NCBI GenBank assembly: GCA_903907865.1
Contig: CAIVPR010000097.1
Coordinates: 1 to 64,000, forward strand
Source of the DNA: an uncultured Acidobacteriia bacterium
GTDB taxonomy: Bacteria > Acidobacteriota > Terriglobia > Bryobacterales > Bryobacteraceae
Direction of reading: 5' to 3'
DNA: 64,000 nucleotides
In this document: piece by piece, positions 1 through 64,000 of the stretch
How positions within the stretch are numbered: position 1 is the stretch's first letter
Layout of the letters: each line of letters starts with the position of its first letter
Program-made: the position numbers and the translations under genes
Notes under the pieces: model-generated
Seen by the model: only the letters and a program-made list of their open reading frames with translations
What the model was told of the DNA's origin: nothing
Databases searched by the model: none

Positions 1-171
1 CCCCCGCACCCCGGCATCCCAACCCGGAAAACCCGGATGCGACCTTTATCCATCACGTCTCGCCAAAAAATAATCCCGTTCCCTCTAACCCCAACAAAGT
101 AAAACTCAAACTGCCCTTGCCGCAACCGTCGTTCCTAGTCCCCGAAGTTCGTTTTCCACCCCCTCCACCGC

Positions 172-177
172 TACAAT
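172..177 (+). promoter_or_regulatory. Putative -10 box (TACAAT) close to the start codon
   Basis: TACAAT ends 9 nt before the ATG at 187. No ribosome binding site fits between them, so the mRNA may be leaderless or nearly so. Confidence 0.4.
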
Positions 178-186
178 CGCGCCGAG

Positions 187-915
187 ATGGAAAACACGAC
201 ACAACACACCGAAGCTGCCCCCCAGGCCAATACCACCAAACCCCGGTCCGCCGCCCAAATTGAAGCCTCCCGCCTCAACGGTGCCAAATCCAAAGGCCCG
301 GTCACCGAGGCAGGCAAGGCCACCTCCTCCCGCAACGCCCAGCGCCACGGCGTCTTCGCCTCCCTCATCACCATTAAGGGCGAAAAAACCGATGACTACG
401 AGGTCCTCGCCGCCGAGCAGTACGAAACCTGGCTCCCCTCCGACGAGCACGAGTGCAACCTCGTCGACACCATGACCACCTGCCTCTGGCGGCGCCTCCG
501 CATCCTCGCGATGGAATCCACCGCCATGGACACCCAGTTCGAAAGGGCCGGCTTCCCCGACAACCCCGACTTCATCCAAACCTTCAGCGCCTTCACCTCC
601 CTGTCCGAGGAGAACCGCGCCTTCGAACGCCTCCACCGCTACGAGGCCCGCTACCTCCGCACCTATGAGCGCGCCGCCCGCTCCCTGATGGCCTACCGCA
701 AGTTCCGCCAGCAGCCGGAAGCCGCCCCTGCCGCCCCCGACCCGCAGCCCGCTCCCGTCCCCACGCCCGAACCCCAAAACAAAAACGAGCGGAACGAACC
801 CGAGCCCCAGCCTGCCCACCCCCTAACCCGACGCGAGCGCCGCCAGCTCAAATGGCAAAAAGCCCACCCCAAACACGTTCCACCCACACCGAATCCAAAG
901 GATAGGCCCCGATGA
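187..915 (+). CDS. Hypothetical protein, acidobacterial SRLNGAKSKGPVT family
   Basis: A 242-residue cytoplasmic protein of unknown function. Residues about 28-55 carry the conserved block SRLNGAKSKGPVT followed by SSRNAQRHGV, a signature of a multi-copy family common in soil Acidobacteria (recalled, not searched). The middle is helical and charged (about 70-180). The tail from about 180 is Pro/Glu-rich and then basic, probably disordered. There is no signal peptide or membrane segment. The ATG lies 9 nt after a TACAAT box, with no Shine-Dalgarno sequence. It stands alone, tail to tail with the next gene. Its function cannot be inferred. Confidence 0.75.
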   Translation: MENTTQHTEAAPQANTTKPRSAAQIEASRLNGAKSKGPVTEAGKATSSRNAQRHGVFASLITIKGEKTDDYEVLAAEQYETWLPSDEHECNLVDTMTTCLWRRLRILAMESTAMDTQFERAGFPDNPDFIQTFSAFTSLSEENRAFERLHRYEARYLRTYERAARSLMAYRKFRQQPEAAPAAPDPQPAPVPTPEPQNKNERNEPEPQPAHPLTRRERRQLKWQKAHPKHVPPTPNPKDRPR

Positions 916-992
916 CCTTATCCTCGACGTCTCAAACACCGCCTCCGCAAGACACGGCCCAAGCCACAACACTCCAACTGTCTGCGGCGTCG

Positions 993-2591
993 CTACTTTT
1001 CGGTACCGCCCCCGCCGATAGCTTGGAACCTGAAAATCTCGAATACCGGCCTCCCGTTGCGATCAGGGATCACGCGGATCACCTTCTCCTCGTACCCCAA
1101 CTGCTTCGCCGCCTCGCGCAGCTTGTCGTTGGACCCGGGCAGGATCTGCTTGTCGTCGGTGTGCTGCACGAACAGGAAGTCCGTCGCCCTCACCTGCTGT
1201 TGGAACATGGGGTCCTTCGGATTGGGGTCCGGCATGAACAAGCTGAAGGGCTTCTTTGGCAGCAGTCGCAACCCGTTGAGGTACCCCCAGTCGACGGTCC
1301 CGATCCAACCGGCGGGCATCTGTTCCAACGCCGCCTCCATCGGATAAATCGCGTCCGTCCAGCCGCCAGCCCCGCCGTTGACCACGAAGCGCGCCAGGTA
1401 GTCGTTGGTCGTCAGCAGGTTCTGCAGCGAGAGCACCGCCACCAGCGCCGCCAAGACAGCCGGCCCGCGCGACCCAAGACGGACGGCTCCCGCGTCGAAC
1501 GCGATTCCGAGGAACGCTACCGGGAACGGCCACATCAGAATCACGTGGTGCGCCGACCCCCCGGTTCCCCGGTTCAGCGCCATTTGCAGCCACACCATGG
1601 CGGAAGTGATCAAAAGGAACAACAACGACCGCCGGGCGTCAGTCCGCCACAGCAGGAGCATCAGGACCAACCCGAGCCCGTAGGCCGGAAGCATCCAGTT
1701 CGTCCTGTGGTCGCCGATCGCGCGCCGCAGGGCGACCGAGACGATCTCCAGCCCGGTCCTTGGCCGTCGCGGCTGAGCCACGGGATCGTTGTAGACCATG
1801 TAGCCCGAAAGCATGCTGCCGTCGACGGTCCTCTTCAGCGCGGGGAGTTTGCTCCGCAGTCCCTCGGCGTCGTACTTGGTGTTCGCCGTGGCCGTGACGC
1901 CGGGCTGGGCCACGTTGTACCAGATCAACGGCAGGGCGCCAATTGCGAACGCCACCGCCGCGATCCCCGCGCCATGCCGGACGCGGCGCAGCGTTTCACG
2001 CGGAAACACGCAGATCGCGGCGACCGCCATCGCCGCCAGTGGCCAGACCATCAGGGCCTTGTCCCACATGCCGAGGCCCCAAAGGAAGCCGCCCAGCGCC
2101 AGCATGCGCCGCGACCCCTTCGCAATCCAGAGCTGGACCGCAGCCAGGCCGCCCATCAGCAGCAGGTGCTGCAGCGCGACCGGTCCCCAGTCGAACAGGT
2201 CGGTCATCAGGAACATCGTGTCGGTGGCCAGCAGAAGGGCTGTGATGGCCGCTGCCCGCTCCCCCGCGATCCGCCTCACCCAGCCCCAGGTGAGGTAGAT
2301 CGTTGCTACACCCATCAGCAGGGCGGGGAACCGTACTGTCCAACGGTTGGCGGGCAGCAGGAGCAGCAGCAGTCGGTACAGCCAGGTCTTGAGTGCCCCT
2401 GAGTAGCTCATCACCATACAAACCAGCTTGCTGCCGAACAGGTTGATGTCGTAGAAGCTCGAATCGGGGGAGTGGATCGGGCCGAAGAAAAACAGCTCGT
2501 CGTGCTGCAGTCCCGGGTGGGGGAGGAGCGCCATTCCGGCAAGCAGGAACAGCAGACAGGGAATACCCGGCATCAGCCAGCGTTTGTGCAT
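993..2591 (-). CDS. GT39/ArnT-like membrane glycosyltransferase
   Basis: A 532-residue polytopic membrane protein with about ten or more hydrophobic helices. The first helix (residues 5-25) is followed by HDELFFF near residue 30. This is the acidic DE-type motif in the first periplasmic loop that binds the polyprenyl-phosphate-sugar donor in GT39/ArnT/PMT enzymes. The C-terminal third is soluble and probably periplasmic. The sugar and acceptor are unknown. It is divergent from pgeF with a 19-bp gap. It is one of four membrane glycosyltransferase-like proteins in the window. The family is recognised from topology and motif only. Confidence 0.75.
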   Translation of the reverse strand: MHKRWLMPGIPCLLFLLAGMALLPHPGLQHDELFFFGPIHSPDSSFYDINLFGSKLVCMVMSYSGALKTWLYRLLLLLLPANRWTVRFPALLMGVATIYLTWGWVRRIAGERAAAITALLLATDTMFLMTDLFDWGPVALQHLLLMGGLAAVQLWIAKGSRRMLALGGFLWGLGMWDKALMVWPLAAMAVAAICVFPRETLRRVRHGAGIAAVAFAIGALPLIWYNVAQPGVTATANTKYDAEGLRSKLPALKRTVDGSMLSGYMVYNDPVAQPRRPRTGLEIVSVALRRAIGDHRTNWMLPAYGLGLVLMLLLWRTDARRSLLFLLITSAMVWLQMALNRGTGGSAHHVILMWPFPVAFLGIAFDAGAVRLGSRGPAVLAALVAVLSLQNLLTTNDYLARFVVNGGAGGWTDAIYPMEAALEQMPAGWIGTVDWGYLNGLRLLPKKPFSLFMPDPNPKDPMFQQQVRATDFLFVQHTDDKQILPGSNDKLREAAKQLGYEEKVIRVIPDRNGRPVFEIFRFQAIGGGGTEK

Positions 2592-2595
2592 GTCC

Positions 2596-2601
2596 TAAGA
2601 T
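2596..2601 (+). promoter_or_regulatory. Putative -10 box (TAAGAT) of pgeF
   Basis: TAAGAT ends 9 nt before the pgeF ATG at 2611. There is no Shine-Dalgarno sequence, which fits a leaderless or near-leaderless transcript. Confidence 0.35.
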
Positions 2602-2610
2602 CGAAGTTTA

Positions 2611-3267
2611 ATGCACCCCACCCGGCCAAACGGCCTCACCGCCCCGAACCTCGCCGCCTTGGAATGGCTCGAACACGGTTTCGGCTTCCGCGACACGGAG
2701 TATCCGGCGGGGATCACGACAGTGCGTCAGATCCATTCGTGCGCCGTCGTGCATGCCGACGGGGTCGGGGGCGACAAGATCGCCGACGCCGATGCCCTGG
2801 TGACGGCGCAGTCTGGAATGCTTGTGGGAATCCGGACAGCCGACTGCGTCCCGGTATTGTTGGCCGACCGCAGGACCCGGGCCGTCTCCGCGATCCATGC
2901 CGGCTGGCGGGGGACCGCCGGGCAGATTGTACTGGCCGCCTTGGAACAAATGGCGGCGAAGTTTGGAACCCGGTCCGCCGACGTGGTGGCCGCGGTCGGC
3001 CCATCCATCGGACGCTGTTGCTACGAGGTCGGTCCCGAAGTGGCGCGCCAATTTGGAACGTGGTTTCCCGATCTGGAACAGGCTGCAGGACCGACAAAAA
3101 TCGATCTCCAGTCCATCAATGCCGCCCAACTGAAGGCGGCGGGGGTATCCGACGTGTGGGTGTCGGGCGAGTGCACGCAGTGCGCGGTGGACCGCTATTT
3201 TTCGTTCCGCCGCGAAAAGGAAAAGGCGGGACGCATGCTGTCCTTCATAGGAACCCGCATGGCGTAG
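2611..3267 (+). CDS. pgeF: Peptidoglycan editing factor PgeF (YfiH / laccase-domain family)
   Basis: A 218-residue cytoplasmic protein of the YfiH family. Members are also annotated as polyphenol oxidase or purine nucleoside phosphorylase. In E. coli the protein removes wrongly incorporated amino acids from UDP-MurNAc peptides. The catalytic zinc-site residues are all visible: H42 in RQIHS, C79 in TADCVP and H96 in HAGWRG. The downstream block GPSIGRCCYEVG (about 130-141) is also present. Length is slightly below the usual 240-260 because the N-terminus is short. It stands alone, divergent from the glycosyltransferase and convergent with the DksA-like gene. Confidence 0.92.
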   Translation: MHPTRPNGLTAPNLAALEWLEHGFGFRDTEYPAGITTVRQIHSCAVVHADGVGGDKIADADALVTAQSGMLVGIRTADCVPVLLADRRTRAVSAIHAGWRGTAGQIVLAALEQMAAKFGTRSADVVAAVGPSIGRCCYEVGPEVARQFGTWFPDLEQAAGPTKIDLQSINAAQLKAAGVSDVWVSGECTQCAVDRYFSFRREKEKAGRMLSFIGTRMA

Positions 3268-3303
3268 CCCGCCCTTCCAATTTCGCCACTGCCGCCGGAA
3301 TGC

Positions 3304-3687
3304 TTATGCGGCCACGCCGACGTGCCATTCCTCGTGCTCGTCGACCGTGATCTCGCGCCGGTCGACCTGCTCTTGGCATTTGATGCAATAGGCAGCCCAC
3401 GGCACGGCGTTCACACGCTTGGGCGAAATGTCCTCTTCGCAATGCTGGCAAACGCCGAAACTGCCTTCGGCGATTCGCCTCAACGCCCGGCGGATCTGCC
3501 CCATCAGCTTGGAGTTGCGGTCCAGGTTGCGGATCGCCAACTCGCGTTCGCCCGCCAGTTGCACCTCATCGAGCGCATCGGGCGCTTTTTCGATGGCGAT
3601 ATCGTCGCGGTTGCGCAGGGAACCGGTCAGTTCCATCTGCTTGGCCATTAGGATGGCTTTGAATTTGTTGATCTCAAGCTCAGTCAT
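3304..3687 (-). CDS. DksA/TraR-family zinc-finger regulator
   Basis: A 127-residue protein with an N-terminal helical hairpin (about 1-70) and a C-terminal four-cysteine zinc finger: C80, C83, C101 and C104. This is the DksA/TraR architecture of proteins that insert a coiled coil into the RNA polymerase secondary channel and modulate initiation, often with ppGpp. The coiled-coil tip carries DALDEVQ (about 37-43), which resembles but does not copy the classical DxxDxA tip. Start: ATG preceded by GAGGAAATAAGAAC, a good Shine-Dalgarno sequence. The 273-bp gap upstream holds its promoter region; no clear sigma-70 pair was found. Confidence 0.88.
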   Translation of the reverse strand: MTELEINKFKAILMAKQMELTGSLRNRDDIAIEKAPDALDEVQLAGERELAIRNLDRNSKLMGQIRRALRRIAEGSFGVCQHCEEDISPKRVNAVPWAAYCIKCQEQVDRREITVDEHEEWHVGVAA

Positions 3688-3960
3688 GTTCTTATTTCCT
3701 CGTCTCCGCGCCGTCTCCTGCGCCGCGCGGCCTGTACTGTTTTCTTCTTGGAGGTAGAGACGAAAATTTGCGCTGGAAGTTTCAAAAAATCTGAGTGCCG
3801 GAAGCTTAAGATTTCCTCATCTTCCGCCTGCGGGGTTCTCCAGACCCCACTGGGCTTCCAATGCTAGCAATCGGAATGCCAAACGCAAAAAACTAGAGTG
3901 TGTGGTCGACCCGATTCGTTACAGGTCCCGGTCCAACAGGGTCCTGTTACCTGACACGGT
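3688..3960. other. Intergenic gap without a gene
   Basis: About 270 bp between the DksA-like gene and the end of the next minus-strand gene. It contains a short GGGGT/ACCCC inverted repeat (around 3834-3850) and an AACAGG-GT-CCTGTT palindrome (around 3937-3950) near the end of the glycosyltransferase gene. These could aid termination, but there is no T-run. Nothing coding is visible. Confidence 0.5.
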
Positions 3961-5853
3961 CTATTTCACCACTGCGATCTTGCCGAACAGGGCACCGTAG
4001 TCCATGCCTCCCTTACGGGTAACAGGGGTGACTTGGATTTCCAGATCCAGCACTTTTTTGCCGACCAGCGAATCCGGCAAAGCAAATAGACGCTTGAAGC
4101 TGGCTTCGGGATCGGAAATTTTTGTACTCCCGATCTCGACCCCGTTCGCTGACGCGCGCAACGTCCGCGGACCCGTCTTCAACTGGTCCTCCTGGAAGAA
4201 GCCTTCCAGCGCCAGCTTCCATCCGGCGGTCTCGGGCGACTTGATTTGCACATGCGCGTCGCCCCGCATCCACGCCGCGCGGTCCTCGGCCGGGGCCCAG
4301 CCCGAGCCCAGCAGCCACGAATACAGCGGGTTGCCCGGATCCAGGTGCGTCGGCGCGCCGCCAACTGCCTGGGGAAATTTTGCCGGTGCCGCTAGCGAGT
4401 AGAGCACCGTGATGTTCCTGAGGTGGTCGCCAGCCGCCGTATAGACTAGCGCCTGGCCCGAAGTCACCGCGTGGATCGTGGTTTCGGGTTCCAGTACTGT
4501 CCGTGAGGTGTCGGCGACGCCGTCGGTCACCTCGATATCCTTGTCCGAGCCCGGCGTCAGATACACTTCGTCGATTCCGAGCGGATAGAACGCCCCCTGG
4601 CCGATGGAGTTGACGTACTGGTCGGGAGTGAGCCCGTCCAGCAGGATTGCCTTGCCGGGGTGTGCTTGGTGCGCCGCTTCCACGCCCAGTACCAGGGTCT
4701 CGATGGGCAGCGTCTGCTTGACCCGCCACTTGGTTGCCGAGCGGGCCACCGGAACCATGGCGTACAGGTAGGCCCCGATGGCCACCGCGGCCCAGAGCTG
4801 GCGCGTGCGCGTGCCGGAAATGGCCATGCCCGCGAGGATCGCCAGCCCCGCCACTGGCGTGGTTACGTAGTAGTCGGTCAAGTGTTGCGGCAGAATCAGC
4901 ACAGGCGAAAGCGTCGCAAAGTACCAAACGGCGCCGAACAAGATCGCGCGCCGACCCTTGCGCAGTTCCACCACGAGGAGCGCTAGAATCGAAACGGCAC
5001 CCAGGGCGATGATCGCCTTGCCGAGTAAGACCGGGTTCTTGAACGCTGCCCAATCCAATGGCAGCAGGGACGTCTTGAGGTAGAACTTCAGGGTGGTGAA
5101 GATCCGGGCGTCGATGTGGACGCCGTAGTCCCCCGTCTTGGGGAGCGGCGCGGCGATCGTATGGACGATGAAGTACGCGATGGAAACTGGAAACAGCCAC
5201 CCGGCCCGAATCGCCAGTTGCCGCCGCTTCTCCGGGGCGGCAACGAACAGCGCCCACGCCAAAGCAATTGCCGGGTACACGACATTGATCTCCAGCGCGC
5301 CGAAACCCAACACGAATACGACGACCTGAAGCCACCAGTAGCGGTTCTTGCCAGTCTCGCAGTAAAGGATGAAGAGGCACAGCGCCCCGAGCAGGAACAA
5401 CGGACAGAGGAACTGGTTGAACGCCGAACTCCAGGTCATCGACGTGGCAAGTGCCGCATTGGAGGTCCAGACTATGGCTGCTATGAACGCGGCGAACCGC
5501 GATCTTGTCAGCCGACGGACCACCCAGCCGAGCAACGCCAGGTCCGCCGCGAAGGTCGCGAACGCGGTCACGCGGAACGGCACCGAGTCCAAGCCGAACA
5601 GGCTTTCGTACAGCAGGAAAAACCCGCGCTCGCTCCAGGGCCGGATGGTGCCTTGGGCGGCTGGGGCGAACATTGCGGTCAGCAGGTCGTGGGGCGTGTA
5701 GACCCCGCGCAGCAGACCCAGCCAGGCGAAATCGTCCGCGATGAACCATGCCGACAGGCCGTCCCAATACAGAACGGTCATGAAAGCGACCGCTACGGCC
5801 CACCAGGTCCATTTCGGCAGACGGTCCGCCCAGCCGGGTCCGCCCGCGCTCAT
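3961..5853 (-). CDS. Polytopic membrane glycosyltransferase-like protein
   Basis: A 630-residue membrane protein. About ten hydrophobic helices span residues 15-390, followed by a soluble domain of about 240 residues. The first extracytoplasmic loop has IADDF (about 38-42), the paired-Asp motif of GT39/PMT-like polyprenyl-linked glycosyltransferases. Its ATG overlaps the stop of the upstream lipoprotein gene by 4 nt (ATGA), so the two are translationally coupled and may work together at the envelope. The sugar donor and acceptor are unknown. The family is recognised by topology only. Confidence 0.65.
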   Translation of the reverse strand: MSAGGPGWADRLPKWTWWAVAVAFMTVLYWDGLSAWFIADDFAWLGLLRGVYTPHDLLTAMFAPAAQGTIRPWSERGFFLLYESLFGLDSVPFRVTAFATFAADLALLGWVVRRLTRSRFAAFIAAIVWTSNAALATSMTWSSAFNQFLCPLFLLGALCLFILYCETGKNRYWWLQVVVFVLGFGALEINVVYPAIALAWALFVAAPEKRRQLAIRAGWLFPVSIAYFIVHTIAAPLPKTGDYGVHIDARIFTTLKFYLKTSLLPLDWAAFKNPVLLGKAIIALGAVSILALLVVELRKGRRAILFGAVWYFATLSPVLILPQHLTDYYVTTPVAGLAILAGMAISGTRTRQLWAAVAIGAYLYAMVPVARSATKWRVKQTLPIETLVLGVEAAHQAHPGKAILLDGLTPDQYVNSIGQGAFYPLGIDEVYLTPGSDKDIEVTDGVADTSRTVLEPETTIHAVTSGQALVYTAAGDHLRNITVLYSLAAPAKFPQAVGGAPTHLDPGNPLYSWLLGSGWAPAEDRAAWMRGDAHVQIKSPETAGWKLALEGFFQEDQLKTGPRTLRASANGVEIGSTKISDPEASFKRLFALPDSLVGKKVLDLEIQVTPVTRKGGMDYGALFGKIAVVK

Positions 5854-6416
5854 TTCGCTTCCAGCCCTACAGCGGTGGCGATCAGGCCCAGTTCGCGCAG
5901 ATCAACGGTACCCGGGGACAGGGAATGGTCCAACGCGAAGTCGATGGTGACCGACTCCTTGGAGAGCAGGTCCGCCGGGACATCCGCGGTGTAGGTGTAC
6001 GGGCCGGGCTTGGTGTAGGTCTCGGGCTTGAGCTTGGTGGTGCCTATGGAGGCCGTCAGGGTCAATGTCTTCAGCTTGGCGATGCTGATTTCCGGCACCG
6101 AGAACGAGAGCGACAGTGTGCCGCCGCGTTGGGCCGCGGCCACGGGCGGCTTCAGCAACACCGTGAACGATCCGGCCGTCCACCGCCAGGCATTGTTCTC
6201 GACAACGTAGAAGCCCTTCAACAGGTGTGCCGGGGCGGCCTCGTCGTTCATCTTTAGCGACGAGAGCAGTTGCGCGGCAGGTTGCGCCTCCTCGTTCTGC
6301 ACCGCGGGCTGGCTGTGCTTGCCTTTGCAGCCTCCAACGGCGAGCGCTGCCGCGGCCAAGGCCAAAGTGGCGGCAAAACGCCGCGCGTGGCTGGTGTACA
6401 TGAGGGTTTTGATCAT
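5850..6416 (-). CDS. Small putative lipoprotein
   Basis: About 188 residues from the chosen start (MIKTLM). A signal sequence ends in a lipobox, LAVGGC, so the protein is probably lipid-anchored in the envelope. The mature part looks beta-rich with no recognised domain. A longer in-frame start at 6452 would overlap the preceding oxidoreductase gene by 28 nt. The ATG at 6416 lies just past that gene's stop and has a weak GAAGA site, so it is preferred. The gene sits between the molybdopterin enzyme and a membrane glycosyltransferase, and overlaps the latter by 4 nt. Confidence 0.65.
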   Translation of the reverse strand: MIKTLMYTSHARRFAATLALAAAALAVGGCKGKHSQPAVQNEEAQPAAQLLSSLKMNDEAAPAHLLKGFYVVENNAWRWTAGSFTVLLKPPVAAAQRGGTLSLSFSVPEISIAKLKTLTLTASIGTTKLKPETYTKPGPYTYTADVPADLLSKESVTIDFALDHSLSPGTVDLRELGLIATAVGLEAK

Positions 6417-6424
6417 TTTCGTCT

Positions 6425-8470
6425 TCAAGCTTTCTCGACCTGAACTAAACAACTATAAAACGTCGGAGCCGCTCCCTTGTCGGTGAGCCTCTGGGAGGTG
6501 AGCGCGTTGATCGTATTTCCGTCTTCGGCGAGCCTGGCCCAGCGCACCGCCGGACAGCAGACCACGCCGGTGCCTACGGTGTCCGAAACCAATGCCCGCA
6601 AGCGGATCCGTCCCCGGTCGTTGCGCACGGCGACGGCGTCTCCTGACGCGATACCCCTTGCCAGGGCGTCGTCCGGGTGGATCGAGAGCGTTCCGGTTGC
6701 CTCGTCGTTGGCGGCGCGGTTGCCGAACGTGGAGTTCATGTTGTCGTGGTTCTTGGGGGAAATCAGTTCCAGCGGGTAGCGCTGGTAGAGATCCTGGTCG
6801 CCGCCACGGGACTCGACCGGCGGCTCGAACGTGAGCGTCTCCGCCCGGAATTCACACTTCCCGGAAGGTGTGCCGAAGCCACCCTCGGCAAACGGCCGGA
6901 AGGGCGTCGGGATGCGCAGCCGGACGGAATGTTGGGCCTCCAATTCCTCCAGCGTGATGCCGGCGATGAACGGCTGCGGCGTGTCGAGCAGGCCGCGGAT
7001 CATGTCGTCGTCGGATTCCCGGAAGCAGGGCTCGTCGAAACCCATCCGGGCGGCAAGCCGACGGAAAATCTCTACGTTCGGCAGCGCCTGGCCCGGCGCT
7101 GCGAGGACGGGCCGCGCCAACTGGAGGTTGTAGTGGCCGTAGGCGTAGTAGAGGTCGGTGTGCTCCAAGAACGTGGTTGCGGGCAGCACGATGTCGGCGA
7201 AGTCCGTCGTGTCGTTCTCGAACTGGTCGATGGCGACGGTGAAGAGGTCGTCGCGGCGCAGTCCCGCGCGGATCATGTTCTGGTCGGGCGCGATGGCCGC
7301 CGGATTGGAATTGTAGACTACGAGTGCCTTGACGGGCGGGTCGTCCAATTCCGTCAGCGCTTGCCCGAGGGTCGTCATGTTGACGATGCGGGCCTCCCGG
7401 CCCAGTGGAGACCGGAACTGCAATTCCGGCATCTCCAAAGCGTTCCGGTTGATTTGGAAGGCCCCCGAGGTCGAAAGCACCAATCCGCCACCGACGTCCG
7501 CCCACGAGCCGGTCAGGGCGGGGAGCAGCGCCACGGCCCGGATCGCCATGGCACCCCGGTCGGACCGCTGTGGTCCGTAGCCGAGCCGGATGGCGGCGGG
7601 CCGGGTGGTGGCGTACTCGCGTGCGAGCTCGACAATGTCTTCCGCCGGAATCCCGGTGATTTCGGCCGCACGCTGCGGGGTCCACTCCTGCATACGGGCT
7701 TTCAGGTCGTCGAACCCGAGCGTGTGTTGGTCGACGTAGTCCCGGGATTCCAAGCCCTCCGAAGTGATGACATGCATCATGGCGAAAGCCAGCGCGGCGT
7801 CGGTGCCCGGATTGATTGTGTAGTGCCTGTCGGAGAGCCGGCCCGTCCGGCTGCGATGGGGGTCGATGGTGTAGAATCGGGCGCCGTTCCGGCGAGCCTC
7901 CACGATGAACGGCCAGAGGTGCACGTTCGTCGTCAGGATGTTGGAGCCCCAGGCGATGATCAGTTTGGACTGGGCGAATTGCTCCGGCTCCGTGCCGTAG
8001 CGGACGCCCAGGGCGTCGTTCAGCCCGGCGATTCCGGCACTGGAACAGATCGTGCGGTCCAGCCGCGACGCCCCCAGCCGGTGGAAGAACCGGTGGGCCA
8101 TGCCCGAAAAATTGAGATACCCCATGGTTCCGGCATAACTGTAGGGCAGCACGGACTCGGGCCCGAACTCCGCCGCCGCCGAGCCGAGCTTGGCCGAGAT
8201 CTCGTCCAGAGCTTCGTCCCATGTGATGGGCTCGAAGCCTGAGGCGCCCTTTGCGACGCCGGGTATCCTGCGCAAGGGGGTCGTCAACCTTGCCGGATCG
8301 TATTCGCGTTCCAAGTAGCGGGCGACCTTGCCGCAGAGGAATCCGCGGGTGACGGGATGGTCTGGATTGCCGCGCAGGCGCGAGCCTTTTCCGGTCCCGT
8401 CAATATCGATGAGCAGGGAGCAGGCGTCCGGGCAATCCAAGGCGCAAACGGAATGGAGCGTACGGGGCAT
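6425..8470 (-). CDS. Molybdopterin (bis-MGD) oxidoreductase, COG0243-type
   Basis: A 681-residue enzyme of the DMSO-reductase superfamily. The N-terminus carries the four cysteines of a [4Fe-4S] cluster: C9, C13 and C17 (in CALDCPDAC) and C46 (in FLCGK). C142 in RTICSSAG lies where the molybdenum ligand of this superfamily usually sits. The C-terminal molybdopterin dinucleotide-binding domain (about 565-681) includes HPDDALARG and NDRG. It has no Tat signal and no adjacent Fe-S or membrane subunit, so it is probably a soluble single-subunit enzyme of unknown substrate. The frame is open upstream to 8659, but that stretch runs into the divergent gene. The ATG at 8470 lies 5 nt after a TAGAAT box and begins just before the Fe-S motif. 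Confidence 0.85.
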   Translation of the reverse strand: MPRTLHSVCALDCPDACSLLIDIDGTGKGSRLRGNPDHPVTRGFLCGKVARYLEREYDPARLTTPLRRIPGVAKGASGFEPITWDEALDEISAKLGSAAAEFGPESVLPYSYAGTMGYLNFSGMAHRFFHRLGASRLDRTICSSAGIAGLNDALGVRYGTEPEQFAQSKLIIAWGSNILTTNVHLWPFIVEARRNGARFYTIDPHRSRTGRLSDRHYTINPGTDAALAFAMMHVITSEGLESRDYVDQHTLGFDDLKARMQEWTPQRAAEITGIPAEDIVELAREYATTRPAAIRLGYGPQRSDRGAMAIRAVALLPALTGSWADVGGGLVLSTSGAFQINRNALEMPELQFRSPLGREARIVNMTTLGQALTELDDPPVKALVVYNSNPAAIAPDQNMIRAGLRRDDLFTVAIDQFENDTTDFADIVLPATTFLEHTDLYYAYGHYNLQLARPVLAAPGQALPNVEIFRRLAARMGFDEPCFRESDDDMIRGLLDTPQPFIAGITLEELEAQHSVRLRIPTPFRPFAEGGFGTPSGKCEFRAETLTFEPPVESRGGDQDLYQRYPLELISPKNHDNMNSTFGNRAANDEATGTLSIHPDDALARGIASGDAVAVRNDRGRIRLRALVSDTVGTGVVCCPAVRWARLAEDGNTINALTSQRLTDKGAAPTFYSCLVQVEKA

Positions 8471-8502
8471 GTTCAATTCTATCGTCGCTTTCGGCTTCCC
8501 GC

Positions 8503-8508
8503 TATAAT
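8503..8508 (+). promoter_or_regulatory. Consensus -10 box (TATAAT) abutting a GTG start
   Basis: A perfect TATAAT ends 8 nt before the GTG at 8517. Initiation about 7 nt downstream of the hexamer would put the 5' end at or next to the start codon, so this is a candidate leaderless mRNA. Confidence 0.5.
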
Positions 8509-8516
8509 CCATAGTT

Positions 8517-10700
8517 GTGAATCCTTCTGAGGCGAACCCGTCGGTCAAAGACCAGGCGCGGGAGACAGCCGATTTCCTGATGTGGTGGTTGTCCCCGGCC
8601 TTGATGCTGGTGGCTGGCTTTTTTGTGTGGCTGAGCCATTTCCGGTCCGGCTTCCACATCGACGATGTGCATCAGATCCTCTCCAACCGTGCGATCTCCG
8701 ACGGGGCGTTCTGGCGGATGCTCACCGATCCGCGGGCTTTCAGTTCGTTGCGGGAGTACGCGGATTACCGCCCGCTCGTCCTGCTCACTTATTTCTTCGA
8801 CTACCGGATTGCCGGGACCGACAGTGCGTCGTTCTTCCAGTTGCAGTCCTTCTTCTGGTTCGTGCTCCTGTTGCTCGCCGTGTACCTTTTGTTTGTCATC
8901 ATCCCCGGAGCGGAGCATCGCACGGCGGTATTGGCCGCGGCGCTGTTCGCCTTCCATCCCATTGCGGCTGACACCGTCAACTATCTCGCTCGGCGCGGCA
9001 CCATCCTGGGGGCTATCGGCCTCGTCCTGGGCATGTGCCTTTGGATCTATTGGCCCTCGCGCATGCCGGCGCGAATCCCGTTCGACATGAACAAGGTGCC
9101 AACCAGTTGGCTCGACCAGATGGTCTGGGAGCACGGCGCCGAGGTGAATGAACTTTACGCACTGTCGAAGACTTGGTCGCTGGGCTTGCACCTTTACCCG
9201 GTCTTTGTCGGCATGCTCTGCGAACCGTCGGTGGCCGCGTTTCCACTGCTGGCGCTGGCATATTCTCGGCTGTTCGAGCCGGGGGCCAAGTGGAAGCGAT
9301 TTGTCGCACCCTCGATACTCTGCTCGGCGTACTTGGCCTTGCATGCGATCGTCACGTGGCAATACTCCGGCCCCTTCCGCCAACCTGCGATGACGTATTG
9401 GAGTGCCCAGCCCCTTGTGATTGTTAGGGGTTTCTACCACTTCCTGTTTCCAACCGCGTTCGGCTTGGACACGTCTGTCGATGGCACCTTTAGTACAGCC
9501 ACCCTCGCCATGGCCTTCGCGGGCTTGCTTGTCATGGTGGCGGCCGCGATCCTGACCGGTCGGGCAGCGGAGTGGCGCGGGGTGTCCTTCGGCCTTTGGT
9601 GGTATCTGCTTGCATTTGTACCCCGCATTCTGGAGCCCCAGCGAACACTGGATACATCCTGGAGCCTGTTCATTCCGATGATCGGCCTGGCTCTGGCGGC
9701 GTCGCGGATGGTTTGGATCATTTGGACAAGCCTGCCCAACTTCCCATGGCCAAAGCTCGGCTTGGTGGTCATGATCGGCTATTCGTTCGCATTGGTGGCC
9801 ATCTTGGGCGGACTTGGGTGGGCCACGTACAAACGTTCGGTTGTTTGGACGTCGGACGTCGACCTATGGCAGGACGCAGCCAATTCCAATCCTTTCAGCT
9901 CACGAGCTTCAGTGAACGCAGCCTTGGCATCGCAGGACGACCTCGACGATACCACCGCCGTGGAATACTTCGAACGCGCCCGGCTCCTTACGGCCAGCGA
10001 TCCCGTCACCGAGTACAAGCTGGCGTTCGGCTTGGACAAGCTCGGCTACGACGGGGAAGCCGAAAAGCACATGAAACGCGCAGTGGCGATGCTGCCGAAC
10101 CATTCGATTGCTTTTGCCCAGTATTCCCGCTGGTTGTTGAACCACCGCAGAGTGCCGGAGGCCTTGGAATACGCGCGGAAGGCTGCGGCTTTGGGATCGG
10201 AAGACGTGCTGAGCCGCCTCGTCATGATGGAAATATACGCCGAGCAGTACGACTGGTCATTGGTTAGAACCGCTGCCGACGAGGTCCTGCGGGTTGAGCC
10301 GGACCAGCCGAAAGCCCAGCACTATCTCGCCATCGCCCAATACAGCCTCGCGCAGGCGGATCGCGCGGAGGGCCGCTCCAAGGAGCCAGCCAACGCCGAC
10401 GATCTATTGGCTGCATCCGTGGTTTACTACCAACACAAGCGCTACGACCAGTGCGTTGACGCGGCCAAGAAGGCGCTCAAGCTGCAGCCCAACCTTCCCG
10501 AGGCCTACGCAAATATCGCGACGGCCTACCACTCGATGGGCAAGCTCGACGAGTCCATCGAGGCGACCCGCGAGTTGCTTCATTTGAGGCCGAATCTTTA
10601 CTTTGCGGCGAGCGACTTGCAGGTGCTGTTGCACGAGAAGGCCGTCGCCGAAGGCAAGAAGCCGCCTGTGGCGCAGGCGGCTTCCCCGAAGAAGAATTAG
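8517..10700 (+). CDS. Membrane protein with C-terminal TPR repeats (TMTC-like)
   Basis: A 727-residue protein. Residues about 15-440 form roughly ten membrane helices. An acidic IDDVHQI motif sits in the first outside loop (about 51-57), as in PMT/TMTC-like glycosyltransferases. Residues about 450-700 form tetratricopeptide-like helical repeats, for example the blocks starting EYFERAR, ALEYARKA and AYANIATAY. The TPRs probably bind a protein partner or acceptor. The start is GTG with a TATAAT box 8 nt upstream. The 3' end carries an 11-bp hairpin inside the last codons. Enzymatic activity is inferred from architecture only. Confidence 0.7.
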   Translation: MNPSEANPSVKDQARETADFLMWWLSPALMLVAGFFVWLSHFRSGFHIDDVHQILSNRAISDGAFWRMLTDPRAFSSLREYADYRPLVLLTYFFDYRIAGTDSASFFQLQSFFWFVLLLLAVYLLFVIIPGAEHRTAVLAAALFAFHPIAADTVNYLARRGTILGAIGLVLGMCLWIYWPSRMPARIPFDMNKVPTSWLDQMVWEHGAEVNELYALSKTWSLGLHLYPVFVGMLCEPSVAAFPLLALAYSRLFEPGAKWKRFVAPSILCSAYLALHAIVTWQYSGPFRQPAMTYWSAQPLVIVRGFYHFLFPTAFGLDTSVDGTFSTATLAMAFAGLLVMVAAAILTGRAAEWRGVSFGLWWYLLAFVPRILEPQRTLDTSWSLFIPMIGLALAASRMVWIIWTSLPNFPWPKLGLVVMIGYSFALVAILGGLGWATYKRSVVWTSDVDLWQDAANSNPFSSRASVNAALASQDDLDDTTAVEYFERARLLTASDPVTEYKLAFGLDKLGYDGEAEKHMKRAVAMLPNHSIAFAQYSRWLLNHRRVPEALEYARKAAALGSEDVLSRLVMMEIYAEQYDWSLVRTAADEVLRVEPDQPKAQHYLAIAQYSLAQADRAEGRSKEPANADDLLAASVVYYQHKRYDQCVDAAKKALKLQPNLPEAYANIATAYHSMGKLDESIEATRELLHLRPNLYFAASDLQVLLHEKAVAEGKKPPVAQAASPKKN
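10658..10684 (+). repeat. 11-bp perfect hairpin in the 3' end of the TPR gene
   Basis: GAAGCCGCCTG and CAGGCGGCTTC flank a 5-nt loop. There is no T-run after it. The GCCGCCT/AGGCGGC core matches one arm pair of the REP-like double hairpins near 41.4 and 43.5 kb, so this may be a relic of the same family or a terminator between convergent genes. Confidence 0.55.
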
Positions 10701-10703
10701 CGC

Positions 10704-11114
10704 TTAGATCGCGTCGAACAGCAGGACCGTGTAGTTCTTGTCGGACAGCGTGTTCTCGATCAACGGCCACACGCGCTGGTGGTCTGCCGAGGCGACCCAC
10801 TTCTGCCGGAGTTCCTCGTTTTCGAAGGTCAGCGCGAAGCGGTAGTTCAAGCCCGCCGGGGCCTTCCCCATGAGCGCAGTGCGGAGCTTCACGATCTTCA
10901 CGTCGATGTAGCCGGAGTGCTTCATCGCGGTCGGCTTGAACTCCGCATGGAAGTTCTTGATCATGACCTGTTCCTTGGCGGGATCGACTTGCATGTCCAC
11001 ATGGAGCAGGATCGGGTTCTTCGCGGCCGGCTTGGGCTGGGCCAAAGCGATGGATGTGCCGGCGAGGGTCGCGCCCCCGGCGAGCACGGTCTTGATGTAG
11101 GAACGTCGTTGCAT
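10704..11114 (-). CDS. Tat-exported Dabb-like small protein
   Basis: A 136-residue protein. The N-terminus RRSYIKTVLAGG is a twin-arginine-type signal, with likely cleavage after ALA near residue 25. The rest (about 35-136) resembles a single ferredoxin-like barrel of the stress-responsive A/B barrel (Dabb) family: an N-terminal strand HVDMQV, a central HSGYIDV and a final strand TVLLFDAI. The biochemical role is unknown. Convergent with the TPR membrane protein. Confidence 0.6.
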   Translation of the reverse strand: MQRRSYIKTVLAGGATLAGTSIALAQPKPAAKNPILLHVDMQVDPAKEQVMIKNFHAEFKPTAMKHSGYIDVKIVKLRTALMGKAPAGLNYRFALTFENEELRQKWVASADHQRVWPLIENTLSDKNYTVLLFDAI

Positions 11115-11147
11115 ATAGTAGTCCTTTGAGTTTTTTGTCCGGCCCCT

Positions 11148-12176
11148 CTAGTACAGGGCTTTTTCGCCCGCCACGGAGAGCTTCACGCGGTAGACACCGG
11201 TGGTGGCAGTGATGTACATGGTCTTCAGGTCATCCGCCCAGGCCACGTTCGCGGGTGTTTCACCAGGTTTGATGGTCCCGATGTGCTTGCCCTGGGGATT
11301 GAAAACCCAGACGCCGCCAGGGCCTGTGCCGTAGACGTTGCCGAGGGAATCCACCTTCATGCCGTCGGGCAGGCCGGCCTCGGTCTCGGCGGTCACGTCG
11401 GCGAAAACGGCGCCGTTGGCGACAGTACCGTCCTCCTTCACGTCGTAACGCATCCAGACCTTCTTCTTTTCGTCGGAGACGGAGATGTAGAGCACCTTTT
11501 CATCCGGCGAGAAGGCGATGCCGTTGGGACGGGTGAGGTCCTTGATGATCGCCGTCAGCTTGCCGTCCTTCAGGCGGAAGACACCGTTGAACTTGATTTC
11601 CTTGGCGGGGTCCTCGTCCTGCTTCAGAAGGCCGTAGGGCGGGTCGGTGAAGTAGAGCGAGCCGTCGGACTTGTAGACGAGGTCGTTCGGGCTGTTGAAC
11701 TTCTTGCCCTCGAACTTGTCGACCAGGACGGTCTGCTTCAAGTCCTTGTCAAGCGAAACGATACGGCGGTTGGTGTGCTGGCAGAGCAGGACCAAGCCGT
11801 CCTTGGTGGCGATCATGGCGTTGGGGCCGATGAAGGACCCGACGGGCGCGTTGGTCTCGCCGCCAGCCTTTTCGATGAGAACCTTGACTTCGCCTGTTGG
11901 CGTGATGGAGCGCACCAGGTTGCCGGTGACGTCGCTGAACCAGAGCTGGCCCTCGGGTCGCCACAGCGGGCCCTCGGTGAAGCCGAAGCCGCCGCCGACC
12001 TTCTCGATTACCGCGTCCTTGGGGAACAGCGTGTCCATTGCGGGGTCGAGGCGGACGATGGAACCGACTCCCTTCGGGGCGGCAGGGGCGGTGTCGGCTG
12101 CGGGGGCCGGGGCCTTGCTGCATCCGGAGAGCAAGGCGAGTGCGAGCGTGGCGCTTGCGAGCGTGGCGGTTTTCAT
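11148..12176 (-). CDS. SMP-30/gluconolactonase-like lipoprotein
   Basis: A 342-residue predicted lipoprotein with the lipobox LLSGC near residue 18. The mature part is a six-bladed beta-propeller of the SMP-30/gluconolaconase/LRE-like type. Typical signatures are GFTEGPLW (about 62-69), LWFSDV, NSPNDLVY (about 146-153), GSLYFTDPPYG and RPNGIAFSPDE. Family members hydrolyse sugar lactones with a divalent metal bound by Glu, Asn and Asp at these positions; the substrate here is unknown. The frame runs upstream to 12338, but the ATG at 12176 starts a clean signal peptide and avoids overlap with the divergent cupin gene. Confidence 0.85.
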   Translation of the reverse strand: MKTATLASATLALALLSGCSKAPAPAADTAPAAPKGVGSIVRLDPAMDTLFPKDAVIEKVGGGFGFTEGPLWRPEGQLWFSDVTGNLVRSITPTGEVKVLIEKAGGETNAPVGSFIGPNAMIATKDGLVLLCQHTNRRIVSLDKDLKQTVLVDKFEGKKFNSPNDLVYKSDGSLYFTDPPYGLLKQDEDPAKEIKFNGVFRLKDGKLTAIIKDLTRPNGIAFSPDEKVLYISVSDEKKKVWMRYDVKEDGTVANGAVFADVTAETEAGLPDGMKVDSLGNVYGTGPGGVWVFNPQGKHIGTIKPGETPANVAWADDLKTMYITATTGVYRVKLSVAGEKALY

Positions 12177-12232
12177 GGCACTAGAAAATATACACCAACG
12201 GACGCGGCCTGTCTTCGAGGGGCGTTGAAGTA

Positions 12233-12238
12233 TATAAT
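12233..12238 (+). promoter_or_regulatory. Consensus -10 box (TATAAT) of the bicupin gene
   Basis: TATAAT ends 10 nt before the ATG at 12249; the -35 region is weak. The 72-bp divergent gap also holds a TATATT box on the minus strand close to the lipoprotein start, so both genes seem to have very short leaders. Confidence 0.45.
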
Positions 12239-12248
12239 TTTGGACGCC

Positions 12249-13103
12249 ATGTCCAAACATCTCGCCCTGTCCGCGTTGGTTTTGTTGTCCGTCGCCACGG
12301 TCGCCGCGAAGGACCCGCTCGCGGTCCGGATCGCCCACAGCGACCCCTCAAAGTATCGGCATCTGACCGCCGTCCACGATGGTGCCGGAACGATGGATTT
12401 CGCCGCCATGCTCACCTATGAGCGGTTCAACACGAACCTGTTCTTCCTGCACCGGGGCGTGATCAGCCCGAAGAGCGGCATCGGCGCGCATTTCCACAAC
12501 CAGTGCGAGGAGATGTTCGTGATCCTGGACGGAGAGGCGCAGTTCACCATCGACGGTCGGACCTCGACGCTGAAGGCTCCGGCGGGGGCGATCTGCAAGA
12601 CCGGCCACATGCATGGGATTTACAACGCCACCGACAAGCCGGTGCAGTGGATGAACATCAACGTGACCAATGTGAAGGGCAAGTACGACGCGTTCAATCT
12701 GGGTGACACGCGGGTGGGCGCGGTGCTGGATGAGATCCCGGTGTTCATGACGATGCGTCTGGATAAGGCGCTGCTGGCGGCCGTCGGCGGGTTGCAGTAC
12801 CGGCGGGCGTTGTCGCCGGATGTGTTCAATTCGACTTGGTCGTATGTGGACCATGTGGTGGTGCCGAAGGGCGGCTCGACCAAGAAGGAGCGGCACGAGG
12901 GCGTCGAGGAGTTCTACTATGTGCTGTCGGGGTCGGGGACGGCGACGGTGGGCGGCGAATCGGCTCCAATTGCCAAGGGCGATGCGGTGCCGGTTTTGTT
13001 GAGCGAGGTCCATTCGTTCCTGGGCGGGACCGAGGATCTGGAGATGATGGTGGTGGGGGTGGCTCGGACGAAGGGGGTTTTGGACACGGGGGTTGTCCCG
13101 TAG
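12249..13103 (+). CDS. Secreted bicupin protein
   Basis: A 284-residue protein with a signal peptide (about 1-20, cleavage near VAAKD). Two cupin domains follow. The first (about 55-145) shows HFHNQCEE near 80-87 and GHMHGIYN near 118-125, giving the His/Glu metal set. The second (about 190-280) has the G-rich cupin core ERHEGVEEFYYVLSGSG with a later VHSF histidine. Many bicupins are metal-dependent dioxygenases, decarboxylases or isomerases. The substrate cannot be told. It is divergent from the SMP-30-like lipoprotein gene, a common pairing type for sugar or aromatic catabolism, but no pathway is visible here. Confidence 0.8.
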   Translation: MSKHLALSALVLLSVATVAAKDPLAVRIAHSDPSKYRHLTAVHDGAGTMDFAAMLTYERFNTNLFFLHRGVISPKSGIGAHFHNQCEEMFVILDGEAQFTIDGRTSTLKAPAGAICKTGHMHGIYNATDKPVQWMNINVTNVKGKYDAFNLGDTRVGAVLDEIPVFMTMRLDKALLAAVGGLQYRRALSPDVFNSTWSYVDHVVVPKGGSTKKERHEGVEEFYYVLSGSGTATVGGESAPIAKGDAVPVLLSEVHSFLGGTEDLEMMVVGVARTKGVLDTGVVP

Positions 13104-13121
13104 AGCATCGAATCGGCTTTG

Positions 13122-14120
13122 TTATTTCCTGCTCTTGACGGCGGCGATCACCGCATCGGTCGGCGGGTTCTCGAGGCTGGGGAGGAGGTCGGAGTCGGGA
13201 ACGCCAGCCATGCGGGCCAGGATCATGCGCGCGAAGTAGGCATGTCCGATGTTGTGCCATCGCGCCATTTCGACAATCGAATCGAGGCATTCCGCTCGGA
13301 GCTTCCCAAGCAGTCCGGGGTCGCTACCCGCAGTCAGGCCTACCATGGCGGACGCACTCTTGTTGCGGTCCTCCCAGCTGCCGGAGTTGAGCATCGCGAG
13401 GAACGTGTCCGGGGGAAATCCACCCGGTGCGACCAAGTTGGAGCGGAGCAGGACCCCGATGGCGCGGGTGGCGTTGTTGCGGACCTCGTTGTCGGGGTCG
13501 CGGGCCGCGCGGACCAACGCAACCACTTGGCTCGGCGATTGCCGCACGTAGCCCAGCGCCGTGGCAGCAACCCTGCGCTGCTCCGCGTCCGACGAACTCT
13601 CCAGCACCTTGACGATCTCCGGTTCGCGGTCGAGGGCCCAATTGCGGACGGCCATCACGGCTTCCTTGGCGGCGGGGTCGTTGAAAATGGCGAAACCCTG
13701 GGAGTCGTCCTCCGACGCCGCGTCGCCGCCTTTGCGGACAGCTGTTTCGAGGGCGCGGTCGACGTTGCGGTCCAGGCGGATGATGGCGGGCGCGAGGCGG
13801 TCGGTACCGGTCGGGGCCGGGTTGTAGGCGAGCGCGTGGAAATTGTTCCCAGGGAGCCCGATATAGATCTGCTGATGGTGCTGTTCGTCGCAGCATACGA
13901 AGTTGACGGCGGTTGGTGCCTGGCCTATGGACTTTTGGACGGCCGTTCGGATTTGGTCGCGGGTTTTTGCGGTCATGGCGTCGCCGATATGGACAGGCAG
14001 CGCCTTCTCAATCGCAGCCACGTCCATCCCCGTCGTCCCGAAGAAGTCGATGGAGCCGACTATCTCCGCGGCCACACACGGGAACGTGCAAATCAGGAGC
14101 GCCAGGATGCGGAGCGGCAT
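13122..14120 (-). CDS. Secreted HEAT-repeat-containing protein
   Basis: A 332-residue protein with a signal peptide (MPLRILALLICTF, cleavage near CVAAE). Residues about 20-140 form an unrecognised domain. Residues about 160-300 contain two or three HEAT-like helical pairs, for example AEQRRVAATALGYVRQ and NEVRNNATRAIGVLL. Such secreted HEAT proteins are usually protein-binding scaffolds. The frame extends upstream to 14195, but the ATG at 14120 gives a normal signal peptide. No operon partner is present. Confidence 0.65.
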   Translation of the reverse strand: MPLRILALLICTFPCVAAEIVGSIDFFGTTGMDVAAIEKALPVHIGDAMTAKTRDQIRTAVQKSIGQAPTAVNFVCCDEQHHQQIYIGLPGNNFHALAYNPAPTGTDRLAPAIIRLDRNVDRALETAVRKGGDAASEDDSQGFAIFNDPAAKEAVMAVRNWALDREPEIVKVLESSSDAEQRRVAATALGYVRQSPSQVVALVRAARDPDNEVRNNATRAIGVLLRSNLVAPGGFPPDTFLAMLNSGSWEDRNKSASAMVGLTAGSDPGLLGKLRAECLDSIVEMARWHNIGHAYFARMILARMAGVPDSDLLPSLENPPTDAVIAAVKSRK

Positions 14121-14276
14121 ATGCAGGGTACCTACGCGTGTCGGGTCTGCGCGGTTCCACTCCGTTTTTGCGCGACGTCGCGCACGGCGATTCAAGATTT
14201 ATTGATTCTAAGGTAGTTAGACTTTGGCCCGCTGCTTGCACATCCAAGGGCGCTCAAGCAGGAAAGGAGGCCGCAA

Positions 14277-14813
14277 ATGGCAGAAGTAGTGGTTCACAAG
14301 GAACGCACGCCGTTCTTCGAGGAGGTAGGCAAAGCACTCGAAGCGATCCGGGACAAGGCGTTCGAGTTGTTCGACAGGCGTGGTCGCGACCCGGGCTTCG
14401 AGTTGGAAGACTGGCTGGCCGCCGAGCGCGAGTTGTTCAACGTCCCCAAGGCTGAAATGACTGAGGATGAGCACGTTTTCACCATGGCCGTGGACGTGGC
14501 GGGATTCGAGGATGCCGATGTTCATGTGACGGCTGAACCGGACCAGATTGTGATCGCGGCCGAAATGGAAAAGACCGCCGACGGATTCAGGGAGACGCAG
14601 TCCATGTTCCGCAGGTTCGTGGTCACGGCAATCGATCCGGCCAAGGTGACGGCGAGGGTTGAAGGCAAGATGCTGACCATTGTGGCACCGAAAGTGGTCG
14701 CGGTGGTGAACAAGGTGCCGGTGGCGATTGACCGACCCATGGCCCGTGCTGTGGAGGAATCTGCGGAGAAGAAGAATGGAGAGACGCCGGCGGCGAGGGC
14801 TGTCGCCGCGTAG
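14277..14813 (+). CDS. Hsp20/alpha-crystallin small heat-shock protein
   Basis: A 178-residue ATP-independent holdase chaperone. The alpha-crystallin domain spans about 58-145: VPKAEMTEDEHVF, the VDVAGFEDADVHV strand, and a C-terminal strand ending VEGKMLTIVAP. The AxGVL-like signature is degenerate (EGKMLTIVAP). An IxI/V-type tail motif is not obvious. The start is an ATG 7 nt after AGGAGG, a strong Shine-Dalgarno sequence. No CIRCE element or sigma-32 promoter was recognised upstream. The 3' end abuts a long hairpin shared with the convergent gene. Confidence 0.9.
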   Translation: MAEVVVHKERTPFFEEVGKALEAIRDKAFELFDRRGRDPGFELEDWLAAERELFNVPKAEMTEDEHVFTMAVDVAGFEDADVHVTAEPDQIVIAAEMEKTADGFRETQSMFRRFVVTAIDPAKVTARVEGKMLTIVAPKVVAVVNKVPVAIDRPMARAVEESAEKKNGETPAARAVAA

Positions 14814-14840
14814 TCCATTTACAGGTTTAGCAAGGCGGCG

Positions 14841-14879
14841 GGCCCGGCGTGGTGGACGTATGTTCCATCATGCCGGGCC
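14841..14879. terminator. Long hairpin between convergent genes
   Basis: Arms GGCCCGGCGTGGTGGA and TCCATCATGCCGGGCC pair over 16 positions (two as G-U) around a 7-nt loop. There is no T-run. It lies between the Hsp20 gene and the convergent DUF2779 gene, so it may act as a bidirectional transcription barrier or mRNA 3'-end stabiliser. Confidence 0.5.
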
Positions 14880-14889
14880 GCTTCGCGTT

Positions 14890-16311
14890 TCAGGCACCCA
14901 AGCGAGTGGCGCAGAGGGACCAGAGGGCCTCGTGGAGGTGGACCATCGCGAGGGTGTCCATGCGGCAGTAGTCCAGCAGGTCGCGCCGGACTTGGGCGAC
15001 GGCGTCTCCCGTGATCTCCCCCTTTGCCATGCGGGCGAAGAGCGCCACGGCGGTGCCACCGTCCTTGATGGCCAGGCCGTTGTAGGAAAGGTCCGTCACG
15101 AGGGCCGGGAGGACGCGCTTCAGCGTGGTGCGGCCACGGAAGGCCGCGTCGTAGACGTGCTTCTGGATGATCGGGAGCAGGTCCACGAGGCGTCCGACGA
15201 GGGCATGAAGCCGGTTGGCGAGGTCGGGGAACTGGAGAGCGAGGGCGTTGATGCTGTCCTGTTCGAAGACGCTGTAGACGAAGATGGAGCCGGTGTCGCC
15301 GAGGGCGTCGAGGAGCGCTTCCGCGAATTCGCGGTCGCAGTCGCGGGTGGCGTCGGCCAAGTATTCGCGGTGGCTGTGCGGGGCTTGGAGATTTTCGCGG
15401 CGGTGGACGCTGAACTGCGTCAGGATAGGCCGGTAGCAGCCGTGGCCGGGGTAGAGCGGGAGCGCCGTCATCACGGACTCGAAGTCGAGGTAGTAGCAGG
15501 GCCACTGGATCGAGTCCAGCTTCCCCTTGAGTTGCGGTCCGACGTAGCGGTTGCCGGTCTGAATGCAATACACGGCGCGCTGCTGGCGCTCGATGAGTGG
15601 GAAATCGTCGGGGAGGTCGTTCATGTCGACGATCCCGGCTTCCGCAATCAATTGCATTTCCTGGAAGCGGAGGTTGGGGATTTCCAAGACCGAATGGGCG
15701 ATGCCGCGGCCGATGCAACTGGTGGCGAAGTACTCGCACTTGCGGCAGTTGGCGTTGAGGTTGGCGGGGGGCGTCGCCGGGTTGAGAAGGGTTTCGACGA
15801 GAGCCTCCGCCTGGGCCTCGAATTCGAGCACGCGCTCCTCGACGCGCTCGGTTTTGTCGAACATTTCGAACAGGCTGCCGACCGGGTCGCCGTAGCGGTA
15901 CTGGGGGGAGAGCAGGACGACGGACGCGCCGACGACTTCGACCCCGGCTCGACGCAGGACCATGACGGTGTAGGCGAGGTCGGCGACCAAATCGCGCACG
16001 TCGCCGCCGCGACGGCTGGATGGGCGGGTGGCAAGGTTGGAACGGACTTCGACTACCCGGTAGCCGGAGCCTTCGGGTTGGAGGACGTCCACGGTGACGG
16101 ACAGGGGGCCGGCTTGGTAGCGGACATTGAATTGCGCGTCGGGGAACAGCTCACGGGCTTGGAGGGCGACTTCGCGGCCTTGGTCGATAAGGAAGTCGAT
16201 GGCGGGGCCGGGCGGGGCGATGCCGAGATGGATGCCGAACCAAGCTTTGGCCGGACAGCGGCGGGCTTCCAGCCAGTCGGTTTTGTGGATGGTTGCCGCC
16301 ACTGAAACCAT
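14890..16311 (-). CDS. DUF2779 protein with PD-(D/E)XK-like and RNase H-like parts
   Basis: A 473-residue protein of the DUF2779 family. Residues about 1-220 look like a Cas4/RecB-type nuclease region: KTDWLEARRCPAKAW at the start, VDVLQ and YRVVEVRS in the middle (candidate D and ExK-like positions), and a cysteine cluster CRKCEYFATSC (about 196-206). Residues about 265-470 contain YYLDFESV and RRDLLDYCRMDT, an RNase H/3'-5' exonuclease-like DxE and Dx3D pattern. Biological role unknown; a nucleic-acid nuclease is inferred from these motifs. The start overlaps the divergent upstream gene region, so the ATG is not fully secure. Confidence 0.75.
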   Translation of the reverse strand: MVSVAATIHKTDWLEARRCPAKAWFGIHLGIAPPGPAIDFLIDQGREVALQARELFPDAQFNVRYQAGPLSVTVDVLQPEGSGYRVVEVRSNLATRPSSRRGGDVRDLVADLAYTVMVLRRAGVEVVGASVVLLSPQYRYGDPVGSLFEMFDKTERVEERVLEFEAQAEALVETLLNPATPPANLNANCRKCEYFATSCIGRGIAHSVLEIPNLRFQEMQLIAEAGIVDMNDLPDDFPLIERQQRAVYCIQTGNRYVGPQLKGKLDSIQWPCYYLDFESVMTALPLYPGHGCYRPILTQFSVHRRENLQAPHSHREYLADATRDCDREFAEALLDALGDTGSIFVYSVFEQDSINALALQFPDLANRLHALVGRLVDLLPIIQKHVYDAAFRGRTTLKRVLPALVTDLSYNGLAIKDGGTAVALFARMAKGEITGDAVAQVRRDLLDYCRMDTLAMVHLHEALWSLCATRLGA

Positions 16312-16367
16312 TCTCGCTTGGAGCGGACTGCGGGGCGGGGAAGGCGGGCGCTATCCTACGGGAATCC

Positions 16368-17174
16368 ATGTTCTTCGGGCTCACAGGGCGGTGCAGCGTG
16401 TTGTTCCTTCTGGCTTGGCGGCTCGCGGGCCAGACGGTTGGAGCGCCGGTTCCGGAGCCGGTTCCCGAGGCGAATCCAGCGCGTCCGACTGTTTCGACGC
16501 CGGCCACCTTGACGCCTGTCGGGTACCTGCAATTCGAGACGGGTGCCATCGGGGCTGTGACTTCGCCGGAGTTCGGGACCCGAATCAGCATCAACCAGGT
16601 CACCAAGTTGACGGTGGCACCGAGGCTGCAATTCATTTTGATGACCGAGCCCTACGTGCACAGCAGCAATGAGAAGGGGCTGAACAAGCAGATCCATCCG
16701 GGCGAGGTGTTCCTTGGGGCGCAGGCGGTGGTCGTGAAGGGCGTCGGGGCATTGCCGACGATTTCGGTGAGCTATGTGCGTCGTCTGTACGAGAGTCCGG
16801 CCCCTGAGTTGGATTTGGGGACGTTCCGGGAAAGCGGCACGGTGCTGGTGAGCGGCGAGGCGCGCGGATTCCACTACGACGCGAACTTCATCGTGACGAA
16901 GCAAACGGACGGCGGCGTGCGCCGGGCGCAGTTGGCGCAGACGCTGTCGATCTCGCATCCGGTGGGCAAGTTCACGGTGTCGGGCGAGATTTGGCACTTC
17001 TCGCAACCGTTTCTGAACTCGAACGCGGTCGGCAACCTGTGGGCGGTGTCGTATCCGGTTCGACGGAATCTTGTGATTGATGGCGGTTTCAACCATGGGT
17101 TTACGGGGACCTCGACGCACTGGGAAGAGTTCGTCGGGTTCACGTATTTGTTGCCGCGGCGGTTGTGGCGGTAG
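16368..17174 (+). CDS. Secreted beta-rich, outer-membrane-like hypothetical protein
   Basis: A 268-residue protein with a signal peptide (about 1-21, FLLAWRLAGQ). The mature part starts with a Pro-rich stretch. It then alternates short amphipathic strands such as GYLQFETGAIG, LQFILMTEPYV and FVGFTYLLPRRLW, and ends in an aromatic-rich C-terminus. This resembles small outer-membrane beta-barrels of the MetA-pathway/transporter type, but the family is not certain. The ATG at 16368 lies 11 nt after a TATCCT box. An upstream in-frame ATG at 16293 would overlap the divergent gene and spoil the signal peptide. Confidence 0.6.
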   Translation: MFFGLTGRCSVLFLLAWRLAGQTVGAPVPEPVPEANPARPTVSTPATLTPVGYLQFETGAIGAVTSPEFGTRISINQVTKLTVAPRLQFILMTEPYVHSSNEKGLNKQIHPGEVFLGAQAVVVKGVGALPTISVSYVRRLYESPAPELDLGTFRESGTVLVSGEARGFHYDANFIVTKQTDGGVRRAQLAQTLSISHPVGKFTVSGEIWHFSQPFLNSNAVGNLWAVSYPVRRNLVIDGGFNHGFTGTSTHWEEFVGFTYLLPRRLWR

Positions 17175-17192
17175 TGGTGGCTGAAAGATAAC

Positions 17193-17254
17193 ACTCCCTT
17201 GCGGTCGTGGCTCGGTTGATGCCGGGGAATCAACGGCACTGTATCCGAGCCGCG
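17193..17254. repeat. Interspersed structured repeat, copy 1 (CCGAGCC-CGACCGCAAGGG core)
   Basis: The minus strand reads ACCGAGCCACGACCGCAAGG, matching copy 2 near 40.15 kb. On the plus strand CGTGGCTCGG (17206-17215) pairs with CCGAGCCGCG (17245-17254). An inner TTGAT/ATCAA pair (17216-17233) gives a nested hairpin. It lies in the 240-bp gap between two convergent genes, which holds no coding sequence. Confidence 0.6.
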
Positions 17255-17415
17255 CGCGCATACAAGCGTTCCCAAATGCGAGGCCACAAGGTGTCGGCGG
17301 GGTTATAGGGACCGAGGCTCGGATCCACGGGGAAGCGACGAACATGCGTCGAGAGGATTCTCGACGCGGCACGCAGATTGCGCCGCAGATTGGGTGCGCC
17401 ACGAATCGGCGCGGG

Positions 17416-19071
17416 CTAGCGCGGCGTCAGCTTGACCAGTTTGCTCTCGAGTGGTGTGTCCGGTGAAATTCCGGCGCTGCCGCTGTCGGTGAGCACGTAT
17501 ACCGCGCCGTCGGGGCCGACGCGAACATCCCGGATGCGCGCACCGAGTTCCGCCAGCAGCGCTTCTTCGGCCACCACTTTGTCGTTCTGGATCTTCAGCC
17601 GGTCCAGCATGCGGGCGCGCAGACCTCCCACGAACATGCTGCCGCGCCATTCCGGGAATAGATTGCCGGTGTAGAACGCGAGGCCGGAGGGCGCGATCAC
17701 GGGATCCCAGTAGTAGACCGGGTCCTCCAAGCCGTCCTTGGCTGTGATGCCGGTGCCGATGGCGTCGCCGGGGTAGTCGATGCCGTGCGCGACGATGGGC
17801 CAGCCGTAGTTCTTGCCTCGCTCAATGATGTTGAGTTCGTCGCCCCCGCGCGGGCCGTGTTCGTTTTCCCAGAGCTTGCCTGTGGCGGGGTCGAAGGCCA
17901 TGCCCTCGGCGTTGCGGATGCCGTAGGCCCAGATTTCGGGCAAGACGCCAGGCTTGCCGAGGAACGGGTTGTCGGGCGCGGGCGCGCCGTCGATGGTGAT
18001 GTGGAGGATCTTGCCGAGGTGGCTGCCGAGGTCCTGCGCGACGGCCCAGGGCGGGGAATCGGAGCGGTCGCCGGTGGAGACGAACAGGGTGCCGTCTTTG
18101 GCGATGGCGATTCGACCGCCGGTCTTGCCTCCGAGGCGCTTGGAGGGCATGGTGGGCACGGCGCGGAAGATGACTTTGGCGTCGGTGACGGCGGCCTTGG
18201 CCTCGTCGAAGGTGGCCCGCGCGACGCAGGTGTTGGTGTTCGTGCCGTCTACGTAATCAAAGAACGTGAAGAAGATGCGGTGGTTGGTGGCGAAGGCGGG
18301 GTCGAGGACGACGTCGAGCAGGCCCACGCTCTTGGCGTTCGGGGCGGCCAGTTCGGCGACCCCTGCGACGGGGGCGGAGATCTTGCCGGCCTTGTCGAGG
18401 ATGCGGATGCTGCCCGGCAGCCGGTAGGTCAGCAGAATGTTGCCACTGGGGAGGAAGGCCAGGCTCCAAGGGGCTGGCATCTTTTCGGCCAGCGAGGTGA
18501 CCTTGTAAGGCGCGGTGGCGTGGAACGGGGCGCGGGTCTGCTCGGGGAAGGAAGGCTTGTCGTCGGCCTTCTCGGGCGGGAGGGGCTCAATCGGCTTGCC
18601 TTCGATTTTGGAGTACGCGTGGGCGTCGTTGGGGTTGCGGGCGGGACCGGCGTTGGCCGCTGCAACGGGCTGGCCCTGGCGGAAGGCGATGCGTTTCAAG
18701 GTCTCAGGCTGGGGGCCGAGCTCGTCATTGCCCGCCGGGAAATGGTTCGCGGCCAGGATTTCTGCCACGACGTCGGCAACCGCTGGCCGGTCCAGAGAGC
18801 CGGGCTTGTCGGCGGGCATGGTGGCTCGGATGTTTTCGAAGAGGTCGCCGACAGACCGGGCGCTCCACTTTGCGAGGAAGCCGGGGCCGGTGAGCGGGGG
18901 CGACTCGTTGCCGCCGTTCAGTTCCGCTCCATGGCAGAGCGCGCAGCGCTGCGTGTAGGCCGCCTTGCCGCGGTCGGCCTGGGCCTTCGTATAGACGCCG
19001 TCGCCGACGAAGCGGGCGGTCTGGGCATTGGCGGCGAGGGCGGCACAGAGAAGGAAGGGGAATCGTGTCAT
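17416..19071 (-). CDS. Cytochrome c / PQQ-dependent sugar dehydrogenase-like fusion
   Basis: A 551-residue exported protein. A signal peptide (1-17, ending ANA) is followed by a cytochrome c domain with the heme motif CALCHG (about 43-48) and an axial Met candidate in TMPADKPG. Residues about 180-550 form a glucose/sorbosone dehydrogenase beta-propeller with PWSLAFLPSG, GLLDVVLDPAF, GGRIAIAKDG, YGIRNAEGMAFDP, NEHGPRGGDELN and the NYGWP motif. PQQ-linked enzymes of this type oxidise sugars in the periplasm and can pass electrons to the fused heme. No PQQ synthesis genes are visible. The ATG at 19071 was chosen for the signal peptide. Confidence 0.88.
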   Translation of the reverse strand: MTRFPFLLCAALAANAQTARFVGDGVYTKAQADRGKAAYTQRCALCHGAELNGGNESPPLTGPGFLAKWSARSVGDLFENIRATMPADKPGSLDRPAVADVVAEILAANHFPAGNDELGPQPETLKRIAFRQGQPVAAANAGPARNPNDAHAYSKIEGKPIEPLPPEKADDKPSFPEQTRAPFHATAPYKVTSLAEKMPAPWSLAFLPSGNILLTYRLPGSIRILDKAGKISAPVAGVAELAAPNAKSVGLLDVVLDPAFATNHRIFFTFFDYVDGTNTNTCVARATFDEAKAAVTDAKVIFRAVPTMPSKRLGGKTGGRIAIAKDGTLFVSTGDRSDSPPWAVAQDLGSHLGKILHITIDGAPAPDNPFLGKPGVLPEIWAYGIRNAEGMAFDPATGKLWENEHGPRGGDELNIIERGKNYGWPIVAHGIDYPGDAIGTGITAKDGLEDPVYYWDPVIAPSGLAFYTGNLFPEWRGSMFVGGLRARMLDRLKIQNDKVVAEEALLAELGARIRDVRVGPDGAVYVLTDSGSAGISPDTPLESKLVKLTPR

Positions 19072-19114
19072 GGCGGGCGCGGTTGTTCCAAATATACCGT
19101 GGAATAATGGACGC

Positions 19115-19684
19115 ATGGCAAGTGTGCCCCTGCCGCTGCTCACTGAGGAGCGCTATCTAGAAATCGAACGGCTCGCCGAAACCAAGAGCGAGTTCTACGG
19201 CGGGCGAATGTTCGCCATGGCCGGTGCATCGCCCAACCACGCGCTGCTGTCGAACAACATCGGCAGCCTGCTGCACCGACAGGTCCCTCCCGCCTGCCGC
19301 ACCTTCAACGCCGACCTGCGGATCAAAGTTGTTCCGGCGGGCCTCTACACCTATGCCGACTGCAGCGTCGTCTGCGGCCCGCTTCAGTTGACTACCGACC
19401 GGCGGGACGTGGTACTCAATCCCTTGCTGATCGTGGAGGTGCTCTCGCCTTCCACGGAGGCCTATGATCGCGGGGCGAAGTTCGAAATCTACCGGAGGTT
19501 GGAGAGCTTCCGGGAGTATCTGCTGGTCCATCAGGACCGGCAGCATGTCGAGCACTACTCGAAGCAAGATGATGGCGAATGGCTGCTGCGCGAGTCCAAG
19601 GGGGAAGCCGGGGTGATTTCAATTGCGCACTTGGGCGTGACGATATCCCTGACTGAGTTATACGCCTCGGTGTTTGGAGACTGA
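19115..19684 (+). CDS. Uma2-family (DUF820) restriction-endonuclease-like protein
   Basis: A 189-residue protein of the Uma2/DUF820 family with a PD-(D/E)XK fold. Visible signatures are EERYLEIER, KSEFYGGRMFAMAGAS (Glu of the first motif), the strand around YTYADCSVVCG (Asp), and PLLIVEVLSPSTEAYDRGAKFEIYRRL (the ExLSpST...D..K motif). The family expands in cyanobacteria, Acidobacteria and Planctomycetes; its role is not established. No transposase is adjacent. The ATG at 19115 follows an AATAAT box by 6 nt with no Shine-Dalgarno sequence. Confidence 0.87.
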   Translation: MASVPLPLLTEERYLEIERLAETKSEFYGGRMFAMAGASPNHALLSNNIGSLLHRQVPPACRTFNADLRIKVVPAGLYTYADCSVVCGPLQLTTDRRDVVLNPLLIVEVLSPSTEAYDRGAKFEIYRRLESFREYLLVHQDRQHVEHYSKQDDGEWLLRESKGEAGVISIAHLGVTISLTELYASVFGD

Positions 19685-19725
19685 TCTTCGAGCCAGGCGC
19701 AAAACGCCTATTCGCGACTTTGTGT

Positions 19726-20748
19726 TTAGCGACGGTTCAACCGACGGGCAGCAGCCGCCAGCATCGCAGCCCCGAAAAGAACGAATGTCCCCGGCTCGGG
19801 GGTTCCCGGATCACTACCTAGGCCGGAGAGCGGTGCCACGTCATCGATATGGTCGTAGCCGCCTATCACGTAGGTAGGATTCGCCGCGTCGGTGATGTCG
19901 CCGCTCGCGCTGTAGTCAATAAAGGTGATTTGGTTGCAACCTGCGATCAACGCATGGCCGCGTCCATCCACGGCGCCTTGGTCGAAATCGCAGGTGATAC
20001 CGGTGCGCTGTTTGGGGGCGACCGTGGGGTGCGCCGGGTCGTAGGAACCGACCGCTCCGCCTCCGAAAAGCGTCACCAAGCCCGTGAAGCGGTCGTACGC
20101 CAAGCTGTGTGCGGATGAGAGCGCGCCGTACAGCCGGGTCGTGGAGATGGACGAAAGCGAGGACAGGTCGACCGTGCCGAAATTGCCGTTCCCGTTTGCA
20201 CCCGTATCGTAAACGTAATACCACCCGTAGGGGGTGTACTGCATCGACGTGATGCTGGTGTCGTCCCCGCCGACGGAGTAGACGGTCCCGTCGTGTACTT
20301 GGCCCCCACTGTAGGGAAGCACCTCCAGTTTGCCGCTGCCGAAACTGTCGTAGGTGTCGCTGCTGTAGACGTAGCTGCCGGTTGGGTCCATTGCAAGGTG
20401 GAACGACGCATCCGTGTGCGACACGCTGTCGGTGTAGGCACTGGTGATCAAGGTTCCAGACTTGGTGTATTGGAAAACCTCATAGGCGTGTTGGCCGCCC
20501 ACCAGGAGGGTTCCGTTGGGCGCGAACATGATGCCGTCCGCGCCAGCGCCCAAGTTGACAATTGTCGATGACGCGCCCAGCGTGAATCCCGAGCCCGAAG
20601 GATCGTAGTTGTATCCAACCTTGGCTACGCTGGGTGTGCCCGTGTACGACGTGTAGAAGAGAATGCCGGACGTGGGCGTGGCCGGTCCGGCTTGGAGCAG
20701 GGCACAGCCTAAGACAAGGCCGGCCCCGAGCGACAACGAAGCTCGCAT
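19726..20748 (-). CDS. PEP-CTERM beta-propeller-like secreted protein
   Basis: A 340-residue protein. A signal peptide (1-20) is followed by a repeat-rich beta-propeller-like body (FNPxGxLxVGG-type turns such as FAPNGTLLVGG and DPTGSYVYSSD). The C-terminus ends with the PEP-CTERM sorting signal: TPEPGTF, a hydrophobic helix and the basic tail RRLNRR. Exosortase-dependent processing at the outer surface is therefore expected; no exosortase is in the window. The start at 20748 is fixed by GGAGGG 9 nt upstream. An in-frame ATG at 20793 lies inside the presumed promoter. Confidence 0.85.
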   Translation of the reverse strand: MRASLSLGAGLVLGCALLQAGPATPTSGILFYTSYTGTPSVAKVGYNYDPSGSGFTLGASSTIVNLGAGADGIMFAPNGTLLVGGQHAYEVFQYTKSGTLITSAYTDSVSHTDASFHLAMDPTGSYVYSSDTYDSFGSGKLEVLPYSGGQVHDGTVYSVGGDDTSITSMQYTPYGWYYVYDTGANGNGNFGTVDLSSLSSISTTRLYGALSSAHSLAYDRFTGLVTLFGGGAVGSYDPAHPTVAPKQRTGITCDFDQGAVDGRGHALIAGCNQITFIDYSASGDITDAANPTYVIGGYDHIDDVAPLSGLGSDPGTPEPGTFVLFGAAMLAAAARRLNRR

Positions 20749-20791
20749 GATTTGTATCCCTCCGAGTGGCGATGTCTTCGCCGCCTCAGAC

Positions 20792-20820
20792 AAGCTACAT
20801 CAAGATTTCATCAAAGTCAA
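20792..20820 (-). promoter_or_regulatory. Possible sigma-70 promoter for the PEP-CTERM gene
   Basis: Read on the minus strand, TTGACT is followed after 17 nt by TAGCTT, about 45 nt upstream of the start at 20748. The -35 box is good and the -10 box weak. Confidence 0.35.
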
Positions 20821-21078
20821 GCCCGGATGCCCGGCAAGCCACCAGATCTGGTTCCGTTCGGCTGGACGGTCGCCAATCCCGCCCGAGTCCTCCCGGTCGG
20901 GCCACGCGGAGCCCGCGGCATCCTGACTGGCGGCCCCCGTTTCGGCACATTGCCGTTAGCCGCCGTTGCACTGCTATTTCCCATTGCGTCCGGCCCGAAA
21001 CTGTCGGATACTGGAACCGGTACCCGGAGTGTGTCTTTCCTCGGGTAGCGTGTGAGAAATTTTCCTGGAGTAACCTGA

Positions 21079-21576
21079 ATGGCATACAAACTGAACGTGA
21101 ATGGGCAGACCCACACGGTCGACGTGCCTGCGGAAATGCCCCTGTTGTGGGCGCTGCGCGACGTACTGGACCTGAAGGGCACGAAATATGGTTGCGGTGT
21201 CGCCCAGTGCGGCGCCTGCACGGTGCATTTGGACGGCGTTCCGCAACGCGCCTGCGTCACCCCCGTCGGGACGGTGGGCGCGAAGAAGGTCACCACGATT
21301 GAAGGCCTATCCTCCGAAGGCACCCATCCGGTGCAGGTCGCGTGGGCCGAGATCGACGTTCCCCAGTGCGGATACTGCCAAGCAGGACAGATGATGTCCG
21401 CCGCGGCGCTCCTGGCGAAGACGCCGAAGCCTACGGACAAGGACATTGATACGGCCATGAACGGCAACCTGTGCCGTTGCGGCACCTATTTGAGGGTTCG
21501 GGCGGCCATCCACAAGGCCTCCGAGCTTGCCACCAGCGCTTCGGCCAAGACGGTCCAAGTCGCGGGGAAGGAATAG
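21079..21576 (+). CDS. (2Fe-2S) subunit of an IorAB-type molybdenum hydroxylase
   Basis: A 165-residue electron-transfer subunit of the xanthine oxidase family. The plant-type [2Fe-2S] site is C39, C44, C47 and C59 ([11 protein letters not shown]). The second, helical-domain cluster is C97, C100, C132 and C134 (CGYC and NLCRCG). It passes electrons from the molybdenum subunit encoded 15 nt downstream. No FAD subunit is adjacent, as in isoquinoline 1-oxidoreductase and related aldehyde dehydrogenases. The start has GGAG 8 nt upstream. Confidence 0.93.
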
Positions 21577-21591
21577 TCGAGGAGAACAACC

Positions 21592-23835
21592 ATGAAGAAA
21601 ATGATGATTGATCGCCGTTCCTTCCTCCAAGTCGGCCTCAAGGTTAGCGCACTCGCCGGTGGCGGCGTGATGTTCGGCCTCCAGATCCCGAATGTTGTTG
21701 CTCAGGGCCGCGGCGGAGCCCCGCAGACTCCCCTGAACGTCCACAATTTCATCACGGTCGCAGCCGACGGCATCGTGACCATCGTCGCGAAGAACCCCGA
21801 AACCGGCCAGGGTGTGAAGAACATGCTGCCGATGATGATCGCCGACGAACTCGACGTGGACTGGAAGAACGTCCGCGTCGAGCAGGCCGATTTCGACGAC
21901 ACCAAGTACAATGCCCAGTCCGCCGGCGGCAGCACCGCGACGCCGAACAACTGGATTCCCATGCGCCAGGTCGGGGCCGCGGGCCGCGCGATGTTCGTTG
22001 CCGCAGCCGCCAAGCAGTGGAATGTTCCGGCCTCCGAATTGACCACCGGTTCGGGCCGCGTGACGCACAAGGCCTCGGGCAAATCGATTGGCTATGGCGA
22101 ATTGGCATCCACGGTCGCAGGCATGCCGACCCCGGATCTGGCCACGCTGAAGATGAAGGACCCGGCCGATTACAAGATCATCGGCCACAACCAGCCGACC
22201 TACGACATCAAGAAGATCGTCACAGGCAAGCCGCTGTTCGGCATCGACGTCACCACGCCGGGCATGCTGAACGCCGTCTTCCAGAAGTGCCCGGTGTTCG
22301 GGGGCAAGGTCGTCAGCGCCAACATTGACGAAATCAAGAAGATGGCAGGCGTGAAGCAGGTGCTGGTCATCGAGCGGCCGCGCCTCACCGAGGCCGTTGT
22401 CCCCCGCGACCCCGGCTGCGAAAACGGCATCGCGATCTTGGCCGAGACTTGGTGGCACGCCGAAGCGGCGCGCAAGAAGCTGCAGGTCAAGTGGGATTTC
22501 GGTCCCAACGAGACCCAGTCCAGCGCAGACCAAGCCGTGAAGGCCGCCGAGATGCTGAAGGCCGCCCCGCAGTGGAACGTGCGCAACGACGGCGACGCCG
22601 ATGGTGCCCTCAAGTCCGCCGCCAAGGTGGTCGAGGCGACGTACTCCTATCCGCACATCTCGCACGCGACGTTGGAACCCCAGAACTGCACCGCCATCTA
22701 CAAGGACGGCAAGGTGGAGCTTTGGACCAACAGCCAGACCCCGCAGGGCGGTCGCCAATTGGTGGCCGAGACGCTCGGCATCCCGGCCCGCGACGTCAAG
22801 ATGCACATGACCCGCGCCGGCGGTGGTTTCGGACGCCGTCTCACCAACGACTACATGGCCGAAGCGGCCTACATCGCCAAGCAGGCGGGCGTGCCCGTGA
22901 AGCTCGTGTGGTCCCGCGAGGACGACATGACGCACGATTACTACCGTCCGGGCGGTTGGCAGAAGCTGACGGCGGGCGTGGACGCGAACGGCAAGCTGGT
23001 GGGTTGGAAGAACCACTTTGTTAGCTGGGGCGATACTGCGAGCAAGGCGTTCGCGCAGTCCGCGGCGTTCGGTCCGGCGGAATTCCCGCAGCGGTTTGTG
23101 CCGAACTACAAGCTGGATGCGTCGGTGCAGCGCCTCGGTATCAAGACCGGCGCATTGCGCGCTCCGTCGAGCAACGCGTTCGCGTTCGTCATCCAGTCGT
23201 TCATCGACGAAGTGGCGATTGCGGCGGGCAAGGATCCGGTCGCGTTCCGGCTGGAATTGCTGGATGCGGGCGGGCCTCCGGCTGGTCCCGACGGTCGTCC
23301 GGTTCCCGGCATGAATGCCGAGCGGATGAAGGGCGTGGTGAAGCTTGTGGCCGAGAAGTCCGGTTGGGGCAAGAAGCTCCCGAAGGGCACGGGCATGGGC
23401 ATCGGCTTCCACTTCAGCCACCAGGGCTACTTCGCCCAGGTCGCCGAGGTGACGGTGAGCGCCGGCAACAAGCTCAAGATCAACAAGATCTGGGTTGCGG
23501 GCGACATCGGCAGCCAAATCATCAATGCCAGCGGCGCGGAGAACATCACGCACGGGGCCATGATCGACGGTCTCAGCGAAATGATGTCGCAGGAGATTAC
23601 GATCGACAAGGGTGCCGTGGTGCAGAAGAACTACGACAAGCACGGCATGGTGCGGATTTCGCAAGCCCCGGGGGCGATCGAGATCCACTGGCTGAAGTCG
23701 AACAACAACCCGACCGGGTTGGGCGAACCTGCCCTGCCGCCGGTGCTTCCGGCCGTTGCCAACGCCATTTTTGCGGCGAGCGGCAAGCGCGTCCGGCAGT
23801 TGCCGATCTCGAAGGACGGGTTCTCCTGGGCTTAG
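21592..23835 (+). CDS. Molybdopterin-binding subunit of an IorB-type hydroxylase/aldehyde oxidase
   Basis: A 747-residue catalytic subunit of the xanthine dehydrogenase family, IorB subfamily. The N-terminus IDRRSFLQVG is a twin-arginine export signal, so the enzyme probably works in the periplasm with its small partner co-exported. Visible motifs include the internal duplication typical of IorB (FITVAADGIVTIVAKNPETGQG), NSQTPQGGR, GGGFGRRLTNDY, GALRAPSSNAFAF and the C-terminal GLGEPALPPV, whose Glu matches the conserved catalytic glutamate. The substrate (aldehyde or N-heterocycle) cannot be predicted. SD GAGGAG precedes the ATG. Confidence 0.92.
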   Translation: MKKMMIDRRSFLQVGLKVSALAGGGVMFGLQIPNVVAQGRGGAPQTPLNVHNFITVAADGIVTIVAKNPETGQGVKNMLPMMIADELDVDWKNVRVEQADFDDTKYNAQSAGGSTATPNNWIPMRQVGAAGRAMFVAAAAKQWNVPASELTTGSGRVTHKASGKSIGYGELASTVAGMPTPDLATLKMKDPADYKIIGHNQPTYDIKKIVTGKPLFGIDVTTPGMLNAVFQKCPVFGGKVVSANIDEIKKMAGVKQVLVIERPRLTEAVVPRDPGCENGIAILAETWWHAEAARKKLQVKWDFGPNETQSSADQAVKAAEMLKAAPQWNVRNDGDADGALKSAAKVVEATYSYPHISHATLEPQNCTAIYKDGKVELWTNSQTPQGGRQLVAETLGIPARDVKMHMTRAGGGFGRRLTNDYMAEAAYIAKQAGVPVKLVWSREDDMTHDYYRPGGWQKLTAGVDANGKLVGWKNHFVSWGDTASKAFAQSAAFGPAEFPQRFVPNYKLDASVQRLGIKTGALRAPSSNAFAFVIQSFIDEVAIAAGKDPVAFRLELLDAGGPPAGPDGRPVPGMNAERMKGVVKLVAEKSGWGKKLPKGTGMGIGFHFSHQGYFAQVAEVTVSAGNKLKINKIWVAGDIGSQIINASGAENITHGAMIDGLSEMMSQEITIDKGAVVQKNYDKHGMVRISQAPGAIEIHWLKSNNNPTGLGEPALPPVLPAVANAIFAASGKRVRQLPISKDGFSWA

Positions 23836-23842
23836 GTCGGAA

Positions 23843-24550
23843 ATGAAGGCTGCCCTTGGTTTCGCAGTCTTAATGTTGGTGTGTCAGGACGCGGCGCTCG
23901 GCCAGGACGAGCGCCGCGTCCTGTCTCCGGACGGTCGTCTGGAGTTTCGAATTTTCATTACGACGCCCGAGGATTCGCAGCTTTCGCGGCTGGCCTACCA
24001 GGTGCGGGCGGGCGTGGAGAAGTTGGTGGATACCTCGCTGCTGGGCTTTGACCTGCTGGAACAGGAGCCGCTGCTGGGGGAAAATATCGCGCTGATGTCG
24101 TCGGAGTCCTCGTCTGGGCCCGGCTACAAGGCGTTGGTGTTGCACTACATGCAGAACGGGTCGCTGGGCCGGTATCTGGATGTGGAGGCTCGGGTTTACA
24201 ACAGGGGTGTGGCGTTCCGGTTCACGATTCCGCCCTCGACACCGGTAACCCGGCTGCTGATTGCCCAGGAGGCGACGGAGTTTGCCGTGAGGCATGATCC
24301 GTCCGTGCCGTTGCGGGTTCCGTTCGAGTCCGAGCGGGTTACAGTGGCGGAGGTGCCGGTGGTGGGATTTCCGGCGATGCGGTTGGAGTCTCGGGATGCT
24401 GGGGCGTATGCGGTGGTGCGGTTGTCTGGAACGACTTCGCTGCCGGGGGTGGTGTTTGACGGGAAGCCGCCGATGACCGGGCCTTGGCGGGTCGTATTGA
24501 CGGGGCCGAAGCCGCGGGCGGTGGCGGATTTGGCGGGGTTGGGGAAATAG
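23843..24550 (+). CDS. Stand-alone GH97 N-terminal-domain protein
   Basis: A 235-residue secreted protein. After a signal peptide (about 1-20, ending LGQ) it starts with SPDGRLEFRIF and continues through a beta-sandwich resembling the N-terminal domain of glycoside hydrolase family 97: SPLGF-like DTSLLGFDLL, then YNRGVAFRFTIP. GH97 enzymes are about 650 residues, with a catalytic TIM barrel after this domain. Here the frame stops cleanly and no barrel follows, so catalysis is unlikely. It starts 7 nt after the hydroxylase stop, so it is probably co-transcribed. The ATG at 23843 was chosen for the signal peptide. Confidence 0.7.
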   Translation: MKAALGFAVLMLVCQDAALGQDERRVLSPDGRLEFRIFITTPEDSQLSRLAYQVRAGVEKLVDTSLLGFDLLEQEPLLGENIALMSSESSSGPGYKALVLHYMQNGSLGRYLDVEARVYNRGVAFRFTIPPSTPVTRLLIAQEATEFAVRHDPSVPLRVPFESERVTVAEVPVVGFPAMRLESRDAGAYAVVRLSGTTSLPGVVFDGKPPMTGPWRVVLTGPKPRAVADLAGLGK

Positions 24551-24716
24551 CTGGATGTCGGATCAGCTCATCGCGCTGGCCCCTAGTCGCAGTCGGGACT
24601 GATATCCAGCGGCCGGTTGCGACGGCGACATCAATACGGAATGCTTGTTGGAGGGGCGGCGTTCGGTGAGCTGTGGAATCGTTGCGATGGCGGAGGTCAA
24701 TACGTCGGAAGCTAAT

Positions 24717-25109
24717 ATGACCGTCGAAGCCGGATGTCTGGATTTCCAAGTACCGCTGAGACCAGCCAAACCCCGCAACCGTGAGGAGCTGGCTGAGATG
24801 ACCGCTCTCCTCGAAGTCCTAGCCGCCAACGAGACACCACAGTCGCCAGCGATGGAGCGTTTCATCGAGACCCTGACCGCATTGGTCCTCCAGTATGAGG
24901 AGGAGCTCGCGCCGATGTCGGAATCATCGCCCGCTGGCGTCGTCAAATATTTGATGGAGGAGCGGGGCCTTCGCCAGATCGACTTGGTCCCAGTGGTGGG
25001 CAGCAAGTCCTTCGTGAGCCAGATCTTGTCCGGCCATCGCCCCATTGGCAAGGAGACGGCGCGGAGGTTGGCGGAGTTCTTCAGGGTTGGCGAGCGGAGC
25101 TTTTCGTAG
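24717..25109 (+). CDS. HigA-like helix-turn-helix antitoxin (COG5499 type)
   Basis: About 130 residues from the ATG at 24717. An N-terminal helical region (EELAEMTALLEVL) precedes an XRE-type helix-turn-helix (about 80-128) with KYLMEERGLRQIDLVPVVGSKSF and an LSGHRPIGKETARRLAEFF recognition region. This is the layout of HigA antitoxins of the long, COG5499 class. The usual toxin gene directly upstream is missing; only 95 bp separate it from the GH97-domain gene. Upstream in-frame starts exist at 24645 and 24687. The one at 24717 has GGAAG 5 nt before it and matches family length. Confidence 0.7.
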   Translation: MTVEAGCLDFQVPLRPAKPRNREELAEMTALLEVLAANETPQSPAMERFIETLTALVLQYEEELAPMSESSPAGVVKYLMEERGLRQIDLVPVVGSKSFVSQILSGHRPIGKETARRLAEFFRVGERSFS

Positions 25110-25174
25110 ACTGTTGCCTCGATCCGCTTGCGCTGGACAACGTTCCGGTCCGCTGCAATAATACGGTCAGAACC

Positions 25175-25444
25175 ATGACTATCACCCTTAACCCCGAGCA
25201 CGAACAACTTGTGGCCCGAGCAATCGAAACCGGGGCCTATGCCAGTCCCGTGGATATGATTGGGCGCGCTTTGGATGTGCTCCGACTCGAGGACGAGTGG
25301 CGTGAACAGAACCGGACTGATGTGGGCCGGAGAATTGAGCGGGCGATGGCCCAGTTTGACCGCGGGGAGTTCTTCACGCCAGAAGAGTCCAAGCGAGACA
25401 TGGCACGCCGCAAAGCGGAATGGCTCGGGTCGCAAATCGGGTGA
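25175..25444 (+). CDS. parD: ParD-like ribbon-helix-helix antitoxin
   Basis: An 89-residue antitoxin. The N-terminal part (ITLNPEHEQLVARAIETGAYASPVDMIGRALDVL) is a ribbon-helix-helix DNA-binding fold of the ParD/CopG class. The acidic-to-basic C-terminal half would wrap the ParE toxin. It probably autoregulates the two-gene operon together with the toxin. Its TGA overlaps the GTG of the next gene (GTGA). Confidence 0.85.
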   Translation: MTITLNPEHEQLVARAIETGAYASPVDMIGRALDVLRLEDEWREQNRTDVGRRIERAMAQFDRGEFFTPEESKRDMARRKAEWLGSQIG

Positions 25445-25746
25445 GCACCGGTCTCTACACGGTTTCTGCGGACGCCCAAGATGACATGTTCGAGATCTGG
25501 AGACGGATCGCACGGGACAGTGTCGAGCTGGCGAACCGCATCGAGAGCGAGTTTTACGGCTTGTTCGAGTCGCTCGGCCGGATGCCCGGAATCGGACACA
25601 GCCGGAGGGACCTCACCCGCGAGCCGGTCCTGTTCTTTCCGCTCTATTCCTTCCTCGTCATCTACGAACCCGAAGTGCCGATCCGAATCATTGCAGTGGT
25701 CCGAGGCAAACGGAACCTGACCCGCCTGGTCTCGGAACGCATGTAG
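25441..25746 (+). CDS. parE: ParE/RelE-superfamily toxin
   Basis: A 101-residue toxin of the ParE family: YTVSADAQDDMFEIWRRIARDS at the N-terminus, then MPGIGHSRRDL, and the C-terminal strands VLFFPLYSFLVIYEP and IRIIAVVRGKRNL. ParE toxins usually poison DNA gyrase; RelE relatives cut mRNA. The pattern here (H before RRDL, VVRGKR near the end) fits ParE better. GTG at 25441 overlaps the antitoxin stop by 4 nt and fits family N-termini. An alternative ATG at 25420 would add seven residues. Confidence 0.85.
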   Translation: MSTGLYTVSADAQDDMFEIWRRIARDSVELANRIESEFYGLFESLGRMPGIGHSRRDLTREPVLFFPLYSFLVIYEPEVPIRIIAVVRGKRNLTRLVSERM

Positions 25747-25769
25747 TGTTTCGTGGTCGCGACTCCCGC

Positions 25770-25775
25770 TAAAAT
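25770..25775 (+). promoter_or_regulatory. Putative -10 box (TAAAAT) abutting the polX TTG start
   Basis: TAAAAT ends 6 nt before the TTG start at 25782. This leaves no room for a Shine-Dalgarno sequence and predicts a leaderless mRNA with a TTG start. Confidence 0.4.
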
Positions 25776-25781
25776 AGTCGT

Positions 25782-27524
25782 TTGGAAAACATCGAATTCG
25801 CCCGCATCCTGAACGAGACCGCCGACCTCATGGAGATCGCTGGCGAGGACGGCTTCCGCATCCGCAGCTATCGCAACGGCGCGGTCGCTATCGAGGGCCA
25901 CCCCGAGCGGCTCGAAGACATTCTTTCCAACCCCGACCGCAAGGTCACCGAGATCCCCGGAATCGGCAAGGGCCTGGCATTCGTCCTCGGCGAGATCGGT
26001 TCTCGCGGCAGCTGCGAGATGCGCGACGCCATGCTGAAGCGCTTCCCTCCCGTTGCGCTGCAATTCCTGCACATCCAGGGGCTGGGCCCGAAGGGCATCG
26101 CACTGCTTTTCGAACGCTTTCCCACGCTCGATTCCATGGATGGCCTCGAAAAACTCTGCCGCGAGGAGCAGCTCCGCACCCTCCCCCGCATGGGCGCGAA
26201 GCTGGAGGAGAAGGTCCTGCGCGGCATCGAACAGTACAAGCAGCGCACGGGCCGGTTCCTGCTCTCCGTGGCGGCCGACACGGCGCGCGAAATCGAGGAG
26301 TACTTGTCGGACCTCGATGGCATCGACGCCATCACCCCCGCTGGCAGCCTGCGGCGCGGCAAGGAGACTATCGGCGACCTCGACATGCTCGTTACCGGCC
26401 CCAACGCCGCAGCCGTGCTGGACAAGGTCTCGACGCATCCGCGCGTCCGCGAAATTCTCGTCAAGGGCGCAAACAAAACCAGCGTGAAAATGGGGCGCGA
26501 GGGCCTTCAAGTGGACGTCCGGGCGCTCGATTCCGATACCTTCGGTGCCGCCATGCAGTACTTCACCGGCAGCAAGGAGCACAACGTGGCTCTCAGGCAG
26601 CGCGCCGTCCGGATGGGCTTCAAGTTGAGCGAGTACGGCCTGTTCCGCGCTTCCGACGACGTCCGCGTGGCGGGTGCGACCGAAGAAGGCATCTACGAGG
26701 CGCTCGGCCTCGCCTGGATTCCGCCCGAACTGCGCGAAAACCTGGGCGAGATCGAAATGGCAGAGTCGCGGACGCTGCCCGTGCTGGTAGAGCGCGGCCA
26801 GATCCGCGGCGATCTCCACATGCACACCACCGCGACCGACGGTCGGGCCACGCTGGAGGAAATGGCCATCGCGGCGCGCGAGCAGGGCTACGAGTACATC
26901 GCGATCACGGACCACTCGAAGGCACTCGCGATGGCGATGGGCCTCGACGAACGCCGCGTCGTGGATTTTGCGGGCACTGTCCGGCGGATCAACGAAACCG
27001 GCGATCTGGGTATCCGCGTCTTGGCGGGCCTCGAGTGCGACATCTTGCGCGACGGCGAGATGGACATCGCCTGGGATGCGCTCGCCGAACTCGACATCGT
27101 CATCGGCAGCGTCCACAACAACATGAACATGGAGCCCGCCGCCATGACGGACCGGCTGCTGAAGGCGCTGGAATGCCCGTGGCTGACGGCTCTCGGACAT
27201 CCGACGGGACGGCTGCTGTTGCATCGCGACCCGTACCCGTTCGACTTCGACCGGGTGGTGGCCGAGGCGGTCAAGCGCGGGGTCTGGATGGAGATCAACG
27301 CCAGTCCGGAGCGGCTCGACCTAGGGGCGAATCTCGTGCGGACGGCCAAGGCGAAGGGGGCAAAGTTCCTGATCTCAACGGATTCCCACCACCCGAAGAG
27401 CCTGCTGAACATGCCTTACGGCGTCGCGACGGCACGGCGCGGAGGCTTGACCGCTGCGGATGTGATGAATACGCTGCCGGTCGACCAGTTTGTTGCCGCG
27501 TTGCGGCACGGGGGTGTCCAGTGA
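25782..27524 (+). CDS. polX: DNA polymerase X with PHP exonuclease domain
   Basis: A 580-residue family X DNA polymerase/3'-5' exonuclease used in gap-filling repair. Helix-hairpin-helix regions cover about 50-135 (EIPGIGKGLA, LHIQGLGPKGIA). The nucleotidyltransferase core has GSLRRG (188-193) and GDLD (198-201), the first metal-binding acidic pair. The PHP domain starts near 342 with GDLHMHTTATDG and continues with AITDHSK, GLECDIL, GSVH and STDSHHP, all metal ligands. The start is TTG with no Shine-Dalgarno sequence. A NUDIX gene overlaps the stop by 4 nt. Confidence 0.93.
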   Translation: MENIEFARILNETADLMEIAGEDGFRIRSYRNGAVAIEGHPERLEDILSNPDRKVTEIPGIGKGLAFVLGEIGSRGSCEMRDAMLKRFPPVALQFLHIQGLGPKGIALLFERFPTLDSMDGLEKLCREEQLRTLPRMGAKLEEKVLRGIEQYKQRTGRFLLSVAADTAREIEEYLSDLDGIDAITPAGSLRRGKETIGDLDMLVTGPNAAAVLDKVSTHPRVREILVKGANKTSVKMGREGLQVDVRALDSDTFGAAMQYFTGSKEHNVALRQRAVRMGFKLSEYGLFRASDDVRVAGATEEGIYEALGLAWIPPELRENLGEIEMAESRTLPVLVERGQIRGDLHMHTTATDGRATLEEMAIAAREQGYEYIAITDHSKALAMAMGLDERRVVDFAGTVRRINETGDLGIRVLAGLECDILRDGEMDIAWDALAELDIVIGSVHNNMNMEPAAMTDRLLKALECPWLTALGHPTGRLLLHRDPYPFDFDRVVAEAVKRGVWMEINASPERLDLGANLVRTAKAKGAKFLISTDSHHPKSLLNMPYGVATARRGGLTAADVMNTLPVDQFVAALRHGGVQ

Positions 27525-28045
27525 AGATCATCGAATCGAAGGAAGTCTACCGCTGCCGTGTTTTCGGCATCACCGAGGACGTGGCGACGGACGGCAAGGG
27601 CTTTGAGATCCACCGCAGCATCCTGCGGCACCGTGGGGCTGCGGTCATGCTCGCGGTGGACGCGCAGGACCGGGTGCTGCTGATCCGCCAGTACCGGCTG
27701 GCTGTCGACGAGTACATCTGGGAACTCCCCGCAGGCACCGTCGATCCGGGCGAGAAACCGGCCAAGACCGCGCGTCGCGAGTTGATCGAGGAAACCGGCT
27801 ACCGCGCGAAGACTTGGAAGAAGCTGGGGACGTTCCTGCCCAGTCCGGGCTGCACGGACGAGCGGATGACGATCTTCCTGGCCACCGACCTTACGAAGGG
27901 CGAGGCGCATCCGATGGGCGACGAGCGGATCGAGTCGAAATGGTTCACTCGGGCGCAAGTCACCGCGATGATCCGGAGCAAGAAGATCATCGACGCCAAG
28001 ACGCTGGTCGCCTGGCTGCACTGGAACTACCTGCAGTCCGCCTGA
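27521..28045 (+). CDS. NUDIX hydrolase, ADP-ribose pyrophosphatase type
   Basis: A 174-residue NUDIX hydrolase. The Nudix box is complete: G-TVDPG-E-KPAKTAR-REL-IEE-TGY (about 66-88). The short N-terminal beta-domain and the WELPAG lead-in match ADP-ribose pyrophosphatase (NudF-like) enzymes. It likely cleaves ADP-ribose or other nucleoside diphosphate derivatives. The GTG start at 27521 overlaps the polX TGA (GTGA), indicating coupled translation. This overlap with the repair polymerase gene hints at a housekeeping or repair role. Confidence 0.88.
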   Translation: MKIIESKEVYRCRVFGITEDVATDGKGFEIHRSILRHRGAAVMLAVDAQDRVLLIRQYRLAVDEYIWELPAGTVDPGEKPAKTARRELIEETGYRAKTWKKLGTFLPSPGCTDERMTIFLATDLTKGEAHPMGDERIESKWFTRAQVTAMIRSKKIIDAKTLVAWLHWNYLQSA

Positions 28046-28050
28046 GAAGC

Positions 28051-29211
28051 TTAGATCCGGACGAGATCCCGCTGGATTGCGCCGGTCACGATCGCCTTTT
28101 CCTTTGAGACGAACATGTTGATCTCGGACCGGATGCCGAATTCCGGCAGGTAAATGCCGGGCTCCACGGAAAACAGCGCGCCCGGTAGGACCCGGCGTTC
28201 GTCGTGGGTTTCGAGGTTGTCCATGTTGGCCCCGGTGCCGTGTACTTCCTCGCCAATGGAGTGACCGGTGCGGTGGACGAACTTGTCCCCGTACCCCGAT
28301 GCTTGGATGAACGCGCGGCAGGCGTCGTCCACTTGGTAGCCGCGCAGATCGTCACCTGCGGCGATGGCGGTTGTGACCTTTTCGATGGCCGCGTCGCGGG
28401 CTCCGCGCACGATCTCGAAGACGTTCCGCACGTGGTCCGGGGCGTCGCCGCAGAAGCCGGTCCAAGTGATGTCGTAGTAGACGGCTCCGGGGCGGTCCAG
28501 CTTGGCCCACATGTCGAGCAGGACGACGTCGCCGGGGTGGATGGGCGCGTTGGTTTCGGGCATCGGCTCGTAATGGGGGTCGCCCGCATGCGCGTTGACG
28601 CCGACAATCGGGCCGCTGTCGGTCGATAGCCCTGCCTTGCGGAACTCCTCAAGGACCCAGTCGCGGACGGTGATTTCGTCGATTCCGGTGGCTAGACGTT
28701 CGCGGATGAGGTAGAAAGCGCCTTCGCGGACGCGGTCCACGATCCGACCAGCCTCCATGTGGCTTTCGAATTGGGCGTCTGTCAGGCAGGCCTCGAATTC
28801 CTGGATCAGTTCGGAGGAGGTGACGATGTCGACCCCGTAGCTGCGCACCAACTCGACGGTGCCGGCGTCAACCATGGCCACGTAGGGCACGGCGCAACCG
28901 GGCGAATATTGCATCGCGATGCGGTGCTTGCCCTTGAGCACCTTCTCCAGCGCGGCGTGCTGTTCGCGCCAACTGGAATAGGGGATTTTCGTGCCGGGCG
29001 TCGAGTTCAGGATGCCGGATTCGATGCGGTGGACGATCCCGACAGGCTCGCCGTCGGCCGGAATCATGTAGTACCAGCGCCGGGTGACGTGGCGGTGCGG
29101 TTGGAATCCAAGCACGCGGTAGGCGAGGGGGTCGCGCTGGTGGTGGTCGAAAAAGAGCCAGCCGTCAAGGTTTTCGCGGCGGAGTGCTTCCTGAATTCGT
29201 GCGAGGTCCAT
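28051..29211 (-). CDS. M24-family Xaa-Pro aminopeptidase-like metallopeptidase
   Basis: A 386-residue cytoplasmic protein with the creatinase/prolidase two-domain layout. The N-terminal domain covers about 1-150. The C-terminal pita-bread domain (about 155-386) carries the dinuclear metal ligands: Asp in LLDMWAK, Asp in YYDITW, His in HRTGHSIG, Glu in FSVEPGIY and Glu in IRSEINMFV. It should cleave X-Pro dipeptides or N-terminal X-Pro bonds. A TATCTT box ends 9 nt before the ATG and there is no Shine-Dalgarno sequence. Confidence 0.88.
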   Translation of the reverse strand: MDLARIQEALRRENLDGWLFFDHHQRDPLAYRVLGFQPHRHVTRRWYYMIPADGEPVGIVHRIESGILNSTPGTKIPYSSWREQHAALEKVLKGKHRIAMQYSPGCAVPYVAMVDAGTVELVRSYGVDIVTSSELIQEFEACLTDAQFESHMEAGRIVDRVREGAFYLIRERLATGIDEITVRDWVLEEFRKAGLSTDSGPIVGVNAHAGDPHYEPMPETNAPIHPGDVVLLDMWAKLDRPGAVYYDITWTGFCGDAPDHVRNVFEIVRGARDAAIEKVTTAIAAGDDLRGYQVDDACRAFIQASGYGDKFVHRTGHSIGEEVHGTGANMDNLETHDERRVLPGALFSVEPGIYLPEFGIRSEINMFVSKEKAIVTGAIQRDLVRI

Positions 29212-29227
29212 TAGGCACCAAGATACC

Positions 29228-29500
29228 TTATGGCTGGTGGTCCAGAACGGCGCGTTCGAGATCGGCGGTTTCGAGACCTTCGACCTCGAGGATCTTGAGG
29301 GGCGAGGTGAGGCCGGTTGCGATCCTGACGGCAGCGGCGGGCACGCCGAGGAGCTTGGCGAAGAAGCGGATAATCGCCTCGTTGGCCTTGCCGTCCACTG
29401 GCGGAGCAGCCACGTTCAGCTTCCAAGCCTCGCCGTGGCGGCCCGCAAGTTCGGTGCTGCGGGCTCCGGCGCGGACTTTCAGCGACAGGCGGGCCTTCAT
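29228..29500 (-). CDS. DUF167/YggU-family protein
   Basis: A 90-residue protein of the conserved YggU/DUF167 family. Visible signatures are the strand KVRAGARSTEL, the block VAAPPVDGKANEAIIRFFAKLLG, and VRIATGLTSPLKILEVEG. Structures of relatives exist but no function is established. The ATG overlaps the TGA of the ABC ATPase gene (ATGA), so it is co-translated with it. Confidence 0.85.
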   Translation of the reverse strand: MKARLSLKVRAGARSTELAGRHGEAWKLNVAAPPVDGKANEAIIRFFAKLLGVPAAAVRIATGLTSPLKILEVEGLETADLERAVLDHQP

Positions 29501-30714
29501 TTCGCGGATTTGGTCCAGCGGATCTGCGCGCGGAGGTCGGCAACGCCCGCGGCGACTCGCGGGGTGACTACGTCGAAGGTGATAACGTCGTCGAGCCAGT
29601 CGTGGCTGGAGCCGTCCATGTACTGGGTGGCGGCGGTGACGGTGTATTGGTGTGGGGTGAGCCAGCAGTCGAAGGTGAAGTCGATTTCGAGCTCTTCGCC
29701 GGGGTTGAACTTGCCGAGGTCGATGCGTTCGATGCGGGTATTGGTGCCGTAGATGTCCATGCCGATCCGGTTGCGGATCAGGATTCCGGCCATTGGTTCC
29801 GCGCGGTGGTGGTTGAAGGCGGCGCGGATACGGATGGTGACGCGGTCGCCGGATTCCACGACGCGGCATTCGCGGCCGGTGGAATCGAAGAGGCGGACGT
29901 CGAGGATTTCGCTGGAGCCGTCGCCATGGCGGTTGCTGGAGGGGAGGAGGGCGCGGCGGTCGGCGGGGGAGTCGGAATCGAAGGCCTTTTGGCGTTCGAG
30001 CACGAGGCCGATGTACTTGTCGATGACGTGTTTGGGGTCGCCCTGGGCTTCAACGCGGCCGTTCAGTAGGAAAATGGCGCGGTTGGAGAGCTGTTTGACG
30101 AGGCCGAGGTCGTGCGAGACGAAGAGGATGGTGGTGTTGTTGGCGCGGAGTTCCTCGAATTTTCGGATGCAGCGGTTGGCGAAGACGGCGTCGCCGACGG
30201 CCAGGGCCTCGTCGACGATGAGAATGTCGGGGTTGACGTGGATGGCGGTGGAGAAGGCGAGACGGACGTACATGCCGCTCGAGTATTCCTTGACCGGGCG
30301 GTGGATGAATTCGCCGATTTCGGCGAATTTTTCTATGGCGGGGAGGTTGCGGGCCATTTCGTCGCGCCCGATGCCCATGATCTCGCCGTTGATGAAGATG
30401 TTCTCGTAGCCGGTGAACTCTGGGTTAAAGCCTGCCCCCAGTTCGAGCAGGGCCGCGATTCGCCCGCGCGTGACAACTCGGCCGGCGGTCGGTCGCAGTA
30501 TGCCGCTGATCACCTGCAACAGCGTGCTCTTGCCGCAGCCGTTCGGCCCGACGAGGCTGACCACCTCCCCCTTCTCGACCGAAAACGAAATATCCCGCAA
30601 GGCCCAGAAATCGCTGTGGAGCGGGGCCTTGCGGAATGGATTCAGTTCGCGGATTCGGTCGAAGGGGGTCTTGTAGAGCCGGTAGACCTTGGAAACGTTT
30701 TGGACCAGCAGCAA
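29497..30714 (-). CDS. Wzt-like ABC transporter ATP-binding protein
   Basis: A 405-residue ATPase of the polysaccharide/teichoic-acid exporter class. Residues 1-240 form the ATPase: Walker A GPNGCGKST (56-64), signature YSSGMYVRLAFS, Walker B ILIVDEAL and the switch His in VSHDL. Residues about 255-400 resemble the Wzt C-terminal carbohydrate-binding domain (beta-sandwich, IRIRAAFNHH, GILIRNRIGMDIYGTNT). It would energise export of a lipid-linked polysaccharide. The permease partner (Wzm-like) is not in the window. The start is TTG with TACAAT 5 nt before it. Confidence 0.88.
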   Translation of the reverse strand: MLLVQNVSKVYRLYKTPFDRIRELNPFRKAPLHSDFWALRDISFSVEKGEVVSLVGPNGCGKSTLLQVISGILRPTAGRVVTRGRIAALLELGAGFNPEFTGYENIFINGEIMGIGRDEMARNLPAIEKFAEIGEFIHRPVKEYSSGMYVRLAFSTAIHVNPDILIVDEALAVGDAVFANRCIRKFEELRANNTTILFVSHDLGLVKQLSNRAIFLLNGRVEAQGDPKHVIDKYIGLVLERQKAFDSDSPADRRALLPSSNRHGDGSSEILDVRLFDSTGRECRVVESGDRVTIRIRAAFNHHRAEPMAGILIRNRIGMDIYGTNTRIERIDLGKFNPGEELEIDFTFDCWLTPHQYTVTAATQYMDGSSHDWLDDVITFDVVTPRVAAGVADLRAQIRWTKSAK

Positions 30715-30743
30715 TCTTCATTGTACGGGTCCGGCTTGCAACT

Positions 30744-33700
30744 CTAACAGCGAATCACTAGCGTCAGGTCCGAGCCCGGGTTGGTCGTCCCGACGCCGGT
30801 GACGTCCATCGAAACAATGTCGCCCGCACGCAGAGCTGGCAGCCCGAAACCGGGAGTCGGAATCGACGTCGCGCTGCCCGTATTGAACTGCACTGTAGCG
30901 TACGGCGAGCCGTTCCGATTCACCTGCAGCGTGATCCCGGCCCCCGTCGGGGCGGTCCCGACGATGCCGTAGATGTCTCGCACGACCCGGTCGGCATCGA
31001 CAATGACGCTCGGTGCAGCCCCCGTCTGGACTGCCAGATACCCGGCAATCTGGAACGAGTACTGACCGCCCGCCATGGTCCGTAGCCCGTTGTCGGAATA
31101 CGAGGTGAAGGGCAGATACCCGGTTGCTCCGTCACCCAAGGCGTTGGTCATGAACAGCTCCACGCTTGCCAGCCGCACATTCGGAAGTTCCAAGCTATAC
31201 TTCCAGTCGCCTGCCGCCGGGCTCCCAAAGAACCCTTTCGCGAAGGGCACAATCGCGACCTTTTCCTGCAGCTTGTACACGAGTGCCCCGGCCGCATGTG
31301 CCGAAGCCGTCGTCCCGTACATGCCGCGTTGAATCGTCGTCACCCCGCCCGTTGTCGAACCGACCATCACGACCTCGCTGTCGATCTGAAGCGCCGTGCC
31401 GGGATCGATTGAAACGCCCAGAGTCACGGTGGTGTTTACAGCTCCCATTGAAGCCGACAACGTCATCGGGGTTGCCCCACCGACCTCGTCGTAATAGTGG
31501 AACTTGTACGTGCCGCTCGTGATACTGCGGGTGTTCACCAAGCTTGAGAACGAAAGCGACCCCAAATCCAGCACCCCGCCCCTTGCCGACGACACCGCTA
31601 CGCCGAAGTTTGCACTCGGCGGGACATCGGAATCCGCCAGCAGCGCCCCCGACTGCCCCAGCACCCACCGGGTCACTGGCGACAGGTCGTATTCCGCCTC
31701 GTCTCCGCCCACGTTCGCAGCCCGTGCCGACAAATGCACCCCGGCACCCATGCGTTCCGGCACCGTGATGCTGATCGGACTCGCGGCACCCTTCGCGCCC
31801 GTCCTCCAGGCGTTTTCCGACAGCGTGAAACAGCTTGTGGCGTCCGGTACCGTCGACCACGCGGAATCCACCGTCACCGTGTGGGCGTCGTTCGAAGCGA
31901 CTGCCCGCTCCTGACCGGCACCAGTGCCCCTCGTGATTCGCACACGCGTCCCGACATACTGGTTCACCGTCAATTGGAGCACCGAATTACCGACCGTCGT
32001 CGCCGAATGCACTGAGGCCCCGGTCTCCGGCAGCAATTCCCAACGCCAGTAGAGATCGACATGGTCGAATTGGGGATCGGGCGGCAAGACCGTCTGCGGT
32101 GCCAGCCCTGTATCGACGAAGGTTGTAGCCGCCGTTTGGTTCGACGCGATGCGGAACAACTGCCGTGCCGTCAGACCTCGATATACGTTGAACCCGGTCG
32201 CCCCTTTGGGCAGGCCGATGCCGTTCAGCGTGACCGTGTTCGTCGAACTGCCCGCTGAAACCGCGACCTGAGCCACAAACGACAATTGGCCTTCCGCACC
32301 GGAACTGTCCACCGCGCTCACCGCGTAGAAATACGTCATTCCGCCCGTCAGAGTGCCACCCGTAGTTGAAATCGACGGCGTGAACCCGATCAGAGGCGAC
32401 GACAAGCTTCCAGAAGCCCCCGACGGCCCCGTAAACGAGACGGCCAATTCGACATTCGTCGATCCGTCACTTCCGTTCAACTCTGTCTCTCGCACGCCCA
32501 ACTGCAAGATCCCGTTGCTGTCCAATATCGACCCGCAAACCGGAGCCGGCAATCCCGTACCCTGTCCGGAATGCCAGCCGCGTCCGCCGACAATGCCGGT
32601 CACGGTGTCCGAATACCACGCGTCGTTGTGCAACTGTGCTGAAATCGTCGCGGTCCGGAAGCTCGGTCCCGGCACTATTCGGGTAATCCGGAACGGCGTA
32701 CGATTCAGGTTCTCCTTCGCGTAGGTCACTGTGATCAGGTCCCCGGGCATCAAGCCGAGACCCTTCACGCTGGTGGTGAAGTCGATGAAAACGTTGCCCT
32801 CGACACCGCGGTTCAATCCCAATAGCACCATCCGCGCCGCTTGACTGAAGTTGGTTATCCCGACCGCATCCAGTTGTGCCGAAACCTCCTGCCCGCGCAG
32901 ATCCACGTCGTCACCGTCCGAAAGTGACAGGCTGTCCTGTTGGTATTGGTTGAACGCGTCCTGGAACTCCACCGATAGCCGGTTCGGCACATCCTGCGCC
33001 CCTTTGGATGAAAGCCGCACGCTCGAACTTCCGTCCGCATTGCGCGCAATCGAGGACGAGTCGAACTCGTACGCGGCCCACCCGCCGCTGTAGATGCCAG
33101 TGGCATTGCTGCCAGCCGGTTTCGCGGGCTGCTGTAGCGCGAAGGTGTTTTCAATCCGCGCTTCCAACCTACCTGCCGAATTCAGCACAAGATACATCCG
33201 CGAAGAGTTTCGCAAGGCCCGGATAACCTCGCCCGCACTCCTACGCTGCTTCAACGCGAAATTGCACTGGAACCGCGGAACTTGAACCGTCCCACCGAGT
33301 GGATCGGGAGTTGTGACGAAGGCCCCCGCGTACGCGGCAGCTCGTGCAAAGCTCGGCGTATCCACCTCGTCGAGCGAGTAGCCGCACCGGCGCACCACAT
33401 CCAACAACACCCATGCCGGATTGTCAGAGAACTGTTCACCTAGATAATTGCCGGAAGTGTCGAATTGTTGCAGCTTAAGCCCTTGCATCAGGACTTGGAC
33501 CACAGGCACATTCGTGCCGTCGTTGACACGGTTCGGCACCACCACCGAAAGATAGGCCATGCTCCCGTAAGGGTCCCCCATGGCATTGCCGTGACCGTCC
33601 GTGAAATTTGGATCCGCAACCCCTTCGCGCGTCCCGGCAGTAATTACGTTGTACCAGCCGGTCGAAGTCATGTTGGCCCCGGTGATCCCCTGTGGTATCT

Positions 33701-34643
33701 CGACGCCGTTCACGAGAACCTTCAGCATCCCTTGGATCTCGCCCAACCCCAGGAGAACTTCCATCCGCGTGAGATTGCCGTCGTTGCGCGAAAATACCAC
33801 GTCCGGCGTATGCCACTGTGTCCCGTAGACAATGGGAACAAAGTCGTTGTAGCGCGCTTGGTTGTCCTGAACCGCCGAAAGAGAGTAGTTCTTCTGCCCG
33901 GAGCCCCTTACCATGATGGTGGGCGGTACAAACTCGATGCCTCCGAAATGGCCCGTCGTCCGCCCTGCGGAATCGATGTGGAACATGCCGCGCGACTGGC
34001 AGTCGCTTCGCGTCCGGGCGCAATCCGTGTAAGCTGCGGTCCCGTTCAGGCTGCCCTTGCCACTAGCCTGGTCCGCCGAGTAGCCGCACCGGTAGAATGG
34101 CGAATACTTGCCCTTCGACGAGCCCCCGTCCACCGCCTCCAGCCTCTGAGCCGCCGTTCCCGGAAAGCGCCAAGGACAAAGCCTCTGCACCCGCACATCC
34201 GGAATCACGCTACGCTGTGCCGACATCCGGTTCATCGCGCTAAGTCGGAACGTGTCCTCCGCCATCAGCTCCGGCGAGTTCATCAACCCTGTAAACACAA
34301 CGAATGGGTCGGTCGTCGCGCTTGCCGTCGCAACATTTGCAAACACCACACTGACGGTAAGCTTCGATCCCTTGAATCCCGTCTGTTGCTCTATCTGTGA
34401 TAAATGCGAATCGGCGTTCGCCAGTTCGAAGGTCAGTTTCGGTGCGCCGCCCACCTGCGTGTCCGAAGCCAATTGCGCCTCGAACAGATTGTGCCGTAGA
34501 ACGCGACCGTCGTAACTCCGCCCGTTCCACGTGAACGCCCTGCTGCTCCAATGCTGCGAGCTGCCATCGGCAAGCGTGCAATCGAAGAACAGGAGCGGAG
34601 TATCCGCGCTCAGTATTTCTTTGGCTGTAAGTGGACTTTGCAT
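30744..34643 (-). CDS. Phage tail hub/tip protein, gpL-like plus gpJ-like
   Basis: A 1,299-residue tail-tip protein, last gene of the cassette. Residues 1-220 resemble a distal hub protein with cysteines C156, C186, C208 and C215. The last three intervals parallel the [4Fe-4S] ligands of lambda gpL. Around 262-272, VPIVYGTQ resembles the start of tip-attachment proteins (gpJ). The middle third carries baseplate-hub-like segments. From about 750 on there are fibronectin/Ig-like domains (GATGFNVYRGL) and a beta-rich C-terminus likely to contact the host. Start ATG with GGAAGG upstream. Confidence 0.78.
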   Translation of the reverse strand: MQSPLTAKEILSADTPLLFFDCTLADGSSQHWSSRAFTWNGRSYDGRVLRHNLFEAQLASDTQVGGAPKLTFELANADSHLSQIEQQTGFKGSKLTVSVVFANVATASATTDPFVVFTGLMNSPELMAEDTFRLSAMNRMSAQRSVIPDVRVQRLCPWRFPGTAAQRLEAVDGGSSKGKYSPFYRCGYSADQASGKGSLNGTAAYTDCARTRSDCQSRGMFHIDSAGRTTGHFGGIEFVPPTIMVRGSGQKNYSLSAVQDNQARYNDFVPIVYGTQWHTPDVVFSRNDGNLTRMEVLLGLGEIQGMLKVLVNGVEIPQGITGANMTSTGWYNVITAGTREGVADPNFTDGHGNAMGDPYGSMAYLSVVVPNRVNDGTNVPVVQVLMQGLKLQQFDTSGNYLGEQFSDNPAWVLLDVVRRCGYSLDEVDTPSFARAAAYAGAFVTTPDPLGGTVQVPRFQCNFALKQRRSAGEVIRALRNSSRMYLVLNSAGRLEARIENTFALQQPAKPAGSNATGIYSGGWAAYEFDSSSIARNADGSSSVRLSSKGAQDVPNRLSVEFQDAFNQYQQDSLSLSDGDDVDLRGQEVSAQLDAVGITNFSQAARMVLLGLNRGVEGNVFIDFTTSVKGLGLMPGDLITVTYAKENLNRTPFRITRIVPGPSFRTATISAQLHNDAWYSDTVTGIVGGRGWHSGQGTGLPAPVCGSILDSNGILQLGVRETELNGSDGSTNVELAVSFTGPSGASGSLSSPLIGFTPSISTTGGTLTGGMTYFYAVSAVDSSGAEGQLSFVAQVAVSAGSSTNTVTLNGIGLPKGATGFNVYRGLTARQLFRIASNQTAATTFVDTGLAPQTVLPPDPQFDHVDLYWRWELLPETGASVHSATTVGNSVLQLTVNQYVGTRVRITRGTGAGQERAVASNDAHTVTVDSAWSTVPDATSCFTLSENAWRTGAKGAASPISITVPERMGAGVHLSARAANVGGDEAEYDLSPVTRWVLGQSGALLADSDVPPSANFGVAVSSARGGVLDLGSLSFSSLVNTRSITSGTYKFHYYDEVGGATPMTLSASMGAVNTTVTLGVSIDPGTALQIDSEVVMVGSTTGGVTTIQRGMYGTTASAHAAGALVYKLQEKVAIVPFAKGFFGSPAAGDWKYSLELPNVRLASVELFMTNALGDGATGYLPFTSYSDNGLRTMAGGQYSFQIAGYLAVQTGAAPSVIVDADRVVRDIYGIVGTAPTGAGITLQVNRNGSPYATVQFNTGSATSIPTPGFGLPALRAGDIVSMDVTGVGTTNPGSDLTLVIRC

Positions 34644-34726
34644 AGTTTGCCTTCCGATAACCGACTCTTCTTTTTAGGCGGCAATAACCGCACCTTCCGC
34701 TGCGCCGCCACCATTTCGGCCCTGGC

Positions 34727-35503
34727 CTAGCACCGGGAAACCAACACCAGATCTGTCGCCGACAATCCCGGACCCGTTGCCCTTACGGCCAACTCGTCCT
34801 TTCCAAAGTAAGTCTCCGGGTAAATCCCGAAAGCCGCTCCGGACGGCTTGTACTTGGAAGGATACGGCTGGCACTCAACCTGCATCCCAAATACTTGAAC
34901 CGTTGCGCTCGCCGGCACCGCCACCGAAAACGCCGATTGCTCCGCCCCAGTGTTGCCCGGAATACCTAGGTAGACCCGCGACCACGCCGTTCCGGCCGCG
35001 AAGCTTGATCGCGTCCCGTCCCGGTCCAATGCCACTATCACCGGACTGCCAGCGCGAATCCACATGCTGAAACAGGCGACGTAACTCCCTTGCAGGCCAA
35101 TCGTCTGCGTGCACTGCAACTCGCCCGCAGCCGGATTCGACAACTGCCACGCCCCGTGCCCACCCAGCGGATCCGCGATGCTCCCGGTAACCGTCAGAGA
35201 ACCTGCTTGCCAGTCCGGGCGGGTCAAGTCCTCGCTCCACGCCAGTAGATTCGCGGTCGGATCCACAAACCCGAACGCACCGTATCCACCCCGTGAGCTC
35301 TGAAACAATCCCGCAATCGCCGCCGTCTCGGAATCCGAAAGATCTTGGTAGCTCAAGCGCCACTCAACCTGCCCCGAGTGGGCATCGGCCAGAGTAATTC
35401 TGGCACCGTCCTCCATCTCGTTGCGAACCATCCGCCACTTGCGGCCTCGGCCCAAAGGAAACTGTGCAATCGACCCGCCGCCTATCTGTGGAAACCAGTT
35501 CAT
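34727..35503 (-). CDS. Phage minor tail protein with lectin-like domain
   Basis: A 258-residue structural protein. The N-terminal 90 residues (RMVRNEMEDGARITL, WRLSYQDLSD, IAGLFQSSRGGYGAF) are paralogous in pattern to the 116-residue protein encoded just upstream: both read W-x-L-x-Y/D followed by a gap and then a F-x-D-P motif. The rest is a beta-sandwich like a carbohydrate-binding module (CFSMWIRAGSPV). Overlaps the stop of the upstream gene by 4 nt (ATGA). A distal-tail or baseplate part is inferred from position. Confidence 0.6.
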   Translation of the reverse strand: MNWFPQIGGGSIAQFPLGRGRKWRMVRNEMEDGARITLADAHSGQVEWRLSYQDLSDSETAAIAGLFQSSRGGYGAFGFVDPTANLLAWSEDLTRPDWQAGSLTVTGSIADPLGGHGAWQLSNPAAGELQCTQTIGLQGSYVACFSMWIRAGSPVIVALDRDGTRSSFAAGTAWSRVYLGIPGNTGAEQSAFSVAVPASATVQVFGMQVECQPYPSKYKPSGAAFGIYPETYFGKDELAVRATGPGLSATDLVLVSRC

Positions 35504-35850
35504 GCGACCTCCTCCACAACCAGCGCTGCCCGTCCGCGCGATTCCTCCCTATACGTCAGCTCGAAGCTGTCCTCTGCAACAACACAGTTAGCCACGCTGC
35601 TGGAAGAAATCGGATCGTAGAAAGAGAACGAGGCTCCCTGCTGTTGCTCGACAAAGCTGATCAACGCAGCCATCTCGCAGTCGTCCAACAAGTCCAGTTC
35701 GATCCGCCACCGCCGCAGTCCACGACTGCCCAACGCATAACTCTGGCGGCTCCCGTCCAAAAACTGTACTGCCTGCGTCTTGAACCGAGTCGTCAGTTCC
35801 AGCGGATGCTGCGCCACAGCCCCTGTCTTCAACAATGGAAAAGTAGCCAT
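35500..35850 (-). CDS. Phage minor tail (distal-tail-like) protein
   Basis: A 116-residue protein after the tape measure gene, in the place of lambda gpM or DUF2460-type distal tail proteins. Signatures are FLDGSRQSYALG, RRWRIELDLLDDCEMAAL and FYDPISSS, typical of short distal tail proteins that begin the tip. Coupled to the next gene by ATGA. The identity is inferred from position and motif, so the exact family is open. Confidence 0.6.
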   Translation of the reverse strand: MATFPLLKTGAVAQHPLELTTRFKTQAVQFLDGSRQSYALGSRGLRRWRIELDLLDDCEMAALISFVEQQQGASFSFYDPISSSSVANCVVAEDSFELTYREESRGRAALVVEEVA

Positions 35851-35851
35851 A

Positions 35852-36553
35852 TTACAGGTCCGCCACCACCGAGTTGATTGGATGGTTGTTCAGCATCGCC
35901 TCCCGGACCGCGCTCGCGATGTCCGAGCTCCGATCCATGAAACTCTGGCTGTCCATCGCGTTCACATTGACCGTAATATTCGAAGTAACCGCAGGTGGCG
36001 TACTCGCTCCTTGCGATCCTCCGCCCGATGGCGCACTGGCAATGGTGGCTCCAAGATCCACATTCCTGAATGAGCCGAGTACGCTCCCGCCGGAGCCTAA
36101 GGAACTAGGCGACGAGGCTCCCCCACCCTGTCCCCCAAGAATCGCGTCAATCGCAACTGACGGCGGAGCCTTGTAAACCGGAAGAGCCGGCGGCGGTGCC
36201 GACGACCCTCCCCCGAACAAACTCGCAATGCCCGAAATGACAGGCGACACCAGCCCCGTGATCCCGTGCAAGAACGTGGACGCGATCCCGCCCAGCGTGC
36301 TCGAAGCCGAATGCGACGACTGTGCAGCCGTGTTCCCCTGCAGCGCTTGGGTATTCGCCGCGATCACGTCCTGTTGTTGTTGGTACGACTGCCGAAGCTG
36401 CGCGATCTCCTGTCCCGCTTGCGTCAAGGACTGGCCCAAGTCAGCGCCATTCGAACTACTGACTCCGGCTGTAAGTGTAGGCACTGCCGGAATCCCCCGC
36501 GAATGCGCGGGAGCTATCTCTCGAAAGACTTCCTCAATACTCCGATGTGACAT
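35852..36553 (-). CDS. Short tape-measure-like tail protein
   Basis: A 233-residue protein at the tape-measure position, directly after the frameshifted chaperone pair. It has a coiled-coil stretch (about 36-70, QAGQEIAQLRQSYQQQQDV), a hydrophobic Gly/Ser-rich segment (about 85-120) and a long Gly/Ser/Pro region. It ends in VNVNAMDSQSFMDRSSDIA..REAMLNNHP, a C-terminal signature seen in many tail tape-measure proteins. The start is set by GGAGG 7 nt before the ATG, nested in the end of the upstream frame. If this is the whole tape measure, the tail is very short. Confidence 0.65.
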   Translation of the reverse strand: MSHRSIEEVFREIAPAHSRGIPAVPTLTAGVSSSNGADLGQSLTQAGQEIAQLRQSYQQQQDVIAANTQALQGNTAAQSSHSASSTLGGIASTFLHGITGLVSPVISGIASLFGGGSSAPPPALPVYKAPPSVAIDAILGGQGGGASSPSSLGSGGSVLGSFRNVDLGATIASAPSGGGSQGASTPPAVTSNITVNVNAMDSQSFMDRSSDIASAVREAMLNNHPINSVVADL

Positions 36554-36887
36554 CCCGTTCCTCCCGTTCCATCTGCTCCCGCAGGATCAAGAATCCATCC
36601 ACCTTGCGCGCCTCCAAGTCATCAGTCTCCGGCATGCTCAAGCGACGCCGCACCAGAAACTCCTCCAGTAGCGCTAAACTCTCGCCCGTCACTAGAGACT
36701 TAGGGCACTCCTCGGTACTTATCTGTTTGCGCCCCCACACGATCCGCGCATCTCCGCGCTCGCCATGGGGCAGGAATCCGCACCGACGCTTCTTTTCCAG
36801 CCCGTTCTTCCTGCAACTGCCGCAATCCCACACGGACCGTCCGCCGGACCCACTGCCCGCGGCATAGAAATGGAATGCGACAACTAG
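36534..36887 (-). CDS. T-like extension of the tail assembly chaperone (expressed by -1 frameshift)
   Basis: An open frame of 117 codons that overlaps the end of the G-like gene. Joined to it by a -1 shift, it gives a protein of about 242 residues, the counterpart of lambda gpGT. The frame has no good start of its own: the only candidate is a GTG at 36833 without a clear Shine-Dalgarno sequence. It contains a four-cysteine cluster (CGSC, then RRCGF and EECPK) and a C-terminal charged helix. It overlaps the tape-measure start by 20 nt. Confidence 0.65.
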   Translation of the reverse strand, partial: LVVAFHFYAAGSGSGGRSVWDCGSCRKNGLEKKRRCGFLPHGERGDARIVWGRKQISTEECPKSLVTGESLALLEEFLVRRRLSMPETDDLEARKVDGFLILREQMEREERDVTSEY

Positions 36888-37261
36888 TTTTTTCGTTCTT
36901 GCTCACCAAGCCCGCACTCGGCCTTCACCGCGCCGAGCGCCTCCCGGAATAGCTCTTCCGGACCCGAATCGATAAGCATTGCCACGGTCGCGGGCTGGCC
37001 GTCCAACTCCAGCCCGCGTACCTCCGCCACGCCCCACGCAACATACAGCCGGTCGATCTCCGCCGATAGCACGCCGGCCTCGATCCGACTCTTCTCGCCC
37101 GTCCCGGCTTCGAAGAACTCGGCTTTGCCAGCCAAATCGCGGACACGCTTCATGAGCTCCAGACGCCGTCCGAAGCTCATCCGCGCCAGCACCAACTCCA
37201 CGCCCGGCCATGTTGCGGACGCAACTACCTTACTGCTACTCCACTGTCCTGTTGCTTGCAT
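36884..37261 (-). CDS. Tail assembly chaperone (gpG-like)
   Basis: A 125-residue, mostly helical acidic protein located between the major tail tube gene and the tape measure. This is the conserved place of the tail assembly chaperone G in long-tailed phages. It ends in EQERKN, encoded on the slippery sequence A AAA AAC followed at once by TAG. A fraction of ribosomes would slip -1 there and continue into the T-like frame. The ATG has GGAACC upstream. The family is assigned by position and recoding signal, not by clear sequence similarity. Confidence 0.7.
   Translation of the reverse strand: MQATGQWSSSKVVASATWPGVELVLARMSFGRRLELMKRVRDLAGKAEFFEAGTGEKSRIEAGVLSAEIDRLYVAWGVAEVRGLELDGQPATVAMLIDSGPEELFREALGAVKAECGLGEQERKN
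36887..36893 (-). promoter_or_regulatory. Slippery heptamer A AAA AAC for -1 ribosomal frameshifting
   Basis: In the zero frame the codons are CGA AAA AAC TAG, a canonical X XXY YYZ site with the stop codon immediately 3'. After slippage the next codon is CTA and the frame stays open for 117 codons. A short GTCC-GGC-GGAC hairpin lies about 35-45 nt downstream; a stronger stimulator was not identified. Confidence 0.75.
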
Positions 37262-37267
37262 GGTTCC

Positions 37268-38437
37268 TTACCCCAGTGCGATCGCGATTTCGTCGTTGGA
37301 CGTGCCCTGCGCGCGGGATTCCTTGAACTTCCACTTAAGGCGCTTCTCGGAGTCGTCGAAGGTGGGAACTTCGGGCACGATGCTCTTGATGTAGATGCCG
37401 GCCAACTGTCCGGCACTCTGCCCGAGTTGGAACATCAGTCCGACCGGATCCTGTTGCCGTGCCGCTTGATAGAGCGCGGCAGTCAGCGCGTCATCCTGCG
37501 CGAACAACTCGAGACTTACAGAGACCTCGCGCAGTCCTGGATTCAGCCCCTGCGGCAGCGAACTTCCAAATTCCTTGTTGCGCGCCTCCAAGTTGTTGCG
37601 AACCTCGATGGTGGCCGACGAAACTGTGAACATCTGTGTCGGCAGCACGCCAATCCAAACCTGTCCCAAGTTTCCCGGAACGGGCGAATAGGTGTCGCCA
37701 GCAAGGGTGGGCTCCGACGGAAACGCGGTCGCTCCGTTCTGTCCCGCGATAAAGGAAGCACCGTCGACAAGATCCTGCGCATGGCCGCTGAATCCAAACG
37801 TATGGAAGTCGCCATTCAATTCGACGCTCATCTTGTCGACGCCGGCTCCCGCAAGAACCCGCTGTACGGCGGTCGAGGGATCCCAGTAGTCGTACAAGGT
37901 GATGCTTGGCAACTCCGTTGCCAAATGGTAGTTTGCCGTGGGACTCAATGGCACTCCCGGCACTGGTGCCGCAGAGAAGGGGGCGTTCAAGACAACGGTC
38001 TGCGGATCCGCCACAACTCCGACAAATCGGATCTCTCCGTTCGAGACAAGCGCCTGTCCGGGCGTCAAATTGTGCGGTGTCGTGAAGACCACGGAAGTGT
38101 CCGAGCTCCCCGTGGTCGCCGTTCCACCAGCCCACAGGTGTCCCGCGCATCCGAGAGCTGCCTCGAACATTGGTCCATGCGGTGGCAGGACGGATTGGTT
38201 CGGCCAATCCCGCATATAAGTCTTCAAATCAAACGTAGTCTGCCGGCGCATGCCGCGCGGCAGCCCCGCCCATGTCCGGCTGCCCGTTTTGTCGCGCCGC
38301 GAGCTAACCTGCCGCTGATGTTGGGCCTGCAGACTAACCGACGGAATCCGATTGCCCGCCGTGATCGCCGCCATCTGCCCGTAACTTGTCTCCTTGGCGC
38401 AATACCACCGGTTTGCGTTGGAACTGATGTATGCCAT
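37268..38437 (-). CDS. Phage major tail tube protein
   Basis: A 389-residue protein at the major-tail-protein position, before the chaperone. It has a beta-rich N-terminus (AYISSNANRWYCAKETSYG), an inserted Ig-like domain (about 110-180, LTPGQALVSNGEIRFVG) and a C-terminal half resembling tail tube folds (MSVELNGDFHTFGFSGHAQDLVDG, PEVPTFDDSEKRLKWKF). Longer than simple tube proteins because of the insert. The frame is open to 38542, but the ATG at 38437 lies 5 nt after the preceding gene's stop and has AAAGG. Confidence 0.7.
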   Translation of the reverse strand: MAYISSNANRWYCAKETSYGQMAAITAGNRIPSVSLQAQHQRQVSSRRDKTGSRTWAGLPRGMRRQTTFDLKTYMRDWPNQSVLPPHGPMFEAALGCAGHLWAGGTATTGSSDTSVVFTTPHNLTPGQALVSNGEIRFVGVVADPQTVVLNAPFSAAPVPGVPLSPTANYHLATELPSITLYDYWDPSTAVQRVLAGAGVDKMSVELNGDFHTFGFSGHAQDLVDGASFIAGQNGATAFPSEPTLAGDTYSPVPGNLGQVWIGVLPTQMFTVSSATIEVRNNLEARNKEFGSSLPQGLNPGLREVSVSLELFAQDDALTAALYQAARQQDPVGLMFQLGQSAGQLAGIYIKSIVPEVPTFDDSEKRLKWKFKESRAQGTSNDEIAIALG

Positions 38438-38442
38438 AACCT

Positions 38443-38937
38443 TTACTTGCTGACCTCCACGTCGAATCCGACTTTCGCTTTCTGCAGGAAGTTCTTCCCG
38501 CCCTTTGCCACGGGCTCGTAGTTCACGGTGTACCCGCCGCAATACAGTGCACCACCGCCCCAGTTTCCCCGCGAGTCATCCAACATTGCGCACAGGGCGT
38601 CCACGTAGAGCTGCGTGCCTGCCTCCAGCCCATCCAGCTTGTCCTGCGAGTTGCGAACCTCCACCACCATGTGCGCCTTGCCCGAGAAGTGCCGGAACTT
38701 TTCCTCGAGCGAGTTCGTCAGTTTGTCGCAGTAAACCAGGAGCGCTGGATAGTGCGCGTGTCCCGCCTTCTCGCTGATGTCCACACTGGTGTTCAGTGTC
38801 GAGATGTTCCGAATCCCCACCGCCGACAATGTGGAATCCGCGCTTTCCATCGCGCCAAGGCGAATGTTGACACCATCCGTGTGCGACTGTAGCTTCGTTA
38901 CCACCGAACTGGTCAATCGTCCCGTAATCCCGGCCAT
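38443..38937 (-). CDS. Phage tail terminator/neck-like protein
   Basis: A 164-residue protein between the connector genes and the tail tube. It begins with helices and strands (KLQSHTDGVNIRLG), then HYPALLVYCDKL, AHMVVEVRNSQDKLDG and a C-terminal strand KVGFDVEV. This resembles tail terminator or completion proteins that cap the tube and join it to the head. The assignment rests on gene order; sequence similarity is not recognised. Confidence 0.55.
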   Translation of the reverse strand: MAGITGRLTSSVVTKLQSHTDGVNIRLGAMESADSTLSAVGIRNISTLNTSVDISEKAGHAHYPALLVYCDKLTNSLEEKFRHFSGKAHMVVEVRNSQDKLDGLEAGTQLYVDALCAMLDDSRGNWGGGALYCGGYTVNYEPVAKGGKNFLQKAKVGFDVEVSK

Positions 38938-38977
38938 CTCTCTCCTCCTTCAGTCCTGAATAATCTGTCCGCCGTGC

Positions 38978-39739
38978 TTAACCCCGCGAGATCGTCCGTC
39001 CCACAATCCGCGTGAACTCCGGCAACTGCCCCGAACCTGGTAACCGTCCGTTCGTCGACCAGCCCGGCACATACGTGAAGCTCGAAGTCGGTGTTACCGG
39101 AACATGGGTTTGCAGGGTCATGCGATTTAGATCGGCCCCCGCGTACACATTGAATCCGACCGTATTTGCCGGTGCACCCGACGCCGAAACGGTCATCAAG
39201 TACCCGTCCGCAATAGTCACCGACGACGCCACAGACGGGGCACCTTCTTGGCCACGCCCGTTCACCCAAGCCACGCTGGCATAGAACGTGCCCCCCTTCT
39301 GCGGACCCGGTACTGCCCCAAGTGTCGGTGCGCTCGCAACGCGCACTGGCTCCGCTACCAGGCCAATGCCGCTTGCCAGAAAGTTCTCGAATGCGACGCG
39401 CGCGTAGACCGCAAACTGCTGCGCCTTGGCCTGATAGCGGTCCACCAGCTGGCTGAAGTACGCGTCCTCGTAAACCTTCGACAGCGCCAGCATGGCTTCC
39501 CAGCGTCGTAGGTTGTCGCCGAAGACCACTTGGTCAACGCGCAATCCCGCGAACGGCTGTAACTCCAACGCGCGGGGCCGCTCCAAACGATACCGCAACT
39601 CGCCGTCGATCTCCTCGTGGGCGAGCCGTATCTTCGTTGTCACATTGATGGCGCAGGCCGCAGCCACATCCAGTAGACCCGAATCGTGGTCCCTCAAACT
39701 GTCGACCGTATTCGCCGGCCCATCCACAAAGAGCGCCAT
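38978..39739 (-). CDS. Phage connector-region protein with C-terminal Ig-like domain
   Basis: A 253-residue protein. The N-terminal part (about 1-130) is helical and could be a head-tail adaptor (WEAMLALSKVYEDAYFSQLVDRYQAK). The C-terminal part (about 140-235) is a beta-sandwich with TFYASVAWVNGRGQEGAPS and TVGFNVYAGADL. This closely echoes the domain in the tail hub protein (YFYAVSAVDSSGAEGQLS, ATGFNVYRGL), so it is a shared surface module. Function inferred from position between coat and tail genes. Confidence 0.55.
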   Translation of the reverse strand: MALFVDGPANTVDSLRDHDSGLLDVAAACAINVTTKIRLAHEEIDGELRYRLERPRALELQPFAGLRVDQVVFGDNLRRWEAMLALSKVYEDAYFSQLVDRYQAKAQQFAVYARVAFENFLASGIGLVAEPVRVASAPTLGAVPGPQKGGTFYASVAWVNGRGQEGAPSVASSVTIADGYLMTVSASGAPANTVGFNVYAGADLNRMTLQTHVPVTPTSSFTYVPGWSTNGRLPGSGQLPEFTRIVGRTISRG

Positions 39740-39742
39740 GGC

Positions 39743-40051
39743 CTAGCTCCTGTCTTTCTGTCGCAGGTCCGACTGGGAAACCACGACCACTTGCATGCGC
39801 CTAGCCGACTCTTCCCGTTCCCATCGCTCCCGAGCCTCGCGCAGTTCCTCGCGGAACATCCAAGCTTCTTCGTTGCTAGCGGCGCGCGCACGTCCATCGA
39901 CGATCAGCTTGGCCGCAACCTTGTTCGAGACTTCCGTCCGCACGCCGGGCTTGCCGCCCTCGGCTGTCGCGAGACTGACCATCACGACCTGTTCTCCGGA
40001 CAACAACTCCTCCGCCTCGCGGAGCTTCTTGTAATACGCTCGTAAGTCCAT
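39743..40051 (-). CDS. Small conserved phage protein, charged helical
   Basis: A 102-residue protein of unknown function between the coat gene and the connector-region gene, 3 nt before the latter. It is helical and charged (LRAYYKKLREAEELLSG, EAWMFREELREARERWEREE), with a central VVMVSLATAEGGKPGVRTEVS strand region. The ATG at 40051 follows AAAGGATTGGT and was preferred over an upstream ATG at 40213 that would cross the structured repeat. Possibly a minor head protein. Confidence 0.6.
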   Translation of the reverse strand: MDLRAYYKKLREAEELLSGEQVVMVSLATAEGGKPGVRTEVSNKVAAKLIVDGRARAASNEEAWMFREELREARERWEREESARRMQVVVVSQSDLRQKDRS

Positions 40052-40108
40052 ACCAATCCTTTCTTGTGAGTCCGATACGCTGCTTGCTGGGATGTCTGAA
40101 AAGCCAAA

Positions 40109-40166
40109 TCCCTCGCCGTCGTGGCCCGGTAAAACCAACCCGCTACCGAGCCGCGACCGCAAGGGA
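40109..40166. repeat. Interspersed structured repeat, copy 2 (long imperfect inverted repeat)
   Basis: Arms 40109-40131 and 40144-40166 are 23 nt each and pair at 19 positions plus one G-U. The right arm contains CCGAGCCGCGACCGCAAGGG, nearly identical to the minus strand of the copy at 17.2 kb. It lies in a 225-bp gap of the phage cassette. A second inverted repeat, CCGGCGG/CCGCCGG (40232-40261), lies just after the coat gene. Confidence 0.65.
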
Positions 40167-40277
40167 GCGTCCACTCCCCGGCATGTTAGCCGAGATAGTC
40201 GTGATCGCTTCACTCAGCTGTTTGTCAGGGCCCGGCGGCCGCCATTTTGGACGACCGCCGGCACCACCTGCACTCGA

Positions 40278-41186
40278 CTAGCTGTTGATCTGCACCGCGT
40301 GGTTGTTCCGCAGGATGGCGCAACCATAAAGCACATCAACCGTGAACTGCTGCGACAGCGTGTTCGGCTGGTAGCTCATCGTGACGCGCATGCCGAAGTT
40401 GCCCAACTCGGCATACTCTGCGATGGCACCCGTACCGGCCAGCGGCTGCGGCAACCGACGAACCACCAACCCGATCGCGTCCTTCACGAACGCGAGGTTG
40501 TGTGTGTTCACCGGGGAACTTCCCGTCTTCGGCGCATACTGCGAGCGGAACACGTAGAAGTCCTTGATCTTCCCGATGCTTCCGTCGATCATGGTGCGCA
40601 GCCCAGCCTCGCCGACCGTCTGATACTCGCTGAAGCGAGGGATCTGGCGCATCTGAGAGTAAGTGGCGCTGTCCACAATCAAGTACTTCGGCCCCGCCGG
40701 AACCTTCGCCTGGAACAGTGCGGTTTCCGCTTGGTCGAGGATTGCTTCCGTGACCGGAGTGCCCGCCGTGCCCAAAGGAGTGTTGGCCGTGAACGACGCG
40801 TAGAGGTTCAACAGGTCGGTCTCGATCTTCTCCGCGATGGCCACAACGGCCGGCTGCATGTAGACCTTCAGGAGGTCCGGCACCGCGATCACCTTCGTCA
40901 CGTCGGGAATCACGAACGTCGCTTCGGCGTGCGTGTTCAGCACGATCTGCGCGTTGCCGAGACTCGGATTCTGCGGAGTGACCGTCCCGCCTTCGGCCAG
41001 GTTGTTGGCCACCAGCTGGGGAGCGATCGGCACATTGACCGTGTCGCCCGCCTGGGCCAGAACCGGCTCGTAGTCCCGGTTCACGAGGTTCCCCATGACG
41101 AGGTTCCCCACCAGTGCCGGCAGTGCGTCCGCCGCCACGAGCTTCACAATCGCGTTCGCCACATTTGCTGACGTAATGGATGGCAT
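40278..41186 (-). CDS. Phage major capsid protein, P22 coat-like
   Basis: A 302-residue capsid protein following the scaffold gene. It starts with SITSANVANAIVKLVAADALPALVGNLVMGNLVNRDYE and continues with GDTVNVPIAPQL, then FVIPDVTKVIAVPDLL..YMQPAVVAIAEKIETDLL. This is the pattern of P22 gp5-type HK97-fold coats without a prohead protease cleavage region. P22 coat is larger because of its I-domain; this one is compact. AAGGAAG precedes the ATG. An intrinsic terminator lies 42 nt upstream of the start. Confidence 0.85.
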   Translation of the reverse strand: MPSITSANVANAIVKLVAADALPALVGNLVMGNLVNRDYEPVLAQAGDTVNVPIAPQLVANNLAEGGTVTPQNPSLGNAQIVLNTHAEATFVIPDVTKVIAVPDLLKVYMQPAVVAIAEKIETDLLNLYASFTANTPLGTAGTPVTEAILDQAETALFQAKVPAGPKYLIVDSATYSQMRQIPRFSEYQTVGEAGLRTMIDGSIGKIKDFYVFRSQYAPKTGSSPVNTHNLAFVKDAIGLVVRRLPQPLAGTGAIAEYAELGNFGMRVTMSYQPNTLSQQFTVDVLYGCAILRNNHAVQINS

Positions 41187-41227
41187 GTTCTTCCTTTTCT
41201 CTCTTTCGTGTGTTCAACTCGTGCCGC

Positions 41228-41254
41228 AAAAGAAAAGGGGCCGTCTCCGGCCCC
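41228..41254 (-). terminator. Intrinsic terminator/attenuator between scaffold and capsid genes
   Basis: On the minus strand GGGGCCG-GAGA-CGGCCCC forms a perfect 7-bp stem with a GNRA-type loop, followed by TTTTCTTTT. It lies between the scaffold gene and the capsid start, so upstream transcripts would stop or be attenuated before the coat gene. Confidence 0.7.
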
Positions 41255-41351
41255 GCGTCTCCCCGACACATCCAAATTCGTTGTTGCTGCCGTCCGGAGC
41301 GCCTCCCCTTGGAAGTGCTCCCCCGGCCCGAATTCTGTGGTCCCGTTGTGG

Positions 41352-41408
41352 GCAGCCATTCTTGGCTGCAGCCGCCTTTCTAGGCGGCCATAGCCGAGCT
41401 GTTCGGCT
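41352..41408. repeat. REP-like tandem hairpin element, copy 1
   Basis: Three adjacent hairpins after GTGG: GCAGCCA-TTCT-TGGCTGC (41352-41369), GCCGCCT-TTCT-AGGCGGC (41371-41388) and AGCCGA-GCTGT-TCGGCT (41392-41408). The first two match other copies near 43.45 and 63.0 kb. The 265-bp gap that holds it has no coding sequence. Confidence 0.75.
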
Positions 41409-41451
41409 CTAGACCGCTCCCTCAACCCACGACGGCAACCACGAAACGCTC

Positions 41452-42009
41452 CTAGACTCCCCGCTGCGGTTGGGTCACCCGAAGGATCTCCTGCCGCACC
41501 CGGTCCAAGTCTTCCCTGCTCATCGACGGGCCGATTCTGTCGATATCGATGGCGCCCGGTCCAACCTGCGGCGTCGTCTTTTGCGTGCCCGTCATCCCCG
41601 TTCCGCCCGCAATCCGCGCGGGCAGAAACTCCGGATTCTCTTGAACGAAACCGGCCAGATATTCCGAGACGGGAACGTCCCCGTGCTCGGCCTTGGCTAC
41701 CAGCCGTCCGTCGTCAGTTCGTGCGATTCCGTCCTGCACCGCCTTGTAAGCCAGTTCGACCTTCGTCACCCCCAGCTTTTGCAGTTCCGCCCGGATCGCG
41801 CTGGCCCGCTGTGCCTCTTCGGCCATCGCGCGGCTGCGTCGATTCTCTTCCACCAGCTCGTTCATTCGCTTTTCGAGCTGTTCGCGGCGGCGCCGTTCCT
41901 CCAGCAGCTCCGCCTTGTATGCGGGCTCCCGTCGCGCGCCGTCGCGCTTCATGTACTCGTCGATCGCCTGCTGCACCACGTTCTGCACATTGATCGCTTC
42001 TTCAGTCAT
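41452..42009 (-). CDS. Phage capsid scaffolding protein
   Basis: A 185-residue, strongly charged, coiled-coil protein between portal and coat genes. Residues about 30-85 are a coiled coil (KAELLEERRRREQLEKRMNELVEENRRS). The rest is helical and ends in a Pro/Gly-rich linker and a short C-terminal helix (SREDLDRVRQEILRV), the type of helix-turn-helix that binds the coat in P22-like scaffolds. It should guide procapsid assembly and then exit. GGAGAC precedes the ATG. Confidence 0.75.
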   Translation of the reverse strand: MTEEAINVQNVVQQAIDEYMKRDGARREPAYKAELLEERRRREQLEKRMNELVEENRRSRAMAEEAQRASAIRAELQKLGVTKVELAYKAVQDGIARTDDGRLVAKAEHGDVPVSEYLAGFVQENPEFLPARIAGGTGMTGTQKTTPQVGPGAIDIDRIGPSMSREDLDRVRQEILRVTQPQRGV

Positions 42010-42017
42010 CGTGTCTC

Positions 42018-43400
42018 CTATTCCGCCGTATTCGCGTCGATCTCCTCGGCGATCCGCGCCTTCGTCTCCTGCCTCGCGTCGGACAGGTACTTCATCGCCA
42101 CGCGTTTGTACACCTGGCGCTTCAACGTCGGCGACTGTACTCCGAGATTCAACAAGTTCTGGGCATCGGCGACCTCGGTCGAGAAATCCGTAATGTCGAA
42201 CTCGTCCAAGCCGCCGACCTCCAGTTTCAAGTCATCCTGCCGTGCCTCCGCCACCGCCGCGATCACCCTCCGGATCGCGTCCCTCACCGTCATCCCGTAG
42301 GCCCTGAGAACCTCCTGGGTGACACTGAAATCCCATTGCTTCGACAGCCCGGACGCCCGGCCCGTACTCTCCCCCGCTTGTTGCAGCAGGTAGCAGACCC
42401 GGTAGATCTCGTCCTTGAGCCGCGAAAGATTGTCCTTGGCGATCTGGAATACCTTGCCCTCGGGCTCGGTCCATCCGTACCGGTCGTTTGGACCCAGTTG
42501 GATGAAGTAACTCTCGCCCATCAGCTGCTTGAACTCTTTCTCTGAAAAAATGACCGGCATCGCAAACAGACCCATGGTCAAAGCCCATCCGAGCGCGTTC
42601 GACTTGTTGAAGTGCTCCAGCTGCAGCAACCCGGCCTTGTTTGTCAACCAGAGCCCATCGCTGACCTTCAACTCGAACACCGGAACTTGTCCGATAGCTG
42701 CAAATCCGTGCAAGCCCTCGTCAACCAACTCGATCCGGCTCCCGCCGTCCACTTCGCGCCGCTCGAAGATTTGGTACTTCTGCCGGTCATAGTAGACCCA
42801 GCGGGTTTCTTTCTTCCACCCGAAGCTCTTGACGCTGTCTTGCTTCAGGCAGGCGGTCCGCAGCACGATCCACTCCAAGATCCCGTGGTCGTCGTGGCTC
42901 CAATTGATAACTTCGTCGGCTGTGTAGCCGACTAGATACGCCCGGCTCCGTCCCTGCGCATCTTCTTCTGCCCGACTCAGCGGCACATCTGCCACCTTGG
43001 GGAAATCCACCACAATGTACGACTTCCCGCAAACCAAAGCCTCCGTAAGCTGATCCTTGAAGAACTGGGTCAACGAGGTGCCCCGCAGATCGCAGTTGTC
43101 CACAAAATCGTTATAGAAGCTCTTGGCGGTGTCGCCAAGTCCGCCAAACTCCAGCAGCGGTCCCTTTCGCACCAAAGTGGCCGTGTACCAATCTACAATC
43201 GACCCGACGTAGTTCTCATAGAAGACCCGTGCGAGCCGCTCGTGGTACACATCCAACCCTTCCTTCTGCCGCTGGACCAGATACTCGCCCGCGTTCTGCC
43301 GGAACTGTTCCCCGCCGGCATATAAGTCGCGATACCTCCGCCACACTCGCCACTTGGCCGAATAGTCCGGATGTTCCTGCTCGATATGTTCGTTCATCAT
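42018..43400 (-). CDS. Phage portal protein
   Basis: About 460 residues. This is the dodecameric ring at one capsid vertex through which DNA is packaged. Signatures include HPDYSAKWRVWRRYRDLYAGGEQFR at the N-terminus, ARVFYENYVGSIVDWYTATL, and the C-terminal SGLSKQWDFSVTQEVLRAYG, with the helical tail AIRRVIAAVAEARQ. The layout resembles DUF4055-type portals. A run TTG-ATG-ATG offers several starts; GAGGAG favours the ATGs at 43400 or 43397. It lies between terminase and scaffold, as expected. Confidence 0.8.
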   Translation of the reverse strand: MMNEHIEQEHPDYSAKWRVWRRYRDLYAGGEQFRQNAGEYLVQRQKEGLDVYHERLARVFYENYVGSIVDWYTATLVRKGPLLEFGGLGDTAKSFYNDFVDNCDLRGTSLTQFFKDQLTEALVCGKSYIVVDFPKVADVPLSRAEEDAQGRSRAYLVGYTADEVINWSHDDHGILEWIVLRTACLKQDSVKSFGWKKETRWVYYDRQKYQIFERREVDGGSRIELVDEGLHGFAAIGQVPVFELKVSDGLWLTNKAGLLQLEHFNKSNALGWALTMGLFAMPVIFSEKEFKQLMGESYFIQLGPNDRYGWTEPEGKVFQIAKDNLSRLKDEIYRVCYLLQQAGESTGRASGLSKQWDFSVTQEVLRAYGMTVRDAIRRVIAAVAEARQDDLKLEVGGLDEFDITDFSTEVADAQNLLNLGVQSPTLKRQVYKRVAMKYLSDARQETKARIAEEIDANTAE

Positions 43401-43441
43401 CAACTCCTCTCTAGCCTGTGCCCTGCCAGGGCCGCCGTGGG

Positions 43442-43478
43442 GCAGGCAGTCTTGCCTGCAGCCGCCTTTCTAGGCGGC
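43442..43478. repeat. REP-like tandem hairpin element, copy 2
   Basis: Hairpins GCAGGCA-GTCT-TGCCTGC (43442-43459) and GCCGCCT-TTCT-AGGCGGC (43461-43478) follow GTGGG. The second is identical to that of copy 1; the first differs by compensating changes in both arms. It sits between the terminase end and the portal start. Confidence 0.75.
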
Positions 43479-43516
43479 CCTAACCGCACGCCCCGTTGCA
43501 CCCACCCCACCCACAC

Positions 43517-44788
43517 CTAAAACAACCGCACTCCGCGCTCCCCGACCGTCCCCCGGCCTTCATGGCAAATCAAATAGCCCAACGCATCCGATAAATGCGT
43601 CCGCCGCCGGTCTCGATCCTTGTCGATCTCCGTCGTATCCTCCCGGTAGCAAACCTCCTCGAAGTCCGCAATCAACTCCCTGCACCCTGGGTCCACATAC
43701 AACCGCACATCCCCGGCCGCACTCCGCAACTTCGAATTCACCGCCGTCACCCGAGTCCGCACAGGGGGATTCGCTGACGGTACCCGGTACGATACCTTCG
43801 CGGCCCGCACTCGGAAATACTCCCGGATGATGTCGTAGTCCGAATACCCCGAAGTCTTCATCGAAGCCCCCGAAGCATCCCCGTACACCACCACTCCCGC
43901 CCTCGGTAGCCCGAATCGCCGCTCGAACTCCGCGCAAGCCTGCTCCGTCGTCGCCCGACGCAGCACAATCTCTCCGAGCACCCTTACCTCGTCGCCCGCC
44001 ATCTGCGCCACGACCGACGACATCGGATCCACATTGAAATCCACGGCCCAGCAGACCGGTTGCCCGACATCCATCTCCACCGGCCGCACATTGGCGTCCC
44101 GCGCAAACGACCCGTACACCAGCCCGCCCTTGACATTCAGGTAACTCCCCAAAACTTCCTGCTGGAAGAACGCCTCGTCGTAGCTAGCCTTCAACCGGTC
44201 ATAGAAATCCGGCACTTGGTCCAGCAGGAACCGGTTCTCGAACGGTTTCGCCAGCACCGCCTCATACCCAGCGGCAGGGTCCTTGATGAACCGCCGGTAC
44301 ACCCAGTCAAAGCCCTTCGGCGTCCACACCGCGAACCCGCACAACCGCGTCGCCTTCGGATCGCGCAAACGACCCTCCAGCCGCAGCCACGCCCCTTCCT
44401 GCGAGTAACTCAACTCGTCCAGCCCGAACCACGCCAAATTCGTGCCCCGCAGCCGTTCGAATTCGTCCACCGCCCGCAGCAGGATCCGCGACCCCGTATC
44501 CGACATCGTCAGGACGTTCTCGCTCTTCTGTAACTCGAACGGCAGCCGGCTTGTCTCCAGCGCCTCCGTCAACGACGCCACGGTCGCGTCCCGCAACATT
44601 GGATACGTCGGAGCCCCGATCAGCCCCGTCCGCCCCGGATTCAAGTAACTGAGGCGGATCGCCTCTTGGCACAGCGCTTGGCTCTTACCCGACCCAATCG
44701 GCCCCGAAAAGCCCTTGAACCGCGCCTCGGACCGGTGGAACTTCGCTTGACTCGGCAGCGGTCGATACCGGATACTCCTCCTAGCCAT
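43517..44788 (-). CDS. Phage terminase large subunit
   Basis: A 423-residue DNA-packaging motor. The ATPase domain has Walker A GPIGSGKS (29-36) and Walker B LAWFGLDE (118-125). The RNase H-like nuclease domain has WAVDFNVDP (D250), VYGDASG (D304) and a C-terminal HLSDALGYLI with the third acidic residue. The ATG at 44788 shares a base with the upstream stop (TGATG) and has GGAGG 7 nt before it, better than the GTG at 44794. It cuts and translocates phage DNA into the procapsid. Confidence 0.9.
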   Translation of the reverse strand: MARRSIRYRPLPSQAKFHRSEARFKGFSGPIGSGKSQALCQEAIRLSYLNPGRTGLIGAPTYPMLRDATVASLTEALETSRLPFELQKSENVLTMSDTGSRILLRAVDEFERLRGTNLAWFGLDELSYSQEGAWLRLEGRLRDPKATRLCGFAVWTPKGFDWVYRRFIKDPAAGYEAVLAKPFENRFLLDQVPDFYDRLKASYDEAFFQQEVLGSYLNVKGGLVYGSFARDANVRPVEMDVGQPVCWAVDFNVDPMSSVVAQMAGDEVRVLGEIVLRRATTEQACAEFERRFGLPRAGVVVYGDASGASMKTSGYSDYDIIREYFRVRAAKVSYRVPSANPPVRTRVTAVNSKLRSAAGDVRLYVDPGCRELIADFEEVCYREDTTEIDKDRDRRRTHLSDALGYLICHEGRGTVGERGVRLF

Positions 44789-45003
44789 CACCACTCCTCC
44801 ACCCAGCGCACCCGCAGCCTCTTCGCGGACACTGGCTGCCGATCCTTCGACAGTTCCAGCAAACGCACAAAGTCGGCCAGTGATATGGCACTCTCGTCGA
44901 TATGTTCACCGAAGACCACAATGGCCCGCGTTACTGCCCGCAACGCCTTCCGCCGAGCCCCGGTGTCACCCGCTCCGCGCTCTTGTCTCTTCTCTCGGCT
45001 CAT
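44788..45003 (-). CDS. Small basic protein at the terminase small-subunit position
   Basis: A 71-residue basic protein (MSREKRQERGAGDTGARRKALRAVTRAIVVFGEHIDESAISLADF.., split here by function not position). It begins the cassette, ends in TGATG overlap with the large terminase, and so is translationally coupled. Position suggests a terminase small subunit or DNA-recognition protein, but it is shorter than usual and no helix-turn-helix is certain. The frame extends upstream to 45348 into the divergent PEP-CTERM region; the ATG at 45003 is preferred. Confidence 0.5.
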   Translation of the reverse strand: MSREKRQERGAGDTGARRKALRAVTRAIVVFGEHIDESAISLADFVRLLELSKDRQPVSAKRLRVRWVEEW

Positions 45004-45180
45004 TTGCCCGCAGTGCCGCCTCCCGATCAAAAACTTACCACCCCCGTACTCGGAACCCACCCGGACAAAAATGCCAACATGTTGATTCCAAAGGAAATAT
45101 AAATCCACATTCGCTGTGACTGAGATTCCGGTGAAGCCCGCAGCCACCCCGCTGCAGTGACATCTGTAGTATTCTGGAGT

Positions 45181-45213
45181 ACGGTTTCGCACTTTCTTGA
45201 CTGACGAAACCGT
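45181..45213. promoter_or_regulatory. 9-bp inverted repeat upstream of a PEP-CTERM gene
   Basis: ACGGTTTCG and CGAAACCGT flank 15 nt, directly before the GGAGG of the PEP-CTERM gene. It could be an operator for a dimeric regulator or a leader hairpin controlling translation. Confidence 0.45.
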
Positions 45214-45226
45214 TCTCGGAGGAAAA

Positions 45227-46012
45227 TTGAAGAAGACAACCCTGATCGCATCCTGCGCGATCCTTGCAGCCGTGTTCAGCGGCTCGGCACTTGCAGGAAC
45301 AGTTACCCAGTCATTCCGGGCAACCGGATACGACAGCGACGACGGCAACCGCCTCTACAGCTCGGACGGATCCGTCACTGGCGACATTGGCGCGGTCCAG
45401 CTCTTGGTCCAGTACGACACCACGGCTCTCACCGGCTGCGTCAACACTGCCACCTCTTCGTGGTGCAAGGCCACCACCGCGGCTGGTTCCATGCTGGCCT
45501 CGTTCACCACCACCACTTACAACAACGGCGTTCAGACCTTCACCGTCACCGGCGGCGGCGCGGCTCTCAGCCCAGTGAACTGCCCGGAAGGCTTCTGTAG
45601 CGACACCGGCGGCGGCGTGCACATCTACGACAGCAACGGTTCCACCGCGATCCAGTTCTATACGTTCGGCACAAATGGCCACTACATGGCTAACCTGCTC
45701 TACACCAGCCACGCCTGGGTCAATGGTTCGGTGGCCACCGACGCGAACTTCGTCAATGCCGCCATAGCCGACTTTTCCTACACCAACTGGTTCTACTCCG
45801 GTCAGTTCACCAGCCAGTCGGGGTCGGAATGTGGTGGCCCCGGGCAGGGCCCTTACTGCGGTGGCGCCAACTTTGCTCCGGGCAACTACTATGGCAGCTT
45901 CGGAGACCTCAATGCCTTTGATGCCGCTGCGCCGGAGCCGGGCAGCTGGATGAGCCTCGCCACCGGACTCGCCGGGGTCGCGCTCCTGAGAATCCGCTCG
46001 CGCCGCGCCTGA
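45227..46012 (+). CDS. PEP-CTERM secreted protein
   Basis: A 261-residue secreted protein. Signal peptide about 1-24 (SGSALAG). The mature part is Ser/Thr/Gly/Asn-rich, low in charge and beta-like, with cysteine pairs (CVNTATSSWC, CPEGFC). The C-terminus is a PEP-CTERM signal: APEPGSW, a hydrophobic helix and RIRSRRA. Start TTG at 45227 is fixed by GGAGG 4 nt upstream; a TTG at 45197 in the same frame lacks a site. It is divergent from the phage cassette. Likely an extracellular matrix or surface protein; exact role unknown. Confidence 0.82.
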   Translation: MKKTTLIASCAILAAVFSGSALAGTVTQSFRATGYDSDDGNRLYSSDGSVTGDIGAVQLLVQYDTTALTGCVNTATSSWCKATTAAGSMLASFTTTTYNNGVQTFTVTGGGAALSPVNCPEGFCSDTGGGVHIYDSNGSTAIQFYTFGTNGHYMANLLYTSHAWVNGSVATDANFVNAAIADFSYTNWFYSGQFTSQSGSECGGPGQGPYCGGANFAPGNYYGSFGDLNAFDAAAPEPGSWMSLATGLAGVALLRIRSRRA

Positions 46013-46034
46013 TCTCCCAGTCCCACAACTGCAC

Positions 46035-46080
46035 GATGCCCCGCCCGGTCATTCCGACCATGGCGGGGCATCTTGCATTT
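46035..46080 (+). terminator. Rho-independent-like terminator after the PEP-CTERM gene
   Basis: An 11-bp perfect stem, GATGCCCCGCC/GGCGGGGCATC (46035-46045 and 46062-46072), with an inner GGTC/GACC pair. It is followed by TTGCATTT. It lies 23 nt after the stop codon. Confidence 0.7.
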
Positions 46081-46207
46081 CCGCTACATTTCTCCACTAC
46101 TTCGGACGGGCTCCGATCGCCGCGTATCCGCACACTGTTTCTCCTGGCGTGAGCCGGAGACGGCATGAGCGGGAGACGCGGGCCCGTCCGATATGATGAA
46201 CTGGCCC

Positions 46208-47461
46208 ATGTTGAACCGCCCCACCCGTGTCCGACACGTTGTCCTTGGCCTGACCGTGGCCGCCTACATGATCACCTACATGGACCGCGTGGTCATTTCC
46301 TCCGCCGCGCCGTTGATCCGCAAGGAATTTGCCTTCGACATGGTCACCATGACGCTGATCCAGGGCGCCTTTCGGTGGGGCTATTCGCTCTTCCAGATTC
46401 CGGGCGGTTGGCTGGGCGACCGGTTCGGACCCCGCCGCGCGCTCACGGGCATCGTGATCTGGTGGTCGCTATGTTGTTCCGCGATTGTCGGCATGTGGAG
46501 CGCCTGGTCCATGAAGGCGTGCCAGTTCCTGTTCGGAATGGGCGAGGCCGGAGCCTTCCCCACGGCCACGCGTTCGCTGTCGCGCTGGATCCTGCCTGCC
46601 GAGCGGGGATTCGCTCAGGGCATCACCCACGCCGGCTCCCGGCTGGGCGGTGCCATCACACCCGCGCTGGTCGCCTGGGTGATCCTACATTTCGGATGGC
46701 GGGCCGCGTTCCTCACACTGCCATCTCTCGGTTTTGTCTGGGCGATTGTCTGGTTCCTCTACTACCGGGACCATCCCTCGGACCATAAGGGCGTCAACGC
46801 GGCGGAGTTGAAGCTGATCGAATCAGCCGTCGGTGCGAGCAAGAAGGTGGTGGGGGCGGTGCCCTGGAAGCGGATCCTCGGCAGTCCCCAGATGTGGATC
46901 CTGTCGGCGGCCTACTTCTGCTACGGCTACTCGCTGGCGTTCTACCTCGACCTCTTCCCGACCTACCTGAACAGCGCACGAGGCTTCAGCATCGGGAAGA
47001 TGGGCTTTTTCGCCAGTCTGACGCTTCTCGCCGGGGTGTTCGGGGACCTGGGCGGAGGGTGGCTGTCCGACATCCTGAGCCGGACCAGCCTCGGACTCCG
47101 TCGGGCGCGCCAAGTGGTGGCAATCAGTGGGTTCCTGCTGGGCGGGATCAGCGTGGTGCTGGCGGGCCAAGCTGCGGACCCTGTCCAAGCCGTCTGGTTC
47201 TCCTGCACTTCGATGTTCTTCTTGGAATTGACCGTCGGCGTTTCTTGGGCTATTCCGCTGGATATCGGCGGCGACTTCGCAGGCTCAGTGTCCGGCGTCA
47301 TGAATACATGGGGCAACGTGGGGGGGGCGGTCTCGACCTCGCTTTCGGGCTACCTGGTCAAATACTTCGGCTGGAACGCCATCTTCGTCGTGATGGCGAC
47401 GCTGGCGGTCTTGGGGGCGTTGCTCTTTACCAGGATCGACGCCGAGAAGCGGATTGCGTGA
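46208..47461 (+). CDS. MFS transporter, anion:cation symporter (ACS) type
   Basis: About 417 residues with 12 predicted membrane helices. The loop 2-3 motif GWLGDRFGPRRAL is the MFS signature A. Around it, YMDRVVISSAAPLI and RSLSRWILPAERGFAQG resemble the hexuronate/glucarate/phthalate ACS family, so the substrate is probably an organic anion such as a sugar acid. An ATG at 46193 is in frame, but the one at 46208 lies 11 nt after TATGAT, the spacing seen at other first genes here. No catabolic genes are adjacent. Confidence 0.85.
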   Translation: MLNRPTRVRHVVLGLTVAAYMITYMDRVVISSAAPLIRKEFAFDMVTMTLIQGAFRWGYSLFQIPGGWLGDRFGPRRALTGIVIWWSLCCSAIVGMWSAWSMKACQFLFGMGEAGAFPTATRSLSRWILPAERGFAQGITHAGSRLGGAITPALVAWVILHFGWRAAFLTLPSLGFVWAIVWFLYYRDHPSDHKGVNAAELKLIESAVGASKKVVGAVPWKRILGSPQMWILSAAYFCYGYSLAFYLDLFPTYLNSARGFSIGKMGFFASLTLLAGVFGDLGGGWLSDILSRTSLGLRRARQVVAISGFLLGGISVVLAGQAADPVQAVWFSCTSMFFLELTVGVSWAIPLDIGGDFAGSVSGVMNTWGNVGGAVSTSLSGYLVKYFGWNAIFVVMATLAVLGALLFTRIDAEKRIA

Positions 47462-47618
47462 GGGCCGGACTCGGAACTGCCGGGTGGTGAGCCCACAGGC
47501 CTAGACCGCATTTGGTCATTTGACGGCGGAGCGTCAACCACGCGGAAACCGCTCACCCGCGTGCAGCGTTGGTACTAGTACCCAGACCGGTGGCCCGTTG
47601 CATGCACAACGGGATTGC

Positions 47619-48586
47619 ATGAGAAATATTCAACGGAGGCCAAGTAACTTCTTGGCATGTAAGTCCAACGCATGGCGGGCGACCGGAGTTAGCCTGCTTG
47701 TCTGCTCGTGTTTCACGATGCTACCCTCCGAGACCTTCGCCGCCGCAATAACGTTGGGTTCGGCGCAGGCTTTCGCGGTCCTTGGCGGTGCGGGCGTCAC
47801 CGTGGGTGGTGCAAGCGGCACCGTCGTCAATGGCAACTTGGGCGGCTATCCTTTGCCCCTTGCTTCAATTACCGGTTTTCCAACGCCCGGAACATTGGTA
47901 AATGGGTCCTTTTACGCCTTGGACCAATTACCTGTAATTGCGCAACAAGCTCGGAATGATGAGAATGCCGCGTACAATGCCTTGGCCGGTTTGACGTCTA
48001 CTGCCAACGAGACTGGCATCGTTTTGGGATCGGGAGGCTCCATCTCCACCCTGCTCCCGGGGTCTATACGTTCTCTTCCTCCGCACAGGTGGATGGGGCG
48101 CTTACCCTCGATTTCAACAACGAGTCCAATGCGATCTTCGTCTTCCAGATTGCCACCACTCTGACCACAGGAAGCAGCGCGTCGATTCATGTAATCGGGG
48201 CCAACTCAACCGACGCTGTCTACTGGCAGGTCGGAACTTCCGCGACTCTCGGGTCCAGCACCGCTTTCGCCGGAAACATTCTCGCCTTGCACGCCATCAC
48301 GTTGGATCCCTTCGCCTCAATCGGATGCGGGCGGGCCTTCGCATATACCGATTCGGTCACTATGGCGGATAGGAACTTCATCTCCAACGATTGCAGTTCC
48401 TACAACACCGCAACCGGACACTCACTGACCGGCTCCAACGATTTCGGCAGCCTCGGCTTCAGCGGCGGCACGGACCCCACCACAGGCCCCGTCAATCCTG
48501 AACCGAGCACGCTGGTATTGCTTGGCATCGGTGTAGCTTGCTTGGCAGGGACCATTGGCAAGGCGGTCGAGCGCGCAGAGGCGTAA
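47619..48586 (+). pseudogene. DUF3494 (ice-binding-like) PEP-CTERM gene with one-base frameshift
   Basis: Two overlapping frames encode one protein. The first part (from ATG 47619) has a signal peptide and the DUF3494 opening LGSAQAFAVLGGAGVT, NGNLGGYP and AYNALAGL, reaching STLLPG. The second frame then resumes with PGVYTFSSSAQVDGALTLDF, VFQIATTLTTG, VYWQVGTSATLG and ends in NPEPSTL, hydrophobic helix and charged tail, a PEP-CTERM signal. A single base lost near 48050 joins them. Either the gene is broken or the read is wrong. DUF3494 proteins include secreted ice-binding adhesins. Confidence 0.8.
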
Positions 48587-48599
48587 AAAAGGGGGGAAA

Positions 48600-48676
48600 T
48601 GGTGGGCGCGCAGGGACTCGAACCCCGGACCTCCTGCGTGTGAAGCAGGCGCTCTAACCAGCTGAGCTACGCGCCC
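48600..48676 (-). tRNA. tRNA-Val(CAC)
   Basis: A complete cloverleaf on the minus strand. Acceptor stem GGGCGCG pairs with CGCGCCC. The D arm contains AGCTCAGCTGGTTAGAGC. The anticodon stem CCTGC/GCAGG holds loop TTCACAC (anticodon CAC, reading GTG). The T arm contains GGTTCGAGTCC. The 3' CCA is encoded (48600-48602). It ends only 13 bp from the PEP-CTERM pseudogene. No attachment-site duplication was noticed. Confidence 0.95.
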
Positions 48677-48760
48677 TCGTGGGAAGGGCGAAAAACCATT
48701 GTAATACGGAGGTGCATGCGAGCGCCACGAGGGCTGCAACGGGGCAGGGCACGAGGAACC

Positions 48761-49885
48761 CTACCGCCCAAGCACTTCCCCGTAATACGCCTCGTACATC
48801 GGAATGATCCGGTCCGTCGAAAACCGCGCCTCCGCGGTCCTGCGGGAAGCCGCTGCCATCCGCAGCTGCCCATCCGGGTCCTCCACAATCTCCAACACCC
48901 GCCGCGCCTGCCCCGCGACGTCGCCAACCGCCTCCAAAAACCCATCCACCCCCGGCGTAATTAATTCCGGCACTCCCCCGACCCGCGTCCCCACCACCGG
49001 CACCCCGCACGCCATCGCCTCCAACCCCGCCAGCCCGAACGATTCCATCTCGCTCGGCATCAACAGCACATCCGCCAGCCGGATCAGCCGCTGGACATTG
49101 TTCTGCTTGCCAAGGAACTCCACGTGGTCCGCAACCCCAAGTTGGGACGCAAGGTGCTCGGCGGCAGTTCGGTCCGGCCCGTCCCCAACCATCAAAAGCC
49201 TCGCGTCCTCGTGCTTCCGCACCTCCGCCAAGATCCTCACGCAATCCAGCACGCGCTTCACAGGCCGAAAGTTCGAGAGGTGGATCAGCAGCTTCTGCCC
49301 CTCCCCGGCGAACCGTCCCCGCCCTTGACGCGCAGGATCCGGCGCATACGTTTCGATATTGACGAAATTGTGCAGCACCCGGATCTCGTTCTCGACCCCG
49401 AAAGTCTCCACCGTGTGGCCCCGCAAGTCCTCGCTGATCGCGGTGACGCCATCCGACTGCTCGATCGAGAACTTCGTGATTCCGAAATATGACGGGTCCA
49501 TGCCCACCAGCGTGATGTCGGTACCGTGCAGCGTCGTCACGAACGGCAGTCGGCGCTTCGCAGCCAGCATCTGCCGCGCCATGTAGGCGGACATCGAGTG
49601 CGGAATCGCGTAGTGGACGTGCAGCAGATCCAGCTTGTAGTTCTCAGCGACCTCGGCCATGCGCGACGCAAGCGCCAGGCAATACGGCGGGTACTGGAAA
49701 AGCGGGTAGTTCGAGACCTCCACCTCGTGGTAGTGGATGCGCGGAATGTAGGGGTCGAGCCGGATCGGGTTGGCGTAGGTGATGAAGTGGATGTCGTGGC
49801 CCCGGTCGGCCAGTTCCAGCCCGAGCTCGGTGGCGACGATGCCGCTACCGCCGTACGTTGGATAGCAGGTGATCCCGATTCGCAT
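48761..49885 (-). CDS. bshA: N-acetyl-alpha-D-glucosaminyl L-malate synthase BshA
   Basis: A 374-residue GT4 glycosyltransferase for the first step of bacillithiol synthesis: UDP-GlcNAc plus L-malate gives GlcNAc-malate. The N-terminus RIGITCYPTYGGSGIVATELG is the BshA hallmark. HVHYAIPHS, TTLHGTDITLVG, LIHLSNFRPVKR and MPSEMESFGLAGLEAMACGVPVV (the EX7E-type motif) follow the family. Bacillithiol is known from Firmicutes, Deinococcus and Acidobacteria. bshB and bshC are not in the window. Divergent from the next gene by 54 bp. Confidence 0.93.
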   Translation of the reverse strand: MRIGITCYPTYGGSGIVATELGLELADRGHDIHFITYANPIRLDPYIPRIHYHEVEVSNYPLFQYPPYCLALASRMAEVAENYKLDLLHVHYAIPHSMSAYMARQMLAAKRRLPFVTTLHGTDITLVGMDPSYFGITKFSIEQSDGVTAISEDLRGHTVETFGVENEIRVLHNFVNIETYAPDPARQGRGRFAGEGQKLLIHLSNFRPVKRVLDCVRILAEVRKHEDARLLMVGDGPDRTAAEHLASQLGVADHVEFLGKQNNVQRLIRLADVLLMPSEMESFGLAGLEAMACGVPVVGTRVGGVPELITPGVDGFLEAVGDVAGQARRVLEIVEDPDGQLRMAAASRRTAEARFSTDRIIPMYEAYYGEVLGR

Positions 49886-49927
49886 GCAGGCCTATCGGAT
49901 GAAAGGAACCGGGACCGGGTTTCGGAG

Positions 49928-49933
49928 TAACAT
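49928..49933 (+). promoter_or_regulatory. Putative -10 box (TAACAT) abutting a start codon
   Basis: TAACAT ends 6 nt before the ATG at 49940, in the gap divergent from bshA. No Shine-Dalgarno sequence is present. Confidence 0.35.
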
Positions 49934-49939
49934 ACATAC

Positions 49940-51406
49940 ATGGTCGAGGATCTTGTCCGCCGCGCGCGCCGTCGCCTCATCGTCAACGAATCGCTGGCGC
50001 AAACCGCGTTCGCCGCCGCTGTCGCGATGGGCGGCATCGCACTCATCCTGATACTCGGCACCCGCTATCTGGAGTGGTGGACCTTGGGCTTGTTCGCGGC
50101 GGCTGGCCTCGGATTCGGGATCTACCGCGTCTTCCGAGCGCTGCCCAGCGAGTACGCAACGGCAATCCGCGTAGACGACTCGGCCGGACTTCACGACTCC
50201 CTTTCAACCGCCCTCTACTTTGACGCCAATCCCGCCAAGGCTGGAGAACTCCGCGAACGGCAGAAGCTGGAGGCCGAGCAGGCCGCCGTCACTGTCGATT
50301 TGACCACCGCCATTCCCTTCACCATGCCCAAGGCGCTGTACGCGATGTCGGCAGTCGGCGTTCTCGTCCTCACGCTCGTTTTCCTCCGCTACAGCATCGG
50401 CCACGGGCTCGATCTGAAGGCTCCCATCACGGAAGTGCTCTTCGAGGACCAGGCAGCGGTGAGGCCCAAGACCGGCCAAAAAGGCGGTGCGGATGCGGCC
50501 CGGCAGGCCAAGATGGAGGCCGCTGAATCGCTTCTCGCCAAGCTGGGGATTCCCCTGAATCCCGACGCCAAGCCCGACGCCGCACTGGAAAAAGCCATCG
50601 ACCAGGCCCTTGAGGGCGGCGCTCTGGGCGACAAGGGCGAAAAAGGCGAGGGTGCGGGCAAGCAAGGCGACGGCAAAGGCGGCGATCCGCTCGACCAGCC
50701 CAAGAACGGCGACCCGATGGACGGCAAGAAGTCCGACGACGGCAAGGAAGGCGATGGCAAAACTCCAGGCCAGGAGGGCGCGGCGGGTGACAAGGGCAAC
50801 TCCAAGAACTCGAACGGCGAGAACAATTCCAGCCTCCTCTCGAAGTTGAAGGAGGCCATGTCGAACATGATGTCGAAACCGGGCGGCGATAAGCAGGCCG
50901 GCAACCAAAAGAACAGCCAGCAGCAAGCGTCGAAGTCGGGCGAAAAGGGCGACAAAGGGCAGGGCAAGGGCCAGGACCAACAGGGCCAGCAGCAGGCCGA
51001 CGCGGCGCAGGAAGGCGACCCCAACGGCCAAGCCAAGGAAGGCCAGCAGGCCGAGGGCAAGGCCGGTGCCAAGAGCGCGCAGGAATCGGCACAGGCCGGC
51101 AGTGGCGTCGGTAGCCAGGACGGCGCGAAGGACCTGAAGGCCGCCGAGCAGTTGAAGGCCATGGGCAAGATCAGCGAGATTATCGGCAAGCGTGCGGCCA
51201 CTGTGACGGGCGAGACGACGATCGAGGTACAGTCCGGCAACCAGCAACTCCGTACCGATTACTCGAAGAAGGCTGCGTCCCACGCCGAGTCGGACGGGGA
51301 TGTTAGCCGCGACGAGATCCCGGTCGCCTTGCAACCCTACGTCAAGCAATATTTCGAGCAGGTGCGCAAGGCGGCCCCGGCCACCAAAGGAACGGCAAAA
51401 CCATGA
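49940..51406 (+). CDS. Membrane protein with long Gly/Lys/Asp/Gln-rich low-complexity region
   Basis: A 488-residue protein. Two hydrophobic helices lie near residues 25-65 and one near 130-152. From about 170 to 400 the sequence is a highly charged low-complexity stretch rich in Gly, Lys, Asp, Glu and Gln (GDKGEKGEGAGKQGDGKGG; then QDQQGQQQADAAQEG). A short ordered tail follows (ISEIIGKRAATVTGETTIEVQSGN, ALQPYVKQYFEQVRK). The layout resembles DUF4175-like proteins that accompany MoxR/VWA operons, but those partners are absent. Function unknown. It overlaps the next gene by 4 nt. Confidence 0.6.
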   Translation: MVEDLVRRARRRLIVNESLAQTAFAAAVAMGGIALILILGTRYLEWWTLGLFAAAGLGFGIYRVFRALPSEYATAIRVDDSAGLHDSLSTALYFDANPAKAGELRERQKLEAEQAAVTVDLTTAIPFTMPKALYAMSAVGVLVLTLVFLRYSIGHGLDLKAPITEVLFEDQAAVRPKTGQKGGADAARQAKMEAAESLLAKLGIPLNPDAKPDAALEKAIDQALEGGALGDKGEKGEGAGKQGDGKGGDPLDQPKNGDPMDGKKSDDGKEGDGKTPGQEGAAGDKGNSKNSNGENNSSLLSKLKEAMSNMMSKPGGDKQAGNQKNSQQQASKSGEKGDKGQGKGQDQQGQQQADAAQEGDPNGQAKEGQQAEGKAGAKSAQESAQAGSGVGSQDGAKDLKAAEQLKAMGKISEIIGKRAATVTGETTIEVQSGNQQLRTDYSKKAASHAESDGDVSRDEIPVALQPYVKQYFEQVRKAAPATKGTAKP

Positions 51407-52389
51407 AGAAGTTCATCGTTCTGATGGCCCTTTCGACCGTTGGGTTGTGCGCGCAGCGGAGTTGGGTGGTGGAGGTCGACACGACTGAACACCTCTACGC
51501 CGTCGGCGACTCCCATGCGGACAAGTCCCGTTTTCTCGGTGTCCTCCAAGCTGCGAAATTGGTGGACGGGGCGGGGAAGTGGACGGCGAAGAAGTCCGTC
51601 CTTGTGATCACCGGTGACACCATCGACAAGGGGCCGGAGCAGATAAAGACCATCAGCTACATCCAAACTCTCCAGCAGGACGCTGCCAGCGCGGGCGGTC
51701 GCGTGATCCTCACCCTCGGCAACCATGAAGCGGAGTTTCTGTCCGATCCCAAGGGCAAGAAAACGGCGGAGTTCTCCGACGCACTCAAGGCGGCAGGCAT
51801 CAAGCCCAAGGACGTTGCGGACTGCAAGGGCGATCTCGGCACCTTCATGTGCGGCCTCCCAATCGCGGCGCGCGTGAACGACTGGTTCTTCAGCCACGGC
51901 GGCTACACCGCGGGCCGGACTATTGCGCAAATCAACTCGGACACCGCGACCGGCTTTGCGGCGAAGAAATACGCGGCGGACGTGTTCGTCGGGCCGGACT
52001 CGATCCTCGAGGCGCGGCTGAGTGACAGGGGGCCGGGTGGAGTGCCGTGGTTCCTGGGCGGGAATCCGAACGCCGATCCAGCCAAGGTTCTCGCCGACTA
52101 CGCGGCCAAGCTGGGCGTCAAACACATCCTTCAGGGTCATCAACCCGGAAAAGTCACCTTTCCCGACGGCGTTGCGCGTAATAAAGAAGACCTGTTCGAG
52201 CGCTACGGCTTGCTCTTCCTGAACGACGGTGGAATGTCGACAGGCATCGATGGCAGCACCAGCACGGGCGGTGCCATGCACATCACAGCCGACTCCGTAA
52301 CCGCCGTCTGCGCTAACGGCCGGGAGTCCCTGGTGATTTGGCCCACCGGCACCAACCTCGGCCACGCCGGCATCCATTGCGGCAAATAG
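51403..52389 (+). CDS. Secreted calcineurin-like metallophosphoesterase
   Basis: A 328-residue exported phosphoesterase. Signal peptide about 1-17 (GLCAQ). Metal-binding motifs in order: GDSH (about 36-39), GDTIDKG (about 70-76), GNHE (about 106-109), FSHGG (about 165) and GHQPGK (about 246). These match the GDxH-GDxxDR-GNHE/D-H-GHxx pattern of dinuclear metallophosphatases, here shifted toward the Ser/Thr phosphatase class. Its target is unknown. ATGA overlap with the charged membrane protein suggests coupled function at the envelope. Confidence 0.85.
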   Translation: MKKFIVLMALSTVGLCAQRSWVVEVDTTEHLYAVGDSHADKSRFLGVLQAAKLVDGAGKWTAKKSVLVITGDTIDKGPEQIKTISYIQTLQQDAASAGGRVILTLGNHEAEFLSDPKGKKTAEFSDALKAAGIKPKDVADCKGDLGTFMCGLPIAARVNDWFFSHGGYTAGRTIAQINSDTATGFAAKKYAADVFVGPDSILEARLSDRGPGGVPWFLGGNPNADPAKVLADYAAKLGVKHILQGHQPGKVTFPDGVARNKEDLFERYGLLFLNDGGMSTGIDGSTSTGGAMHITADSVTAVCANGRESLVIWPTGTNLGHAGIHCGK

Positions 52390-52426
52390 AAACCCAATTC
52401 CACCTGTTCCCGTGCCGGGTAGCCCT

Positions 52427-53716
52427 CTATCCCATCACCCGACGCCAAAACGAGGAACTAAACTTCGGGTCCACAAACGGCACAAACTCCTCCCACTGCG
52501 GATAGAACAGCCGAAAATTACGCCCCGACATCCTAGCGTCCTTCGCCGGATACAATCGTCCCCCTGCCACTGCCACCAAATCATCCAACCGATCAAGCAC
52601 CGGCAAAATCCCCGCCTCGAACGGGAAATCCAACGCGATCGTAACGCCCTTGCCCGAAAACGATAGCATCCCCGGTGAAGGCACGTCGCCCATCACCTTC
52701 ATGACGCTCAGGAAAGACGCCCCCGCCCGCCGCGACTCGACCAGCAGTTCCCGCGCCACCTCATGCGACGGCACCAGCGCCTGCCATTGCACCATCCCAT
52801 CAGGCCCATACAGCCTGTGGTACGCCCCCAAGGCATCCAACGGATAGAAAAACGGCCCCAGTGGGACCCGTCGCTTGGCAACGGTCGGCCGCCCCCAATA
52901 ATATGCCGTGTTGAACGCGCGCAGCGTGCCACCATTCAGCAGACTGAAGGGCGGGATCACCGGCACCGAAACAACCGGCCCGGTCGGGGCAATCCGCGTC
53001 TGCGGACCCGCATCAACGTTGTGGTTCCCCCGGATCAACACCCCAGGCCCAACCGCCCGGGTCGTGCACGTATCCACCCACGCGACGACATATTCGTGGT
53101 CCCGTTCCGATTCCGCCGTCAGGTCCGCGAATTCATCCACCGACCCATAACGTATCGTCGCGGAATCAATCCACGAATTCACAACCGGCTTCAATTGAAT
53201 CTCTGCATCCGTAATGAGGCCCGTCAGCCCGAGACCCCCAATGGTCGCGCGAAACATCTCCGGGTTTTCCGTCGGACTGCACCTCTGCCAACTCCCGTCG
53301 CTGCGCCGAAGCCGGAAACCGAGGACATGGTTTCCGAAAGTCCCGGCGCGATGGTGGTTCTTGCCATGCACGTCGTTGGCGATGGCCCCGCCCAGCGACA
53401 CAAACCGCGTCCCGGGCGTAACCGGGAGGAACCAACCATGTGGCAGGACCAGCCGGATGATCGCATCGAAGGTGATCCCGGCCTCGGCGTGCAGACGCCC
53501 GGTCAAGCTATCAAAAGCCAGGACGCGGCCAAGGCCGGGCGTGTCCAGCAGAGTGTTGCCATCATTCAGGCAGGAATCTCCCAAACTCCGGCCCATCCCG
53601 TGGGCCAAGAATGAGCCCGGATCGCCAAACGGAATGGCCTCGTCGCAATCCCGCAGTTCAATCCGGCGCGATCTCGTCTTCGGATACCGGCCCCACCCCA
53701 CCGCGTCGCGCATCAT
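52427..53716 (-). CDS. DprE1-like FAD oxidase (decaprenylphosphoryl-ribose 2'-oxidase family)
   Basis: A 429-residue FAD-dependent oxidase. The FAD-binding region shows GMGRSLGDSCLNDGNTLLDT (about 39-58) and GTRFVSLGGAIANDVHGKNHHRAGTFGNHVLGF (residues about 98-130). This is very close in pattern to mycobacterial DprE1, which oxidises decaprenylphosphoryl-ribose on the way to decaprenylphosphoryl-arabinose. The C-terminal ALO-like domain ends GRLYPAKDARM and FYPQWEEFVPFVDP. ATG at 53716 overlaps the UbiA stop (ATGA). The DprE2 reductase partner is not in the window. Confidence 0.87.
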   Translation of the reverse strand: MMRDAVGWGRYPKTRSRRIELRDCDEAIPFGDPGSFLAHGMGRSLGDSCLNDGNTLLDTPGLGRVLAFDSLTGRLHAEAGITFDAIIRLVLPHGWFLPVTPGTRFVSLGGAIANDVHGKNHHRAGTFGNHVLGFRLRRSDGSWQRCSPTENPEMFRATIGGLGLTGLITDAEIQLKPVVNSWIDSATIRYGSVDEFADLTAESERDHEYVVAWVDTCTTRAVGPGVLIRGNHNVDAGPQTRIAPTGPVVSVPVIPPFSLLNGGTLRAFNTAYYWGRPTVAKRRVPLGPFFYPLDALGAYHRLYGPDGMVQWQALVPSHEVARELLVESRRAGASFLSVMKVMGDVPSPGMLSFSGKGVTIALDFPFEAGILPVLDRLDDLVAVAGGRLYPAKDARMSGRNFRLFYPQWEEFVPFVDPKFSSSFWRRVMG

Positions 53717-55161
53717 CGGGTCAGGGCTCCCGCAATAAACAGGACGATGATGAGTCCGGCAAAGTAGCTGACTCGGTCGCCAACCGCAAACAGGATGGGA
53801 TCCTCGTTCATGTTGCCGCGGTAGGTCACCAACCAGACGCGGGTAATCCAATAGACGAACACGGGACAGACTCCCCACAGCAGCTCGGGCCGTGGGTACA
53901 GGTGCTCCATTTCCTTGCCATTGACATAAAGCACCAGCACCAGTGCGGCGATGTAACCGGAAGCGGTGCCAGACTGCCCGATCAAAGGCATGTCCGCAGG
54001 CCGGTATCCGCGCGCGAGTTCCTCCCGCCGGTCCGACTCCTCCAACTTCTTGAGTTCCGAGTAGCGCTTCACGAAGGCAAGACTGAGGAACAGGAAGATC
54101 GAAAATTGAACCAGCCACGGGGAGATCCAGACCGAGACTGCCGCCCCGCCCGCATAAATTCGAATTGTGTAGAGGATCGCCAGTGCCACCACGTCCACCA
54201 CAGGCTTGTTCTTGAGGAAAACGCTGTAGCCGACCGTCATCGCCGCATAGATCAACAGCCAAATCTCGAACGACGGGCCCAGCGTGATGCCGATTCCAAG
54301 GCCGCCCGCCGATGCCAAGCACGCTAGTGCCACGCCAACCGGGATCGAGATCGTGGCTGCGGCCAGTGGCCTGTGCCGCTTGCGTGGATGGCGCCTGTCG
54401 GCATCCAAATCAAACAGGTCGTTAAAGACGTATGCGCCGGACGCAGTGAGGGAAAACGCCACGAACGCCGCGCCGAGCTTGGTCGCGATCGCCCAGCTGA
54501 TGTGGTGGTTCAACGCCGCCGGCGCGAATACAAGGATGTTCTTGATCCACTGGTGAGTCCGCAACTCCCGCAACACGTGCCGCAGCGATGGTCGGGGAGC
54601 CGGGAATCCCACACCCGGAATGGCCCCTTCGGCGAGCGCTGCCGGCGGCACGTGGCGCATCGTCCCCGCTGGGTGCGCCACGCGGCTCGCAGCCCAAACG
54701 GCTATGTCGGACCGGCTGTCTCCCACATAGTCGAAGCCCCGCACGCCGAACCGCCGAACCAGTTCATCGCGTTTTGCCCTCCCCTTCAGATTGCGGGACT
54801 CAGTACTGCCGATGACCGCGTCGAAACACCCCACGTGGTTGGAAACTGCTCGCGCGACGGACTCGTGCGACGCCGTCGCCAACACGATTTGCCTGCCGAG
54901 GGCGCGCTCGGTGCGCAGGAATGCCACCAAGTCGCGGTTCCACGGAAGCAAGTCTGGCGGTGTCGCAACACGGGCCGCGATTTCAGCCTTCAGCCGGGCG
55001 CGGCCCGCCAGCAGCCACCAGATCAGGCGGAACACGTTCCACGGATGGTGCCGAATCAAGCGGAAGGCGGACTCGTACAAGGTGTCGGAGTGGACCAGCG
55101 TGCCGTCCAAGTCCACGACCAGCGGCGTTTGTTCCACTGTCTTCCGCACCTGGGGGTTCAC
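53713..55161 (-). CDS. HAD phosphatase - UbiA prenyltransferase fusion (DPPR-synthase-like)
   Basis: A 482-residue fusion. Residues about 1-190 are a HAD-family phosphatase: VVDLDGTLVHSD (nucleophile Asp 17-19 region), ATASHE and GDSRSDIAVW. Residues about 205-482 are a UbiA-type membrane prenyltransferase with NDLFDLDADRRHP and KRHRPLAAA, the Mg-binding Asp motif seen in decaprenyl-phosphate phosphoribosyltransferase. Such enzymes put 5-phosphoribose on a polyprenyl phosphate. The GTG start at 55161 overlaps the upstream stop (GTGA). The frame is open much further upstream, but that stretch is antisense to another gene's codons. Confidence 0.87.
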   Translation of the reverse strand: MNPQVRKTVEQTPLVVDLDGTLVHSDTLYESAFRLIRHHPWNVFRLIWWLLAGRARLKAEIAARVATPPDLLPWNRDLVAFLRTERALGRQIVLATASHESVARAVSNHVGCFDAVIGSTESRNLKGRAKRDELVRRFGVRGFDYVGDSRSDIAVWAASRVAHPAGTMRHVPPAALAEGAIPGVGFPAPRPSLRHVLRELRTHQWIKNILVFAPAALNHHISWAIATKLGAAFVAFSLTASGAYVFNDLFDLDADRRHPRKRHRPLAAATISIPVGVALACLASAGGLGIGITLGPSFEIWLLIYAAMTVGYSVFLKNKPVVDVVALAILYTIRIYAGGAAVSVWISPWLVQFSIFLFLSLAFVKRYSELKKLEESDRREELARGYRPADMPLIGQSGTASGYIAALVLVLYVNGKEMEHLYPRPELLWGVCPVFVYWITRVWLVTYRGNMNEDPILFAVGDRVSYFAGLIIVLFIAGALTR

Positions 55162-56708
55162 GGCAGCCGCTCCGACCGCAAAATGTCCATCCGCCGCGCC
55201 GCCTCCGCCGCACGCGCTGTGTCGCCCTTCGCCCTGTACAACTGGATCAATGGCCGCAATACCTCGTCGTCGTCGCCCAACTGCATCGCTGGTTCCAAGA
55301 TCCGGAGGGCCCCGGCGCTGTCTCCCGCCTCGATCCTGCCCTGTGCGTCGCGCACCGCCGCATTTCTGCGCAGTGCGGCGCGCAGCATCAGCTTCTCGGC
55401 GAAAATCTGGTGCGGCGTGAGGGGCTCGTTCTTCGGAATCAGGTGCAGCCCGTATTGGACCATGAACAGCACCGTGAAGGCGGTGCAAACAATCGAAAGT
55501 CCCCCCGTCCACCTGCGGACGACCGGCGACGGCGACGAAAGCAGGAAGACTAGTCCGAGCGCCACTGTCGTCGTGTTGGTGAGCATGTAGCGCGCGCCGA
55601 AGGAATCGAAACCGTGCCAAGTCGCCATCGCACCGATCACGACCAGTTCGAGGATCAAAACAATCCACCACGGAGCAAAGACGCGCCATTCCCGTTTGGT
55701 TGCGCCGACCAGCCCCACCAGTCCGATGGCAACCAGCGGCGTCCAAAGCAGCCAGCCACAACGCGCGGAGAACAGGACCTCGGCGATGTGGGTCGGCGGG
55801 AAGCTGATGAAGCCGCCCCCCTGTGGGATCGTCACGTACTTGCCGTAGATCGCTTTCCATTCGAGGAACTGCGGGATGCAACACACCAGCACGGCCGCAG
55901 CGTATCCGAGGCGTGCCCGGAACCAGGCCCGGAACCCGCGAACGGGCGCATGCCGCAGGACGTCGTAAATAATCGGACCGCCCACGTAGAGGACGTCCTG
56001 CCATCTGGAGATCGAGAGGAATGCCCCGATCCCCCCCAGCAAGATCCATGACCGGACATCCTGCTTGTCACGGATCCGCCACCACTGGAGTAGGAACAGG
56101 CTGGCAAATAAGAAAGACGACGCATGCGCCATCCGCATGATCGAGTAGTACCCGACACTTGTGCCGAAGTATACGGCAAACACCGAGAAGAGTGCAGCCC
56201 CGGCTGCGCGGGTCTCGGACGCGCCGCGCCAGAGCGCAACTTCCAGCAGCAGTTCGAACAGCGCCCAAAGTCCGAGGGCGGTGATCAGGACGCTGCCAAG
56301 GCCGTACAGATAGACGGCAAACGTTGAATACCCGTCGCCTGGATTCCCCGCCACCATGTCCAGAGCGGTTCCCGCCGCCAACATAGGCACCTGGAGGATC
56401 GAGTATCCGACGCCCCACGGACTGCCGGGCAGCCCGGTCTCCTTCCGAATCGCGGTCCACTCCGATGGGGAGGGAGGGTTCCGCGCATACTCGTTGCGCA
56501 GGTCGAAATCATGGTCGAACAGCAGGGAGTGCGCGACGGAAAAGTAGCCGACCGTATCAACCCCTTGGACTTTGGCCAAGCGGCGCCCGTCCGGTGCGAC
56601 GTGGTCCGCAGCTACATAGCCCACAGCCATCAGCACGCCAAAAACGGCAATCGCTCCGCGGCAAACCCGAGCGGATTGGGGGAAGGACGCTGGCCACGGT
56701 TTCGGCAT
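55158..56708 (-). CDS. GT39-like membrane glycosyltransferase with C-terminal helical repeat
   Basis: A 516-residue membrane protein with about ten to twelve helices between residues 18 and 425. The region VGYFSVAHSLLFDHDFDL (about 51-68) lies in the first outside loop. The tail (about 430-516) is helical and TPR-like (AQGRIEAGDSAGALRILEPAM, AKGDTARAAEAARRM). First gene of a three-gene operon with the HAD-UbiA fusion and DprE1-like oxidase, so it may use the polyprenyl-linked sugar they make. Start ATG with GGAGA about 9 nt upstream. Confidence 0.7.
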   Translation of the reverse strand: MPKPWPASFPQSARVCRGAIAVFGVLMAVGYVAADHVAPDGRRLAKVQGVDTVGYFSVAHSLLFDHDFDLRNEYARNPPSPSEWTAIRKETGLPGSPWGVGYSILQVPMLAAGTALDMVAGNPGDGYSTFAVYLYGLGSVLITALGLWALFELLLEVALWRGASETRAAGAALFSVFAVYFGTSVGYYSIMRMAHASSFLFASLFLLQWWRIRDKQDVRSWILLGGIGAFLSISRWQDVLYVGGPIIYDVLRHAPVRGFRAWFRARLGYAAAVLVCCIPQFLEWKAIYGKYVTIPQGGGFISFPPTHIAEVLFSARCGWLLWTPLVAIGLVGLVGATKREWRVFAPWWIVLILELVVIGAMATWHGFDSFGARYMLTNTTTVALGLVFLLSSPSPVVRRWTGGLSIVCTAFTVLFMVQYGLHLIPKNEPLTPHQIFAEKLMLRAALRRNAAVRDAQGRIEAGDSAGALRILEPAMQLGDDDEVLRPLIQLYRAKGDTARAAEAARRMDILRSERLP

Positions 56709-57208
56709 CTTGGGGAATCTCCAATATAGTACGGATCGACTCCGGTGATGCTCAAAATTTTCGAATCAACGTCGCCCACCAACATGGCGAGTCGCAATCA
56801 TGAAGGTCGTGCCGAAAGCCCTTTCGACGGATTCCGACGCAGAGCCGCAACGCGATGGACCGCCCCTCGGTCGTCGGTTCAGCCTCCAGGGCCCAACAGT
56901 CCACTTTTGATCCACCCGTACTTCGAAGCCTCGAATCCACCGCCCACCCGGGAGGCCCGAAACCGCGTCCATGCCCAAAACTGGCCCCACCGACCCTCAA
57001 AACGGCGCTTTCACTCCACTTCCGACCACGGCACCCCCGGCGTGGACCTGAACCACTCCACATCCCCTAGCGAACCGCGACATCTTCCGCACATTTCGCC
57101 ATTCATTCGCCTTGAACCACAATTAGTAGCGGTCTTGGCTGTCGTCGCGGAACCTGTGGTATGCCGTGTAACCTAAACAAAAAACATACACTTCCGGCGT
57201 TTTAAGGC
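56709..57208. other. 500-bp gap without a supportable gene
   Basis: Between the glycosyltransferase operon (minus) and the mraZ promoter (plus). Short open frames occur on both strands (for example 56745-57176 plus), but none has a start site, domain or credible composition. No RNase P, tmRNA or 6S RNA signature was found. The last 80 bp are AT-richer and lead into the mraZ promoter. Confidence 0.6.
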
Positions 57209-57237
57209 TTGCAACCAAGCGCAGGGTATGGCACAAT
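57209..57237 (+). promoter_or_regulatory. mraZ/dcw cluster promoter (TTGCAA-17-CACAAT)
   Basis: A -35 box TTGCAA (57209-57214), a 17-nt spacer and a -10 box CACAAT (57232-57237). Transcription would start near 57244, at the first MraZ operator repeat. Confidence 0.65.
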
Positions 57238-57243
57238 CTGTGG

Positions 57244-57279
57244 TGTGGACCGAAGTGGTCTAAAGTGGATTCAACGTGG
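57244..57279 (+). promoter_or_regulatory. MraZ operator: four GTGG direct repeats at about 10-nt period
   Basis: TGTGG, AAGTGG, AAAGTGG and AACGTGG have their GTGG cores at 57245, 57255, 57265 and 57276. Spaced direct repeats of a TGG/GTGG core are the known MraZ binding pattern. They cover the predicted transcription start and the mraZ start codon, as expected for autorepression. Confidence 0.7.
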
Positions 57280-57770
57280 ACCAAAACCTCACTCCCGGAG
57301 GGGCGAGCCCGGCGGCCAGACCGCCGCTGGGTCGGAATTCCGCTCGCCTCGACGACAAGGGAAGGCTCAAGCTTCCCGCCGAGGTCCACAGGTTCTTTGA
57401 CAGCTTTCCTGAAAAGAGATTATTTGTCACAAGTCTCGACGGAATGATAGCACAGCTGTACCCGTTGAGTGTTTGGCTCGCGAACGAGGAGCTGCTGCAG
57501 GAATACACGGACGACCCGGAAGCTCTCTCGGACTACATGTTCAACGCCCACGACATGGGCAGCGAGGCCGATATGGATGGCCAGGGGCGCGTCACCATCA
57601 ACTCCGAACTGCGGAACGAATTGAAGCTGGTCGGGACCGAGCTGCACCTGATTCCCTACAAGGGACACATCCAGGTGATCCCGGACGCGATGTACCAGGA
57701 GCGGCGGCAGGCGGCGCGGTCGCGGGCTGCTCAGGCGATCACGAAGATGGAAAAGGCGGGGGCGAAGTAG
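57276..57770 (+). CDS. mraZ: Transcriptional regulator MraZ
   Basis: A 164-residue AbrB-like DNA-binding protein that regulates the dcw cluster. It has the two tandem MraZ/SpoVT half-folds: SARLDDKGRLKLPAEV (about 22-37) and ADMDGQGRVTINSELR (about 98-113), each with the DxxGR motif. The N-terminus is about 15 residues longer than in E. coli MraZ. The GTG start at 57276 lies inside the last operator repeat and has no clear Shine-Dalgarno sequence. A CTG at about 57327 is a possible alternative behind a GGAGG. Confidence 0.92.
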   Translation: MDQNLTPGGASPAARPPLGRNSARLDDKGRLKLPAEVHRFFDSFPEKRLFVTSLDGMIAQLYPLSVWLANEELLQEYTDDPEALSDYMFNAHDMGSEADMDGQGRVTINSELRNELKLVGTELHLIPYKGHIQVIPDAMYQERRQAARSRAAQAITKMEKAGAK

Positions 57771-57788
57771 TCGGGCCGGAACAAAAAA

Positions 57789-58664
57789 ATGGCCACCCAC
57801 TACCCAGTCTTCCTCAAAGAATGTTTGGAATTGTTGGATGTGCGTCCCGACGGTGTCTACTGTGACTGCACGGCGGGCCTCGGGGGGCACACGGGTGCGA
57901 TTGCGGCCCGATTGACAGGAAGCACGCTGACGGACGGCGGCAGGTTGATCTCCTGCGATAGGGATCCCCAGTCGCTCGAGATGGCCATGCGGAATACGTC
58001 GGAGTTTGCCGAACGCATCGACTTCCAGCACGCACAGTTTTCGGAGTTGGCGTTCAAGAACCTGGATGGACTTCTGGCGGACCTTGGAGTTAGCCGGTAC
58101 CAACTTACAGGAGCCGAACGCGGATTTAGTTTTCAATCAGAGGGCCCGTTGGATATGCGCATGGATCAAACCAGAGGCATGACGGCGGGCGACCTGGTAA
58201 ATTCAATGCCTGAAAAGGCACTTGCCGACTGTATCTTTCAGTTAGGCGAAGAAAGGAGAGCGCGGAAGATAGCTGGAGCACTTGTGCGGGCACGGCCCAT
58301 TCGGAGCACACTACACCTGGCGGGTATAGTGGAACGGGCCGTACCCCGTACCGGACCAATCCATCCGGCAACAAGGACTTTCCAAGCCTTGAGGATGATG
58401 GTGAACGGTGAGTTGGACGAGATAGACGCCCTATTGGTTGCTGCGCCGAAGATGGTGCGCCCGGGTGGTCGAATCGTAATCATCTCATTCCACTCGTTGG
58501 AAGACCGAAAGGTCAAAGAAAGTTTCCGGGAATTGGGACGCACCGGCCGGGCCCGAATCCTTACCAAGAAGCCGGTAATTCCAGGGGAGCAGGAACTGCG
58601 GGAGAATCCGCCGTCCAGAAGTGCCAAGCTCAGGGCGGTAGAGATTCTCGAACAAGTTAGTTAG
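57789..58664 (+). CDS. rsmH: 16S rRNA (cytosine-1402-N4) methyltransferase RsmH
   Basis: A 291-residue SAM-dependent methyltransferase (also called MraW). Motifs: CTAGLGGHTGAI (about 29-40, SAM site), DLGVSRYQLTGAERGFSFQSEGPLDMRMD (about 96-124), HPATRTFQALRMMVNGELDE (about 198-217) and IISFHSLEDRKVK (about 238-250). It methylates C1402 in the ribosomal P site. Its second half (from about 58080) uses many more A/T-ending and rare codons (AGA, AGG, ATA) than the first half and its neighbours. Second gene of the dcw cluster. Confidence 0.95.
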   Translation: MATHYPVFLKECLELLDVRPDGVYCDCTAGLGGHTGAIAARLTGSTLTDGGRLISCDRDPQSLEMAMRNTSEFAERIDFQHAQFSELAFKNLDGLLADLGVSRYQLTGAERGFSFQSEGPLDMRMDQTRGMTAGDLVNSMPEKALADCIFQLGEERRARKIAGALVRARPIRSTLHLAGIVERAVPRTGPIHPATRTFQALRMMVNGELDEIDALLVAAPKMVRPGGRIVIISFHSLEDRKVKESFRELGRTGRARILTKKPVIPGEQELRENPPSRSAKLRAVEILEQVS

Positions 58665-58692
58665 TGTGGTGACGGGCAAGCAGGGGGACAAG

Positions 58693-59199
58693 ATGGCAAC
58701 ATTCGCAACATACTTCAAGAGGAGCGGAGCAGTCGGGATGGCGGGGAACGCCTCCGCGGTGCGGGCCTTTTCGGACCCGTACAGACTGCGCGCGCTGCCC
58801 AATGACGAGATTTTCTTTTGGTCCAAGTCCGTGGACAATAGCCGCCTCGTACGCCAGGCCGACCCCGCAGCCAAGGGCGAATGCTGGTCGGCTCTCGGCG
58901 CAGCCGCCGTGCTGCTGCTGGTTGGCGGAAGCATCATCGCCCCGCAGGTTGCCTCCGTGCTCGCCGGCTACCAGCTCGAAGCGTTGAAATCCGAGTACAA
59001 AACCTTGGTCGACCAGAAGCGCGACCTCGAGACCAAGGAAGCCGGGCTGCTGAGCCCGGAACGTCTGAACGAATTGGCCAAGGCCAACAGCATGACCAAC
59101 CCGGACGCCGACCAGGTCTTCCACCTCGAAAACCAAGCCTCCGCAGGAAGCTTCGCCAAGGCCGCGACGCCGGCTGCTGCCAGCGGCCAATCCCAGTAG
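58693..59199 (+). CDS. ftsL: FtsL-like cell division protein
   Basis: A 168-residue single-pass membrane protein. The cytoplasmic N-terminus (about 1-63) is followed by a membrane helix (AALGAAAVLLLVGGSIIA, about 66-88) and a coiled coil (YQLEALKSEYKTLVDQKRDLETKEAGLLSPERLNELAK, residues about 93-130). This is the FtsL layout at the FtsL position between rsmH and ftsI. It probably bridges FtsB/FtsQ-like partners and activates the FtsWI synthase. ATG at 58693 has AGGGGG 6 nt upstream; the GTG at 58666 lacks a site. Confidence 0.8.
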   Translation: MATFATYFKRSGAVGMAGNASAVRAFSDPYRLRALPNDEIFFWSKSVDNSRLVRQADPAAKGECWSALGAAAVLLLVGGSIIAPQVASVLAGYQLEALKSEYKTLVDQKRDLETKEAGLLSPERLNELAKANSMTNPDADQVFHLENQASAGSFAKAATPAAASGQSQ

Positions 59200-59209
59200 A
59201 GGACCCGCC

Positions 59210-61399
59210 GTGCAATATACAGGCCAGCCGAATCCGAGGGCGGCCGCGGACACCAGGCTCAAACTGGTTGCCGCGGCTTTGCTGCTTTGGGGTGGGGCGA
59301 TCATCCACCACCTCTACTTGGTCCAGATCAAGCTCCACGACCATTACTCGAAGGTCGCCGTCTCCCAGCAGGAGCACGACGTCAAGGTTCCCGCCCCCCG
59401 TGGCACCATCTTCGACCGCAACGGCCAGCAGATGGCCGTCAGCGTCCCCGCCGAATCCGTCGCCGTGGACCCCCGCCGCATCAACAACGTCAGCGTCGCC
59501 ACTGAGGTGATGGGCAACCTGCTGCACCTCGACAAACAGATCCTGCATGACCGCCTGGCCTACGCCCGCGAACACCACAAGGGCTTCGTCATGGTGAAGC
59601 GGCACATGGACCCGTTCGAGGCCAAGAACCTGCGCGACCTGCACCTCGAATACGCCTCGTTCATCCCCGAGAGCCGCCGCAACTACCCGAACGGCATCAC
59701 CGGCGCCCACGTTGTCGGAGACGTTTGCGGGAAAGAGGGTGCCGACCCCAAACTGCTGCTCGCCCCGCACATCCCCTGCACCGTCGGCGAGGAGGGCGGT
59801 TCCGGCATCGAACGCTCCTTCGACGCGCTCCTGCGGGGCGAATCCGGCGAAGAGCACCAGATCCAGGACGTCCGCCGTAAGGGCATCGATTCGCACGTGG
59901 ACACCGCCGTCCGAGCCGGGACGCCGCTCACCCTGACCATCGACGAGCGCCTCCAGTTCATCGCCGAGCGCGAACTCAAGAAGGGCGTCGAGGCAAAGCA
60001 CGCCCGCTACGGCACCGCCATCGTGATGGACCCCTACACGGGCGACATCCTCGCGCTGGCCAACTATCCTTCCTACGATCCCAACAAGCCGCCGTCCGAG
60101 AACGACAGCAAGTGGAGCCGGTTCAACCTGGGCGTTTCAGTGCCCTTCGAGCCGGGGTCGATCTTCAAGGTCGTCACCCTGTCGGCGGCGCTCGAAACCA
60201 CAAACTTGACCCCCGATTCGCCCATCGCCACCGGCAACGGCACGCTCTCTCTGCCCGGCCGCGTGGTGCACGAAGCGCACGGCGGCTACGGCACAATCTC
60301 CATGCAGCAGGTGCTGGAGAAGTCGTCCAACATCGGCGCGATCAAGATCGGCCAGCGCGTGGGCCGCGAAAAGATGTACGAGTACGTGAAGCGCTTCGGG
60401 TTCGGCGACAAGACGGGCGCTGGGTTCCCGGCGGAATCGCGCGGCCTGTTCCGACCACTGAACAAGTGGGGCAGCACTTCGCTGGAATCGATCGCGATGG
60501 GTCAGGAGGTCTCGGCCACGTCCGTGCAGTTGGCCCGCGCGGCCTCCGTGTTCGCCAACGGCGGCATGCTGGTCCGCCCGCGGATCATCCTCAAGCGCGG
60601 CGACAAGCTGGAGCCGGTCGAGCCGCCCGTCCGCGTCCTGAAGCCGGAAACGGTGATGAAGATGCGGATCATGATGGAAGGCGTCGTCCTGCGGGGCACC
60701 GCGCGACTGACCGCGCGCCTCGACGGCTACACTTCCGCCGGCAAGACAGGCACGGCGCAGATTTTCGAACACGGCCACTACACCCACCTCTATAACGCGT
60801 CCTTCATGGGCTTCGCGCCGGTCACAAACCCGCGGCTGGTGATCCTGGTGACCCTGAACGGTACCGAGGGCAATTCGGGCATGGGTGGCGCGGCGGCGGC
60901 TCCAGTATTTAAGGAAATCGCCACCGAGGCCATGCGCATGTTGGACGTTCCGAAAGATATCCCGGAAGACGAGGTCGCCGCAGCCCGGAAGGCCAAGATC
61001 GCCGGGCCGCTCTTCGAAGAACCCGCCATCGCCGACCTTTCCGGCAGCAGCATCATGGCCGAAGATCCCAGTCTGCGGGAACTGCTGGCCGAGCAGGCGA
61101 TCATCGCAGGCAATTCGCATACCGACGCGATCGAGGACGGCATTCCGGCAGCGGGAACAGTCCCCCGTCCCTTGCTTGCGGCAGAGGCCGCATCGCTCCC
61201 GGTTCCCGCTCCGCCCAAGCCGACGGGGCCGGTGGTGCCGGATTTCCGCGGCAAGTCGATGCAGGATGTTGTCGAGATGGCATCGGCGGACGGGCTTTCC
61301 GTGCAGGTTGAGGGAAGTGGCGTCGCCAGGGCGCAGATTCCGGGCCCTGGAATGCCGGTTCGGCGCGGAGCACGAATACGGGTAGTCTTTACCAGGTGA
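59210..61399 (+). CDS. ftsI: Division-specific transpeptidase FtsI (class B PBP) with PASTA domain
   Basis: A 729-residue septal peptidoglycan transpeptidase. A short cytoplasmic tail and membrane helix (about 20-38) are followed by the PBP dimerisation domain and the transpeptidase domain with S317-I-F-K (SxxK), S372-S-N and K512-T-G, all intact. A C-terminal PASTA domain (about 675-729, VPDFRGKSMQDVVEMA) follows a Pro/Ala linker, as in SpoVD/PBP2x-like proteins. GTG start with AGGA upstream, 10 nt after ftsL. It forms septal cross-links with FtsW. Confidence 0.95.
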   Translation: MQYTGQPNPRAAADTRLKLVAAALLLWGGAIIHHLYLVQIKLHDHYSKVAVSQQEHDVKVPAPRGTIFDRNGQQMAVSVPAESVAVDPRRINNVSVATEVMGNLLHLDKQILHDRLAYAREHHKGFVMVKRHMDPFEAKNLRDLHLEYASFIPESRRNYPNGITGAHVVGDVCGKEGADPKLLLAPHIPCTVGEEGGSGIERSFDALLRGESGEEHQIQDVRRKGIDSHVDTAVRAGTPLTLTIDERLQFIAERELKKGVEAKHARYGTAIVMDPYTGDILALANYPSYDPNKPPSENDSKWSRFNLGVSVPFEPGSIFKVVTLSAALETTNLTPDSPIATGNGTLSLPGRVVHEAHGGYGTISMQQVLEKSSNIGAIKIGQRVGREKMYEYVKRFGFGDKTGAGFPAESRGLFRPLNKWGSTSLESIAMGQEVSATSVQLARAASVFANGGMLVRPRIILKRGDKLEPVEPPVRVLKPETVMKMRIMMEGVVLRGTARLTARLDGYTSAGKTGTAQIFEHGHYTHLYNASFMGFAPVTNPRLVILVTLNGTEGNSGMGGAAAAPVFKEIATEAMRMLDVPKDIPEDEVAAARKAKIAGPLFEEPAIADLSGSSIMAEDPSLRELLAEQAIIAGNSHTDAIEDGIPAAGTVPRPLLAAEAASLPVPAPPKPTGPVVPDFRGKSMQDVVEMASADGLSVQVEGSGVARAQIPGPGMPVRRGARIRVVFTR

Positions 61400-61406
61400 A
61401 TTTGAG

Positions 61407-62915
61407 ATGAAACTGGGCGGGTTGATGTCGGGAGTGAGCTGGTCGCTGGACCACAACGCCCGAACCACGCCCGGTTTCAGCCCCGACTCGGAGATTTCCG
61501 GCCTCGCCTACGACTCGCGACAGGTCGGATCGGGCCAATTGTTCTGGGCGCTTCCCGGCGCGAAGGTCGACGGCCGGGTGTTTGCCCAACAAGCGGTGCA
61601 AAAGGGCGCTGCCGGTGTTGTAAGCGAATCCCCGGCTCCGCAAGACTTCCCGGCACCGTGGCTGGTTGTACCGCATGGCCGCCAAGCTCTGGCGCTCGCG
61701 GCGCGCAATTTGTACGGTCGGCTGGACGAAAAGCTGAAGTTGACCGGCATCACCGGCACCAACGGCAAGACGACGACGAGCTATTTGGTGGACTCGATCC
61801 TCCGCGCCGCCGGATTCACTACGGGCGTTTTCGGGACCATCGGCTACCGCTTGGCAGACCAGGAATTGCCCGCCGTCAACACCACGCCGGAGTCTCTCGA
61901 CCTGCACCGGATGTTTGCGGAACTGGACAGGCTGGGCAGCACGCACGCCACCCTCGAGGTTTCGTCGCACGCGCTGGACCTGGGCCGGGTCTACGGACTC
62001 CAGTTCCACACGGCGGTATTCTCGAACCTGACCCGTGACCACTTGGACTACCACCGCACCATGGAAGCCTATTTCGCCGCCAAGCAACTCCTGTTTACCG
62101 GTGCGGGCGCGCCTGCGCCTCAGGTTGCCGTGGTGAACAAGGACGACGAGTGGGCCCGCAAGCTGGCCATTCCCCGCACGTCGCAGACCATTTCCTATGG
62201 GTTGGGCCAGGACGCCATGCTGCGGGCGCGGCAGATCCACACGGGGCTCGACGGCCTGCGGTTCGAGGTTGCGTTTGACCGCCACCGGGTGGAGATCCGC
62301 TCGAAGCTGATCGGCAAGATCAATGTGTACAACATCTTGGCGGCGGTCGGGGCCGGGATTTCGTACCAGTTGCCGATGGATGTGATCGCGGACGGTATTG
62401 CCCGCTGCGAGGGAGTGCCGGGCCGGTTCCAACGGGTGGACGAGGGACAGCCGTTCGCCGTGGTCGTCGATTATTCCCACACCGACGATGCGCTGCGCAA
62501 CGCGATCGTGGCCGCCCGGAGCCTGAACCCGAAGCGTGTGATCACGGTTTTCGGCTGCGGCGGGGACCGCGACCGCACAAAGCGTCCAGTGATGGGCCAA
62601 GTGGCGGGCGAAGGCAGCGACTTGGTGGTCGTGACCAGCGACAATCCGCGGTCCGAGGATCCGCTGGAGATTATCAACGATATTTTGGTCGGGGCGCGTC
62701 GCACGGACACGAAGCCAATCGTGGAGCCCGACCGCGCGTCGGCAATCCGCAAGGCGATTGCGGAGGCCAGGTCAGGAGACTTCGTGCTACTTGCGGGCAA
62801 GGGCCACGAGACCTACCAGATCTTCCGCGACCGGACGATCCATTTCGACGACCGGGAGTGCGCCGCGGAAGTGCTGCGTTCATTCGGCTTCCGCCGCAAG
62901 GACGGCCGGATATGA
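61407..62915 (+). CDS. murE: UDP-MurNAc-tripeptide synthetase MurE (meso-Dap type)
   Basis: A 502-residue cytoplasmic ligase that adds the third amino acid to UDP-MurNAc-L-Ala-D-Glu. N-terminal uridine-binding domain, then the ATP loop TGTNGKTTTS (about 116-125), the central domain with NTTPESLDLH and VSSHALDLGRV, and the C-terminal domain with DNPRSEDP (about 412-419). The DNPR motif is that of meso-diaminopimelate-adding MurE. FGCGGDRDRTKRP and AGKGHETYQ are also present. Starts 7 nt after ftsI. Confidence 0.95.
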   Translation: MKLGGLMSGVSWSLDHNARTTPGFSPDSEISGLAYDSRQVGSGQLFWALPGAKVDGRVFAQQAVQKGAAGVVSESPAPQDFPAPWLVVPHGRQALALAARNLYGRLDEKLKLTGITGTNGKTTTSYLVDSILRAAGFTTGVFGTIGYRLADQELPAVNTTPESLDLHRMFAELDRLGSTHATLEVSSHALDLGRVYGLQFHTAVFSNLTRDHLDYHRTMEAYFAAKQLLFTGAGAPAPQVAVVNKDDEWARKLAIPRTSQTISYGLGQDAMLRARQIHTGLDGLRFEVAFDRHRVEIRSKLIGKINVYNILAAVGAGISYQLPMDVIADGIARCEGVPGRFQRVDEGQPFAVVVDYSHTDDALRNAIVAARSLNPKRVITVFGCGGDRDRTKRPVMGQVAGEGSDLVVVTSDNPRSEDPLEIINDILVGARRTDTKPIVEPDRASAIRKAIAEARSGDFVLLAGKGHETYQIFRDRTIHFDDRECAAEVLRSFGFRRKDGRI

Positions 62916-62929
62916 AGCGTTTGTGTGGG

Positions 62930-62966
62930 GCGGCCAATTCTGGCCGCAGCCGACTTTCAGTCGGCT
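62930..62966. repeat. REP-like tandem hairpin element, copy 3
   Basis: Hairpins GCGGCCA-ATTC-TGGCCGC (62930-62947) and AGCCGACT-TTC-AGTCGGCT (62948-62966) follow GTGGG, directly after murE. Both stems differ from copies 1 and 2 but stay fully paired. Confidence 0.75.
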
Positions 62967-62998
62967 CTTCCCTCCGCGAGGTGGTGCCGCGTTGTAGG

Positions 62999-63035
62999 GC
63001 AGCCATTCTTGGCTGCGCCAGGCTTTCAGCCTGGC
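62999..63035. repeat. REP-like tandem hairpin element, copy 4
   Basis: Hairpins GCAGCCA-TTCT-TGGCTGC (62999-63016, identical to copy 1) and GCCAGGCT-TTC-AGCCTGGC (63017-63035). It is preceded by GTAGG and lies about 32 nt after copy 3, in the same orientation, before murF. Confidence 0.75.
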
Positions 63036-63087
63036 ATAACCGTACATCCAACCGGGCCCCCCAAAAGAGCGCCCAGGGAGTGGCCCA

Positions 63088-64000
63088 GTGACCTCCACCC
63101 TCCCCCAGCTCCCCAACATAACCGGCTGGAGCATCGACTCCCGCACGGTCCAACCCGGTGACGCCTTTTTCGCCATCATCGGCCCCACCCACGACGGCCA
63201 CGACCACGTCCAAGCCGCCTTCGACCGTGGTGCCGCCATCGCCATCGTCTCCAAACCGGTCGCCGCCAAAGGCCCGACCCTGCTCGTCGAAAACACTGAA
63301 CGCACCCTCCAGGACTTCGCGGCCACCATGCGCAGGAACTGGGGCGGCAAAGTCGTCGCCGTCACCGGAAGCGCCGGTAAGACTTCCACCAAAGACGCCA
63401 TCTCCACACTGATGGCAACCCAATTCCCAACAGGCCGAACCATCGGCAACCTCAACAACCACCTTGGCCTCCCCTTGAGCATCCTGCGGCTCCCCGACCA
63501 CGCGCAAGTCGCGGTGCTCGAAATGGGCATGAACCACGCCGGGGAAATCCGCGCGCTGGCCCGCATCGCCAAGCCCGACGTCGGCGTCATCACCAACATC
63601 GGCTGGGCCCACGCCGAAAATTTCCCCGACGGAATCGACGGTGTCGCCCTCGCCAAACGCGAATTGATCGAGGAACTCCCCGCCAACGGCATCGCGATCC
63701 TCAACGCCGACGACCCCCGCGCCCGCGACTTCGCGGACGTGCACCCCGGTCGCACCATCCTCTACGGGTTTTCCGACGCAGCCGAGGTCCGCGCCGAAAA
63801 CGCCGTCGTGACCGCCGACGGAGCGCAATTCCGCGCCCTCGGCCAGGACTTCGAATCCCCGCTCGCCGGACGCCACGGCGTCAGCAACGCGCTCGCCGCC
63901 ATCGCCGCCGCGCACGCGCTCGGAATTCCCGCCGCGCTGTTGCCCGACGCCGTCCGCCAACTCGCCCAAGGCCACATGCGGGGCGAACGGACGGAGCGCA
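63088..64000 (+). CDS. murF: UDP-MurNAc-tripeptide-D-Ala-D-Ala ligase MurF (3' end beyond window)
   Basis: The first 304 codons of MurF, running off the window edge. It adds D-Ala-D-Ala to UDP-MurNAc-tripeptide. Seen: ITGWSIDSRTVQPGDAFFAI (N-terminal domain), the ATP loop VTGSAGKTSTKD (about 91-102), NLNNHLGLPLS, EMGMNHAGEI and ITNIGWAHAENF, all family motifs. GTG start at 63088 without a strong Shine-Dalgarno sequence, 172 nt after murE because two hairpin repeats separate them. The frame was read directly from the sequence. Confidence 0.93.
   Translation, partial: MTSTLPQLPNITGWSIDSRTVQPGDAFFAIIGPTHDGHDHVQAAFDRGAAIAIVSKPVAAKGPTLLVENTERTLQDFAATMRRNWGGKVVAVTGSAGKTSTKDAISTLMATQFPTGRTIGNLNNHLGLPLSILRLPDHAQVAVLEMGMNHAGEIRALARIAKPDVGVITNIGWAHAENFPDGIDGVALAKRELIEELPANGIAILNADDPRARDFADVHPGRTILYGFSDAAEVRAENAVVTADGAQFRALGQDFESPLAGRHGVSNALAAIAAAHALGIPAALLPDAVRQLAQGHMRGERTER

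Follow-up and report, generated by a model that had tools for sequence, protein, structure and literature searches.

Frameshifting in tail-chaperone genes is textbook knowledge, and the phage lambda G/GT pair is a natural point of comparison for the locus analyzed here, which lies within 64,000 nucleotides of DNA from an uncultured Acidobacteriia bacterium (contig CAIVPR010000097.1; this whole stretch is called the window). In lambda the tail tube gene is followed by G, T and the tape-measure gene, and a −1 shift takes place near the end of G. Our locus shows the same order, and a shift at the same place is what we propose for it. The two differ in the slippery sequence (G GGA AAG in lambda, A AAA AAC here), in the putative tape measure of only about 233 aa, in the candidate stem behind our site and in the setting, which here is a chromosomal cassette carried by the majority of the genomes in a family. 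The G- and T-like proteins (G and T in the following) match no described family, so that the likeness to lambda G/T drawn in the earlier note holds for gene order and recoding layout and not for sequence, which gives no assignment to the lambda families. The roles that we propose for G and T are those described in the available part of a review (PMC5009743).

That tail chaperones use A AAA AAC is already published. Phage phiCbK and Acinetobacter phage Loki have this heptamer (PMC3556154, PMC5313236), in Loki directly ahead of the stop codon as here (PMC5313236); these are free phages, the accessible portions of both reports mention no stimulator, and the likeness concerns the site. In the haloarchaeal virus HCTV-2 A_AAA_AAC is named as the g-t shift site in the accessible text of PMC5009743; this is an archaeal virus, and the likeness concerns the heptamer. 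Escherichia coli dnaX also combines an A6 slippery heptamer with a downstream hairpin but, as far as the excerpted account goes (PMC3711429), its heptamer is A AAA AAG, the shift yields the shorter product and it has an upstream Shine–Dalgarno-like stimulator, for which we find no support at our site. New in the present analysis are the conserved candidate stem, the two protein families G and T and the family-wide, gene-transfer-agent-like, short-tailed setting; a limited search, in which sources were available in part, returned no description of an Acidobacteriota cassette of this kind.

Slippery site and reading frames

Every feature of the G/T site is located on the minus strand (Table 1), which the earlier note had left unsaid. 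As described there, the G gene comprises 125 codons, and its 3′ end reads GAA CGA AAA AAC TAG. Past the heptamer the T frame has 117 open codons before a stop at 36536–36534, and the claim that it has no good start of its own is borne out, the first start codon being a GTG preceded by the T residues KKLVVAFHF; in the window no ATG, GTG or TTG stands before the conserved first residues. Upstream of the heptamer the T frame is open for three codons only, with no start among them. The predicted fusion has the expected 242 residues because 125 residues of G are joined to 117 of T. The window has two copies of AAAAAAC/T on its minus strand and seven on its plus strand; on each strand one copy is directly followed by a stop, and the one on the minus strand is the G/T site.

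Table 1. Positions of the G/T site and of the surrounding cassette genes in the window
Feature	Positions	Strand	Remarks
G-like gene, zero-frame product, 125 aa	36884..37261	-	homologues aligned; AlphaFold2 mean pLDDT 87.4
Slippery heptamer A AAA AAC, zero-frame codons AAA AAC	36887..36893	-	
Zero-frame stop TAG, adjoins heptamer	36884..36886	-	
T-like -1 frame, heptamer to own stop	36534..36893	-	AlphaFold2 mean pLDDT 84.9
GTG, earliest T-frame start codon	36831..36833	-	behind conserved residues; not proposed as real start
Spacer between heptamer and stem, 5 nt	36882..36886	-	
Stem 5′ arm, GTCGCATTCCA	36871..36881	-	candidate
Stem 3′ arm, TGGGATTGCGGC	36819..36830	-	candidate; one bulged base at 36824
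Tail tube protein, directly upstream of G	37268..38542	-	Pfam Phage_tube_2 1e-9; PHROG 290 minor tail protein 4.2e-16
Putative short tape-measure gene, 233 aa, directly downstream	35852..36553	-	position; weak PHROG tape-measure match
Tail hub/fibre gene	30744..34643	-	PHROG central tail fibre J 1e-26; Pfam Phage-tail_3 2.4e-12
Major capsid protein	40278..41186	-	Pfam P22_CoatProtein 4.4e-18; PHROG major head 1.3e-41
Portal protein	42018..43403	-	PHROG portal 1e-58
Large terminase subunit	43517..44794	-	PHROG terminase 1.2e-34; Pfam Terminase_6C 4e-7

The site was compared in 174 genome loci, comprising 162 genomes with a T match (the window's included; 150 from a first family search together with fetched regions and 12 from a later search), three further loci and another nine; only part of the genomes matching an order-wide profile search entered this set. 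Dropped were L175, whose contig starts within T, L188 and L189, which belong to other families, and the duplicates L186 and L187. One locus (L124) with a T frame broken by an apparent indel was left out of the codon and start counts. From 80 IMG/VR loci, 37 without a T match were removed; the remaining 43 may overlap with the genome set in organisms.

The earlier note had proposed a programmed −1 frameshift and had suggested comparing heptamer and frames among relatives. The heptamer reads A AAA AAC in 167 of the 174 genome loci, A AAA AAT in six and GAGAAAC in one, giving A AAA AAC/T in 173, and in 170/174 the zero-frame stop stands 0–1 codon behind it. Among the IMG/VR loci A AAA AAC was found in 39 of 43, a run of nine A in two and a non-canonical sequence in two. 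Taken together, 214/217 loci carry either A AAA AAC/T or a run of nine A. The three which keep T without a canonical heptamer are of two types (L037 and L295 with GAGAAAC, L277 with AAACAAC); loci of this kind, named beforehand as evidence against a frameshift, are too rare to refute it, yet they count against this reading. The first Lys codon of T is AAA in 172/173 loci and the second in 173/173, with 48.4 expected from the codon usage of the same genes. A chance origin of the site is excluded, because the Lys codons are AAA far above this expectation. One genome (G076) has lost T along with the slippery site and has kept G and a tape-measure homologue.

We therefore conclude, with a probability of about 0.9, that a programmed −1 ribosomal frameshift joins G and T. 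Ribosomes translating G would meet A AAA AAC just ahead of the stop, where the majority would terminate and release the 125-residue G. We infer that in a minority of ribosomes tRNA-Lys and tRNA-Asn re-pair with AAA AAA, a slip by −1 after which T is read through to give the G–T fusion; the stem–loop that begins 5 nt past the heptamer may stimulate this slip. By analogy with lambda, G would coat the tape measure, and recruitment of tail-tube subunits would fall to the T part.

In the genome, for which 30 of 46 tRNA loci were scanned, we find tRNA-Lys with the anticodons UUU and CUU and tRNA-Asn with GUU. With a separate CUU tRNA to read it, AAG might slip poorly, and AAC might be favoured. An absence of queuosine as the reason for slipping on AAC was rejected since the TGT gene is present in the genome.

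The candidate stem behind the heptamer

The earlier note found no strong stimulator obvious, a statement that did not hold up, for a conserved candidate stem stands behind the heptamer. In the window it has 11 bp and a 40-nt loop; all 11 pairs are possible by the pairing rule, and ten of them are included in the lowest-energy fold. At least eight of the 11 pairs are possible in 174/174 genome loci and in 41/43 IMG/VR loci, slid stem registers are 38–50% paired, and RNAalifold finds ten of the 11 pairs without prompting. It must be considered that the stem has no function, that its pairs merely follow from the codons for F-H-F and W-x-C and that the heptamer alone suffices; certain tailed phages apparently frameshift in the absence of a stimulator, according to the available part of a review (PMC5009743). 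With the proteins held fixed a null of 9.18 pairs is obtained, so that the conserved amino acids alone would give most of the stem; the 10.45 pairs observed lie above it, and 166/174 loci exceed their own null. Furthermore the third base of T codon 5 is C in 172/173 loci against 39.2 expected, a synonymous constraint which argues for a functional stem, and its stem partner is the first base of the codon after Cys24, which is G in 174/174.

Covariation was scored in those 150 of the 174 loci that have a 25-nt loop (147 distinct rows), and it exceeds the shuffles on three of five measures. Paired cells amount to 95.0% compared with 89.6% in the shuffled alignments, cells with a double change to 61 compared with 17.7, and the covariation score to 0.212 compared with 0.138, with 0/500 shuffles as high in each case. 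Not above the shuffles are the number of pairs with a double change (4 vs 3.2; 128/500 as high) and the number of further pair types (16 vs 14.7; 92/500 as high), which according to the description of the tool are the two measures least inflated by relatedness. Tree-based contrasts favour pairing in direction, with no significance among the contrasts listed.

At least eight pairs of the stem are part of the lowest-energy fold in only 75/174 loci, and 80 show no stem pair at all in this fold. A profile over every second locus has no folding-energy peak at the stem region, and the z score against a synonymous null averages −0.94 and is below 0 in 147/174 loci. Rfam returned no match across 36300–37400 up to E 1. 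Two phage-like relatives (L229 and L312) carry the same heptamer and, 3 nt behind it, a different stem of 8 bp with pair probabilities of at least 0.83; an 8-bp stem at these places also arose in 265 (L229) and 313 (L312) of 4000 shuffles. A different stem at nearly the same place speaks against a heptamer acting alone, as do the double changes and the constraint on codon 5. On balance we think that the stem probably acts as a frameshift stimulator, and we hold this with restraint because of the two flat covariation measures and the lowest-energy-fold counts; a stem without function appears unlikely, though a serious competitor.

A Shine–Dalgarno-like upstream stimulator found no support, as the anti-SD energies of the 8-mers covering −15 to −6 equal those of the synonymous null. 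Nearer to the slip site binding is weaker than this null, and at −24 to −12 it is slightly stronger (z −1.2 to −3.9) and weak in absolute terms.

Other routes to the T product

T could also be a separate protein, translated from a start of its own such as the GTG at 36833 or by reinitiation past the G stop. In 105/173 loci some ATG, GTG or TTG does stand in the T frame upstream of or inside the first nine residues, and for this reason own initiation, which the earlier note had put forward as a refutation, is excluded by sequence in only 68/173 loci. In these 68, the window among them, no such codon could give T with its conserved first nine residues. The AAA codons, fixed against codon usage, likewise speak for the frameshift, and we regard a separately started T as very improbable.

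Equally improbable to us is that the frame is changed by RNA polymerase slipping on the A run and not by the ribosome. The site is indeed an A run, with nine or ten A in four loci (L007, L039, L285, L294) and seven in eleven. In the available part of PMC3711429, transcriptional slippage on poly-A is given for runs longer than 7, whereas the run is exactly 6 in 166/174 genome loci and 33/43 IMG/VR loci. The run and the next base moreover hold one register, A AAA AAC/T, where the base behind the run also opens an invariant Leu codon and would be C or T anyway.

A decayed locus, in which one gene was split long ago by an indel and the fusion is no longer made, can be practically dismissed: 2/44 genomes retain the capsid gene and have lost T (G076 and G182, the latter having lost G as well), but the two-frame layout is found in nearly all 217 loci with both halves conserved at the protein level, and after an accidental indel a slippery site would not have been conserved.

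G and T proteins and their cassette

The G homologues were aligned as 102 sequences, one with only 9% identity to the G of the window. The T alignment (103 sequences) has 12 invariant columns, with C24, C27, C38 and C63 as invariant cysteines, and conservation begins at the first residues: K2, L3 and A6 do not vary, and K1, F7, H8 and F9 hardly do. For G and T of the window we obtained no Pfam or PHROG family, no convincing family match and, at E 0.001, no matching PDB fold, and among 50,697 phage records neither was matched up to E 0.01. The tail chaperone family PHROG 313 was matched by one of the 102 G relatives, weakly (E 0.095). A search of viral folds (BFVD) with G returned, within the best 50 of 266 rows, 13 proteins named for tail assembly, for the tape measure or as chaperones, at weak E values of 0.067–1.5; two other rows have other specific names and the remainder are uncharacterised or unnamed. 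From gene order, recoding layout and these weak structural neighbours we consider G and T to be probably tail chaperones.

The earlier note had placed the pair between tail tube and tape measure. The tail tube stands, a homologue being found upstream of G/T in 119/120 loci; the tape measure is weakly identified, by a PHROG match of 32 residues (1.3e-4) with an internal virion protein match beside it (6.6e-4). At about 0.15 nm per residue, its 233 aa would correspond to a tail near 35 nm. L229 and L312 have longer ORFs at this position.

T was found in 162/200 genomes of the family, with a single match each, and by the order-wide profile in 195/257, with two matches in six among the matches listed. 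All 37 T-positive genomes tried also have the capsid gene. A scan of the phylum gave T matches in 4/396 genomes, of which one is the genome of the window itself and one another member of the family; the other two (L188, L189) are weak matches in the Cys region, with no A6 in the 45 bases ahead. The capsid protein matched 77 phage records, all at less than 60% identity, and no integrase was seen by Pfam and PHROG among the cassette proteins scanned. RcGTA-type gene transfer agents are likewise short-tailed and encoded by a chromosomal head–tail cluster that includes a DUF2460 gene; here the capsid is P22-like, and the likeness lies in gene content. Judging from its genes, the setting appears to be a phage-derived, short-tailed, gene-transfer-agent-like chromosomal cassette, its spread being shown for one family rather than for the whole order.

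Because the site is conserved, the data suggest continuing selection on tail assembly in this family-wide Acidobacteriota cassette. Only tentatively, and at somewhat less than even odds, would we go on to propose that the family keeps a functional gene-transfer-agent-like particle, in which the short tape measure would set the tail length and a two-part signal, A AAA AAY and the stem, would set the ratio of G to G–T, kept by selection within a cellular genome. If true, this would be a case of tail-chaperone frameshifting whose RNA stimulator has evolutionary support. More than 200 natural variants of one site, with stem and compensatory changes, allow a direct test of whether structure tunes the G to G–T ratio and of whether this ratio is re-tuned where the tape measure has about 230 residues in place of about 1000.

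The usual capsid copies are 71–89% identical across genomes; this and the occurrence of the cassette across one family are possibly hints of vertical inheritance.

Conservation of the probable slip site between G and T

The earlier note had proposed that G and T, the zero-frame and the −1-frame tail-chaperone-like genes, are joined into one fusion by a −1 ribosomal frameshift at the heptamer A AAA AAC. That a programmed −1 frameshift connects the two frames we consider very likely (probability about 0.9); the heptamer is kept in nearly all loci. The sizes proposed for G, T and the fusion (125, 117 and 242) are those given by the frames of the window, and T indeed has no good start of its own: 5′ of the heptamer its frame is open for three codons only and lacks a start codon, and the first start codon 3′ of it is a GTG at 36833, after KKLVVAFHF.

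Features of the cassette in the window
Feature	Position	Strand	Remarks
Head–tail cassette	30744-44794	minus	
ABC-transporter and peptidase genes (flank)	28051-30714		
Terminase	43517-44794	minus	first gene of the cassette in transcription sense
G	37261-36884	minus	125 aa; 3′ end GAA CGA AAA AAC TAG
Heptamer A AAA AAC	36893-36887	minus	stop codon adjoins directly
T (−1 frame)	heptamer to 36534	minus	117 codons past the heptamer
Putative tape measure	35852-36553	minus	233 aa; directly after T
Two adjacent DUF2460-like genes	34727-35503 and 35500-35850	minus	one matches DUF2460, below the Pfam cut-off
Hub	cassette 3′ end	minus	1299 aa

We compared 174 loci from genomes, comprising all 162 T-matching genomes of the family and others, with a second set of 80 IMG/VR contigs retrieved by the capsid protein, of which 43 contain T. 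In the genome set the heptamer reads AAAAAAC in 167 loci, AAAAAAT in six (five of them from the divergent genus g55) and GAGAAAC in one, so that AAAAAAC/T is present in 173 of 174. The IMG/VR loci have AAAAAAC (39), runs of nine A (2), AAACAAC (1) and GAGAAAC (1), that is AAAAAAC or A9 in 41 of 43. Loci that retain T and lack the slip site, named in the earlier note as a case that would refute frameshifting, are confined to 3 of the 217; these three do keep T with no canonical heptamer. The GAGAAAC site is common to L037 and L295, two loci from separate collections, and is therefore probably a real lineage variant and not a sequencing error.

The zero-frame stop lies 0 or 1 codon past the heptamer in 170/174 loci, and 166/174 genome loci and 33/43 IMG/VR loci have a run of exactly six A. 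The first and second lysine codons of T are AAA in 172/173 and 173/173 cases, when 48.4 would be expected from the codon usage of the same genes. The slip-site codons are held by more than the protein sequence. The last base of the heptamer is C or T, both compatible with tRNA-Asn slippage; as an invariant leucine codon starts with this same base, only C or T could occur there, slippage or not.

In five of seven T-negative genomes tested the capsid gene is absent as well. Genome G076 (locus L224) has lost both heptamer and T; G, as far as residue 114, and a homologue of the tape measure have been kept. In genome G182 (L223) G and T are gone, and an ORF resembles the tape measure by eye; a BLAST match for it was not found. 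Slip site and T vanish jointly, and both genomes manage without T.

A candidate stem downstream of the heptamer

Nucleotide conservation extends 3′ beyond the heptamer. A candidate 11-bp RNA stem begins five bases past it with the 5′ arm GTCGCNTTCCA, whose partner TGGAAG-(T)-GCGAC lies within the W-x-C-D/E codons. At least eight of the 11 pairs are possible in 174/174 loci and all 11 in 104, with loops of 22–43 nt (25 nt in 150 loci); among the IMG/VR loci 41/43 have at least eight pairs and the other two have six and seven.

Covariation was analyzed with the 150 equal-loop sequences (147 distinct) against 500 shuffles of the 3′ letters. Paired cells (95.0% vs 89.6% shuffled), cells changed on both sides (61 vs 17.7) and the covariation score (0.212 vs 0.138) were reached by none of the shuffles, and only 38–50% of cells paired when the partner was slid by 1–3 columns. 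RNAalifold recovered 10 of the 11 pairs unprompted. The third base of T codon 5 (Val, Leu, Ile, Ala, Thr) is C in 172/173 cases (39.2 expected) and pairs in the stem with the first base of the codon after Cys24 (Asp, Glu, Gly, Ala, Val), which is G in 174/174. We lean towards the stem being a stimulator of the frameshift.

The two measures which according to the tool are least inflated by relatedness do not rise above the shuffles, namely pairs with a double change (4 vs 3.2; equalled or exceeded in 128/500) and further pair types (16 vs 14.7; in 92/500). With the protein fixed and the codons redrawn, 9.18 pairs are obtained vs a real mean of 10.45, and 166/174 loci exceed their own synonymous null. 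The folding energy is modestly under this null (mean z −0.94; below zero in 147/174), and a profile on every second locus gave no energy peak at the stem region. Single-sequence 90-nt folds contain at least eight stem pairs in 75/174 loci and none in 80. On the tree of G the contrasts listed lean to pairing (e.g., 3.3 vs 0.0 and 3.8 vs 0.0), two others having 0.1 in the opposite direction; significance was not reached, with too few supported contrasts in each.

Phage-like relatives and published sites

Genome G100 carries in addition to the usual cassette a separate phage-like locus, L229, with a capsid protein 66% alike; among the usual copies capsid identity is 71–89%. In L229 A AAA AAC is followed after 3 nt by a stem GCGTTGCC...GGCAACGC (pair probabilities 0.83–0.84) in the 55- and 90-nt folds, the 83-nt fold giving a different structure, and the zero frame continues for about 40 codons past the heptamer. 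The 49.9-kb IMG/VR contig L312 has A AAA AAC and a stem GTGCTGCC...GGCAGCGC (0.93–1.0). The slip site is therefore found beyond the short-tailed cassette. Between the two stems one pair is altered on both sides, T-A to C-G. Since letter shuffling gives an 8-bp stem in the same place in 265 (L229) and 313 (L312) of 4000 cases, each stem alone is weak evidence. The tape-measure place is taken by ORFs of 1145 aa (L229:13414-16851; no PHROG match found) and 995 aa (L312:8876-11863), compared with which the putative tape measure of the cassette is very short.

For tail-chaperone genes the heptamer A AAA AAC has been published before: phiCbK (PMC3556154), Loki (PMC5313236) and HCTV-2 (PMC5009743) share it with G of the window, Loki also having the stop codon directly after it, and Paenibacillus phage Dragolir possibly uses it. 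In E. coli constructs A AAA AAC is described as ranking far under A AAA AAG, and some tailed phages are said in review to frameshift without evident stimulators (both PMC5009743). Titles and abstract openings on chaperone frameshifting with pseudoknots or stem–loops yielded no conserved stem at a tail-chaperone slip site.

The proteins and their cassette

In transcription sense the cassette begins with terminase, portal, the presumed scaffold and a P22-like capsid protein; three genes without assignment come next, then the tail tube with G and T, and finally the putative tape measure, the related pair of DUF2460-like genes and the hub. The gene between portal and capsid, for which no family match was found, is taken as scaffold from its position alone. 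The two DUF2460-like genes cross-match in relatives, which suggests a tandem duplication; the room for the putative tape measure, from the T stop to the DUF2460-like gene, has a median of 627 nt (range 10–1009; 117/120 loci, L035–L154).

Neither G nor T of the window matched a family in Pfam or PHROG, and their relatives gave scattered weak family matches only. AlphaFold2 produced separate confident models (mean pLDDT 84.9 for T, 87.4 for G); at E 0.001 the PDB contained no fold match to either. Against predicted viral proteins the top match of the G model was an uncharacterised phage protein (E 6e-9); among the best 50 of 266 matches 13 bore the name of a tail-assembly protein, a tape-measure protein or a chaperone, with weak E-values of 0.067 to 1.5, and two had other specific names. 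The names of these weak matches to the predicted fold fit the gene order. T has four invariant cysteines, which suggest a putative metal site.

The T protein is found in 162/200 genomes of the family with one match apiece. A profile search found T in 195/257 genomes of the order; among the matches listed, six genomes had two matches and three matches lay outside the family, in two other families. In a phylum sample 4/396 genomes match T, two of these being that of the window and one family member. The phage-derived head–tail cassette occurs in most genomes of the family, mostly in single copy, and resembles a gene transfer agent. That it makes a working particle of this kind, with a two-part signal of heptamer and stem, we regard as a tentative reading, somewhat less probable than its opposite. 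Among the matches listed in literature searches combining gene transfer agents with Acidobacteria, Solibacter, Bryobacter, frameshift or tail, no description of the cassette was found; 19 acidobacterial genomes are reported in PMC5900883 to contain 35 putative prophages, among which the cassette may figure.

The capsid protein is encoded on at least 594 IMG/VR stretches. The 80 retained loci (L232–L311) are on contigs of about 4–19 kb, and many of these stretches may represent chromosomal cassettes that have been catalogued under viruses. The g55 locus L227 (L227:15796-18098) has in common with the window the flanking ABC-transporter and peptidase genes, so that the site on the chromosome may be ancestral; they were not seen at L225, L226, L230 and L231, all extending beyond the hub. 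At L225, L226 and L231 a gene near the hub carries the domain PF23845 (non-contractile tail sheath, TIM-barrel).
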